Assembly: GCA_017962275.1 (NCBI GenBank)
Contig: JAGCVQ010000012.1
Span: forward strand, 1-40,015
Direction: 5' to 3'
Source of the DNA: Bacteroidales bacterium
Lineage (GTDB): Bacteria; Bacteroidota; Bacteroidia; Bacteroidales; WCHB1-69
Length of the DNA stretch: 40,015 nt
The notes under the pieces were generated by a model. It did not search any database and had not been told where the DNA came from. It was given only the letters and a program-made list of their open reading frames with translations. The position numbers were made by a program, and so were the translations under genes. Numbering within the stretch: the stretch's first letter is position 1; every line of letters starts with the position of its first letter. Shown here one piece after another: positions 1 to 40,015 of the stretch.

Positions 1-198
1 CAAAAAATGCAAATTGCACTCCTTTTGCAACTCCCCTTCTTCGAATATATTGCGAATGTGGCGGGAAATCACTGATACATCCCGTTGAAAAAGCAACGTC
101 ATTTGCGTCTGATTCAACCATACGGTTTCTTGCTCCACCAGCACATCCAATTGAATTTGAGAATCTTCCGACTGGTATAATTTCATTTCAGTGGTCAT
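1..198 (-). CDS. RhuM-like (COG3943) protein, N-terminal 66 residues, cut by window edge
   Basis: Reading the minus strand from the ATG at 196-198 gives an open frame to the window edge, beginning MTTEMKLYQSEDSQIQLDVL. It contains the RhuM-family signature: a V-W-L-N-Q-T-Q-M start to a helix-turn-helix-like segment, a Q-R-D-V-S-V-I-S-R-H-I pattern and the characteristic N-I-F-E-E-G-E-L-Q. The family is named after a Salmonella virulence-island gene, and its biochemical role is unclear. Members are often found in mobile or accessory DNA and next to Fic/Doc or restriction genes. Only the N-terminus is visible, so intactness cannot be judged. An alternative start is the internal Met five codons in (184-186). 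A TATTTTTG -7-like box lies about 25 bases upstream, which supports this gene start. Confidence 0.75.
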   Translation of the reverse strand, partial: MTTEMKLYQSEDSQIQLDVLVEQETVWLNQTQMTLLFQRDVSVISRHIRNIFEEGELQKECNLHFL

Positions 199-222
199 AA
201 TATTTCGTTTTTAAATTGGATG

Positions 223-230
223 CAAAAATA
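223..230 (-). promoter_or_regulatory. Bacteroidota -7 box upstream of the RhuM-like gene
   Basis: The plus strand reads CAAAAATA, i.e. TATTTTTG on the minus strand, matching TAnnTTTG. It sits 25 bases upstream of the RhuM start codon, giving a 5' leader of about 20 nt. No convincing -33 TTTG is visible. The remaining bases 199-274 are AT-rich and non-coding. Confidence 0.4.
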
Positions 231-274
231 CAACAAAAAAGACCGCTTGTCAAGAGGGAAAGTCGTTTTTTGTT

Positions 275-1936
275 TTACCACCCCGGCTTCACTTCAAACA
301 CCATTTCCTCCCCGTTTGTCGGATGCGCGAACGCGATACGAGCGGCGTGCAGATAGAGCCTGTCGGCGCGGCGACCGTAAAGGTTGTCGCCTTGGATGGG
401 ACGGTTGAGACCTTCCGCGTGGGCGCAGTGGACGCGCAGCTGGTGCGTGCGACCCGTGAGCGGATGCAACTCCACAAGATGCTCGCCCACAACACGATAT
501 AATGTTACGGCTGGTTTTCCGCACTCCTTGTCCACCTTTTGGTACGGTCGGTGCATTAAATCGGGTGCGAGCGGCAACTCAATGCGCCCCTCCTCCCCTA
601 TCGGCAACGGGTCGCCATCCAACACCGCCATATAAGTCTTCCGTATCTCCCTGTTTCTGAACTGCTTCTGCAGGCGATAGTGCGCCGTCTTGTGCTTGGC
701 CACCACCAACAGCCCGCTGGTGTCCATGTCCAATCGGTGGACTACCAACGGTGTTTCACCTTCCTGACAACGCGCCTGCAGCAAGGAGATCACCGATTCA
801 CGGTTTGTTTTTCCGGGCACGCTCAACATGCCCGACGGCTTGTTCACCACCCATAAATCGGCATCCTCATAAACGATCTCCAACTGCTCGGAAAGGGTGC
901 GCTGCGGCTTCGCAGCCAACACCTCAGCCGGGAGCATGAACTGCAAGACTGGCTTGCACTTGCCCGAACAGGCAGGGTAATAGTGCAAATGGTGACGAAT
1001 CTCCCCCTCAGGCGATTTTCCCCACCAAAACATAGCCATTTGGATGGGTTTAAGTCCGTGTGTGTATGCGTATTGCATCAACTTCGGTTCACAGCATTCT
1101 CCTGTTCCGGCGGGCGGCAGCTGTTGCACGGTGTCGCGGAAAATCTTTAACAGATTGCGCTGCTCGCCCGCGTAATTCACCATCACGAAATGCTCGAACA
1201 GCCAGTTCTGCAACGCCTCCGACATTGTTTTGCGCTGGTTTGAAAGCTCGTCGATCTGCTGCTCGTAAAAGGAAACCGATGCCTTCACTCCCTCCAGCCG
1301 TTCTTCCCAACGCTTCTTCACCCGCCGCACCTCCGCCTTGAGGAACTGACTCTCTCTCACGAAAACGGACTCCTCTTCTGCCGAAAGCTCTCTTTTGGAT
1401 CGTATCTCATCGCGTTTTCCTTTGGCTGCCTGCATCTTCCTTTTGGCTTCCACAATGGACATCTCTGCATCCTTTTGTAACTGCTGATAGGCTTTTCGGG
1501 ATTCCAAATAACGGTTATCGGATTGTAATGCAGAAATTTTCCTGTTAATATCGCTAATTTCCGTTTCGTGTCGCTTGAAATAACCGTCTGGGTCAAGGAA
1601 ATCGAACACCGGCGGCACAAAACCGGGCAACACGGACTTGTCATACAACTGCCCTGAGAAAGCCGCCAAATAATACAGCGGAATGTCGCCATCCCGCTGA
1701 TTATCACAATTCTGCAAATCTTTCTCTTTCGTCACGACCAACACCCCGAACATTTTGCCTTCGGGATTCCCGCGCATCAACTCCTCAATATGCGGCAACA
1801 AATCCATCACCGCCGTCTCGCACACGGGATGCGGCACGTAATCGAACGGGTTGTTGAACGTCTCTGGCAACGACCCGTCGTACGAAAGTGGATATAGTAA
1901 TTGCATAAAATAGGAACCGAAAGCCGTTGTACACAA
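275..1936 (-). CDS. RluA-family RNA pseudouridine synthase with long coiled-coil insert
   Basis: This 553-residue protein isomerises uridine to pseudouridine in rRNA or tRNA. The catalytic C-terminal half (about 345-553) has the RluA motif II H-R-L-D-M-D-T-S-G-L at 400-409, with D403 as the expected nucleophile, and H-P-L-T-G-R-T-H-Q-L-R-V-H at 491-503. The N-terminal half is not an S4 domain. It has a short globular part (1-115), a highly charged helical region likely to form a coiled coil (about 120-245), and a C-rich stretch (281-326). This long architecture is typical of Bacteroidota RluA homologues, which are about 550 residues against about 220-330 in proteobacteria. The exact RNA target cannot be read from the sequence. 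Met11 (MQLLYPLS) is an alternative start that fits family N-termini slightly better. The heptamer array at 1951-1985 separates it from the upstream nitroreductase gene. Confidence 0.9.
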   Translation of the reverse strand: MCTTAFGSYFMQLLYPLSYDGSLPETFNNPFDYVPHPVCETAVMDLLPHIEELMRGNPEGKMFGVLVVTKEKDLQNCDNQRDGDIPLYYLAAFSGQLYDKSVLPGFVPPVFDFLDPDGYFKRHETEISDINRKISALQSDNRYLESRKAYQQLQKDAEMSIVEAKRKMQAAKGKRDEIRSKRELSAEEESVFVRESQFLKAEVRRVKKRWEERLEGVKASVSFYEQQIDELSNQRKTMSEALQNWLFEHFVMVNYAGEQRNLLKIFRDTVQQLPPAGTGECCEPKLMQYAYTHGLKPIQMAMFWWGKSPEGEIRHHLHYYPACSGKCKPVLQFMLPAEVLAAKPQRTLSEQLEIVYEDADLWVVNKPSGMLSVPGKTNRESVISLLQARCQEGETPLVVHRLDMDTSGLLVVAKHKTAHYRLQKQFRNREIRKTYMAVLDGDPLPIGEEGRIELPLAPDLMHRPYQKVDKECGKPAVTLYRVVGEHLVELHPLTGRTHQLRVHCAHAEGLNRPIQGDNLYGRRADRLYLHAARIAFAHPTNGEEMVFEVKPGW

Positions 1937-1950
1937 CGTCTCTCCCTCAA

Positions 1951-1985
1951 CTGCTAACTGCTAACTGCTAACTGCTAACTGCTAA
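1951..1985. repeat. Tandem heptamer array, 5 x CTGCTAA
   Basis: Five perfect head-to-tail copies of CTGCTAA (plus strand) directly abut the nitroreductase stop codon at 1987-1989. In the sense direction of that gene they read GTTAGCA and carry a TAG every 7 bases, so stops occur in all three frames. The same unit recurs at 25508-25577 and 39221-39253. Confidence 0.95.
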
Positions 1986-1986
1986 C

Positions 1987-2616
1987 TTATTTCACCCAAT
2001 ACACCCAATTCTCCTTGCGCGGTTTGGCTTCGGGATATTCGCCGTCAACGTAGCCGAGGATGCAGTTGCCGATGCCCACGTAATTGCCTTCGATGCCGAG
2101 GTCAGCGAGGATTTGCTTGCCCTCTTCGCTCTCGAAAACCTCCTTGGCGCGGTGGATCCAGCAGGAACCGAGACCCTTGGCGTGGGCGGCGTTCATCAGG
2201 TTGCCCATCACCAAACTGCCGTCCTCCAGGTAGGTGTAGGACGAGTCTTTGTCGGCGAGAACCACCAGCACCACAGGCGCTCCATAGAAGGGGTCGATGC
2301 TGTCGTTGCCCAGCACGCGGGCGTTGAGACGGCTAAGACTGTCACGCATTTCCCTGTTGGTCACGGCAATGATAATCGGGCTCTGTTTGTTCATGCCGGT
2401 GGGAGCATAGGTGCCCGCTTTGCAGATTTCCTCAATCACCTCCATCGGAGGCATCTGGTCAGTGTATTGGCGCACACTGCGGCGCGTCAGCAAATTTTCC
2501 ATAGCGGTGTTTTTTGCAGGTTTGTCATCGATGAACTCCGGCACTGTCTTCTCCTTGCACGAAGCGAATAGCAGCACAGCCGCCGCACATAACATCATCG
2601 GGATAATTTTCTTCAT
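1987..2616 (-). CDS. Nitroreductase-family protein, predicted lipoprotein
   Basis: This is a 209-residue protein of the FMN-dependent nitroreductase superfamily. The family hallmark R-R-S-V-R-Q-Y lies near residues 45-51. It is followed by T-Y-A-P-T-G-M-N-K-Q-S-P, which contributes to FMN binding, and a C-terminal G-L-G-S-C-W-I-H / G-N-C-I-L-G-Y pattern also seen in the family. The unusual feature is the N-terminus: MKKIIPMMLCAAAVLLFASC is a clear type II signal peptide with lipobox F-A-S-C, which predicts a lipid-anchored envelope protein. Most nitroreductases are cytoplasmic NAD(P)H enzymes, so the electron donor for an exported copy is unclear. It lies between the RluA gene and the 911-residue T9SS protein on the same strand, and co-transcription with that gene is plausible (43-base gap). 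The substrate is unknown. Confidence 0.88.
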   Translation of the reverse strand: MKKIIPMMLCAAAVLLFASCKEKTVPEFIDDKPAKNTAMENLLTRRSVRQYTDQMPPMEVIEEICKAGTYAPTGMNKQSPIIIAVTNREMRDSLSRLNARVLGNDSIDPFYGAPVVLVVLADKDSSYTYLEDGSLVMGNLMNAAHAKGLGSCWIHRAKEVFESEEGKQILADLGIEGNYVGIGNCILGYVDGEYPEAKPRKENWVYWVK

Positions 2617-2642
2617 GTTGGTTTACTATTATTATTTCTTTC

Positions 2643-2659
2643 TTTTGCCTTTTGCCTTT
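2643..2659. repeat. Short heptamer array, TTTTGCC units
   Basis: Two copies of TTTTGCC plus a partial third follow the stop codon (2660-2662) of the T9SS type-B protein. In the sense direction they read GGCAAAA. The period and placement match the other post-stop arrays. Confidence 0.6.
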
Positions 2660-5395
2660 CTACAGAACCGTCACCGTCCCTTTATACACAAACGGCTTGC
2701 CGTCGAGGTTCTTCACGCGGATAATCCAGACATAGACTTCGGAGACTTTGGCTTTCTCGCCGTACCAGCGGAAGTTCATGTCGTTGGTCTTGAAAATCAG
2801 CGAACCCCAGCGGTCGTAAATCTCGATGTCGAAGTCGGTGAGGAAGCGGTGCACATATTCCGGGAGGAACAAATAGTCGTTGAGCCCGTCTGCGCGGGAG
2901 GGTGTTATCGCGTTGGGCATGTAGATGTTGAATTCGCAGGAGGGGACGGTGTAGTGATCCGAGGCCTGGCACTCGCCTTGGGTCACGGTCACGGTATAGA
3001 GTCCGGGTTGCGTGACGGAGATGAACGCGGAGGTGTCGCCCGTGTTCCAGATATACTCGTTGTAGTCGGAAACCGCGTTCAGTACCAACTCGCCATATTC
3101 GCAGAAATCGTCACCGGAAGTCACAATCTCCACCGCCGGCTCCAAAATCTCAAGGTGCATGGTCACGAGGCTGTCGCATCCGTTCACATCGGTCAGCGTC
3201 TGCCGGTAGTCACCCGACTCCACATACGTGTGGCCATTCCAAGTGTACTGGTTGCACGCGATGTGGGAGAACTCCCCAAACACGCTGTCGCGGACGGTGA
3301 GTTCGAGGATGAGCACACTGTCACAAGCATAACCGATCGGAGAGAGATGCACGGAATCAGTCAAAACGTGTGGAATGACGGTACTGTCGGCGGGAAAATG
3401 GAAAAGGCCCCCGAAGCCGGTGTAGCTGTCGCCTGGACAAACAAAGTCATGGACAACCTCCCGTTTCACGCTGTCGCGGACAGTGAGTTCGAGAATCAGC
3501 AAACTGTCGCAACCGCACTCGACCGTTTCCAGAATCAAGGTGTCCAAAATCGTCCCGATCTCTGCGGTGCTGGAGGCAGGAATGGAGAAACCGTATCCGG
3601 AATAGGCTTCGCCCGGACAGATGGTGTCATAAACCGTTTCCTCCACAGTCGGGTGGACAACAATCAAAATGGAATCGTACATGGGTTCCTGCACACAGCC
3701 ACGGGAATCGTACGCCACCACTGTATAGGTCCCGCTGTGCTCAGGCAACACCTCCAAACGCTGGTACGGTTCTTGAAGGATCTCATAGCCGTTGGGGCCG
3801 GTAATGCGGTAGATGTCGGCATCCACCATCTGAAAACCGAAAACGATGGTGTCCCCCTGACAGTAACTGGTATGGGTGATGTTGGTGTCGAATTTTATCG
3901 AGCTCTCGGAAGTGTAGCTGCTGAAATAGCTGATGGAACAATCGTCGTAAGAGCCGTTGATGTCAAACACGCCCATGTGGAACTGGCCAAGCGAATTGGT
4001 GACTCTGAATGGAATCATGTTCGTGGCAGAAGGGGAGAAATTGTTCGTGACGTTTTTGCGGCAGTATTTGAATGGGCCAAGGGGTAACGAGTGCCAATCG
4101 CTGGCGGTGATGAGGTTGGCGTTTCCGTTAATCTGAAAGCCGGTGGTGTAAGCGGAGTCGCATAAGAGAGAAAGATACAACGTCTTGGGGTGTCCGTGGT
4201 AAGACTGCAATGGCCGGTAACCCACTGACGTAGATCCCGTGCAGTTGACAGGGGGTAGCTGGGTTCCGCCGAACTCCTTGCCCGCCCCGGTTATCTGGAA
4301 CACGAAAATAGGAGCCTCTGTCACCTCACCCGTATTCGCATTCGTATGGGAGGCATAGATGAAGATGGGGTTTTGGTTGGTGAAGTGGTATTTCTGCTTG
4401 TCACCGCGGTTCATGGTGTACGTCGTGACGGTCGGGTTTGCCGCGTTGCCGCTGACGATGTAAACGTCGGTGTTGTTCTCCAGACCGAACACGAAGGCAT
4501 AGTCCAGATAGTAGTCGCTTCCACCAGTGCTGGACGGCGCGTTGTTGTTGACGTTAGACGGCGAGGGTACCACAATGTACTGTCCGCCCGCCTTGTTCTC
4601 GGGCACTATCTGGTCGGCCACCAAGTCTGCACTTCCACCTCCGTTGTCAGTGGTGTTGTTGGGGGTGCTGTGGGGGGTCACCGAATCATCTGTGACATCC
4701 ACCACAATGGGCTTGTCAGAGGTGATTGTGGTGCCGCAGAGATGGTTGGAGCCCAACTGCGAATTAGAGGCCAAGCAGTAAACCTGTCCTTTCTGCAAAG
4801 TGACCGTGAACGGGACATTGGCTGCGTGCGTGCCGCAGGCATACGACGGTGTGATGGTCACCGTCGTGTTGTTCTCCGTCGCGATGATTTCCACGCTGTT
4901 CTTCGCCTGCGGATAACCCCCGCTGCCCGTGCCGTTGCCGTTGTCATACTGATACTGCATCGTGACGAAGAACTGCGTTCCCAAACCGTTCGACCCCTTC
5001 AAAGCGTAAATTTCGCTGTTGTTCTGTTCCAACGCCACGTAGGCGTTTACATGAGCAGTGGAATGGATATAGAGTCCATTATTCGAAGTGGTGTTGTGAT
5101 TACACAGAAAATTGTTCAACGCGGTTTGGTTCTCAACGAGGACTTGGGTTCCGGACGAGTTGGCCGGAACCGTGAACGTGGCCACGGAGGTGTTGTTGTA
5201 TGCCTTTTTCACCGTAATCGTTGCCGGTTCGTTGAATGTGGTGACCACCAGCGCGATAGGCCAGTGTGCATGGTCACACAATTTCGGTACCGCGAACCAA
5301 AAGGCCGTATCGACTTGCGCGTAGCCCGAAAAGGTCCCGCACAACAATACCAATGCACAAACGATTCGCTTGAAAGGAGTTGTAAAGTTTGACAT
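2660..5395 (-). CDS. Large secreted protein with gliding-type (T9SS type B) C-terminal domain
   Basis: This is a 911-residue protein with a Sec signal peptide (cleavage predicted after the A of S-G-Y-A, residue 26). The N-terminal about 520 residues resemble the IgGFc-binding-like region common in large Bacteroidota surface proteins (D-T-A-F-W-F-A-V-P-K start, repeated G-S-N-x-L and D-K-P-I-V-V-D-V-T-D-D-S patterns). A middle section follows with three repeats that each contain a C-D-S-(L/V)-(L/V)-x-(L/M)-x-L motif, two of them with L-E-L-T-V-R-D-S-V. The last about 90 residues form a gliding motility-associated C-terminal domain (M-P-N-A-I-T-P-S...D-I-E-I-Y-D-R-W-G-S-L-I-F), the type B signal for T9SS export. 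It is expected on the cell surface or in the medium. The ligand is unknown. It diverges from glyA, with its own -7 box at 5421-5428. Confidence 0.88.
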   Translation of the reverse strand: MSNFTTPFKRIVCALVLLCGTFSGYAQVDTAFWFAVPKLCDHAHWPIALVVTTFNEPATITVKKAYNNTSVATFTVPANSSGTQVLVENQTALNNFLCNHNTTSNNGLYIHSTAHVNAYVALEQNNSEIYALKGSNGLGTQFFVTMQYQYDNGNGTGSGGYPQAKNSVEIIATENNTTVTITPSYACGTHAANVPFTVTLQKGQVYCLASNSQLGSNHLCGTTITSDKPIVVDVTDDSVTPHSTPNNTTDNGGGSADLVADQIVPENKAGGQYIVVPSPSNVNNNAPSSTGGSDYYLDYAFVFGLENNTDVYIVSGNAANPTVTTYTMNRGDKQKYHFTNQNPIFIYASHTNANTGEVTEAPIFVFQITGAGKEFGGTQLPPVNCTGSTSVGYRPLQSYHGHPKTLYLSLLCDSAYTTGFQINGNANLITASDWHSLPLGPFKYCRKNVTNNFSPSATNMIPFRVTNSLGQFHMGVFDINGSYDDCSISYFSSYTSESSIKFDTNITHTSYCQGDTIVFGFQMVDADIYRITGPNGYEILQEPYQRLEVLPEHSGTYTVVAYDSRGCVQEPMYDSILIVVHPTVEETVYDTICPGEAYSGYGFSIPASSTAEIGTILDTLILETVECGCDSLLILELTVRDSVKREVVHDFVCPGDSYTGFGGLFHFPADSTVIPHVLTDSVHLSPIGYACDSVLILELTVRDSVFGEFSHIACNQYTWNGHTYVESGDYRQTLTDVNGCDSLVTMHLEILEPAVEIVTSGDDFCEYGELVLNAVSDYNEYIWNTGDTSAFISVTQPGLYTVTVTQGECQASDHYTVPSCEFNIYMPNAITPSRADGLNDYLFLPEYVHRFLTDFDIEIYDRWGSLIFKTNDMNFRWYGEKAKVSEVYVWIIRVKNLDGKPFVYKGTVTVL

Positions 5396-5420
5396 AAAAC
5401 TTTTTTTCGCATTTTGGCTG

Positions 5421-5462
5421 CAAAAATAAGATTTTTTCCGTAACAGAAAAAATGTATCTTTG
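5421..5462. promoter_or_regulatory. Divergent promoter pair: T9SS protein (-) and glyA (+)
   Basis: On the minus strand TATTTTTG (5428 to 5421) fits the Bacteroidota -7 box for the 911-residue protein and gives a leader of about 20 nt. On the plus strand TATCTTTG (5455-5462) fits the same consensus for glyA and gives a leader of about 50 nt. -33 elements lie in T-rich or A-rich runs and are not distinct. Confidence 0.55.
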
Positions 5463-5517
5463 CATTCTCAGACTTTAATATTTAATATCTTAAAAATCAA
5501 ATAATTATATCAAAGTA

Positions 5518-6798
5518 ATGAAAAGAGACGAACAAATTTTCAACCTCATCCAGCAGGAGCGCGAACGCCAGACCAACGGCATCGAGCTGATTGCTTCTGA
5601 GAACTTCGTGAGCGACCAGGTGATGGAAGCCATGGGTTCCGTTATGACTAACAAATATGCGGAAGGCCTTCCGGGCAAGCGCTACTACGGCGGCTGCCAG
5701 ATTGTGGACCAATCGGAAGAACTGGCCATCGCCCGCGTGAAAGAGCTCTTCGGCTGCGAATGGGCCAACGTGCAACCCCACTCCGGCGCCCAGGCCAACA
5801 TGGCTGTCCTGATGGCTTGCCTGCAACCGGGTGACACTTTCATGGGCCTCGACCTCAACCACGGTGGTCACCTCTCCCACGGCTCCCCCGTGAACTCTTC
5901 CGGTATCCTTTATCGTCCTGTGGCTTACCAAGTTGACGAAGAGACCGGCTGTGTCAACTACGACACCATGGAGGAAGTGGCTCTCCGCGAGAAACCGAAA
6001 TTGATCATCGGCGGTGCTTCTGCTTACAGCCGCGACTGGGATTGGGCCCGTATGCGTCAGATCGCCGACAAGATCGGTGCCATCCTGATGGCTGACATTT
6101 CCCACCCCGCCGGCCTTATCGCCAAGGGTCTGCTCAACAACGCCGTGGCTCACTGTCACATCGTGACCACCACCACCCACAAGACTCTCCGCGGACCTCG
6201 CGGCGGTCTGATCATGCTCGGCAAGGACTTCGAGAATCCGTGGGGCAAGACCACCCCGAAGGGCGTCGTGAAGATGATGTCCCAGATCCTCGATTCTTCC
6301 GTCTTCCCGGGTTGCCAGGGCGGTCCTCTGGAACACGTCATCGCTGCCAAGGCCGTCGCTTTCGGCGAGGCCCTGACCGAAGACTACGCCAACTATGTGA
6401 AGCAGGTGAAGATCAACGCCAACGCCATGGCCAACGCTTTCGTGGAAAGAGGCTACAAGGTGATTTCCAACGGCACTGACAACCACCTGATGCTCATTGA
6501 CTTGAGAAAGAAATTCCCCGAAATGACCGGTAAAGTCGCTGAGAACACCCTCGTGAAGGCCGACATCACCATCAACAAGAACATGGTGCCGTTCGACACC
6601 CGTTCCGCTTTCCAGACCTCCGGTATCCGCGTGGGTACGCCCGCCATCACCACCCGTGGCTTGAAAGAGAACGACATGCCCGTCATCGTGGAGATGATTG
6701 ACAAGGTGCTCTGCGACGTCGAAAACGAGGAGCTCATCGCCAAGACCCGCAAGACGGTCAACGACATGATGCACGACCGTCCGCTCTTCGCATGGTAA
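5518..6798 (+). CDS. glyA: Serine hydroxymethyltransferase
   Basis: This 426-residue enzyme interconverts serine plus tetrahydrofolate and glycine plus 5,10-methylene-THF in the cytoplasm. It is the main source of one-carbon units. Length and sequence are canonical. The substrate and PLP region includes I-A-S-E-N-F near residue 25-30, the Y-Y-G-G-C segment (57-60), H-S-G-A-Q-A-N (88-94), the PLP-contacting D193 and H196 in A-D-I-S-H-P-A-G-L, and the Schiff-base lysine K222 in [14 protein letters not shown]. The ATG at 5518 is preceded by an AT-rich leader with no strong Shine-Dalgarno, as is usual in this phylum. The gene stands alone, with a promoter at 5455-5462 and a terminator at 6851-6886. 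Codon use is strongly biased, consistent with high expression. Confidence 0.98.
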
Positions 6799-6850
6799 TC
6801 TAACGTCCCGTATTTGTCGAGACGGTGTGCACATCGTTTCGACAAGAGCA

Positions 6851-6886
6851 AAAAAAACGCTCCGACCAACATCGGAGCGTTTTTTT
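6851..6886. terminator. Bidirectional intrinsic terminator
   Basis: A perfect stem pairs A-run plus ACGCTCCGA (6851-6865) with TCGGAGCGT plus T-run (6872-6886) around a 6-nt loop. The seven-base A and T tracts make it work on both strands, ending glyA from the left and the central operon (last gene ends at 6942) from the right. Confidence 0.92.
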
Positions 6887-6941
6887 GCATCTCAATAGTC
6901 CCGACGGATGGATACCACTGCCGAAACCACTAAATGATTGT

Positions 6942-8834
6942 TTATTTGATTTTATAATTAAACTGAATCGTTGGGGTTTTGGATGCGGGTTCATAATATG
7001 CGCCCAGACACCATTTTTTGTACTTCGACTGCCGGGCAACATTCACGGATCCGCGAATAAGCGTATAGAGGACATCGCTCACGTAAATAACAGCGGCCAC
7101 GCCTGCTAAAGCGTATGATGTGTAATAGAAGGCCCGTTTAGTCTGTCCATTTTTCATATCAGCAAACGAATCCTTATTGTATTTGCCGAAATTGAAGTAA
7201 TTTCCCCAGTCCATATTGTTATGGACATTCAAAGGATTATCATGCAACGACCAATAGCGTAAACCAATAGATGCACCCAAGCTCCCGAAGAAGAAGAGCG
7301 TAGTGCCTATACCCAGATGTTCGCCGTAAGTTACCCGATGGCGTCCCAAGCCAGGGATTATCATGGAGAGGAAAACGTTCGCGGGGCCACCCGTACCGTT
7401 GTATTTTACGAGATTGAACCCGGAACGAGAATATTTGTCCACCGAAACAACCGTGTTTTGGAGAAAGAATTTGCCATATAGGAACTTCTTCACTCCGGAA
7501 CGCAACACCAATGTCTTCACTGTGTCTTCTGTCTTTACGAGAAAATCATAGACATCGTTCGAGTTCAACACCAAAGGATCCATTTTGAGCTTGCGCCTTG
7601 TCGATTTGCGGGTAACCTTTATAATCTCACTCTCCACACTGATAATGAAATCGTACGTAGCCCTCGCATTGACTTTCTGTCCATAATAGATGGGGGCAGG
7701 GAAACGTATGGCGGCTTTCTCCAATTCAGCCAAAAGGGCATTCTGCAACACGGTATCCGTGGTTCCTGCTTGATGGACACTCGCTTTCGATCGACCGTCT
7801 GGCATGATGAAGAAACTGACCGTCAACGTGTCAGTCGGCACATTGTTCAAACGAAGCAAACCAGTCTCAATCACATCCAAAATCTGGGGCTGAAACTGCT
7901 CGTAAGCAGCGGTATTGTCGGCCAACTCTGCATAGTCAAAAACGGTTTCGTTTGCGGAGATGATACGTTCCAAGGTGTCTATGCGATGACGCCAATGGAT
8001 GGTCCCTCTTTTCCATTGCAACGTGTCGGACAGCTCGACAGCCATCTCCAGTTCGTCTTTGGCCATTTCCCACTCGTTTGCCTTATAGTATTCGTCAGCT
8101 TGCGCCACAAATTCGAACATCTGCTGTACAGACTGAAGATAGTCTATCTTATTCTCCATATTGATAATGGCATTCTCATCAAGAAGGTTGTTTTCCACAC
8201 CGTATCTCTTCACCTGCTCGTATGCGGAAAGGGCACTGTTAATCTCAGCGTTGTTTTCGAGCCTCTTGGCCTCAGCCAACAGTTTGTTGTATTGAAGCTG
8301 CTGGTTGCGTTCTATCTTTGATTCGAAAACCTTTATAACGTCCTCTCCCATCTGCAATTCCTTGCCATAGGCCACAACAGTCTGGTAAAGGTCAACAGCG
8401 CATTCGTAGTCCTTGTCCCGGGCGCACTTCATGGCTTGCTCCTCGGTCGCATAGAAACGTTTTACCTTAAGGGAGTCGTGTTTCACGATGACATTGACGA
8501 TGGTGTCTATGTTCACGTGGGTCTCCACAATCGTATCCACCTTCACCACAATGGAGGCGACATCCACATTGCTTTTGGCCTTGGTAGAGACAACAGGCTT
8601 GAATTCTTTCAGCATATTTTTGGCTGATTTCCGGCAATTCTCGGGATTGCTCGAGTCATCAATGATATTCCGCAATTGCTCTCGAGCCGCATCAAGCTGT
8701 TTCTTGTCCTTTGATTTTTTGTACTTGTCGTACAACTTGCCTGCTGACTGTATTCGATCGGAACAGTCCTGGGCGTAAACGGTACACATTGGCACGCAAA
8801 ACGCCATCAATAAAATAAAAACGATTTTCTTCAT
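6942..8834 (-). CDS. Secreted multi-domain protein: TPR-like, TonB-C-like and C-terminal membrane region
   Basis: This 630-residue protein is the last gene of the central operon. It has a signal peptide (MKKIVFILLM..., cleavage after V-Y-A at residue 21). Residues about 25-300 are charged and helical with TPR-like repeats (for example around 130-160, 190-215, 245-275). Residues about 333-401 look like a TonB-type C-terminal domain: T-V-S-F-F-I-M-P-D-G-R followed by L-L-A-E-L-E-K-A-A-I-R-F-P-A-P and G-Q-K-V-N-A-R. The C-terminal third has hydrophobic segments at about 485-495, 505-525 and 570-592, including L-S-M-I-I-P-G-L-G, which recalls DUF5683-type membrane proteins. I infer an envelope scaffold or sensor that links periplasmic and membrane partners of the kinase operon. 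The domain assignments rest on motif resemblance only, and the function is unknown. Confidence 0.7.
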   Translation of the reverse strand: MKKIVFILLMAFCVPMCTVYAQDCSDRIQSAGKLYDKYKKSKDKKQLDAAREQLRNIIDDSSNPENCRKSAKNMLKEFKPVVSTKAKSNVDVASIVVKVDTIVETHVNIDTIVNVIVKHDSLKVKRFYATEEQAMKCARDKDYECAVDLYQTVVAYGKELQMGEDVIKVFESKIERNQQLQYNKLLAEAKRLENNAEINSALSAYEQVKRYGVENNLLDENAIINMENKIDYLQSVQQMFEFVAQADEYYKANEWEMAKDELEMAVELSDTLQWKRGTIHWRHRIDTLERIISANETVFDYAELADNTAAYEQFQPQILDVIETGLLRLNNVPTDTLTVSFFIMPDGRSKASVHQAGTTDTVLQNALLAELEKAAIRFPAPIYYGQKVNARATYDFIISVESEIIKVTRKSTRRKLKMDPLVLNSNDVYDFLVKTEDTVKTLVLRSGVKKFLYGKFFLQNTVVSVDKYSRSGFNLVKYNGTGGPANVFLSMIIPGLGRHRVTYGEHLGIGTTLFFFGSLGASIGLRYWSLHDNPLNVHNNMDWGNYFNFGKYNKDSFADMKNGQTKRAFYYTSYALAGVAAVIYVSDVLYTLIRGSVNVARQSKYKKWCLGAYYEPASKTPTIQFNYKIK

Positions 8835-8855
8835 ATTACTATTATCTATTAACTA
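8835..8855. repeat. Three heptamers at a stop codon (TTAACTA/TTATCTA/ATTACTA)
   Basis: On the minus strand the stop codon of the upstream kinase starts the series TAGTTAA-TAGATAA-TAGTAAT, and the spacer ends 19 bases later at the start of the next gene. Period 7 and the TAG content match the other arrays, but the copies are degenerate. Confidence 0.55.
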
Positions 8856-10256
8856 ATTTTCAGATATGTAGATATATTGTATCGAATCGATAAGTGCGTT
8901 GACTTCGCTTGTATTGTTGATGTTCTTGGCGAATTTGAGGTAGTCGAGAACATTCAGGCGGATACCGTCTTCGAGGAAGGCGGCGGAGAAGTCGCGCTTG
9001 GCGCATTGGAGGCAATAGTCGTACATCTGGCCGCGCATTGCGTTGATGCTGTCAGGATAGTGGGACTCACGGAACTCGGGGTTTTGGCGGAGTTGCGCAC
9101 TGTCGAACATATCAATGGCCTGTTTGAACTTGTCAAGCTGCCCTTGGGTGTTGTCCATGCCTTGTTGGTAGAACTGGACTCCGCGGCGGTAGAAAGCCAT
9201 CGTTTCGTCATATTGCTGTTGTTGCGATGTGCTTTTTTCTCTGCCGGAAAGCGTCATCGCAAGAATGGCGGCAATGGCGACAACAGCCGCTGCCACTATA
9301 CCGATGATGATGAACTTGCGTTTAGAGGTCGAGACTGGCGCAGGCGTCGGCGAAGCTGTGTGGGATTCTATATGGATGGAAGACCCGAAGGAACCGCCGT
9401 AAGAACCGGATGTGTGAATTGATCCCGACGAGTAGGGGATTTGTGCCAGATGGAGAGCGGCGAACTGCTCCAAATCGGTGGCGAGAGGACGGGCTGTGGG
9501 ATCGGGCAGCAGGCACTGCATGATAATCTGTTTCAAATCGTCGGAGAAACTATCCGGCAGGGGCGGAATTTCCGCACCTTGAAGCTGTGCCTCGCCGCCT
9601 TGACCGCCGAAAGGCAGGCGCCCCGTGAGCATCTCGTAGAGGGATGCCCCCAATGCCCAAATATCGCTGGCCACCAAGGGAATCTGGTCGCGACGGAATT
9701 TCTCGGGCGGCATATACGGGCGTGTGCCTTGCACCGTCGATACACCACCTTCACCACCCTCGCCTAAAATGCTGCGTGCCTTGCCGCTGATGCCGAAATC
9801 GGTGATGATGTAGCTGTTGCCGTCCAACAGCACGTTCGCGGGCTTGATGTCTTGGTGGATGATGGGCGGTTGGTGTTCGTGCATGCAGGACAGTCCTGCT
9901 GCCACGTCGTGCAGGAACTGCCACGCCTTTCGCTCGCTGCAGTTGCCTAAGAGATCCTCGGCGGAACCTGAATTGTAGTAAGGCATCACTAAGTAAGGAT
10001 GACCCACGCAAACACCGAAGTAGGTGTATTTCAACAGGTTGGGATGATTGAGGTTGTAGACTAAGGCGAACTCTTGACGGAACATCTCAATGCCCGACTC
10101 GTCAAGTTGTGAGGAAGGCAGGAACACTTTCAGCACCAGGGTGATCTTTGCGGAGGTGTCATCCACGAGCCACACTTCCGAGAACCCGCCTTCGCCTAAT
10201 TTCTTCCGCAGCCGGTATCGGCCGTCAAACAGGAAATCTTGCTGCAATTTTGACAT
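8853..10256 (-). CDS. Transmembrane Ser/Thr protein kinase (HQD type), copy B
   Basis: This is a 467-residue eukaryotic-like (Hanks-type) kinase. Residues about 14-270 carry the Gly-loop G-E-G-G-F-S-E-V-W (21-29), the ATP lysine K43, the catalytic loop H-Q-D-I-K-P-A-N (134-141; D136, K138, N141), D-F-G (153-155) and the substrate loop G-T-R-P-Y-M-P-P-E-K (177-186). The HRD arginine is Gln, so it belongs to the non-RD class. A Ser/Gly-rich linker (275-311) leads to one TM helix (about 315-337) and a periplasmic tail of about 130 residues. The tail contains a helical, TPR-like pattern (M-A-F-Y-R-R-G-V-Q-F-Y-Q-Q-G) and could be the sensing part. It is clearly paralogous to the kinase just upstream, with the same residue numbering through the catalytic core and a gap of only 10 bases. 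It probably phosphorylates FHA or zinc-ribbon partners in this operon (inference). Confidence 0.93.
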   Translation of the reverse strand: MSKLQQDFLFDGRYRLRKKLGEGGFSEVWLVDDTSAKITLVLKVFLPSSQLDESGIEMFRQEFALVYNLNHPNLLKYTYFGVCVGHPYLVMPYYNSGSAEDLLGNCSERKAWQFLHDVAAGLSCMHEHQPPIIHQDIKPANVLLDGNSYIITDFGISGKARSILGEGGEGGVSTVQGTRPYMPPEKFRRDQIPLVASDIWALGASLYEMLTGRLPFGGQGGEAQLQGAEIPPLPDSFSDDLKQIIMQCLLPDPTARPLATDLEQFAALHLAQIPYSSGSIHTSGSYGGSFGSSIHIESHTASPTPAPVSTSKRKFIIIGIVAAAVVAIAAILAMTLSGREKSTSQQQQYDETMAFYRRGVQFYQQGMDNTQGQLDKFKQAIDMFDSAQLRQNPEFRESHYPDSINAMRGQMYDYCLQCAKRDFSAAFLEDGIRLNVLDYLKFAKNINNTSEVNALIDSIQYIYISEN

Positions 10257-10266
10257 AATTATTAAC

Positions 10267-11517
10267 TTATTGTTGTTTTCCAGAAACTATCATTTCGTTT
10301 GTATGCTGCATAAAGAACTCGCTCTCACTTACTTCATCCGCTTCATTGTCATCCTCCAAGTCAGCACCCTTTGGTGTTACTTCCCGATTGTTATCTTTCT
10401 TGCGGCGCGTATTCGTATAAGTGACGGCCTTTTCCAAATTCCTGCCACTTAGCAAAGAATCGACTTTAGTAGTATCACTATTCGACGCGGTGTCGGCAAT
10501 CGTTCCCTTGCCTTGGTGATTGAACAGGAAGATGGTAAAAAACACGACCAAGGCAATCCCGATGACACTGACAGCGGCAATCATAAGTATCGAGAGCTTT
10601 TTTTTGCCTTCTTTGGGTGGATAACCACCACTATTTGGTGGATAAGACAAGGGATCTTGAGAATAATAGAGGGGACTGACCCGAGAATCCGTTGGCGGTG
10701 AGGGCGGATTCTTGACCATCTTGTCAGCATATAACGCCAGTTCCTTAGCCGTTGGGCGGTGACCAGGATTGGACGAGAGGCACTTCCTAACCGCATAACG
10801 CAGCTCGTTAGAGAACGAGGCCGGAAGCTTGGGGCATTCAAGCACCTCGAGTTGCTTTTCACCGCCTTCGATTCCAAACGGCAACTCGCCGGTCAGCAGC
10901 TCATAAAGCGAAGCCCCCAACGACCAGATGTCATTCTCCGGATAAATCTCCGGATTCTCGAGATATTTCTCTGGCGGCATATAGGGCCGGGTTCCCTGGA
11001 CAACCTTGTTGTCGCTGGACCCCTTGACCAGATTGTACATGCCCGCACTGATGCCGAAATCGGTGATGATGAAGTTTTCGCTATCAAGCAACACGTTAGC
11101 GGGCTTGATGTCCTGATGGATGATGGCAGGACGTTGTGCATGCAGACGCGCCAATCCGGCTGCCACATCGCGGAGATACTTCCATCCCATCTGCTCTGAG
11201 CAACGGCCAACCATTGACGCTGCCGAACCTAATCTGTAGTAGGGCATTACCAAGTATGGGTAGCCCATACAGACATTGAACTGACTGTACTTTAAGAGAT
11301 TGGGGTGGTTGATGTTATATACCAACTGAAACTCCTTGCGGAAGAGATCCACCACCTTATCATCCAACTGAGCATCGGGAAGGAATATCTTCAGTACCAA
11401 TTCTATATCCCCGACGGTGTCTTGAACCAACCACACTTCCGAATAGCCGCCATCGCCCAGCTTCCGCAAAAGCTGGTAACGACTGTCAAATAGATATCCT
11501 TGTTGTAGTCTTGCCAT
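10267..11517 (-). CDS. Transmembrane Ser/Thr protein kinase (HQD type), copy A
   Basis: This is a 416-residue Hanks-type kinase and a paralogue of the gene downstream. The kinase domain has G-D-G-G-Y-S-E-V-W (21-29), K43, H-Q-D-I-K-P-A-N (134-141), D-F-G (153-155), G-T-R-P-Y-M-P-P-E-K and D-I-W-S-L-G-A-S-L-Y-E-L. As in copy B, the HRD arginine is replaced by Gln. A Pro-rich juxtamembrane linker (about 270-303) precedes one TM helix (about 307-332). The periplasmic tail is about 84 residues, very polar and rich in Asp/Glu and Lys/Arg, and shows no similarity to the copy B tail. The two kinases therefore share a catalytic core but have different external segments, which suggests different inputs or partners. 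It lies 29 bases downstream of the PP2C gene. Confidence 0.93.
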   Translation of the reverse strand: MARLQQGYLFDSRYQLLRKLGDGGYSEVWLVQDTVGDIELVLKIFLPDAQLDDKVVDLFRKEFQLVYNINHPNLLKYSQFNVCMGYPYLVMPYYRLGSAASMVGRCSEQMGWKYLRDVAAGLARLHAQRPAIIHQDIKPANVLLDSENFIITDFGISAGMYNLVKGSSDNKVVQGTRPYMPPEKYLENPEIYPENDIWSLGASLYELLTGELPFGIEGGEKQLEVLECPKLPASFSNELRYAVRKCLSSNPGHRPTAKELALYADKMVKNPPSPPTDSRVSPLYYSQDPLSYPPNSGGYPPKEGKKKLSILMIAAVSVIGIALVVFFTIFLFNHQGKGTIADTASNSDTTKVDSLLSGRNLEKAVTYTNTRRKKDNNREVTPKGADLEDDNEADEVSESEFFMQHTNEMIVSGKQQ

Positions 11518-11546
11518 TATCTTTGATCTTTTGTGTGATTCTCTTT

Positions 11547-13115
11547 CTAATTGGAGTGTTGTTGATTTTTCTGATGCTCTTTCCCAACTCCCTTTTCTTT
11601 TTCCTTTTTCTCCTTTTCCTTTGCTGCTTTATCAAGCAATTTTGTATTATTATTGTTGTTATTACTCTCTTCTTTTTTCCCTGAGTTTTGCGAGGCAGAT
11701 GGATTTGTAGTTGACTTGTTTCGATAATTCGGTACGACACTATTGGTGGTCGCTGTTTCCGTTGGAGAGCCAGCCGTCGCACTTGCCGGACTGCTCCCTG
11801 CAGCCTCCGGATTGGCAGCAGACTGCGCAGTTTGTTGTGTCGCAGGAGCCGCGTTTTGTTGTCGGCCGTAGGAGGCAGCATCGTTGTTTCCTGCACCCAA
11901 AAGAAACTCTCCTTCGATGGTTTCCTGATTCAACGTGTCCTGCGGATTCGGTTTAACTTCAACCTTCTCTTGTGCAGCCTTTTCCTTTTCAGCGCGCTTA
12001 ATCTTGATATTCCGTATCATGAAAAATGCACCGACAGCCAGAGCGGCGACCAATGCCACAGCAAGCAGGGCGATGAGGGTGTCCTTGCGGTCACGTTTTT
12101 TATCGTCCTCTCTGTCAAGAGGAACCGCATCCGGAATGGGTGGGGCTGACGTGTTGCTTTCACTGGTCTGTAACGCCTTGGGCTTTTTCTTTGCCTCCGG
12201 GCGTTTGGGGCCGGCTTTCACCTGACAGAGCAGTGTGGTGACATTGTCGTGCCATCCAGCAGCGGCACAGGCAGTCCATAATTCGTTGATTCCGTCCATA
12301 AGATGGTCGGCGTCGGGGATATGCTCCTCAATGACATCCTCAATGCAGGAGATATTCTCCAGAATCTTCAGAGAGGGCAGCGCGCCGCACAAACCGTCAC
12401 TGCAGAGCAGGTACAGATCATCCTGATAAACCTCAATAGGACCTTCGATGTCTGGATTTGCCTTTTCCAAAGGATTACCGAGACTGCGGGTGATGATGTT
12501 GTTGTCCGGGTGCACGAATGCCTCCTCTTCGCTTAGGTGGAGCACCTCCATCACGTAGGAATGGTCATGGGAGAGGGTTTGCAAACCGTCGTCGGGAGTA
12601 TAACGATAAAGCCGGCTGTCACCGCACCAGGCGTAGTAGGCGGTGTTGTTGGGCAGCAGCCACAACAGCACCACCGTAGTGCCCATGCCCTCTTTCTCCT
12701 TGTCTTTGGCGGCAGCCTTTTTGATGGCTTCGTCGGCGGCAAGGATGGTCTTGCGGATGAACTTCCGGATGGCGGTATCGGTCATCTCCAGATTCTTCGT
12801 CCCCTCCTCGCTGAAACACTTGGCAAGCGTAGTGACCGCTATTTGGGAGGCCACCTCGCCGGCGTTCATGCCGCCCATGCCGTCGGCTACCACAAGGAGA
12901 CAGCCTTTGTCTCCCATCGTGAGTTTTGCGGAAAGGCCGGTGACATCTCCATAATGGCTCTCCGTGGGGTTGATGGAGTTGTCGCCCTTTTCAAAAGGAC
13001 TGACCGTTTTTGCGCGACCGACTGACGGCACGACGAGGCAGCTGTCCTCGTTCGTGCCGTTGCGGGCCGCTCTGTCGCACTGGGCGGCAATGGTGAGTAT
13101 CGTATTAACGCTCAT
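11547..13115 (-). CDS. Membrane-tethered PP2C-family Ser/Thr phosphatase
   Basis: This 522-residue protein has an N-terminal PPM/PP2C domain (about 1-300) that removes phosphate from Ser/Thr using two metal ions. All key motifs are present: N-E-D (22-24), V-A-D-G-M-G-G (76-82), G-M-G-T-T (143-147), W-C-G-D-S-R-L-Y-R (163-171), S-H-D-H-S, I-T-R-S-L-G, L-C-S-D-G-L (D240) and H-D-N-V-T-T (289-294). A Lys/Pro-rich linker runs to one TM helix (about 346-367). The periplasmic tail (about 155 residues) is low complexity, rich in Ala/Thr/Ser/Asn and ending in Lys/Glu-rich sequence. Most bacterial PP2C enzymes that pair with Hanks kinases are soluble (PrpC/Stp), although PstP of mycobacteria is also TM-anchored. 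It is the likely eraser for the three kinases encoded here. The stop is 2 bases from the upstream gene. Confidence 0.95.
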   Translation of the reverse strand: MSVNTILTIAAQCDRAARNGTNEDSCLVVPSVGRAKTVSPFEKGDNSINPTESHYGDVTGLSAKLTMGDKGCLLVVADGMGGMNAGEVASQIAVTTLAKCFSEEGTKNLEMTDTAIRKFIRKTILAADEAIKKAAAKDKEKEGMGTTVVLLWLLPNNTAYYAWCGDSRLYRYTPDDGLQTLSHDHSYVMEVLHLSEEEAFVHPDNNIITRSLGNPLEKANPDIEGPIEVYQDDLYLLCSDGLCGALPSLKILENISCIEDVIEEHIPDADHLMDGINELWTACAAAGWHDNVTTLLCQVKAGPKRPEAKKKPKALQTSESNTSAPPIPDAVPLDREDDKKRDRKDTLIALLAVALVAALAVGAFFMIRNIKIKRAEKEKAAQEKVEVKPNPQDTLNQETIEGEFLLGAGNNDAASYGRQQNAAPATQQTAQSAANPEAAGSSPASATAGSPTETATTNSVVPNYRNKSTTNPSASQNSGKKEESNNNNNNTKLLDKAAKEKEKKEKEKGVGKEHQKNQQHSN

Positions 13116-13117
13116 TA

Positions 13118-14224
13118 TTACTTTTTACTTGACGATGCACTGGATTTCGCGTTGGACGAGGATCCGGAATTCTTGTCAGACTTATTGGTGGATTTGGAGC
13201 TCTCCTTACTTCCACTCCTATTGCTCTCCTTGGAAGATTTCTTGCCCTTGTCTGACTCCTTGGCCTTAGACTGATTGTTGTCCGGGATGATGCTCTCATC
13301 CGTCTTCTCGGATTCGGGCTGGGCCTCGCTCTTGGCAGGCTTCGAAGACTCCGCCGGTTTCGCTTTCACGGGAGGCGTGGGCTTTGACTGCATCTTCACC
13401 AACTCCCACTTCCCACTTCCGTAAGGGTCGATACGGGCAACGCCCATCAGGGTGAGGTGGAGGCAACCGGGCTCGTCAGCGTTCAGGTTCAGGAAAGCGC
13501 CGCCAATCACCGTTTCCGGGTTGACGGGCTGCCGCACACTGAAAATGGTGTTCTCGTTGAACGTGACATTGGTGGGAACCACATTGTAGCGGGTCTCTCC
13601 GTTCTCGGGGCTCACGTGGAACCAAACCATATAGCCATTCTTGGAACCATCGCCAAGCTCCACACGCAGACCAAGATTCTGAAACGTGGTGTCCGTCACA
13701 TGGAAGAAATCGGGAGCCAGTTTCTCGTCCGTTATCTTGTTCAAAGCAAAGGGCATATAGTGGGTATCGTTAGCCTTCTTATACTCAAGTTTATCGATTG
13801 ACACCAGATCGTCACCATATTTGTTGGCATCATACTTGGGATCAACCTTCCAAGGTTTAAGGAAACGGTTATCGACACCGAAACCGTAGGGAAGCAGCGG
13901 GGCCACGCCATAGACCGCGCTAAAGAAGTCCGTACCCGAAACATTGGAACCGCTTTCTCTATCACGCACATTATAACTGGCTTTTACCACCAGAAATGCG
14001 TTGTCAATTGCCTTACGCAGGATGGCATACTCGCCATCCGATGTTGCGCTGGACGGGGTGACGGAGGTGACTTCGATGTCGGTGGCGGCCTTGTCGGTCT
14101 TTTCCTTGCTTTCCTGCTCCGTTTTGTCTTTCTTGACGCTCTTCCGGAAGTTGGGCACTTCACTCTGGGCACTGCCAATTAAAACAGCAGTGGCCAGCAA
14201 CAAAACCAAACTTATCCTTTTCAT
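13118..14224 (-). CDS. Secreted protein with Lys/Ser-rich C-terminal tail, unknown function
   Basis: I do not recognise a family for this 368-residue protein. A Sec signal peptide is clear (MKRISLVLLLATAVLIGSAQ, cleavage near residue 19-20). A charged linker (about 25-60) precedes a globular region (about 63-282) with mixed alpha/beta character and several aromatic G-x-x-P-Y or D-P-Y-G patterns. The last about 85 residues are almost only Ser, Lys, Pro, Glu and Asn. Such a basic, disordered tail could bind peptidoglycan, DNA or acidic proteins, but no known motif is visible. The gene lies between the FHA-protease and PP2C genes (gaps of 15 and 2 bases), so it is almost certainly co-transcribed. 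It could be a periplasmic substrate or regulator of the membrane protease. That role is inferred from context only. Confidence 0.7.
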   Translation of the reverse strand: MKRISLVLLLATAVLIGSAQSEVPNFRKSVKKDKTEQESKEKTDKAATDIEVTSVTPSSATSDGEYAILRKAIDNAFLVVKASYNVRDRESGSNVSGTDFFSAVYGVAPLLPYGFGVDNRFLKPWKVDPKYDANKYGDDLVSIDKLEYKKANDTHYMPFALNKITDEKLAPDFFHVTDTTFQNLGLRVELGDGSKNGYMVWFHVSPENGETRYNVVPTNVTFNENTIFSVRQPVNPETVIGGAFLNLNADEPGCLHLTLMGVARIDPYGSGKWELVKMQSKPTPPVKAKPAESSKPAKSEAQPESEKTDESIIPDNNQSKAKESDKGKKSSKESNRSGSKESSKSTNKSDKNSGSSSNAKSSASSSKK

Positions 14225-14239
14225 ATCGCATCGGTTTTA

Positions 14240-15763
14240 TTAGTGAACAATGGTGGAGAAGGGCACGATACTGCCACTGCTGCGGCCGTGTCTGGTTGAG
14301 ACCAATCCGACGACATAATAATTATTACCATCCTTATAGAACACGGGGCCGCCGCTGTTGCCGGGCTCGAAGTTGGCACCGGTGACCGGAATCACATTGT
14401 GCAGCAGACCGTCATTGGACGTGGTGGCGTAGGTGTATTGCGGACGGATGTCGTTGTTGTCGCTTCCTGTGCCATTCGGGAATCCGAGGACCTCCAGACG
14501 GGTGCCGGCAGGAATAGACTTGGAAAGTTGCGGGTTGGGTTGAATGGCACTGCTGCGGTTGATGCGTCTGTAGGCATAGTCGCTGCCGTTGGCTAGATAG
14601 ATGTTCAAGCCGTCACCAATGTCGTATTTGACATCATTCTTGCTGACCACACTGAAATCGGAATAATTCATCACTATTTTGTCGCCAATATTGTTAACAG
14701 CCTCAATGGTGGCATCGACTCTGCCGCCGTAATGGATCAGAAGGTTGGCCAAAATGAAAGCGGCTGTTTTCTCCTCGTCTGCAAGGTTGGCGTAATAAGC
14801 CCACGGCTCAACCACGTGGCGGGCGGTGTAGAAATAACCGTCGCTGGTGACAAAGCCGGTGGCAATCGGAGCCTCATCATCCTTGAAATAGTACTCCCAA
14901 CGACCATCGGGATACTCATCCGAGATCAGGTCGTAAGCCGTGGTTCCTTCGTCGCATTTGAACACCAATTTCGTCATTTTCATGAAATAGACGTTTGACT
15001 CAAAAGGTTTCAACATACCACCATAGTCCACTTTGGAATTCTTTGAGCCTTGGACGTTGGCATGTCCGCCACTCCCACTGCCACGACTGGCCAGGTAGGC
15101 AATATTTTTCTTAAGGGAGGCGATCTCTTCATCCGCAGCTCTCTTATCTGCGGCAGCTTGTACTTTGACCTCGCCTAACTCCGCCTGGGTGAGTTTCGTC
15201 TCCTTGTTGGCCAGCACCAGCCCGGTGACAAGACCTGCGACGGCGAGGCAGAAGAGGATGGTGAGCAGGGTAAGAGCCGTCTTGTACGGGCGGAGGGCCT
15301 GCTGGCGGAAGAGGTTCAGACGGGCGGTCATACCGATGGATTTCACCAAGGACTGGTCGCCTTGAGGAACGATGAAGCCGAGGCGCGGACCGTTGTAGGA
15401 AAGCTGGATTTCGTCGCCGTTCTGCAGGAGCTGCTCTCCCATCACGCGCTGACCGTTCACAAACGTGTCGTTGGTGTTGCTGCGGTGGATGAGCTTCCAT
15501 TGATCGCCCACGCGCGTGATGACGGCGTGCTCGCGGCTCACCGTGCCGAATTGTTCGTCGATGAGCACTTGGCACTTCTTGTCGCGCCCGATGAACACCT
15601 CATCGACAATCAGCTTCTGCTGCTCGCCGCGACGATGCGTCGCAGAGTCGTCCTTGTGCTCAATGATGAAATAACGTCTGCCTTCCCCGCCAAACACGGA
15701 GCGCACACCGGAGTTAATGGTTCCGGAAACCGTTCTTTTGAATTGAGTCGTTTGATTTGCCAT
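14240..15763 (-). CDS. FHA domain - TM helix - trypsin-like serine protease fusion
   Basis: This 507-residue protein has an N-terminal FHA domain (about 32-132): V-F-I-G-R-D (57-61), V-S-R-E-H-A (75-80) and T-F-V-N-G-Q-R-V (100-107), all expected for phospho-threonine binding. One TM helix (about 163-185) is followed by a short coiled coil (about 190-222), then a chymotrypsin/HtrA-fold protease. H316 in Y-T-A-R-H-V-V and S470 in E-P-G-N-S-G-G-P match the catalytic His and Ser. The Asp is less clear, with D381 in Y-D-I-G-D-G-L a candidate. There is no PDZ domain. The predicted topology puts FHA in the cytosol and the protease in the periplasm, so cytosolic phosphorylation could control proteolysis across the membrane (inference). 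The 126-base gap upstream contains a heptamer array and no TAnnTTTG box. Confidence 0.9.
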   Translation of the reverse strand: MANQTTQFKRTVSGTINSGVRSVFGGEGRRYFIIEHKDDSATHRRGEQQKLIVDEVFIGRDKKCQVLIDEQFGTVSREHAVITRVGDQWKLIHRSNTNDTFVNGQRVMGEQLLQNGDEIQLSYNGPRLGFIVPQGDQSLVKSIGMTARLNLFRQQALRPYKTALTLLTILFCLAVAGLVTGLVLANKETKLTQAELGEVKVQAAADKRAADEEIASLKKNIAYLASRGSGSGGHANVQGSKNSKVDYGGMLKPFESNVYFMKMTKLVFKCDEGTTAYDLISDEYPDGRWEYYFKDDEAPIATGFVTSDGYFYTARHVVEPWAYYANLADEEKTAAFILANLLIHYGGRVDATIEAVNNIGDKIVMNYSDFSVVSKNDVKYDIGDGLNIYLANGSDYAYRRINRSSAIQPNPQLSKSIPAGTRLEVLGFPNGTGSDNNDIRPQYTYATTSNDGLLHNVIPVTGANFEPGNSGGPVFYKDGNNYYVVGLVSTRHGRSSGSIVPFSTIVH

Positions 15764-15822
15764 AACTTATGAATTTAAAATAATGATATGTTGATTTGTC
15801 TTGATACTATCTTGGAAAACAG

Positions 15823-15871
15823 AGATTTGTGGTTTGTGACTTGTGATTTGTGAGGTGTGAATTATGAATTG
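15823..15871. repeat. Heptamer array, 7 x TGAnTTG (degenerate)
   Basis: Seven consecutive 7-mers (AGATTTG, TGGTTTG, TGACTTG, TGATTTG, TGAGGTG, TGAATTA, TGAATTG) fill the intergenic space after the kinase-FHA stop codon (15890-15892). In sense orientation they read CAAnTCA. The unit differs from the GTTAGCA family, but the period and the 3' placement are the same. Confidence 0.85.
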
Positions 15872-15889
15872 TAATTTCCTGCTGCCTGA

Positions 15890-17185
15890 TCAAGACACAC
15901 CCTCCACTCTTATCTTGACTTCACCAATCGAAATAATATCTCCTGCTTTGAGTTCCACGCCTTCCATACCCTTGATTTCGCGGGAATTGATGTATGTGCC
16001 GTTAAGGGAGTTCTCCCATTTGCCATCAACGAACTGTCCGTCGCGCAAGTACCAACTCCGCCGCATTGGGTTATACTCCAGCGTGAAGTGCCGCCGTGAA
16101 ATGTAATTCGTGTTGAAGTCCTTGATGCAGATGTCGTTCGTGATATGCTTGCTGAAACGCCCGCCCGTGACCAAATAGGTCCCGTTATTCAGGAAATCAT
16201 TGAGGTTGTAACAAGTGCCGTGTTCTTCACCTTGCGTCACCTTCAGCAAAAGTCCGCGAGTAATGTCGGTGTTGAAATTGACAACAGGCACGACACGTGG
16301 CTCCAAATCGTGACATTGGGGAACATGCGCCAAAACCTCGTCCACACTCTGGTAACGTTTCTCATAGTCGGGCTGGAGACAACCCTCCAAAATGGTTTCC
16401 CATTGGCGTAGATGGGGTTTCATGCGAAATTTGTCCCGGTTCCACTGTCCTGCCACAGCCTTGTCGATGTAAGGTTGCAAATCTGATTCGCCATCCAGTT
16501 TTCCGAACGGGAGCTCATGGAAGAGGATTTCGTAGAGAACCACACCGAACGAGAAAATGTCGGTGGTGGGCAGCACCGTGGCCTTGGCTTTCTTGGGGCG
16601 AGTCTGCTCGGGTGCCATATAGGCGAAAGTTCCGAAGATATCCACCTTGTTGAGGAGTTTCTTCCAGAAAGGGATGGCTGAGATGGCGCCGGCGGTCCCG
16701 AAATCGGAGAGTGCCACTTTGCCGTCACTTTTCACCAGGATGTTCTCAGGTTTGAGGTCGCGGTGAACCTTCCCGTTCCGATGCAACGCCTGCAACCCGT
16801 AAAGAATCTGACAAGCGATTCGCTCGTAATTGGGGGAGCCTTTTTCCACGAGATTGTAAAGGTTACCCTTCTGGCAGAACTCCATCACGATGCAGGGATT
16901 TCCCTTAACTTGGTCATATTCAATGGAATGCACTAAATAAGGACTGTCAATGCGGCCGGTCTCGAACTCCATCCTGAAACGTTGCACTAACTCCGCCTTT
17001 TCCTCGTTGGTACGTTTCCACAAAGGCAGAATCTTCATAGCGTAGGGCTGGTTGTCTTGGGCACTCAATACCTTGAGCACCAGTCCGAAGCTTCCCTCGC
17101 CCAGTGCTTTTTCCATACGGTAGCGACTGTTGACGTACTCGCCCTGCTTGAAGTCGCATTTTTCCCCAAAGTAGTTCTCGGCCAT
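15890..17185 (-). CDS. Soluble Ser/Thr protein kinase with C-terminal FHA domain
   Basis: This is a 431-residue cytoplasmic protein with no TM helix. The kinase domain (about 22-290) has G-E-G-S-F-G-L-V (29-36), the ATP lysine K51, canonical H-R-D-L-K-P-E-N (141-148), D-F-G (161-163) and G-T-F-A-Y-M-A-P-E-Q (185-194). It is therefore an RD-type kinase, unlike the two membrane kinases downstream. The C-terminal FHA domain (about 310-430) has I-S-R-R-H-F (362-367) and L-N-G-T-Y-I-N-S (394-401), and G-R is present in V-T-G-G-R-F. The FHA half should dock phospho-threonine partners or the kinase's own phosphorylated activation loop. Kinase-FHA fusions are known but less common than separate proteins. 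It follows the zinc-ribbon/FHA gene after 11 bases, so the pair may form one signalling unit. Confidence 0.94.
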   Translation of the reverse strand: MAENYFGEKCDFKQGEYVNSRYRMEKALGEGSFGLVLKVLSAQDNQPYAMKILPLWKRTNEEKAELVQRFRMEFETGRIDSPYLVHSIEYDQVKGNPCIVMEFCQKGNLYNLVEKGSPNYERIACQILYGLQALHRNGKVHRDLKPENILVKSDGKVALSDFGTAGAISAIPFWKKLLNKVDIFGTFAYMAPEQTRPKKAKATVLPTTDIFSFGVVLYEILFHELPFGKLDGESDLQPYIDKAVAGQWNRDKFRMKPHLRQWETILEGCLQPDYEKRYQSVDEVLAHVPQCHDLEPRVVPVVNFNTDITRGLLLKVTQGEEHGTCYNLNDFLNNGTYLVTGGRFSKHITNDICIKDFNTNYISRRHFTLEYNPMRRSWYLRDGQFVDGKWENSLNGTYINSREIKGMEGVELKAGDIISIGEVKIRVEGVS

Positions 17186-17196
17186 GGCTTGATAGA

Positions 17197-18081
17197 TTAT
17201 TTGGTGGAGAATTCGAATTCACGGTCTCCCATAGCCACGATGTCGCCGTTTTGGAGTTCCGTTTTTTTAGTCACCCGGATATAGGTGGTCTTATAGGCAC
17301 TCTTGTCTTCTATATACCATTTCCCATTCTCGAAAGTGAGCACTGCCTGCTGTTGTGAGGTGATGCTGAGGTTTTCCGGGTCTGTGTTCTGACGGTTGAG
17401 AACGACCTTGGGGCTTTCGAAATCGCGCTTGGCGGGCACCGCTGTCGTCTCCCCGTCACGAGCAAGGGGTTTCAACGAGCAGAACGGGATGACCACAGGT
17501 TCTGTTTCTTGGGCCGGCTGGTTTTGCTGCACTTGTCGGATGTTGACGGTCTTTTTGTTGACACCGCTGCCCTGATACCCAGGCGACACGAATCGCTCGG
17601 TCTTCTTGGCGGAAGCCCCCTGGTCGGGTTGTTGCACTTTCCCTTCGCTATCTCCGGGGTACACAAAACGTTCCGTCTTCTTGGGCGAGGAACTGCCTTG
17701 GTCGGGAGCTACGAACCGTTCGGTCACTTTCGGACTTGCACCCTGCATCTGCTGGGCGGGGTTGCTGATGACCACTGTTTTTTTCGCATCGTCAGCAGGA
17801 GACGGAGAAGGCGGATTAGGGGCGCCACCCACAGGACGGTGGCATTTGGGGCACACCTGCGTGCCCGGCAGCAGCGGATAGCCGCAGTCGTGCAACGTCA
17901 CGCCGCCGGCAGCCGGTTCGTCGTGACGGGTCTCCATCCGCATGGTCTTCTTGTCATCATCAACAACGTTTTCTCGTGAAGCCACGGGAGCCGCCTGACG
18001 GTTTTCTCTCAACGGCGACCCGCATCTGCTACAGAAAGCGGCGTCGTCGGCATTGTTCAGTCCACAGAATTTACATATCAT
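17197..18081 (-). CDS. Zinc-ribbon protein with repeated KKT motifs and divergent C-terminal FHA domain
   Basis: This is a 294-residue predicted cytoplasmic protein. A four-Cys zinc ribbon (C3, C6, C17, C20) starts it. A second, incomplete ribbon follows (H64/C66...C77, C80). The low-complexity middle (about 40-185) contains six threonines in a repeated context, K-K-T or K-V-T followed by three residues and mostly ending in F, I or M: T46, T102, T120, T136, T161 and T178. Three of these read T-E-R-F-V. This suits a multi-site kinase substrate whose phospho-threonines are read by FHA domains (inference). The C-terminal 80 residues look like an FHA fold (K-V-V-L-N-R; S-I-T-S-Q-Q-Q-A-V-L; T-T-Y-I-R-V; L-Q-N-G-D-I-V-A-M-G), but the Gly-Arg and Ser-x-x-His pThr-binding residues are not conserved. 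It is probably a phospho-regulated adaptor. Confidence 0.85.
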   Translation of the reverse strand: MICKFCGLNNADDAAFCSRCGSPLRENRQAAPVASRENVVDDDKKTMRMETRHDEPAAGGVTLHDCGYPLLPGTQVCPKCHRPVGGAPNPPSPSPADDAKKTVVISNPAQQMQGASPKVTERFVAPDQGSSSPKKTERFVYPGDSEGKVQQPDQGASAKKTERFVSPGYQGSGVNKKTVNIRQVQQNQPAQETEPVVIPFCSLKPLARDGETTAVPAKRDFESPKVVLNRQNTDPENLSITSQQQAVLTFENGKWYIEDKSAYKTTYIRVTKKTELQNGDIVAMGDREFEFSTK

Positions 18082-18089
18082 AGTCGTGT

Positions 18090-18668
18090 CTATTTTATTG
18101 TCACATTGTTAATTACATACTCACGTGCACCGATTCTGTCCTGTACGCTGGAGGATTTCATCTGACGTGTGTCCCCATAAAGGAAACAGTTTTTCCATGT
18201 TGTCGCACCATCGGCGGCGAAGTAAAAAGGAAGGAAAATCGTGCGACTGAAATTGAGGTAGTACTGCTCGTCGCCAAACCAGTAAACCGTAATGGACTTT
18301 CGTGGACGGAGCCGCTGACTGCCATTCGTGTAACGGTTTTGGAAGATGCGCTTGAGCATGTCCACTTCAGAAGCTGCAAGCACCGAGCAACGGTCGATGT
18401 AGTCGAGAAGTTCCTTGGCTTCTTCCCATTCCGTACGGTCAGTGATTTGCACAGCATCGAACACCTTGCCATCCTGGTTCACCCCGCCCCGGATGTAAAT
18501 CACAAATTCGTCCTGATTACCCAGCTGCTTCAGTGCCTCGTCAATTACAGCCGACACATAGCCGCCGTCGGTGTGGTCACCAAGGTTCACGCAGAAGAAC
18601 ACAAATTGTTGTGAACTTGCCGTAAAGCCGGCCATAAGCATCATTATCAATAGTAGAGTCTTTCGCAT
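18090..18668 (-). CDS. Small secreted protein, unknown function
   Basis: This is a 192-residue protein with a signal peptide (MRKTLLLIMMLMAGFTASSQ, cleavage near residue 19). I do not recognise the mature protein. It starts with a hydrophobic strand and an acidic loop (F-V-F-F-C-V-N-L-G-D-H-T-D-G-G), then a helix (V-I-D-E-A-L-K-Q-L) and another strand (E-F-V-I-Y-I-R-G-G). This alternation is loosely like an alpha/beta Rossmann or vWA fold, but no complete MIDAS motif (DxSxS) can be seen. Two internal cysteines (mature part) could form a disulfide. It lies between the barrel gene and the zinc-ribbon/FHA gene, with gaps of 12 and 8 bases. Location in the periplasm is likely, and the role is unknown. 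Confidence 0.7.
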   Translation of the reverse strand: MRKTLLLIMMLMAGFTASSQQFVFFCVNLGDHTDGGYVSAVIDEALKQLGNQDEFVIYIRGGVNQDGKVFDAVQITDRTEWEEAKELLDYIDRCSVLAASEVDMLKRIFQNRYTNGSQRLRPRKSITVYWFGDEQYYLNFSRTIFLPFYFAADGATTWKNCFLYGDTRQMKSSSVQDRIGAREYVINNVTIK

Positions 18669-18680
18669 GACTGTTCAGGT

Positions 18681-20243
18681 TTAGAAGTTGTACAACAATT
18701 TGGCTTGGCATTCGATAAACAGAGGCGGACGGGCGGTGAGATTCCGCAGCGCAGAGTTAAATGTTTCCGAATCAGGGGAGAGGCTGTAGTCGCGAATGTC
18801 GTTAAGCCACACCTGCGGTTTGTCGAGCAGACGGTAACGGCAGCCCACAGAAAGCTCCGCCGACCAGCGTTTGTCGGCAGTGAAGAAGTATTGCGCCCCT
18901 ACACGCACGAGAGCGTCGAGGTGCCAACGAACTGTCGAACGGCTCTTGTCATACAGCCCTTTCACATCGAACCTGCCGAAATCGTAATAGCCGTTCTGGT
19001 CGATAAAGACATTGAAATATTCGGGACCGTATTGTCCTGCATAGCAGGCATCAAAAGAGGCCTTCGAGGCACCGAACAGAAAAGCGCTGCCGCGTACGCC
19101 AACGGCCGCGAACAAGGAGAGGTCGGGAATCACAAAATAGTCGTAACGAAATAGGACAGGCACCGATAACTCCAAACCGTGACATTTCTCCAAAATACTG
19201 TCCAGACAAGTAATGCGGGTATAGGTGTCACCGGAAGCATCCACGGTCTCGCGCGACTCCTGATAGGATTGCAGATAAAGCCGTTGCCAATCAATGTCCA
19301 TCGAGATGCCCGTTTCCAGAGAGACACGGTGGCGGTTGCGGGCGAAAAGTTGCCGCTGATACACCGCCCCGATGTGGAGTGCGCGCTCGCGATAAAACGG
19401 AGAGGAGAAGTAGCGACCATGGTCTGTCGGAGCGGAAACGTTGCTGCCCAGCGCCTGCGCATAGCCCATCTCTATGCCAACGGCGTTCTTCACCGTTGAA
19501 ACGGAAATGGTGTGGTGTTGCAGGGGGAGTGTCTGTGCCTCGAAATCGTAGTTGTAAGTAGCGCAGCTCTTGCCCGACAAACGAGTGTAAACCTCAGTCG
19601 ATAAGGGGAGGACACGTTCGTCAAGGCGGATATATGAGCCGTCGATGTCCTTGACTTTCAAGGTCTTGGGAATATACAACGCTTTGTCGTATTTGATGTA
19701 GTTGGCCGAAATATGCGGATGCATGCGGCGGTCAGGATGCAAGCACTCAATGCGGTTGATTCGGGCCACCTTCGATGTGATATTGTAAACGACATACAAT
19801 ACAAGCGGGGTCACTACCGGTTTGTCATCGCTCGGAACACTGTACTGCTTGGTCATTTCCACCGTGTATTCCATCACGCTGTCCTTCACACCCTGGTAAT
19901 TGATGCGCACGTCCGAAATCCCGAATTGCGTGAACGTGCCCTGCTGCCGTGAGTAGAAATCACAGTAGTTGGCCAGATTGGTGGTGTCCTTGCGGTTGGC
20001 GTTGTTGAACCAGTTGATGTGATCCATATAAACATTGGTGTACTGGCTCTCGAAGAGGTTGCAGAACGTGCTGGACTTCTGTGCATATCGTTCGGTGAGG
20101 TCGGCGTTGGCAAGGTAGGATTCCACCAACTCATACACTTTCTGATTGGCGTCCATCGTCTCCCTGACTGTTTGCGCTGTACAAATGGTGACAGCACAGA
20201 AAGACAACATTAAATAGGCTATTGCTCGGCTCGTCATCCTCAT
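18681..20243 (-). CDS. Predicted outer-membrane beta-barrel protein
   Basis: This 520-residue protein has a signal peptide ending in C-T-A-Q (cleavage near residue 23). The N-terminal domain (about 25-235) is soluble and rich in Tyr and Asn with several short beta segments. From about 240 the sequence shows the alternating pattern of an outer-membrane barrel: V-G-I-E-M-G-Y-A-Q, R-A-L-H-I-G-A-V-Y-Q-R-Q-L-F, V-S-L-E-T-G-I-S-M-D-I, A-L-V-R-V-G-A-Q-Y-F-F-T-A and S-A-E-L-S-V-G-C-R-Y-R-L. The protein ends in F, as outer-membrane proteins often do. The start codon overlaps the stop of the upstream T9SS gene by ATGA, showing translational coupling. A second in-frame ATG lies two codons in. It could anchor or receive the T9SS protein encoded just upstream (inference). 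Confidence 0.75.
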   Translation of the reverse strand: MRMTSRAIAYLMLSFCAVTICTAQTVRETMDANQKVYELVESYLANADLTERYAQKSSTFCNLFESQYTNVYMDHINWFNNANRKDTTNLANYCDFYSRQQGTFTQFGISDVRINYQGVKDSVMEYTVEMTKQYSVPSDDKPVVTPLVLYVVYNITSKVARINRIECLHPDRRMHPHISANYIKYDKALYIPKTLKVKDIDGSYIRLDERVLPLSTEVYTRLSGKSCATYNYDFEAQTLPLQHHTISVSTVKNAVGIEMGYAQALGSNVSAPTDHGRYFSSPFYRERALHIGAVYQRQLFARNRHRVSLETGISMDIDWQRLYLQSYQESRETVDASGDTYTRITCLDSILEKCHGLELSVPVLFRYDYFVIPDLSLFAAVGVRGSAFLFGASKASFDACYAGQYGPEYFNVFIDQNGYYDFGRFDVKGLYDKSRSTVRWHLDALVRVGAQYFFTADKRWSAELSVGCRYRLLDKPQVWLNDIRDYSLSPDSETFNSALRNLTARPPLFIECQAKLLYNF

Positions 20244-21415
20244 AGTGCGCGTAAGATTTTAGTGGTGTGACGTTTTTCGCCGGATTGCACGCTTAAAAGA
20301 TATGCGCCTCCTGGGTAAGTAAACGGGAACTGACGGCGGATGACAGGTTCGGAGCCGAGAATCCATTGGGCCACTGTTCTGCCTGCGATGTCATACAGCG
20401 TGGCCGTGAGTTGCTCCGCTGCCGGATTGTCCACCTGAAGCAGCAGCTTGTCATCTCGCATACAAGCTATTATGTGAAATGATTGATGCTGGTCAATGCC
20501 GGTTGCAGTCTCTTCTCCAAAATAGGACCTGTTCCGGCAAACAACATCGCCATGGAAAAGACAGGTTTCCACCCAGTATTGGAACGAAACCGTGTCAATG
20601 GTATTGTACTGGTAATAGTTGAAATCCCAGGCATCGTCAGCATTTTCCTCGTATGTTTGCTTGTCGGTTAGCCCCCAGCGGTAATGAACTATTCCTGCAG
20701 GATCCTCTATATCGCTGCATACCAGTATATTGGAATTTGATTTTCGAAGGACTTGGGCTCTATCCGGCGATGATTCCTCACACACATGTACAACGAGGGT
20801 AGTGTCGGCGATAATGCAGTGGTGCTCACTATCCACGATTCGCATCCCGACCGTGACCGTACTAAGGCTTTCATCACCGACATTCCAAACAATCGAGGAT
20901 TGATTGGTGCCCATCGGCTGTTCCGGCACAAAATACCACAAATACCAATAACGATCGAAATCGTCGCCGATGGGATAGGAGAAAGTGGCACGCTGTCCGT
21001 GACAGACGAGCGTGTCGCCGGTAATGGCATGCATGGGAAGTGGCGGAATGATGGTTAGGTGAAGTGTCACAACGCTATCGCATCCGTTAGATGCTGGATA
21101 ACGCCCCACTTCGTAGTCACCTGATAACGTGTAAGTCTGCCCTTGATATTCGTAGGAGATGCAAGCCGTGTCATAAAGATTGGTGTGGACGCTGAAGTTG
21201 AAATGGAGTGTCAATATATAAAATGTGTCACGACCCTCCTCATGGGTCTCCAAATGCGTGACAACCGTGTCGCTGTAATACTCGGTACCGAACAAAAAGA
21301 TACTGTCACATGCGATCTCGGACTGATACAACGTATCCGTAGGATTCGCGGAAACCGAAAAGAATGTGGCAAACAGTAAAGAAAGGGTGACGAGTAAACG
21401 ATTATTCATAGGCAA
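20240..21415 (-). CDS. Secreted T9SS type A sorting-domain protein, first gene of the kinase operon
   Basis: This 391-residue protein has a signal peptide (cleavage after S-V-S-A, residue 23). Two short extracellular repeats in the first 125 residues have a C-D-S-(I/V)-(F/V) core, one with the form N-G-C-D-S-V-V-T-L-H-L-T-I, as in the 911-residue protein. A PKD/Ig-like segment (about 128-220) follows. The final about 75 residues have the pattern of a T9SS type A domain: L-L-L-Q-V-D-N-P, L-Y-D-I-A-G-R-T-V, G-G-A-Y-L-L-S-V-Q-S-G and T-K-I-L-R-A-L. Export by type IX secretion to the cell surface is therefore predicted. The gene heads the operon behind a leader of about 150 nt with a -7-like box at 21572-21579, and overlaps the barrel gene by four bases. 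The ligand is unknown. Confidence 0.83.
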   Translation of the reverse strand: MPMNNRLLVTLSLLFATFFSVSANPTDTLYQSEIACDSIFLFGTEYYSDTVVTHLETHEEGRDTFYILTLHFNFSVHTNLYDTACISYEYQGQTYTLSGDYEVGRYPASNGCDSVVTLHLTIIPPLPMHAITGDTLVCHGQRATFSYPIGDDFDRYWYLWYFVPEQPMGTNQSSIVWNVGDESLSTVTVGMRIVDSEHHCIIADTTLVVHVCEESSPDRAQVLRKSNSNILVCSDIEDPAGIVHYRWGLTDKQTYEENADDAWDFNYYQYNTIDTVSFQYWVETCLFHGDVVCRNRSYFGEETATGIDQHQSFHIIACMRDDKLLLQVDNPAAEQLTATLYDIAGRTVAQWILGSEPVIRRQFPFTYPGGAYLLSVQSGEKRHTTKILRAL

Positions 21416-21571
21416 GGATGTTTTGATTAATCACCGGCTGGTTATTTTTCATGAAATATGGGGAGAACATCACACATGACTGAACGACAGACAGTGTTTG
21501 CCTTTTGTCAAAACGTATTTGGTTGATAATTATGTACTTAAGTTTTTCCATAAGGGAGACGAATCAATTTG

Positions 21572-21579
21572 CAAATATA
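21572..21579 (-). promoter_or_regulatory. Candidate -7 box of the kinase/FHA operon
   Basis: The plus strand reads CAAATATA, i.e. TATATTTG on the minus strand, matching TAnnTTTG. The start codon of the first operon gene is at 21415, giving a leader of about 150 nt. A TTTTGC at 21591-21596 is too close (12 bases) to be a standard -33, so the -33 is unresolved. Confidence 0.45.
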
Positions 21580-21627
21580 AAAAAATTATTGCAAAACACC
21601 CGTCTGAACAAAAAAACACACTTTTTT

Positions 21628-21652
21628 TATCACGCTGATTCACAGTGTGATA
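21628..21652. promoter_or_regulatory. Imperfect palindrome upstream of the operon promoter, possible operator
   Basis: Arms TATCACGCTG (21628-21637) and CAGTGTGATA (21643-21652) are inverted repeats with one mismatch around a 5-nt centre. No T-tract follows on either strand, so it is not a typical terminator. It lies about 50 bases upstream of the -7-like box, a plausible site for a dimeric regulator. Confidence 0.4.
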
Positions 21653-21701
21653 ATCAAAGTTATGAATAGAGCAATGTTACTAAACCCTTTTTATATAAGG
21701 G

Positions 21702-21716
21702 AAAGAGCCTCTTTCA
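21702..21716 (-). terminator. Possible weak terminator after the sigma/anti-sigma unit
   Basis: GAAAGAG and CTCTTTC form a perfect 7-bp inverted repeat with a one-base centre, followed on the minus strand by CCCTT...AAGGG pairing and an A/T-rich stretch. There is no clean U-run, so the assignment is weak. Confidence 0.3.
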
Positions 21717-21727
21717 AGGGGATAGGA

Positions 21728-22555
21728 TTATGACCTCATAATTCGCACTTTACCCACTGCCTGGTTTTCGATTCCGTTATAGGCGAACGTGAACTCGTAG
21801 CTATAGACCCCGTCGGGGCAGTTGCCGCCATCCCATGAGTTCCGGTAGTGGTTGCTTTGATAGACAATGCGGCCGCTTTTGTCGCGGATGACAAGATTCG
21901 GGTCTGTATATTGTTCCAGACCCTCGATGACGAAATAATCGTTGACCCCGTCGCCGTTGGGGGTGAACAGGTTGGGAATGCTGAGGTGCGCGGGCTTTGT
22001 CCATTCAACCCCTCCTTCCGTGAGGTTGCGCAACACGGGATCCGCCGCCAGCTGCTTGGCGAGGGTGGAATTCGGGGGAAGCACCTCCTGCCGCACGTTG
22101 GTCTTCGGGACCTCTTTCGTCGCGGGTGCGGGAGCCTGTGTCTCAGCGGGTTGGGCCACACGGTTGCGCGTCTCTACGTTGGCGGGCGGTTCCTCTTCCC
22201 GTTGGGCCGCACGGACGTTCGTCTCTACAGTGGTGGAGGGCTCTTCCTCCTGCGGAGACGTTTCATGCAACGTCTCTACTTCGGGTACATCAGCCTCTTG
22301 GGGTTGTGCCTCAACGGTCTTCTCCGTCACGTTCATCGCCGTAATCTCTTCATTGTTAGACTGATGCCGCATAACACCGAATAACACGCCGCCACTGACG
22401 GCGATAACGGTCGCCGTCACGGCCGCCCATTTCCACGCCGACTTGCGGGGCTGTTGCACGGGCATCTCCGCATCCAGCCGCGCATTTAACCGTTCCCAGA
22501 CCTCCTCCGAAGGCTGTTCGCTGTAATGGTCCAATATATCCTTTATATCTTTCAT
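21728..22555 (-). CDS. Anti-sigma-like membrane protein with gliding-type C-terminal domain
   Basis: This is a 275-residue protein. The cytosolic N-terminus (1-40; D-I-K-D-I-L-D-H-Y-S-E-Q-P-S-E-E-V-W-E-R-L-N-A-R-L) resembles the sigma-binding segment of Bacteroidota anti-sigma factors. One TM helix (about 43-62) follows, then a long Glu/Pro/Thr-rich linker (about 70-185) with repeated V-E-T motifs. The last about 85 residues are a gliding/CHU_C-type domain: I-P-N-L-F-T-P-N-G-D-G-V-N-D-Y-F (193-208), then D-K-S-G-R-I-V-Y-Q-S and S-W-D-G-G...D-G-V-Y-S-Y-E-F. Such domains normally target secreted proteins to T9SS, but here there is no cleavable signal peptide, so the domain should sit in the periplasm tethered to an inner-membrane protein. 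The gene follows an ECF sigma gene. It could be a sensor of T9SS load (inference). Confidence 0.82.
   Translation of the reverse strand: MKDIKDILDHYSEQPSEEVWERLNARLDAEMPVQQPRKSAWKWAAVTATVIAVSGGVLFGVMRHQSNNEEITAMNVTEKTVEAQPQEADVPEVETLHETSPQEEEPSTTVETNVRAAQREEEPPANVETRNRVAQPAETQAPAPATKEVPKTNVRQEVLPPNSTLAKQLAADPVLRNLTEGGVEWTKPAHLSIPNLFTPNGDGVNDYFVIEGLEQYTDPNLVIRDKSGRIVYQSNHYRNSWDGGNCPDGVYSYEFTFAYNGIENQAVGKVRIMRS
22169..22279. repeat. Palindromic repeat copies inside the linker-coding region
   Basis: CGTCTCTAC occurs three times (22169-22177, 22220-22228, 22271-22279). The third is part of a 22-bp near-perfect palindrome, GAGACGTT-TCATGC-AACGTCTC (22255-22276). On the coding strand each GTAGAGACG is read in the same frame as Val-Glu-Thr. 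This looks like a palindromic interspersed repeat tolerated as protein linker. Confidence 0.6.
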
Positions 22556-22557
22556 AT

Positions 22558-22583
22558 TTTGACTTTGACTATTGACTTTGACT
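22558..22583. repeat. Two tandem 13-bp units (7+6) upstream of the anti-sigma-like gene
   Basis: TTTTGACTTTGAC and TATTGACTTTGAC follow each other directly before the start codon at 22553-22555. Each is a TTTTGAC/TATTGAC heptamer plus TTTGAC, related in style to the heptamer arrays. Confidence 0.6.
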
Positions 22584-22584
22584 G

Positions 22585-22653
22585 CCCCACACTGCGCTCC
22601 TTCGTCGCTTGTGTGGGGTTACTGAGCTCTTCGAGCACTTGTCCCTCCGGGAC
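22585..22653. repeat. Three consecutive hairpins between sigma and anti-sigma-like genes
   Basis: Stem 1 pairs CCCCACAC (22585-22592) with GTGTGGGG (22611-22618). Stem 2 is GCTC-TTC-GAGC (22626-22636). Stem 3 is GTCCC-TCC-GGGAC (22641-22653). None is followed by a long T-tract. They fill the 176-base spacer and may be interspersed palindromes or an mRNA processing or attenuation site. Confidence 0.65.
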
Positions 22654-22699
22654 TGCTTAAGGCATATCTTTTAATAATACCATTTCTGTTCGTTACTTT

Positions 22700-22734
22700 C
22701 TTTACTTTTGACTTTGCCTATTGCCTGTTGCCTA
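22700..22734. repeat. Heptamer array at the sigma-factor stop codon (TTGCCTA units)
   Basis: CTTTACT, TTTGACT, TTGCCTA, TTGCCTG and TTGCCTA run head to tail. The last copy contains the stop codon of the sigma gene (22732-22734, TAG on the minus strand). In sense orientation the unit reads TAGGCAA. Confidence 0.75.
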
Positions 22735-23271
22735 TTCCAACTCCGCCAGCATCCATTTCCGGGCCCGCAGGAACGTGACGCGCATGGAATCCTCCTTCGT
22801 GCCGAGTTCCTTGGCGATTTCGGCGAACGAGAAGCCTTCCACGGCTCGCAGGTTGAAGATAACACGCAAAGGCTCAGGCATTTTCTGCATGAGCTCCAGC
22901 ACCCTTCGGGCATCCATCGACGTGGCGATGCGTTCCTCCTCGTTCACTTCCGCCTCCACGTCCAAATCGCACTCCGACACCTCGTGACGGAATTTCCGGA
23001 TGGAACGGTAGTGGCTGATGGCCGCATTCAGCATCACCGAATGCACCCAGGTGGTGAAAGCGCTTTCCCCTTTGAACGAACCGATGCTCTTGAACACCTT
23101 CATGAAACCCTCCATCAGCATATCCTCCGCTTCGCTGTCCGTGTTGGCATACCGCCTGCACACGGCGAACATACTCGGTGCATACCTGTCGTACAGTTTC
23201 CGTTGGCTCAACCGGTTGTTGTTCAAACAGCCGTTGACAATCTCCTCGAGTCCAGAATCTTTTTCCGTCAC
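22732..23271 (-). CDS. ECF-type RNA polymerase sigma factor
   Basis: This is a 179-residue sigma-70 family protein with regions 2 and 4 only, the normal size for an ECF sigma. Region 2 (about 22-90) includes L-Y-D-R-Y-A-P-S-M-F-A-V-C-R-R-Y, the D-S-E-A-E-D-M-L-M-E-G-F-M-K-V-F core and F-T-T-W-V-H-S-V-M-L-N-A-A-I. Region 4 (about 122-178) has L-P/M-P-E-P-L-R-V-I-F-N-L-R, E-G-F-S-F-A-E-I-A-K-E-L-G and S-M-R-V-T-F-L-R-A-R. The following gene encodes a TM protein with an anti-sigma-like N-terminus, so the pair is probably a membrane-signal-controlled sigma/anti-sigma unit. The DUF4837 gene ends 51 bases upstream. A likely target is envelope or T9SS genes (inference), and the promoter motif it recognises is unknown. 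Confidence 0.93.
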   Translation of the reverse strand: MTEKDSGLEEIVNGCLNNNRLSQRKLYDRYAPSMFAVCRRYANTDSEAEDMLMEGFMKVFKSIGSFKGESAFTTWVHSVMLNAAISHYRSIRKFRHEVSECDLDVEAEVNEEERIATSMDARRVLELMQKMPEPLRVIFNLRAVEGFSFAEIAKELGTKEDSMRVTFLRARKWMLAELE

Positions 23272-23322
23272 ATTTCCCTTTGTCGCACGAAACCCGATTT
23301 TCGTTACAAAGAAAATGAAAAA

Positions 23323-24306
23323 TTATTGTATCGACTTCACAATTGCCTCAACCTCACGAAGATAGTCCCTTTTTTCTTCTTGCGGAGCATACACGAAACC
23401 ATCCACCGTGATGCAGGTGGTGCTGTCGGGGGAGACTTGGGTGAAACTATAGAACGGGCCGCCCATCTTGTCGCGGACGGTTTCCCATAATCCTCTCAAT
23501 TCCATGCCGTTGTGATAACGAATCTGGAGATCCTGGGCCATCGGATAACCCTCGATGTTGGCCACCAACGGATAGGCTCCGGCCACTGCGCCTTGGATGT
23601 AAGCCTTGGTGATGCGGTCGCGCTCGGCCACGATGTTCTCTTTCGTGAGATCATAGCGCGGCGATTTGTAGAGCATCACGAAGCGGTCGTTTTTGGGGGT
23701 GCGGAAGCAGAGCCACAGGAAGTCCTCTTCCTCGCGCCCCACGAAGTAACCATCCGGGATGGTCATCGACAGGCCGAACTTCTCTTTGATTTTCTTCTCA
23801 ATCACCGGATTGTTCAGCTTGCGGTGGGCGTTCTGCAGACGGGCGATGTCGTTGGCATACATCGCCTTCACAATCTCGTCCTGATGCGCGAGGAACAACG
23901 CCAGACAGGAATCCTGCTGGTTGCCGCGAATTTTGACGAGAATCTGCGGACTGGTGATCGGATTCCGGGAAATTTCGAACGTATTTCCCGCATAATCAGG
24001 GTTATAGTCGAACTGCACGATGTTGCGATGGCGCATGAACGACGCCTTGTAGTCCGAGTTGGAGCATTGAATCACATCGAACATCGGCTCGATCTGGTTG
24101 ATGGCGGGCTGCGGCTGTTGAATCACCTCATAGATGGCCTTCACCGCCGCCTTCGACCAGTAATTCGTGTCAATGGCCAGGATCATCTCCCCTGCCTTGC
24201 CGGTGGAGAAATTATCGACTTTGATGCCAGACGAGCCCGACTTCTGACGACAGGAAACTGCGGTCAGAAGCACTAATATCACTGCGAAATAACTGATTTT
24301 CTTCAT
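23323..24306 (-). CDS. DUF4837-family lipoprotein
   Basis: This 327-residue protein has a type II signal peptide (MKKISYFAVILVLLTAVSCR; lipobox A-V-S-C with C19). The sequence agrees with the DUF4837 family, a widespread Bacteroidota envelope lipoprotein of unknown function: an I-L-A-I-D-T-N-Y-W start after the linker, F-D-Y-N-P-D-Y-A-G-N-T-F-E-I-S-R-N, an I-P-D-G-Y-F-V-G-R-E-E-E-D-F-L-W-L segment and C-terminal R-G-L-W-E-T-V-R-D-K-M-G-G-P-F-Y-S-F-T. Length matches the family. Its likely -7 box (TATTTTTG, 24379-24386) lies upstream and is interleaved with the dprA promoter. Readthrough into the sigma gene is possible. Confidence 0.85.
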   Translation of the reverse strand: MKKISYFAVILVLLTAVSCRQKSGSSGIKVDNFSTGKAGEMILAIDTNYWSKAAVKAIYEVIQQPQPAINQIEPMFDVIQCSNSDYKASFMRHRNIVQFDYNPDYAGNTFEISRNPITSPQILVKIRGNQQDSCLALFLAHQDEIVKAMYANDIARLQNAHRKLNNPVIEKKIKEKFGLSMTIPDGYFVGREEEDFLWLCFRTPKNDRFVMLYKSPRYDLTKENIVAERDRITKAYIQGAVAGAYPLVANIEGYPMAQDLQIRYHNGMELRGLWETVRDKMGGPFYSFTQVSPDSTTCITVDGFVYAPQEEKRDYLREVEAIVKSIQ

Positions 24307-24352
24307 CTTTCTGAAATTTATTTTTCTAACGGTTTTATATTCGATTTATTGC

Positions 24353-24386
24353 TATCTTTGCCGGTGAAAAACAAAGTGCAAAAATA
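24353..24386. promoter_or_regulatory. Interleaved promoters of dprA (+) and the DUF4837 gene (-)
   Basis: TATCTTTG at 24353-24360 is a plus-strand -7 box for dprA (start 24416). CAAAAATA at 24379-24386 is TATTTTTG on the minus strand for the DUF4837 gene (start 24306). The two boxes point toward each other across about 18 bases, so polymerases starting there would overlap and may interfere. Confidence 0.5.
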
Positions 24387-24415
24387 AAATATTCTTCATA
24401 AACCAAAGGCAAAAA

Positions 24416-25519
24416 ATGCAAACCGAACTTTTTTATCGCATCGCACTGAACAAGACGGAAGGTCTTGGAAAGTCCACTCTCAAGCAGATTTTGGCGGCAG
24501 CTGGCTCTGCGCAGAACGTCTATGAGTTCCCTGAATCGTGGCAACGGAAGTTTCGCAACCGCAAGCGTTTTGACTTGAAGATTGTGCTCACTGACAAAAC
24601 CAAGAGTCTGGTTGAACGGGAGTTGCAGATGATGGATCGCTATCAGGTCAGGCTGTGCCACTATCTGGACCCAACCTATCCTCAGCGCCTCAAACGCTGC
24701 AACGACGCTCCCGTGTCTTTTTACTACAAGGGCAGCGGCGACTTCAATCCCGCCCGTGTATTGGCAGTGGTGGGCACGCGAAACGCCACATCGTACGGGG
24801 CGAAAAGTCTCTCGAAGATCCTGAACGATCTGAAAGAGAGCCAAATCACCACCGTCAGCGGGTTGGCTTACGGCATTGACACGGTGGCGCATGAGGAGTC
24901 GCTAAACCTCGGGATGCCTACGACCGCTGTGTTGGGCAACGGGCTGCACATGGTTTATCCTGCCGCCAACAAACCGCTGTCAGACAGGATCTTGGCAAAC
25001 GGCGGCACGCTCATCAGCGAGTTCGACTTCGACACGGGTCCCGACCGGATGAACTTCCCCGCGCGCAACCGCATCATTGCGGGCATGGCGGATGCCGTGT
25101 TGGTGGCTGAAAGTGCGCTCAAGGGCGGGAGCATCATCACGGCGCACATCGCCAACTCCTACAACCGCGACATTTTCGCCATTCCGGGCACCATTTTCGA
25201 CGACATGCACGCCGGCTGCCACGACCTTATCCGCCGTAATATCGCCGCGCTGGTCACTTCCGGACAAGACATCCTCGAGATGATGAATTGGGACACGGAT
25301 TCCACACCGCAATCCGTGCAGATGCAGCTGTTTCCGGAGCTCTCCGAAGAGGAAGAACTGGTTTATCGTTTCGTGTCAACCGGCAAAAAGACCATCGACG
25401 AGATTTCCGAACATTGCGCCGAGTTCTCGCCCTCCAAGTTGGCCGGAATCCTGCTCACGATGGAACTCAAAGGGGTGCTGGCCGCCCTGCCGGGAAAGAG
25501 CTACAGCGTTAATAGTTAG
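24416..25519 (+). CDS. dprA: DNA-processing protein DprA
   Basis: This is a 367-residue DprA/Smf protein. It binds incoming single-stranded DNA and loads RecA during natural transformation. The Rossmann-like core (about 90-290) has V-V-G-T-R-N-A-T-S-Y-G (118-128), V-S-G-L-A-Y-G-I-D (147-155), P-A-A-N-K-P-L (182-188), F-P-A-R-N-R-I-I-A-G (214-223), the E-S-A-L-K-G-G-S-I-I-T-A segment (232-243) and F-A-I-P-G (254-258). The N-terminal 50 residues are a helix-hairpin-helix-like region (T-E-G-L-G-K-S-T-L-K). A C-terminal winged helix (about 312-365) is present. Length is normal for the phylum. The start has a TATCTTTG -7 box 56 bases upstream. The stop codon falls inside a GTTAGCA heptamer array. 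No other competence gene is in the window. Confidence 0.97.
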   Translation: MQTELFYRIALNKTEGLGKSTLKQILAAAGSAQNVYEFPESWQRKFRNRKRFDLKIVLTDKTKSLVERELQMMDRYQVRLCHYLDPTYPQRLKRCNDAPVSFYYKGSGDFNPARVLAVVGTRNATSYGAKSLSKILNDLKESQITTVSGLAYGIDTVAHEESLNLGMPTTAVLGNGLHMVYPAANKPLSDRILANGGTLISEFDFDTGPDRMNFPARNRIIAGMADAVLVAESALKGGSIITAHIANSYNRDIFAIPGTIFDDMHAGCHDLIRRNIAALVTSGQDILEMMNWDTDSTPQSVQMQLFPELSEEEELVYRFVSTGKKTIDEISEHCAEFSPSKLAGILLTMELKGVLAALPGKSYSVNS

Positions 25520-25577
25520 CAGTTAGTAGTTAGCAGTTAGTAGTTAGCAGTTAGCAGTTAGCAGTTAGCAGTTAGCG
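25508..25577. repeat. Tandem heptamer array, 10 copies of GTTAGCA/GTTAGTA
   Basis: Ten head-to-tail 7-mers start at GTTAATA (25508-25514, still coding the last residues of DprA) and run to GTTAGCG (25571-25577). The dprA stop TAG (25517-25519) is part of the second unit. It sits between two convergent genes, is oriented with dprA sense, and is the longest heptamer array in the window. Confidence 0.95.
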
Positions 25578-25600
25578 GTTTGGAGATTCTGTTGATGATC

Positions 25601-28600
25601 TTACCGTTTTATGAGTCGTTTGGTGACCGTGCCTTGTTCGGTGGTCACGCGCACGAAATAGACGCCGGAGGCTCTGGTGGAGAGATCTACAATAGTCTGG
25701 TAATCATGAACAAAGTGCTGTTCTAACCGTTTTCCGTACATGTCGTACAACTCCAACTGCTCGATGAGGTCTTGCTCGTTGCGGACGATGCATTTTCCAG
25801 TCGTGGGGTTGGGGTAGAGGTTCAGGAATTGGTCAATGTCAAGCTCGGGAATCCCGACATCAGGTCTTATGGAGAACACCACGTCGTCGATGAAAACCTG
25901 TCCCAGATAGGCGGGGCAATGATAGCGGAACGCCACGTACTTTCCGTTTCCAGAATACGTGTCGAAAAGTACAGAATGGGGCTCCCATACGCCCCAAGTT
26001 TGCAGCGTGATGGTATCCACCGGCATGAAAGTGGTCTCATCGTAAGGGTTGTTCATCACGCCCACGAACATCGTGTCCCAACCGGGAACCGCATTGACTA
26101 CTTGATAGTACTTGAACTCCAGTTGGATGCTGTCGAGTTCAATCTCTGGGGCGACTGCGGGAGCAATGGCCCATCCGTCGCGGAAGGAGTTGGAGAGGAA
26201 CGTCAGTGAGCCTACACCGCTGGAGGAGACTTCAGACGAAACGATAGGATAGTAGGAGTAGGATGCGGGGGTCAGAATTCGACGCCAACAATCAGGGAAC
26301 GCTGATTCGCTGTCGGTGCCGTAGGTGTCAAAGGTTTCCGTGTAAGGCAGCTGGCTGATTGTTCCGCAATCCGTGGTGAGGATCAGCGGCTCAGACCATT
26401 CCGAATAGAAACTTGTGCCGCAAACAGTCCGCACGTAAACACGGTACGTCTGTCCTTGCGTCAGGTTGGAGAGGGCAAAGTCGGTGTTGGAGATGGATGT
26501 CGGAGTTTGAGAGTTCGGGGAGGAATTCCCATCGCATACCACATATTCCCATTGTGAGTGAAAATCCCTTGGAATGAACGTTACCGATGCAGTGCTGGTT
26601 GATACGGCGGTGGCAGTCAGTGCGATGGGTGCTTCACAATCGGATGCTTGGTAAATCACGATGTTGTCGATCCACATTGCCATATTCGAGGAATGTGTGC
26701 CCACCTGCCGGAAAGCGATATGTTTTCCGGTTCCGGACATCGCGGTGTTGTGGAAATCTACCGTAACATCCTGCCATGTGTCGTGTTGGGTGATGGAGAA
26801 CACCTGCACGGATTCGAAAGTGGAAAGGTCGTACGGGTCGCTCATCACACCCACTTCCATGCAGCCGGCGATGTATTCATGGTCGGCCGACAGTCTGAAC
26901 TGCGCCCGCAGCGAGTGGATGTCCACCCCGAACGGCTGGGTGACGGCGGTGGCGGTCGTTGAGTTGTCGGAATGGAAAAGCAGCGCTTTGCTCTCCATGC
27001 CGTAATAGCCGTAGGTGTTCCATTCTATTCTGGGGCAGTTGGCGTAGGTGACGGGGAAAATCCAGCAGTCGGGTCTCACGATATAGGTGCTCATCCACGG
27101 ATAGTCGTCGAAATTCTCCGAGTAGGGCAATTCTACCACGGGGGCACAAGTCGTCATAAAGGTGGCAGGGGTACACCAGGAGCTGCTTGAACTGCCGCAA
27201 TCGGACTTCACGAAGACATCGTACATGGTATTGTCGGCCAAGCCGCCAATGACAATCGGATAGGTTCCTGTCTGTATAGGTGTGCCGCTTTCCGGTGCAT
27301 TGCCGTTGGGGACAACCACCACCTGCCAGGCGGTTTCCGACCCACCAGGTTGCCAATCCACCAACACGCTGTCATGGGTGATGGCTTCAGCGGTCACATT
27401 CGTGGGCAGCGGACAGGCAGAGAGATAATCCACAATTAGATTATCCATGCTGACCGGAGTGAGCGGGTTGGAGAAGTTCTCCTGCATAAAGGCGAGGTAG
27501 TGGCCATTACCGGTATAGGAAGCCAAACTGACCGTTCTGTCTGTCCAGGTGGTGACAGCGTAAGGGTTCGGGAAGACCGTGTCCACAGGCGTGAACGTGG
27601 CGAAATCGCTGGGATCGGTCATGACACCCACCACCAAAATGGAGTTAGGTGCTGTCGTGTTGGCCTTGAACTTGAACGACGCCTGCAAGGTGTTCAGCGG
27701 GATGGACGAATCAAATTCGGGCGTGATGGCGACGTTGTGGCCGTTGCTGGGTTGGAAATAGAGTGATCCCGGTGAGCTGTAATATCCGTTGGGGTAAATA
27801 AACGGATAAGGAGCGACAATGTAAGAGGAGTAGAGACGGCTCCAGCATCTCGGGAATGCCGAGTAGCCGTTCAGGTCGGAACCGGTGCCGTAGGTGTCAA
27901 AGGAATCCTCGTATGGCAGCTCGGTAATGGTACCGCAGTCCGTCCTTTGGGAAGTGGAGCACCAAGCACTCTGGCTGTCCCCGCAATCGGTGCGCACATA
28001 GATGACGTAGAGTCTGTCTTTGTGCAGATTATTGAAGGTGTAGGTGGTACTTGTCAGCGCAACAACCTGCGTGGTGTCTATAGGTTGTCCGTCTTCCACA
28101 ATGACGGCCTCCCAATTCTGGTCGCCGTTGTTGGCGGGGGTAAAGCTGATGCTGATGCTGGTTGTGGAGGTTGCGGTCACCGTCAGACTGTGAGGTGCGG
28201 CGCAGGTGCCGCCGTAAATCATAATGTTGTCGATCGCGCCTGGCGGATTCGTCCCTTCATAAAAGCCGTTGCTCCAGAGGAAGTAGAGGCGCTGGTGCCC
28301 TGCGTGCGTGGAATCAACCGTGAACGAATGGCTGGTCCATGCGGCATCGGTGTACAGCCCGTTGCCAAGTTCTTCCAACTGGGAGGGGATCGTAATGGAA
28401 TAAGTGGCATTGGCTTCCACGGGGGTGGGAGGTCCAAGGAAGATGCGAGTGCGGTCATCGCCGCTTTGCCCAAGACCTCGGAAATCAAAGGCTATCTGGT
28501 ATTCTGAATAGCCGGGGGTGAAATAGATGTCACGATAAGCCCAAGAATTGCTCATGGAGCCGTAAACATCGTAGGAGTTGGTTGCGCCGTTGTCGTTGGA

Positions 28601-31600
28601 GACATACAATCCGTGATTGCCGGCTTGGTATGCCGCACTGCCGATGTACCAACGGTTGTCGCCCACATTCAGCAGACGCCAGTCGCGGTTCTCGTCACTC
28701 TCTTCAAAGCCGCAGAAATAGGGCAGTTGCGCTTCGGTAGCTTCCGTAAAGAAGGAACTCTCGTCGCTCCATTGGCTGGCGTTTGACGGCACGCAGCTCT
28801 TGCGAACCCGCCATGAGTATTGCGTGGATGACTGCAAATTCTGCAGCAAAAGGAACGTGTCGGCAGTGGAGATCTCATTCCACAAAGTGTCGTTGGCCAT
28901 CCGGTAGCCGACCGTGTAGTCGTTGGTGATACCACAATTGCCGGGACTCCAGGAAACCACCGCTGAGATATCCGCGAGGTCGGAAACGGTCAGCTCCGTC
29001 GGGATGCTGCACGGCGAGCCGACGATGGAGATGTTGTCCACGGCACCGGGGAGGTTGTTGTTTGTTCCCGCAATTTGCTGTGTCCACAGGAAGTATAGAC
29101 GTTGCATACCCGCATGGGAACCGTTGAGTACGAAGCGGTAATGGTTCCAGTTAGGCATTCCATAGTACTCGCCGATGACTTCTGCGTTGGCGGGGGTGTA
29201 ATTGCCGGAAGGTGTTGCCGGCGGTCCCAGGAATACTTTCACATAGTCCACTGCTCCTCCAATATAAGCGTATGACCGAATGTCAAACTCCATCAGATAT
29301 TCGGAGTATTGCGGATCGAAGTAGATGTCGCGATAAGCCCAGGTTTGAGCGTTCACATTGTCGGAGAATGTATTGGAAACACCGTTGTTGTTGGAGACGT
29401 ATAGGGCTGAATCTCCTTCAAAATGCGCCGCATGGCCGATGTACCACTTATGGTTGTTCATACCTCCATCCAAGACCCAACAAGCATTCTCATCAGCCTC
29501 TTCAAAGCCGCAGAAATAGGGAAGGATGGTTGTGCTGAATTGGAACTCGTCGCTCCAAACGCCTTGCGAAGTGTCACAGTTGGTCCTGACTTTCGCTAAA
29601 TAGTTGGTCTTGGGTTGCAGGTTGGTCAGCGTGACTTGATTGCTGTTGGCGGTCACATAACTATAGGTGTTGTCGGATTGTCGGCGGTAAGCCACCGTGT
29701 AGGAGTCGGCTTGGTAAACCGCAGTCCACGACAGCACCGCATCGTTTTCTGTCACTTGGTTGGCGGTCAGATGGCGTGGGATGCCGCAACCCTCCGGTGT
29801 GATGGAGATGTTGTCGAAGGCCGCCGGCGGGTTGGTACCCATGCTCACGTCGCTGCGCCACAGGATGTAGATGCGCTGCAGACCGGTGAATGCGGTGTCT
29901 AAATTGATGGTGACATTGTGCCAGGTGGAATCCAAATAGATGACATCGCCCATCTGGGTTGCACCGTCGGGGACAATAATTTCTGAACTGACGGGCGTGA
30001 CAGTTGGTGTCGTGGGAGATCCTAAGAATACTTTCGCGTAGTCAACAGGATTGTTGTTATACAGCTCGCCGAAAGCTCTGCAGTCGAAAGAAATCACATA
30101 ATCGGTATAGCTGGGATCCAGATAGACATCGCGGTAAGCCCATATCATGGAATAGTTGGTCGTGTAGGTGTTGGTGGCACCATTGTCATTGGAGACATAC
30201 AACGATGAGGTGCCTCCGTTGTTCACAGCATTTCCGATATGCCATTTGTTGGCGTAATTCCCGTTCACGAATGTCCATCGGCTGTTCTCATCCGCATCTT
30301 CGAAATCACATACGTATGGCAGACGGGCGGTGTTCGCCGGGGTCTGGAAGGAGGATTCCGCAGACCATTGGCTGTGGTCGGTGGCGGTGCAGTTGGCCCG
30401 TACTTTCCAAACGTAGGTGGTCAGCGGGGTGAGATTGCCAATGGTAGCATGCTCGTCAGGTACAGTGATGTACGTGAAGGTGGTGTCATATTGTAGTTTG
30501 TAGGCAATGGTATAGGAATCGGCACTGCCGTTCAACGTCCACGACAAGTTGGCGAGTGTGTCCATCACCTGTGCGGTAAGCCCTGAAGGAATGTTGACAC
30601 AGGGAGTACCCACAATGTTGATATTGTCGATGGCGGCCGGCGGGTTGGAAACCGTCCAACCAGTATTGCGCCAGTAGAAGTAGAGTCGTTGCAACCCTGC
30701 ATAGGAATGGTCTAAGGTGTAGGTCTTGTTTGTCCATGCGGGCGTTCCAGAAAGACCCGTTGCCAATGCGGTAAGACCTTCCGGTATTGTGGAACCGTTA
30801 GGGGTAACTGGAGCTCCAAGGTAAACATTAGTATATGCTGAGTTTGAATAACTCGTTCCACCTGCCACTCGAATATCAAATGACAGGGAATAGACGGAGT
30901 CGGAAGGATCGAAATAGATGTCGCGATAGGTCCATACGTGGGAGCTGTTGTAGCCCCAAGAATAGGAGTAGCTAACACCGCCGTCGTTAGATATATACAA
31001 AGAATGGTCCCCGCCATTGCTGACGGCTTCGCCAATATACCATTTATTCGTATAGGTTCCATTCACCATCTGCCAAGCGTTGCGCTCGTCGGAATCCTCA
31101 AAGTCGCAAATGTAGGGCAACGACGCTGGCATCCGGACGCACAGGTCGCTGCTCCATCCGCTGTGGTCGTTAGCAGAGCAGTTGGCGCGGATTCTACAAT
31201 AGTAAGTTGCGGAAGGAGTAAGTCCTGTGATGAGCAGGAACGTGTCCGTAGTGCTGTATTCGGTGGTGGCTGTGCTTCCCGACAACCGTAAACTAACGGT
31301 ATAGGAGGCGGCTGGGCTTAAAGCACTTGGCGACCAACTAAGCGTTGCTGTATTAGCCGTCATATCCGCAATGGTCAAATCCGACGGGACACTGCACGAC
31401 AAACCGCAGACAGAGAAATTATCGATAGCGGCAGGTGGCTGAACCCCTACGGAGTTGTTGTTAACCCACTGGAAATAGATGCGTTGCAAGCCAGCGTAGG
31501 TGGAATCAAGCACGTATGAGTAATGTGTCCAATCGTTCACGTCAGAGAACTGGCTGCCCACCTGCACGGCTCCGTTCGGGGTGCCTGTGCCGGACGGGAC

Positions 31601-34600
31601 AGACGGGGCACCTATAAACACTTTCATGTAATCCGTGTTGTATTGCCCTTGTCCCTTGTAGTCAAATGACAATTGGTAAGCCAAATGATTTTCGTCGAAA
31701 TAGACATCGCGGTACGCCCACACGGAGGAGGTTGAGGTGATGGTATAGGCATTGGTCGTGCCGCTGTCGTTGGAGATGTAGAGGGCGGTGTTGTCGCCGT
31801 AGCCCGTGGCGTTGCCGATGACCCACTGGTTCTCTGCATCACCGTTCAGCATCGCCCAATGACCGTTCTCTAAAGGGTTGTCGAAAGAACACTGATACGG
31901 CAGATGCGGCAGTGATTGCGTGGTCGTGAAAAGTGCGTCGCTGCTCCATTCGCTGGTGTCCGTAGCACTACAAACTGATCTCACCCGCCAAATATAGTCG
32001 GTATTCGGAATGAGTCCTTGAATCGTAAAGAAGGTGTCCTGTGTGGTCAGTTCCGTATAAAGTGATTCGCTTAACATCTTGTAATCCAGTATGTAAGAAG
32101 CTGCTGTGCCTGTGCTGTTAGGCGACCAAGAAAGCGTGGCGGTTGTGTCTTGCGGATTTGAGGCCAAGTTGTCGGGTACTCCGCAAGTCGCTACGTTGAT
32201 GGAGATATTGTCAATGGCGGCAGGAGGGTTAACACCTGTGTTATAGTTGTTATACCAAAGGATATAGAGTCGTTGCGCACCCGCGTGGGTTGAATCCACG
32301 GTGTAACTTTTGTGCGTCCATTGCTCCGACAGGTTCAAATCCTCCCCGATTTGAGTGAAGGGAATGGCGACATCCCAATAATTTAAAGTCGGAATGGCAA
32401 AAGTATCGAGGAAAAGCTTGACATAATCCTGTTCGTCCTGTCCCATGCCTTTGAAATCCAGGGAGAGCTGGTACTGATTATAACCAGGTTCCAAATAAAT
32501 ATCGCGGTATGCCCAAACGAAGGATGTGCGTTGGAAGTCGTAAGTGTTTGATACACCGTCATCGCCGGAAACATACAACAGCGTGTTTTCGGAAGCGTCT
32601 GCCGGCGTACCGATATACCAGCGGTTCTGGTAATCACTGCTGAAAGATTCCCAATAATCGCCGATTTCACAATCCTCACCGTTTCGGATGGTCCAACAGG
32701 CGTTCTCCGTATCGTCTTCAAAATCACAGAAATAGGGGAGCTGTGCCAGCGTGCGGAATGCTTTCTCGCTACTCCAGTCGCTCCATTCGTTGCCTGCATA
32801 TTGGGCTTTCAGTTTCCAAACATACCAGCTGGAAGCTGCTAAGTCGGAGAGCTGGAATGCTGTGTCGGAAGCTGACAGGAGTGTTTCCGTGTATGCCGAA
32901 TCGGTAGCGGAACGATAAGATAGCAGATAGCCTTGCGGTACCTCAACGGTGTCAAGCTGCCAAGTCAGACGGGCTGTGTGCGCGGTGACATCCGTTGTGG
33001 CTAATTGTTCAAGAATGTTGTGGCTGACGCCCTTGATAGAAATATTGTCAATGGCACCAGGGGGATTCAAAGAGGTGTTGAACCGGAAATCGATGCGCAG
33101 CTGTTGGACTCCGGCAAACGTAGAGTCCACTGTGATGCAGTGGTGTGTCCAGAACGGTGCTTCGCTCAGAAATTCGCTCACGGCAACATTATTAAGGAAA
33201 ACTTGCATAAATCCCTGCCTATCGCCGCCACCTTTAACATCAAAATCAATTTGATACTTGGAGAATCCAGGGGTGAAGTAGATTTCCCGGAAGGCATAGG
33301 GATCTCCTCCACGTGGGATGTAACTGTTGGTGATGCCTCCATCGTTGGTGATGTATAGGGAATTTTGTCCGTCGCGCGCTACGGCATTGCCAATATGAAC
33401 TTGATTGTCGTCGGATTCCCAGTCGGTTTCAATCTGCCAGTTACTGTTTTCTACAGTATCCTCAAAATCGCAGAAATAGGGCAGTTCCACATGCATCTGT
33501 TCGGTGAAGAAATCCCATTCATCGCTCCAGAAACTGGACTCAGAACCAGAACAGTTGGCGCGGACTTTCCACATATATCCGGTGAGCGTTTGCAATCCGC
33601 CAATCGTGCAGGTCGTGTCCGTAACCGTCACTTCCGTGTAAACGGTGTCATCTATTTTGCGATACGCTACTGTGTAGGATTCTGGAGTCTGATTGTTGAA
33701 AGGCTGCCAAGAGAGTTCGGCTAAGGTGTCGGTAACTGTCACGTTTTGTAATGAAACAGGTCGCCCGCAGTTAGAGGCCGATACGCAGAAGTTATCGACT
33801 GCCGCTGTGCTCAAGCAAGAATATGGTCCATACTCATACCAATGGAAATAGAGTCGTTGCATGCCTGCGTATGTGGAATCCACAATGAGGTCATAATGTC
33901 GCCAATTGGTATCTGTCTCATAATTTGCAAAATAGCGGATACTTCTTGCCCCTACAGGACGACCTTCTGAAGTGAAAATGGACATGTCAGTGGTAGGTTC
34001 CCCCGCCCAAAGTGTCATATGGATATATTCGCAACTACTCTCTTTGACATCGAAAGAAATCAGATACTCAGAAGATGATGGGGGAAAAAAGACATCGCGA
34101 TATGCCAAAGCGTATGCTAAATAATAGTCGGGATGCGACGAAGTGTTCGTCTGCCCATTATCTCCAGAGACGTACATGGCAGAGGTGCCGCCATGGTTGA
34201 TCGCCTGACCGATACACCATCGGGCGTTGCTGTCAATGTCAATGAACCGCCACTGGGCGTTTTCGGTGGCATCCTCGAAATCACAACAGTATGGCTCGTT
34301 GGACACAAAAGGTGCAGATATGAAGGTGTTTTCGGCACTCCAATCGCTCTGCTCCGTCGGACTGCAAAGACCACGGACTTTCCACACGTATGGAGTGGAA
34401 TATTGCAATCCGTTGAGTAACAAGAAAGTATCGGTAACGGAAACCGTCGTGAAATCCGGAGCATCCTCTTCTTTATAGGCTAAAGTATAACTACTTGGAT
34501 TTCCAGCAAGGGGAGTTGACCAAGTCAACAAAGCGGCCGTACTGTCCATGGAGGCCACTTTCAGCGCGTATGGACTGGCGCAATGCGTAGAAACTACAGC

Positions 34601-36748
34601 TATGTTGTCAATGGCAAAAGGCCGATTATCAGAGTTATAGGAACTGCCACTGTGGGAGAACAGAAAATAGAGTCGCAGCAAACCACGCTGTGTGGAGTCT
34701 ATCAGCAGATTGGCCGTCTTCCACTCTGTCACACTGGTGGATAGCGATCCGCCGAGTTGTACTGCGTTTTGCGGCACACTACTTCCAGAAGGAGTGGCGG
34801 GTTGCCCGATAAACACTTTGGCCGAATTGGCAGAGACATTCGCATTACGATAGTCGAAAGAGAGAATCACATCAGACAAGGTGGAGTCGATGTAAATATC
34901 GCGATATGCCCACACTGAGTAGCCTCCTGATGACATATAGTTATGCTCGCCGTTGTCATTGGAAATATAGAGAGCCGCATTCCCTTCGGTGTGCACGGCC
35001 GTGCCGATGCACCATTTGTTCACGCCCGTGCCGTTTGCATACTGCCAGTTGTTGTTCTCGACAGCGTCTTCAAATCCGCAGAAATAGGGGACTTGGCCCA
35101 CAGCAATCGGGGTGTGGAACAGTACGTCAGAGCTCCAAGCACTCTGGTTCGTGGCCGAGCAACGCGTTCTCACCATCCACAGATAGTCGCTGGAGGACTG
35201 CAACGCTGGCAACACGCAGAACGTATCCATGGTCGTCACCGTCAAATAGTTGGTGTCCGAATCTAAATGGTAGGCCACCTCGTAGCCAGTGGTTGCGCCC
35301 GGCACGGCGTTCCATGACACTATAGCCGAAGAGTCCGTTATAGAGAGTGTGGTCATCTCAGTCGGAACCCCACAATCCGAAGCCTCCACGCGAATGTTGT
35401 CGATGGCAGCAGGCGGATTTGTTCCGTTGGAAGCGTTGTTCACCCACAGGAAGTAGAGCCGCTGGTTCCCTGCAAAGGAGGCATCCACCGTGAAAGTGTA
35501 ATGTCGCCATGCGTAAACCAAACTCAACGCGTCGCCCAACTGTGTTGCCCCTGCGGGTGTTGCGGAACCGGACGGGGTGGCTTGCGGACCCAAGAACATC
35601 TTGACGTAATCCTGACCACTCTGCCCCATTCCCTTTAAGTCGAAGGAAACTTGGTAATGCGCAGAACCCGCAGGAAGTAGAATGTCGCGGTAAGCCCAGG
35701 CCACAGACGACTGGGTGAACGTATAGGCGTGGCTTTCACCACCGTCATTGGAGATATACAGGGAAGCTTCGCCACTTCTTGCCACGGCCTCTCCGATGTG
35801 CCACTGGTTGGTGGAGTTTTGCGTGAAACCCCATTCCAAGTTTTCTGTATTATCCTCAAAGCTACATAGATATGGCAGCGTGGCGGGGTGTTGCAGCGTG
35901 GTGAACGTGTTGACCGTACTCCAATTACTCATCCCGGCATCGCAGTTAGAGCGCACTTTCCATTCGTAGTCGGTAGAAATCTGTAGTCCCGTCAAGGTCA
36001 GGAAAGTGTCTGTAACGGTCACCTCCGTGAAGACGGTGTCAGAAGTTTTCTTGTAAGCTACCGTATAGGACGAGGCGGGCAGGATCGGGTCGGCATCCCA
36101 AGTCAGCAGTACGGTCTCTTCGCTTGTGTTAGTCGCGTGTGTGTGGATGGGCGCAAAACAGCCGCTTTCGTAGGCAAAGGTGGTTTGGGGTAGAAATGCT
36201 GCACCGTATGTATATGTCGAAACGGATGTGGTATAGGTAATATAGGAGAGCTGGGCGGTCTGGTTTGCCCCGTAGAAATAGGAGTCTTTCCACGTTGCCG
36301 CTGTGGGATTCTCGAACTCTATCAGCAAGTTTCCACTGGTATAGGGGAACGGTTCGTCCAACGTAATAACCATGGTTGACCCGGTGATGCAGCTCGACAG
36401 TGTGCCGGTCCACACGGTCGTGACCGTGGCGGCGGTGTCGTATCCGTTTTGTAGGTTCGTGCTTGGGGTGATGCCCATGCGGACTATCTGCGTACCTCCC
36501 CATGCACCCGAGGGCAGCGAGGAAAAGTAGTAGGTCAACCCCGTAATGTGCGAGCCTGCCATGTCCGTCAGCATTCCCGCTGGATACAGGATGTGCGACT
36601 TCTGCGGCACATCCATATAGTACCCATATACGGGAATGTATCTGTCGGTGGCCGTGCTTCCACCTGCTACAGTGAGGATTTGCGCGGTCAATCCCGACCA
36701 CAAAGTTATCAGAACTGCCAGAACGGCGATCGTAATTCTTCTACACAT
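25601..36748 (-). CDS. Giant T9SS type A surface protein, 3715 residues, with 13 repeat modules
   Basis: A signal peptide (MCRRITIAVLAVLITLWSGL...) and an N-terminal beta domain (about 25-185) precede about 13 modules of roughly 265 residues. Each module pairs a fibronectin III-like domain (S-Y-T-V-A-Y-K...L-x-P-x-T-x-Y-x-W-K-V-R...C...S-x-W-S) with a MAM-like/choice-of-anchor J domain. The latter starts L-P-Y-x-C-x-F-E-D and has W-A-Y-R-D-I-Y, V-F-L-G-P-P-x-T-P-S-G and P-P-A-A-I-D-N-I. Modules 1-10 are alike. The last three have a shorter anchor-J form (S-F-D-T-Y-G / N-F-D-D-Y-P). The end (about 3640-3715) is a T9SS type A domain: N-L-Y-P-N-P-T-T-G, L-Y-D-M-Y-G-K-R-L, S-G-V-Y-F-V-R-V and T-K-R-L-I-K-R. 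It is predicted to be a surface or released adhesin-like or glycan-binding protein. The ligand is unknown. No frameshift is seen over 11 kb. Confidence 0.93.
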   Translation of the reverse strand: MCRRITIAVLAVLITLWSGLTAQILTVAGGSTATDRYIPVYGYYMDVPQKSHILYPAGMLTDMAGSHITGLTYYFSSLPSGAWGGTQIVRMGITPSTNLQNGYDTAATVTTVWTGTLSSCITGSTMVITLDEPFPYTSGNLLIEFENPTAATWKDSYFYGANQTAQLSYITYTTSVSTYTYGAAFLPQTTFAYESGCFAPIHTHATNTSEETVLLTWDADPILPASSYTVAYKKTSDTVFTEVTVTDTFLTLTGLQISTDYEWKVRSNCDAGMSNWSTVNTFTTLQHPATLPYLCSFEDNTENLEWGFTQNSTNQWHIGEAVARSGEASLYISNDGGESHAYTFTQSSVAWAYRDILLPAGSAHYQVSFDLKGMGQSGQDYVKMFLGPQATPSGSATPAGATQLGDALSLVYAWRHYTFTVDASFAGNQRLYFLWVNNASNGTNPPAAIDNIRVEASDCGVPTEMTTLSITDSSAIVSWNAVPGATTGYEVAYHLDSDTNYLTVTTMDTFCVLPALQSSSDYLWMVRTRCSATNQSAWSSDVLFHTPIAVGQVPYFCGFEDAVENNNWQYANGTGVNKWCIGTAVHTEGNAALYISNDNGEHNYMSSGGYSVWAYRDIYIDSTLSDVILSFDYRNANVSANSAKVFIGQPATPSGSSVPQNAVQLGGSLSTSVTEWKTANLLIDSTQRGLLRLYFLFSHSGSSYNSDNRPFAIDNIAVVSTHCASPYALKVASMDSTAALLTWSTPLAGNPSSYTLAYKEEDAPDFTTVSVTDTFLLLNGLQYSTPYVWKVRGLCSPTEQSDWSAENTFISAPFVSNEPYCCDFEDATENAQWRFIDIDSNARWCIGQAINHGGTSAMYVSGDNGQTNTSSHPDYYLAYALAYRDVFFPPSSSEYLISFDVKESSCEYIHMTLWAGEPTTDMSIFTSEGRPVGARSIRYFANYETDTNWRHYDLIVDSTYAGMQRLYFHWYEYGPYSCLSTAAVDNFCVSASNCGRPVSLQNVTVTDTLAELSWQPFNNQTPESYTVAYRKIDDTVYTEVTVTDTTCTIGGLQTLTGYMWKVRANCSGSESSFWSDEWDFFTEQMHVELPYFCDFEDTVENSNWQIETDWESDDNQVHIGNAVARDGQNSLYITNDGGITNSYIPRGGDPYAFREIYFTPGFSKYQIDFDVKGGGDRQGFMQVFLNNVAVSEFLSEAPFWTHHCITVDSTFAGVQQLRIDFRFNTSLNPPGAIDNISIKGVSHNILEQLATTDVTAHTARLTWQLDTVEVPQGYLLSYRSATDSAYTETLLSASDTAFQLSDLAASSWYVWKLKAQYAGNEWSDWSSEKAFRTLAQLPYFCDFEDDTENACWTIRNGEDCEIGDYWESFSSDYQNRWYIGTPADASENTLLYVSGDDGVSNTYDFQRTSFVWAYRDIYLEPGYNQYQLSLDFKGMGQDEQDYVKLFLDTFAIPTLNYWDVAIPFTQIGEDLNLSEQWTHKSYTVDSTHAGAQRLYILWYNNYNTGVNPPAAIDNISINVATCGVPDNLASNPQDTTATLSWSPNSTGTAASYILDYKMLSESLYTELTTQDTFFTIQGLIPNTDYIWRVRSVCSATDTSEWSSDALFTTTQSLPHLPYQCSFDNPLENGHWAMLNGDAENQWVIGNATGYGDNTALYISNDSGTTNAYTITSTSSVWAYRDVYFDENHLAYQLSFDYKGQGQYNTDYMKVFIGAPSVPSGTGTPNGAVQVGSQFSDVNDWTHYSYVLDSTYAGLQRIYFQWVNNNSVGVQPPAAIDNFSVCGLSCSVPSDLTIADMTANTATLSWSPSALSPAASYTVSLRLSGSTATTEYSTTDTFLLITGLTPSATYYCRIRANCSANDHSGWSSDLCVRMPASLPYICDFEDSDERNAWQMVNGTYTNKWYIGEAVSNGGDHSLYISNDGGVSYSYSWGYNSSHVWTYRDIYFDPSDSVYSLSFDIRVAGGTSYSNSAYTNVYLGAPVTPNGSTIPEGLTALATGLSGTPAWTNKTYTLDHSYAGLQRLYFYWRNTGWTVSNPPAAIDNINIVGTPCVNIPSGLTAQVMDTLANLSWTLNGSADSYTIAYKLQYDTTFTYITVPDEHATIGNLTPLTTYVWKVRANCTATDHSQWSAESSFQTPANTARLPYVCDFEDADENSRWTFVNGNYANKWHIGNAVNNGGTSSLYVSNDNGATNTYTTNYSMIWAYRDVYLDPSYTDYVISFDCRAFGELYNNNPVDYAKVFLGSPTTPTVTPVSSEIIVPDGATQMGDVIYLDSTWHNVTINLDTAFTGLQRIYILWRSDVSMGTNPPAAFDNISITPEGCGIPRHLTANQVTENDAVLSWTAVYQADSYTVAYRRQSDNTYSYVTANSNQVTLTNLQPKTNYLAKVRTNCDTSQGVWSDEFQFSTTILPYFCGFEEADENACWVLDGGMNNHKWYIGHAAHFEGDSALYVSNNNGVSNTFSDNVNAQTWAYRDIYFDPQYSEYLMEFDIRSYAYIGGAVDYVKVFLGPPATPSGNYTPANAEVIGEYYGMPNWNHYRFVLNGSHAGMQRLYFLWTQQIAGTNNNLPGAVDNISIVGSPCSIPTELTVSDLADISAVVSWSPGNCGITNDYTVGYRMANDTLWNEISTADTFLLLQNLQSSTQYSWRVRKSCVPSNASQWSDESSFFTEATEAQLPYFCGFEESDENRDWRLLNVGDNRWYIGSAAYQAGNHGLYVSNDNGATNSYDVYGSMSNSWAYRDIYFTPGYSEYQIAFDFRGLGQSGDDRTRIFLGPPTPVEANATYSITIPSQLEELGNGLYTDAAWTSHSFTVDSTHAGHQRLYFLWSNGFYEGTNPPGAIDNIMIYGGTCAAPHSLTVTATSTTSISISFTPANNGDQNWEAVIVEDGQPIDTTQVVALTSTTYTFNNLHKDRLYVIYVRTDCGDSQSAWCSTSQRTDCGTITELPYEDSFDTYGTGSDLNGYSAFPRCWSRLYSSYIVAPYPFIYPNGYYSSPGSLYFQPSNGHNVAITPEFDSSIPLNTLQASFKFKANTTAPNSILVVGVMTDPSDFATFTPVDTVFPNPYAVTTWTDRTVSLASYTGNGHYLAFMQENFSNPLTPVSMDNLIVDYLSACPLPTNVTAEAITHDSVLVDWQPGGSETAWQVVVVPNGNAPESGTPIQTGTYPIVIGGLADNTMYDVFVKSDCGSSSSSWCTPATFMTTCAPVVELPYSENFDDYPWMSTYIVRPDCWIFPVTYANCPRIEWNTYGYYGMESKALLFHSDNSTTATAVTQPFGVDIHSLRAQFRLSADHEYIAGCMEVGVMSDPYDLSTFESVQVFSITQHDTWQDVTVDFHNTAMSGTGKHIAFRQVGTHSSNMAMWIDNIVIYQASDCEAPIALTATAVSTSTASVTFIPRDFHSQWEYVVCDGNSSPNSQTPTSISNTDFALSNLTQGQTYRVYVRTVCGTSFYSEWSEPLILTTDCGTISQLPYTETFDTYGTDSESAFPDCWRRILTPASYSYYPIVSSEVSSSGVGSLTFLSNSFRDGWAIAPAVAPEIELDSIQLEFKYYQVVNAVPGWDTMFVGVMNNPYDETTFMPVDTITLQTWGVWEPHSVLFDTYSGNGKYVAFRYHCPAYLGQVFIDDVVFSIRPDVGIPELDIDQFLNLYPNPTTGKCIVRNEQDLIEQLELYDMYGKRLEQHFVHDYQTIVDLSTRASGVYFVRVTTEQGTVTKRLIKR
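26330..35880. repeat. About 13 intragenic modules of about 0.8 kb in the giant T9SS gene
   Basis: Module starts (codons for L-P-Y-x-C-x-F) fall near 35870, 35070, 34280, 33460, 32720, 31890, 31100, 30300, 29500, 28700, 27910, 27110 and 26330, a spacing of about 740-830 bases. Modules 6-10 look most alike at DNA level. Recombination between units could change the repeat number. Confidence 0.85.
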
Positions 36749-36944
36749 GATATTAATATTTCAATCTTATAACGAAATTTGCGACCTTATTGTTGCAATT
36801 TTTTTCAGAAATTTAGTGTTTCTACCTATAAGATGCAGAAAAGTGAAAAGGTTGCAGGTTGTTGATACTTTTTTTCTTTTTTTGAACAGGTCTTGCTTGT
36901 AACATTCAATATTTCAGATAGATACAAGTAAACCCGATTGTAAG

Positions 36945-37436
36945 TTAGTACAAGTCAATCCATTCGTAAGGGTTGGTCATGTGTTGCAGGAACCGCTCGA
37001 AGTCTTCGCGTTTCACGATGAGCGAGGCGGTGTTGATGCACGGGTGAAAACTCACGCGCTCGGCGTTCTGCAGCTGCCTGTCGAGGAATACATGCACGTG
37101 GTGTTCCGTGTCGTTGATGAGGCCGAACGGGGTCACGGAACCGGGCATCACCCCCAAGTACTTCATCAGCCGCGGCTCCGAGGCAAAGCTCAGCTTCCCT
37201 TGGTGGAGCTGCTTTTCGATGTCGTGGATGTTCATGTCCTGGTCGCAGTCGAGGCAGACCAGATAGTGCTGGTTGCCCTTGTGGTTGCGGAAGAATAGGT
37301 TCTTGCAGTGCTTCGCGTCGTGCCCGGCCCAATATTGCTTGGCAATCTCGATGGTCGGGGCCGGCGGATGCTCCAGATATTCGTACGGTATATGCAACTC
37401 ATCCAGCAATTTGTATAATCTCGGGTCTCCGTTCAT
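36945..37436 (-). CDS. YbaK/PrdX-type prolyl-tRNA editing protein (Ala-tRNA-Pro deacylase)
   Basis: This is a 163-residue protein of the YbaK/ProX superfamily. It hydrolyses mischarged Ala-tRNA-Pro in trans. The pattern is that of the PrdX/ProXp-ala group: Y-E-H/L-E-H-P-P-A-P-T near the start, C-K-N-L-F-F-R-N-x-K-G (the conserved Lys lies in this K-N-L-F-F segment), Y-L-V-C-L-D, L-S-F-A-S-E-P-R-L-M-K-Y-L-G-V-M-P-G-S-V-T-P-F-G-L-I-N and V-S-F-H-P-C-I-N-T-A-S-L. An upstream in-frame Met (37592) would add 52 residues unlike the family. The start at 37434-37436 is chosen because a TACCTTTG -7 box (37456-37463) lies just upstream, and the family begins at this point. The gene stands alone. Confidence 0.92.
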   Translation of the reverse strand: MNGDPRLYKLLDELHIPYEYLEHPPAPTIEIAKQYWAGHDAKHCKNLFFRNHKGNQHYLVCLDCDQDMNIHDIEKQLHQGKLSFASEPRLMKYLGVMPGSVTPFGLINDTEHHVHVFLDRQLQNAERVSFHPCINTASLIVKREDFERFLQHMTNPYEWIDLY

Positions 37437-37455
37437 GATGTTTGGAATTTGGGCG

Positions 37456-37463
37456 CAAAGGTA
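37456..37463 (-). promoter_or_regulatory. -7 box of the tRNA editing gene
   Basis: The plus strand reads CAAAGGTA, i.e. TACCTTTG on the minus strand. It lies 20 bases upstream of the chosen ATG (leader about 15 nt) and rules against the longer start. A TTGT near 37485-37488 could serve as the -33. Confidence 0.6.
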
Positions 37464-37620
37464 CAAAATTAATGCATGGTGTACAATTGTGTAAACAGTA
37501 TTCAGGTTACAGTGTGGTGTCCATTTGTTTGAATAACAACAGGTTAAGGATAGCGTTTCCCGATTGATTTTACCTAAGATGCTGTCTACCAAGCCTTCAC
37601 GTGCTGTTTCTTGCTGATTT

Positions 37621-37690
37621 CAGCAAGGTTTCAGCAAGAAACCAGCAAGGAGACAGCAAGGGAGCAGCAAGGGGGCAGCAAGGAGACAGC
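37621..37690. repeat. 11-bp tandem array: six CAGCAA + 5 variable bases
   Basis: Six units start at 37621, 37632, 37643, 37654, 37665 and 37676, each CAGCAA followed by GGTTT, GAAAC, GGAGA, GGGAG, GGGGG and GGAGA. A seventh partial copy starts at 37687. The first unit pairs with TTGCTG just before it (TTGCTG-ATTT-CAGCAA) to form a hairpin. Only the hexamer is conserved. The array also codes the aberrant C-terminus of the methylase fragment. Confidence 0.9.
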
Positions 37691-38200
37691 CACATAGTTG
37701 AGTGCCTGGGTATGCGCAAAATGTCCCATCGTTACTTTACGAGTCATACTCCTACACATCACGGCAAGTGCCAGCGACTGCTTGTATGGATTATCGAGTT
37801 TACTTACATTACTCCTGAAGCTATCAGCAAAAGCAGCTTCTTCGCGAGTAAAGAACAAATCGGTGAAAAGAGATTCCATCAAATTAAACGCTTCAGGATT
37901 ACTATTCTCTGCAAATAGGAGATTTGTATCTTCTGAAGAAAGCGTTATACTCGGATTCTCAACAAGAGCCTTACCTATGTGATTATTAAAACTCATAAAA
38001 TCGTTGGTCAAGGTTCTTTTTCCCAACTGTTTCATCATATAAGCAACTGACTGAGAGCCTCCGAAAGCATCCAAAACAGTATCAGCACTTTCCGGTATAT
38101 ACTTTGCTATCCATCCTCTATGGATGAATTTCGCCCCCAAATATTGTGGTTCCGGAAACCTATATCCTAAATAGTTATTATCTGAAAACAAGTCTTTCAT
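37631..38200 (-). pseudogene. Truncated D12-class N6-adenine DNA methylase
   Basis: The open frame starting at the Met at 38200 (M-K-D-L-F-S-D-N-N-Y-L-G-Y-R) gives 189 residues. The frame can be extended to 38266, but that N-terminus is unlike the family. It has the D12/Dam-type N-terminal half: L-G-A-K-F-I-H-R-G-W-I, the SAM-binding motif I variant V-L-D-A-F-G-G-S-Q-S-V-A-Y-M-M-K, T-L-T-N-D-F-M-S-F-N-N, and F-F-T-R-E-E-A-A-F-A-D-S-F-R. The catalytic D-P-P-Y motif, expected just after the L-A-V-M-C-R-S region, is absent. After A-L-N-Y the frame enters the 11-bp repeat and ends in an unrelated hydrophobic tail. It is thus probably inactive. The DNA here is AT-richer than its neighbours, suggesting acquisition from elsewhere. 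Confidence 0.8.
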
Positions 38201-38231
38201 AAAGGTATAATAAAGTAACTCACATTGGGAA

Positions 38232-38327
38232 TCACGATTTCCAAATCTCAATGCCAGAAAGTTCAACGATTTTCTTAATATCGTTGAAGAATGACGAATC
38301 CGTTATGTTGGTAATGTCAGAGCCCAT
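38232..38327 (-). CDS. 31-residue ORF with own promoter, possible truncated gene start
   Basis: The frame M-G-S-D-I-T-N-I-T-D-S-S-F-F-N-D-I-K-K-I-V-E-L-S-G... ends at a TGA at 38232-38234. It overlaps the 5' end of the methylase frame in another register. Two TATCTTTG -7 boxes lie 20 and 59 bases upstream, which suggests that this ATG is a real start. The beginning resembles, in a general way, N-termini of DUF1016/PDDEXK-type nuclease proteins, but the similarity is too short to rely on. It may be the stump of a restriction gene partnered with the methylase, or a leader peptide. Confidence 0.4.
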   Translation of the reverse strand: MGSDITNITDSSFFNDIKKIVELSGIEIWKS

Positions 38328-38346
38328 AGGAATATTTTTCAATCCG

Positions 38347-38393
38347 CAAAGATACACCTTTTTCAAATGCCAAAGATGGTTTTGTCAAAGATA
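38347..38393 (-). promoter_or_regulatory. Two tandem -7 boxes upstream of the small ORF and methylase
   Basis: CAAAGATA occurs on the plus strand at 38347-38354 and 38386-38393, i.e. TATCTTTG twice on the minus strand. The proximal box gives a leader of about 15 nt to the ATG at 38327. CAAA at 38371-38374 could be a -33 for it. Confidence 0.55.
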
Positions 38394-38432
38394 TTTTTCG
38401 TTATAAAACAATACCCTTCTTATAGAATCTCC

Positions 38433-38446
38433 TAACTCTTAACTCT
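38433..38446. repeat. Two heptamers TAACTCT at the LytTR stop codon
   Basis: TAACTCT occurs twice head to tail, ending at the stop codon (38446-38448). In sense orientation it reads AGAGTTA. It is a short relative of the GTTAGCA arrays. Confidence 0.55.
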
Positions 38447-39195
38447 CAGAAGTCCAGCCACCGCTTCACCGCCGACACCTTCTCGCGGCTCACGATGACT
38501 TCGGTGTCGGGATAGCCTTTGAGGTGGACGCGCATCTTACCAAGAAAGTGGGCTGACAGTTTCTCCACCGCCGCTGCACTAACGATATACTGCCGGTTGA
38601 CACGCATAAAGCGTTCGGGGTCAAGTTGCTTCTCCAACTCATCCAGTGTCATATTCAACAGGTGCGATTTGCCGTCGGTAGTATAGAGGCGAACGATGCC
38701 GTCGCTGATACCCACGTGGCTCATCTCGCTCACAGGCACCACGTGAAAGGTGTCGCGAAAGGCAATGAGGAAACGCTCGCGGTAACGGATGCTTCCCACC
38801 GAAGCCAAAAGCTGTCGGATGTCTTCCGTGGTGGTGGTACGTTCCACGACCACCTTATCCAACGCCTGTCGAAGTTCCTCTGCATCGATGGGCTTCAGCA
38901 GATAGTCGAGACCGTTGTATTTGAATGCCTGCAGGGCATATTGGTCGTAGGCGGTGGTGAAAATCACGGGAACCGACTGCGGGGCGGACTTCAGCCCCAC
39001 GAAACTCAACCCGTCGCCCAGCCGGATGTCCGACAAGATCACATCGGGAGCATTTTCAGTTTGCTGGAAGAAAGTCTCCACCTCCGCATTGCTTGCCAAC
39101 ACCGCTACAATTTCAGCATCGGGGCGAACGTCGTTCACCAACCTCACCAGTCGGTCGGCATTGTTCTGCTCGTCTTCAATTATCAGTATTTTCAT
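38446..39195 (-). CDS. LytTR-family response regulator
   Basis: This is a 249-residue two-component regulator. The receiver domain (1-about 118) has the acidic pair in I-I-E-D-E (5-9), the phospho-acceptor D56 in V-I-L-S-D-I-R-L-G-D-G, T-T-A-Y-D-Q-Y and the conserved Lys of L-L-K-P-I near 100. The C-terminal LytTR DNA-binding domain (about 145-249) has R-Y-R-E-R-F-L-I, a middle section around I-S-D-G-I-V-R-L-Y-T-T-D-G-K-S-H and F-M-R-V-N-R-Q-Y-I-V. Its cognate kinase should be the upstream gene, whose C-terminal fragment (39248-39490) survives on the same strand, 52 bases away. Because that kinase is cut by an IS remnant, the regulator may be orphaned in this genome (or this assembly). Targets are unknown. 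Confidence 0.94.
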   Translation of the reverse strand: MKILIIEDEQNNADRLVRLVNDVRPDAEIVAVLASNAEVETFFQQTENAPDVILSDIRLGDGLSFVGLKSAPQSVPVIFTTAYDQYALQAFKYNGLDYLLKPIDAEELRQALDKVVVERTTTTEDIRQLLASVGSIRYRERFLIAFRDTFHVVPVSEMSHVGISDGIVRLYTTDGKSHLLNMTLDELEKQLDPERFMRVNRQYIVSAAAVEKLSAHFLGKMRVHLKGYPDTEVIVSREKVSAVKRWLDF

Positions 39196-39220
39196 AAGGC
39201 TCCAAATATGAACGATCTCT

Positions 39221-39253
39221 TAACTGCTAACTACTAACTACTAACTGCTAACT
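39221..39253. repeat. Heptamer array, TAACTGC/TAACTAC
   Basis: TAACTGC, TAACTAC, TAACTAC, TAACTGC and TAACTCA run without a break. The TAG stop of the kinase fragment (39248-39250) is inside the array. The sense reading is GTTAGCA/GTTAGTA, the same unit as at 1951-1985 and 25508-25577. Confidence 0.9.
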
Positions 39254-39490
39254 CAATATTACTGGAATGGTTATGGAATAGGTATCGTTTCCATCCTCAA
39301 TCTTCACTTTCTTGCGGGTAAGCAAACGGTATCGCTCCTCCATGTTGTGGATGCCGATTTGGGTGGATTCGGGTACAGGTACGAGGCGTTTGTTGTTTTG
39401 CACGGTGATATTCTGTCCGTCGCTGAAAATATCGATATTCAGCGGGTGTGCGGCAGTATGCTCGTTATGCTTGATGGCGTTCTCCACCAT
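39248..39490 (-). pseudogene. C-terminal fragment of a LytS-type sensor histidine kinase
   Basis: About 80 residues remain, starting at M-V-E-N-A-I-K-H-N-E, the N box of the ATP-binding domain. They end with I-T-V-Q-N-N (in place of the usual D-N-G), G-I-H-N-M-E-E-R-Y-R-L-L and I-T-I-P-V-I-L. The C-terminal pattern is that of LytS/YehU-type kinases, which pair with LytTR regulators such as the next gene. Everything N-terminal (TM sensor, His-kinase dimerisation segment) is missing because the reading frame is interrupted by the IS-like element at 39491. A Met inside that element allows a longer open frame of 108 residues, but those extra residues come from the element and not from the kinase. 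Confidence 0.85.
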
Positions 39491-39681
39491 TGTAAATAAC
39501 CACGTTAAAATATACCAAAGTTCCATTGAAAAGTATACCACTTTGGAGACTGCAAAAAGCGTGTTATAAATCATTTCTGATCCATATTAATCATTTTGGG
39601 CTTCTTGTACGTTCCACGGTACTCTTCGGAGAACGTGTCACGAAGGGCTCAAAATGGTAAACTTTTACGTGGTTATTTACA
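39491..39681. mobile_element. 191-bp IS remnant or MITE with 27-bp inverted ends, IS21-like
   Basis: The ends are inverted repeats: TGTAAATAACCACGT at 39491-39505, with its exact complement at 39667-39681. Similarity continues to about 27 bp. The motif AAAA(G)T(A/T)TACCA recurs inside both ends, recalling the multiple terminal repeats of IS21-family elements. TGT/ACA termini and a flanking 4-bp direct repeat CCAT (39487-39490 and 39682-39685) fit a transposition product. There is no transposase. A short start M-I-N-M-D-Q-K-stop near the right end may be the rest of istA. It separates the kinase fragment from a phage gene. Confidence 0.75.
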
Positions 39682-40012
39682 CCATCTTGCCGATGGCGAG
39701 GGTCGCGTCATCACCCAGCACGTCCCCCATGGAGACGTTGATGATGTCAGCCGCCTCCACGAACTGCAGCACCTTGTTGTACATTTCCGACCACGCGGAG
39801 GCGGCGGAGCCGATGTTCTGCGCGTGCTCCTTGAGATACTGCCTCAGTTCCTTGATTTTGTTGGCGTGGGAGATGTACTCGTCCGAACCGATGACCATGC
39901 GGTTCTGCTCGTTCACGAGCTTGTTCATCTCCGCCCGAATCTGCTTGACGGAGGCCTCCACCTCCTTGCCGTTGATGTAGATGGTTACCCTGCGGGTGCT
40001 GCTCTTTGCCAT
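39677..40012 (-). pseudogene. N-terminal part of a phage tail tape-measure protein
   Basis: The frame starts at the ATG at 40010-40012 (M-A-K-S-S-T-R-R-V-T-I-Y-I-N-G-K-E-V) and gives 111 residues. The opening V-T-I-x-I-N-G-K-E-V, the following coiled-coil segment (R-A-E-M-N-K-L-V-N-E-Q-N-R-M) and the later V-L-Q-F-V-E-A-A-D-I-I-N-V-S-M-G-D resemble tape-measure proteins of Bacteroidales prophages, which are normally many hundreds of residues long. A stretch between the coiled coil and F-V-E-A-A-D is shorter than usual. The frame stops within the IS remnant (stop 39677-39679), right after G-K-M-V. No other phage gene is in the window, so this is either the edge of a prophage beyond 40015 or a displaced fragment. 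Confidence 0.7.
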
Positions 40013-40015
40013 AAA

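Follow-up and report, generated by a model that had tools for sequence, protein, structure and literature searches.

In the actinobacterial PknB/PstP/FhaA/FhaB locus a transmembrane (TM) kinase, a TM-PP2C phosphatase and FHA proteins are encoded in one operon, and in the threonine phosphorylation pathway of type VI secretion systems (T6SS) the TagQRST proteins can serve as envelope partners. A report on T6SS threonine phosphorylation (PMC12607579) describes PpkA and Fha, with TssW as envelope partner. A KKP survey (PMC11341870) searched for PP2C-kinase-kinase triplets, and a kinase-FHA fusion exists among the KKP modules. Typically one KKP kinase has a cold-shock domain and the other an FHA domain, and the modules are mostly borne by prophages or other mobile elements. 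Trypsin and FHA domains are found among the effectors of vWA-MoxR conflict systems, which include Bacteroidota (PMC7159879). Ser/Thr kinase systems of Bacteroidota seem to be little described, and a literature search found no description of the gene set reported here.

The window is the whole stretch of DNA analysed, 40,015 nt from an uncultured member of the Bacteroidales, in which eleven ORFs run on the minus strand from 21415 to 6942. In transcription order the features are:

20240..21415, minus strand, T9ex: accessory exported protein that ends in a borderline type A sorting signal of the T9SS (protein and six-frame scans)
18681..20243, minus strand, OMB: genus-level exported protein whose C-terminal part is probably an outer-membrane barrel (signal peptide, C-terminal YNF)
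18090..18668, minus strand, exp192: small exported protein, genus-level (genus operons)
17197..18081, minus strand, ZnFHA: zinc ribbon(s), disordered-looking linker and divergent C-terminal FHA domain, core (Pfam, alignment)
15890..17185, minus strand, KinFHA: core protein, a soluble Hanks kinase of the RD type that ends in an FHA domain (Pfam, homologue alignment)
15764..15889, minus strand, intergenic gap of 126 bases that separates KinFHA from FHAprot (gap table)
14240..15763, minus strand, FHAprot: predicted cytosolic FHA domain, one TM stretch (~160-178) and periplasmic trypsin-like protease, core (Pfam, hydropathy, alignment)
13118..14224, minus strand, exp368: exported protein (profiles across loci)
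11547..13115, minus strand, PP2C: cytosolic phosphatase with a TM stretch at ~343 and a low-complexity periplasmic tail, core (Pfam, hydropathy)
10267..11517, minus strand, KinB: TM Hanks kinase with HQD motif and short periplasmic tail (Pfam, hydropathy)
8853..10256, minus strand, KinA: TM Hanks kinase with HQD motif and helical-looking periplasmic part, core (Pfam, hydropathy)
6942..8834, minus strand, TPRex: genus-level exported protein, helical repeats followed by a hydrophobic C-terminal part (genus operons, hydropathy)
6845..6895, minus strand, intrinsic terminator hairpin at the operon end (folding against shuffles, z -7.1)

The T6SS threonine pathway shares with this operon a TM kinase with periplasmic C-terminus, a PP2C, an FHA protein and a probable outer-membrane partner. 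The operon differs from it in its FHA-TM-protease, its soluble kinase-FHA, its zinc-ribbon FHA protein and its two or three kinases, and no T6SS gene was found on its contig. In contrast to vWA-MoxR conflict systems, no vWA domain or MoxR ATPase is detected in the operon by Pfam.

The layout given in an earlier note on this DNA, with eleven same-strand genes, nearly all gaps at or below 30 bases, one ATGA overlap and a terminator, was recovered with every ORF at its span and strand. The gaps in transcription order are -4, 12, 8, 11, 126, 15, 2, 29, 10 and 18 bases, so that nine of ten do not exceed 30 bases; the exception, between KinFHA and FHAprot, is a possible internal promoter or processing site. 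The ATGA overlap lies at 20240-20243 between T9ex and OMB. Folding of the 51-base terminator hairpin yields -27.3 kcal/mol, with shuffled versions averaging -9.9; the hairpin is absent from the output of a simple terminator scan. The promoter-like box that the note had placed at the operon head is not supported: sigma-70-like matches are at chance level (19 against 14.4 +/- 4.4 expected), the minus-strand matches listed include none upstream of 21415, and the single match in the window to a Bacteroides-type promoter pattern is located at 24379-24413. Rfam gave no match at gathering score between 6500 and 22800.

Pfam scans of the 25 window proteins confirm the three Hanks-type kinases (Pkinase, E 1.9e-42, 1.2e-40 and 1.1e-44), the phosphatase (PP2C_2, 4.1e-13) and the three FHA proteins (3.9e-15, 2.4e-13 and 8.7e-06), and they agree with the proposed FHA fusions to a kinase, a TM protease (Trypsin_2, 1.6e-08) and a zinc ribbon. 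All matches of the whole genome to PF00069 (three), PF00498 (three) and PF13672 (one, the PP2C gene) are inside the operon. The eukaryote-like Ser/Thr kinases, PP2C and phospho-threonine-binding proteins detected in the host genome are thus all encoded by one operon, and the partners are therefore local. The catalytic loops of KinA and KinB contain HQD (non-RD) and that of KinFHA contains HRD (RD), which suggests a relay from the TM kinases to KinFHA. Two distant homologues have TPR or Sel1 repeats where KinA has its periplasmic part. KinB is missing from two of the seven full genus operons.

FHAprot combines a putative phospho-threonine reader and a putative S1 (trypsin-like) protease in one polypeptide. 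Among 21 full-length homologues, a set that excludes the truncated copy at locus L120, the triad H316, D395 and S470 is invariant and in His-Asp-Ser order, and the G-x-S-G motif is nearly so (G468 in 20, G471 in all 21). The FHA residues R60, S76, H79, N98 and N103 are also invariant in these 21 proteins and provide the Arg, Ser, His and Asn binding-site residues expected of a phospho-threonine reader. At L120 the protease half is lost and a stop interrupts the FHA gene, while the remainder of the module is kept.

In ZnFHA the linker contains repeated KKTERFV-type Thr motifs, which in the genus form a ladder of K-K-T-x-x-F. Threonine is enriched in nine of ten genus loci (shuffle p <=0.023) and in none of 11 homologues from other genera (p <0.05), so the enrichment is lineage-level. 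The FHA domain of ZnFHA retains Arg in 21/21 homologues and Ser in 13/21, and Gln replaces the motif His in 17/21; it may not bind phospho-threonine.

Among the five proteins described as exported, a simple hydropathy scan finds an N-terminal hydrophobic stretch in OMB, exp368 and TPRex, and the signal peptides of T9ex and exp192 are visible by eye only. T9ex, which starts with TTG and has an alternative ATG six bases further on, had been called a T9SS substrate. Its type A tail is borderline: the protein scan scores it at 22.2 bits, slightly below the 23-bit cut-off, and the six-frame genome scan at 25.3 bits, above it; genome-wide there are 85 T9SS tail matches. The outer-membrane barrel claimed for OMB is probable because the protein ends in a conserved Tyr-Asn-Phe and its sequence is strand-like; it has no barrel match in Pfam and no PDB match. 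exp192, for which a vWA-like fold was considered, matches no known family; its better PDB sequence matches are viral polymerases (0.001 to 0.009) and were judged not meaningful. A TonB-type C-terminal domain was considered for TPRex and rejected, with neither a Pfam match nor a PDB match with a sub-alignment. By eye, exp368 resembles the protease in a Pro-Trp stretch and in an end rich in Gly; its interpretation as an inactive protease copy received a probability of 0.3% in the profile comparison and was rejected.

The check proposed in the earlier note, whether the genes are conserved together, gave a divided answer: the genes co-occur wherever they are present, and the cluster is missing from 31 of 40 genus genomes. 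The FHAprot profile matched in 12 of 393 genomes of the order (one truncated, G373), and all 12 are among the 14 genomes with a KinFHA protein. The conserved core consists of ZnFHA, KinFHA, FHAprot, TM-PP2C and usually a second kinase, and recurs as a unit, with the genes rearranged, in a minority of related bacteria that are scattered among those without it. With profiles built from the seven full genus operons alone, ZnFHA, KinFHA, FHAprot and PP2C homologues were each identified at 12/12 loci from other genera, and a further kinase at ten. Hydropathy places a TM stretch in all 12 of the PP2C proteins and in eight of the ten further kinases; one of the remaining two is cut by a contig end and in the other none was found. 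Chance is excluded because gene order is conserved; between the other-genus loci the gene orders differ. Pairwise distances correlate among the five core proteins (rho 0.58 to 0.80, and 0.41 to 0.75 when the other genus loci are left out), and 0 of 999 permutations were as high for each of the ten pairs, species relatedness not being removed from these values. Trees were poorly resolved, and an identity table was used instead. The operon occupies its chromosomal slot as a block, and the slot is empty in seven relatives. The earlier view of a trans-envelope Ser/Thr phospho-signalling module therefore holds for a single conserved unit in a minority of the Bacteroidota searched.

Surface display is not supported as a core function. 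T9ex is present in three of the seven full-length genus operons, OMB and exp192 in all seven, and none of T9ex, OMB, exp192 and TPRex has a match in any of the 12 other-genus loci. exp368 was identified in five of these loci with the genus-only profile and in eight with a wider one. The wider profiles included rows from L081, L083, L087 and L090, so that these loci were scored partly against themselves, and the L087 row for exp368 was assigned by position alone; four of the core families stayed at 12/12 with either profile. The genes for outer-membrane and surface proteins thus change from lineage to lineage, as if their products were sensors or clients that can be exchanged. Of the suggested coupling to proteolysis and surface display, the fusion of a phospho-reader to a periplasmic protease thus stands.

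On balance we lean slightly towards a self-contained trans-envelope threonine-phosphorylation switch, whose predicted output is periplasmic proteolysis. The periplasmic C-terminal parts of KinA and KinB would read the state of the exported and outer-membrane partners encoded next to them, and both kinases would phosphorylate cytosolic threonines, most likely in KinFHA, as the next step of the relay, and in the threonine-bearing ZnFHA linker. The FHA domain of FHAprot, which is seen to be fused to the protease and to have its residues intact, would dock on phospho-threonine and in this way may gather or re-orient the protease on the far side of the inner membrane. The protease would cleave a protein of the envelope, for which exp368 and an outer-membrane partner are candidates, and TM-PP2C would reset the switch. 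Such a pathway would resemble PpkA-PppA-Fha and, in the protease-bearing loci, where no T6SS was seen, would act on a protease. The direction of signalling is an assumption; the protease could act upstream instead. We tentatively suggest, at somewhat less than an even chance, that phospho-threonine bound by the cytosolic FHA domain switches on the periplasmic protease through one polypeptide, in a plug-in cassette for varied Bacteroidota envelope clients (outer-membrane barrels, surface proteins, MotA/TolQ/ExbB-type channels) with a relative wired to T6SS. The switch is supported by domain anatomy, topology, invariant residues, the location of all PF00069, PF00498 and PF13672 matches of the genome in the operon, co-occurrence, correlated distances and the presence or absence of the block in one slot. 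Counting against it are L120 without its protease half, the limited occurrence of exp368 with the genus-only profile, the lineage-level threonine enrichment and the Gln for His in ZnFHA, and a Ser-x-x-His pattern missing from the KinFHA FHA domain in 4/21 homologues.

An alternative which we consider unlikely, though deserving serious attention, is that the module chiefly controls a secretion or surface apparatus, the protease being one component and the client lying elsewhere, either the T9SS, for which the many tail matches in the genome would speak, or an unlinked Bacteroidota-type T6SS. In the two genomes with KinFHA and no protease, G309 and G294, T6SS-like genes are followed closely downstream by those for ZnFHA, KinFHA and a TM kinase. 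Both have DUF4280 and a TssF-like match below cut-off; the TssK-like match is over its cut-off of 23.4 bits in G309 (24.8) and under it in G294 (20.3), and the G294 locus also contains TssC (1.9e-130), Hcp, a VgrG-like protein and an AAA unfoldase. The earlier claim of a pathway distinct from T6SS control has to be qualified accordingly. A MotA/TolQ/ExbB channel gene with a coiled-coil exported protein in four of the 12 other-genus loci points in the same direction. However, KinFHA of both T6SS loci is a divergent branch, since the HRD and DFG motifs are lost. As the note had stated for tss, pbp and division genes, the 25 window proteins include none by Pfam, nor any other T6SS family, which speaks to linkage only, and PF05943 is absent from the host genome in a test that covered this family alone, the TssC of G294 being PF17541.

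A regulator of cell wall or division like PknB/PstP/FhaA/FhaB, with a MarP-like protease, appears very unlikely. The joint presence of TM kinase, TM-PP2C, FHA proteins and a TM-anchored trypsin-like protease would fit it, and the protease has a weak MarP-family match (0.0048, far below the family cut-off). But no PASTA, cell-wall synthesis or division family was found among the 25 window proteins, the protease is here fused to FHA, and the restriction to 12 of 393 order genomes means that this is not a housekeeping system. We regard as most improbable a KKP-like kinase-phosphatase module with an anti-phage or toxin-antitoxin role. PP2C, KinB and KinA lie in a row, the triplet order given in PMC11341870, a kinase-FHA fusion is present, the block is patchily distributed, and the kinases match defence kinase models, though many Hanks kinases would too. 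However, KinA and KinB have neither cold-shock nor FHA domain by Pfam, the FHA kinase is outside the triplet, all three of whose proteins contain a TM stretch, and the partners are exported or outer-membrane proteins. The operon resides in a chromosomal slot, no integrase or transposase family is found among the 25 window proteins, and searches of 72,556 plasmid and 50,697 phage records, and of viral contigs at pattern-scan sensitivity, found no FHAprot relative.

If the proteolytic switch is true, the operon encodes an inside-out route in which a single molecule is both phospho-reader and periplasmic protease, whereas kinases usually signal from the outside inwards. How such cassettes come to serve new clients can be approached directly, in evolutionary terms, through the relatives linked to T6SS. 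Because no PF00069, PF00498 or PF13672 match of the host genome lies outside the module, the phospho-network of this organism could be studied as one cassette.

The analysis confirms the gene set, which has been conserved as one unit and has a patchy distribution. In the window eleven genes lie on the minus strand from 21415 to 6942, with intergenic gaps of -4, 12, 8, 11, 126, 15, 2, 29, 10 and 18 bases. In transcription order they encode an exported protein with a borderline T9SS tail (T9ex), a putative outer-membrane barrel (OMB), the exported exp192, a zinc-ribbon/FHA protein (ZnFHA), a soluble kinase-FHA (KinFHA), an FHA-TM-trypsin-like protease (FHAprot), the exported exp368, a TM PP2C, the TM kinases KinB and KinA and the exported TPRex. 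The terminator proposed in the earlier note at the operon end is borne out by a strong hairpin (z -7.1), promoter scans gave no support for its promoter at the head, and its domain calls were correct, with the outer-membrane barrel remaining a prediction from sequence features alone.

The host genome comprises 2.77 Mb and is 94% complete; the window is one entire contig of 40,015 bases. A search of this genome for Pkinase, FHA and PP2C_2 (E 0.001 or less) gave three, three and one match respectively, all seven inside the operon. FHAprot relatives were found on five named contigs, all from uncultured Bacteroidales assemblies; one of the names refers to red deer, another to water-buffalo reticulum, and two bear the prefix RUG, which we take to denote rumen genomes. 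Elsewhere on the contig, a 3715-aa reading frame (25601-36748) contains twelve fibronectin type III stretches as well as a T9SS type A tail and probably encodes a giant surface protein. Close to the contig end a LytTR response regulator (38446-39195) is encoded, and a short frame (39248-39574) resembles by eye the end of a histidine kinase, although the family scan assigned this frame to no family.

FHA domains are present in 10 of the 40 genus genomes. The core cluster (ZnFHA, KinFHA, FHAprot, PP2C and usually another kinase) was read in nine of these ten, giving ten loci including the window, and therefore 31 of the 40 genomes are without it. Seven of the ten loci keep the order OMB, exp192, ZnFHA, KinFHA, FHAprot, exp368, PP2C, (KinB), KinA, TPRex; among these seven, KinB is absent from two, T9ex is found in three, and TPRex is partial or divergent in L082, L084 and L086. 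The shorter loci L081, L083 and L087 contain ZnFHA, KinFHA, FHAprot, PP2C and KinA together with different neighbour genes, which in L081 and L087 include Fib_succ_major proteins (selected neighbours scanned).

Beyond the genus, the FHAprot profile (E 1e-15 or less) matches 12 of 393 order genomes, spread over 11 of 206 genera; among 395 genomes drawn from the phylum it matches the host genome and two more. We annotated twelve loci from other genera and searched them again with profiles for which only the seven full genus operons were used. All twelve yielded ZnFHA, KinFHA, PP2C and a homologue of FHAprot, KinFHA being broken into two frames in L090 and the FHAprot homologue of L120 ending ahead of the protease. 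An additional kinase is encoded in ten; none was seen in the stretches read of L113 and L118, the L115 copy is cut by the contig end, and no TM was found in that of L114. exp368 was detected in five loci with the seven-operon profile and in eight with a wider one, while the OMB, exp192, T9ex and TPRex profiles matched none of the twelve. The gene orders vary among the loci, and the linkage is therefore not merely due to recent common descent. Among the selected neighbours scanned, a MotA/TolQ/ExbB gene adjoins one for a coiled-coil protein that has a hydrophobic stretch at its N-terminus in four of the twelve loci (L090, L113, L122, L123), and BACON-domain proteins occur in L112, L114 and L120, the latter two also with a barrel domain. 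A different cluster, L091 (G032:C133), encodes several proteins with FHA-like segments, two kinases and a PP2C; it gave no FHA-protease match. G045, a genus genome that carries the operon, encodes in addition a second FHA protein of 640 aa near a distant kinase (L094 3563-8360, G045:C5), which do not belong to the operon's family.

DUF4837, a conserved neighbour of the operon, is present in all 40 genus genomes, and fifteen stretches adjoining it were read around the operon slot, which is flanked by the genes CHU275 and SHMT. In seven genomes (G002, G006, G009, G010, G012, G013, G050) CHU275 and SHMT are adjacent and the operon is absent; two of these seven slots hold one ORF each, 232 to 250 aa long. 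G016 and G020 carry another gene pair there, of which DUF5723 is one member in G016; in the remaining six stretches SHMT lies outside. The operon occupies the slot in the window, G054, G055 and G051, its SHMT end being seen in the window and G055, and a DUF5723 gene lies past TPRex in G054 and G055. In G019, G023 and G045 the operon is located at other sites. The CHU275-SHMT intergenic slot (window 5518-6798 and 21728-22555; L124-L132) is a variable site. The window also encodes, at 2660-5395, a protein which is exported and combines an IgGFc_binding domain with a CHU_C T9SS tail; a homologue adjoins SHMT in eight out of nine stretches (L124-L132). In the five core proteins G023 (0.69) and G045 (0.67) are closer to the window than G051 and G055 (both 0.60), whereas the DUF4837 marker shows the reverse (0.71 and 0.72 against 0.82 and 0.80); G054 lies in between, at 0.66 in the core and 0.82 in the marker. 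This mismatch, from an informal comparison, fits a block which may have been transferred or replaced between lineages.

The kinase-FHA profile recovered 14 of the 393 order genomes at 1e-60, including all twelve FHAprot genomes. The remaining two genomes are G294 and G309; in both, genes for ZnFHA, KinFHA and a TM kinase lie downstream of T6SS-like genes, and KinFHA has lost its catalytic motifs. In G309 (L139) the T6SS-like genes encode a TssK-like match above and a TssF-like match below the cut-off, DUF4280 and M23. In G294 (L140, L142) the TssK-like and TssF-like matches are both below the cut-off; farther upstream are DUF4280, a VgrG-like protein, Hcp (PF17642), TssC (PF17541, 1.9e-130) and a ClpV-like AAA protein, and a second kinase gene adjoins a WG-repeat gene. 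One DUF4280 protein of G294 bears an Ntox46 toxin domain.

The closest mechanism to the operon is the T6SS axis in which, according to PMC12607579, outer-membrane TssW, the TM kinase PpkA and an FHA protein act together. With KKP (PMC11341870) the operon has solely a PP2C-kinase-kinase row in common, and PMC7159879 and PMC12088040 present arrangements unlike that of the operon. Searches of open-licence papers turned up no description of this gene set.

The catalytic loop reads HRD in 21 of 21 KinFHA proteins and HQD in all genus copies read of KinA (10/10) and KinB (5/5). Non-RD kinases are not known to need activation-loop phosphorylation. Outside the genus, L090 has a KinA with HRD; past the kinase TM follow TPR repeats in L090 and Sel1 repeats in L117. 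In the ZnFHA linker, threonines after Lys/Arg are enriched in nine of ten genus loci (shuffle p 0.023 or less; L087 0.39) but in none of the eleven other homologues, which makes the threonine ladder a lineage feature. The linker of L085 4413-5342 (G045) contains five KKTERFV copies within a near-identical unit, the threonine motif having recently expanded there in tandem.

FHAprot comprises a cytosolic FHA domain, a TM helix at about residue 160 and a periplasmic protease. Five residues of the FHA domain are unchanged in all 21 full-length homologues, as is the triad H316, D395 and S470; the Asp of the triad was assigned to D395, since D369 is variable (Asp in 15 of 21). This domain fusion argues strongly that the protease would be the output of the system.
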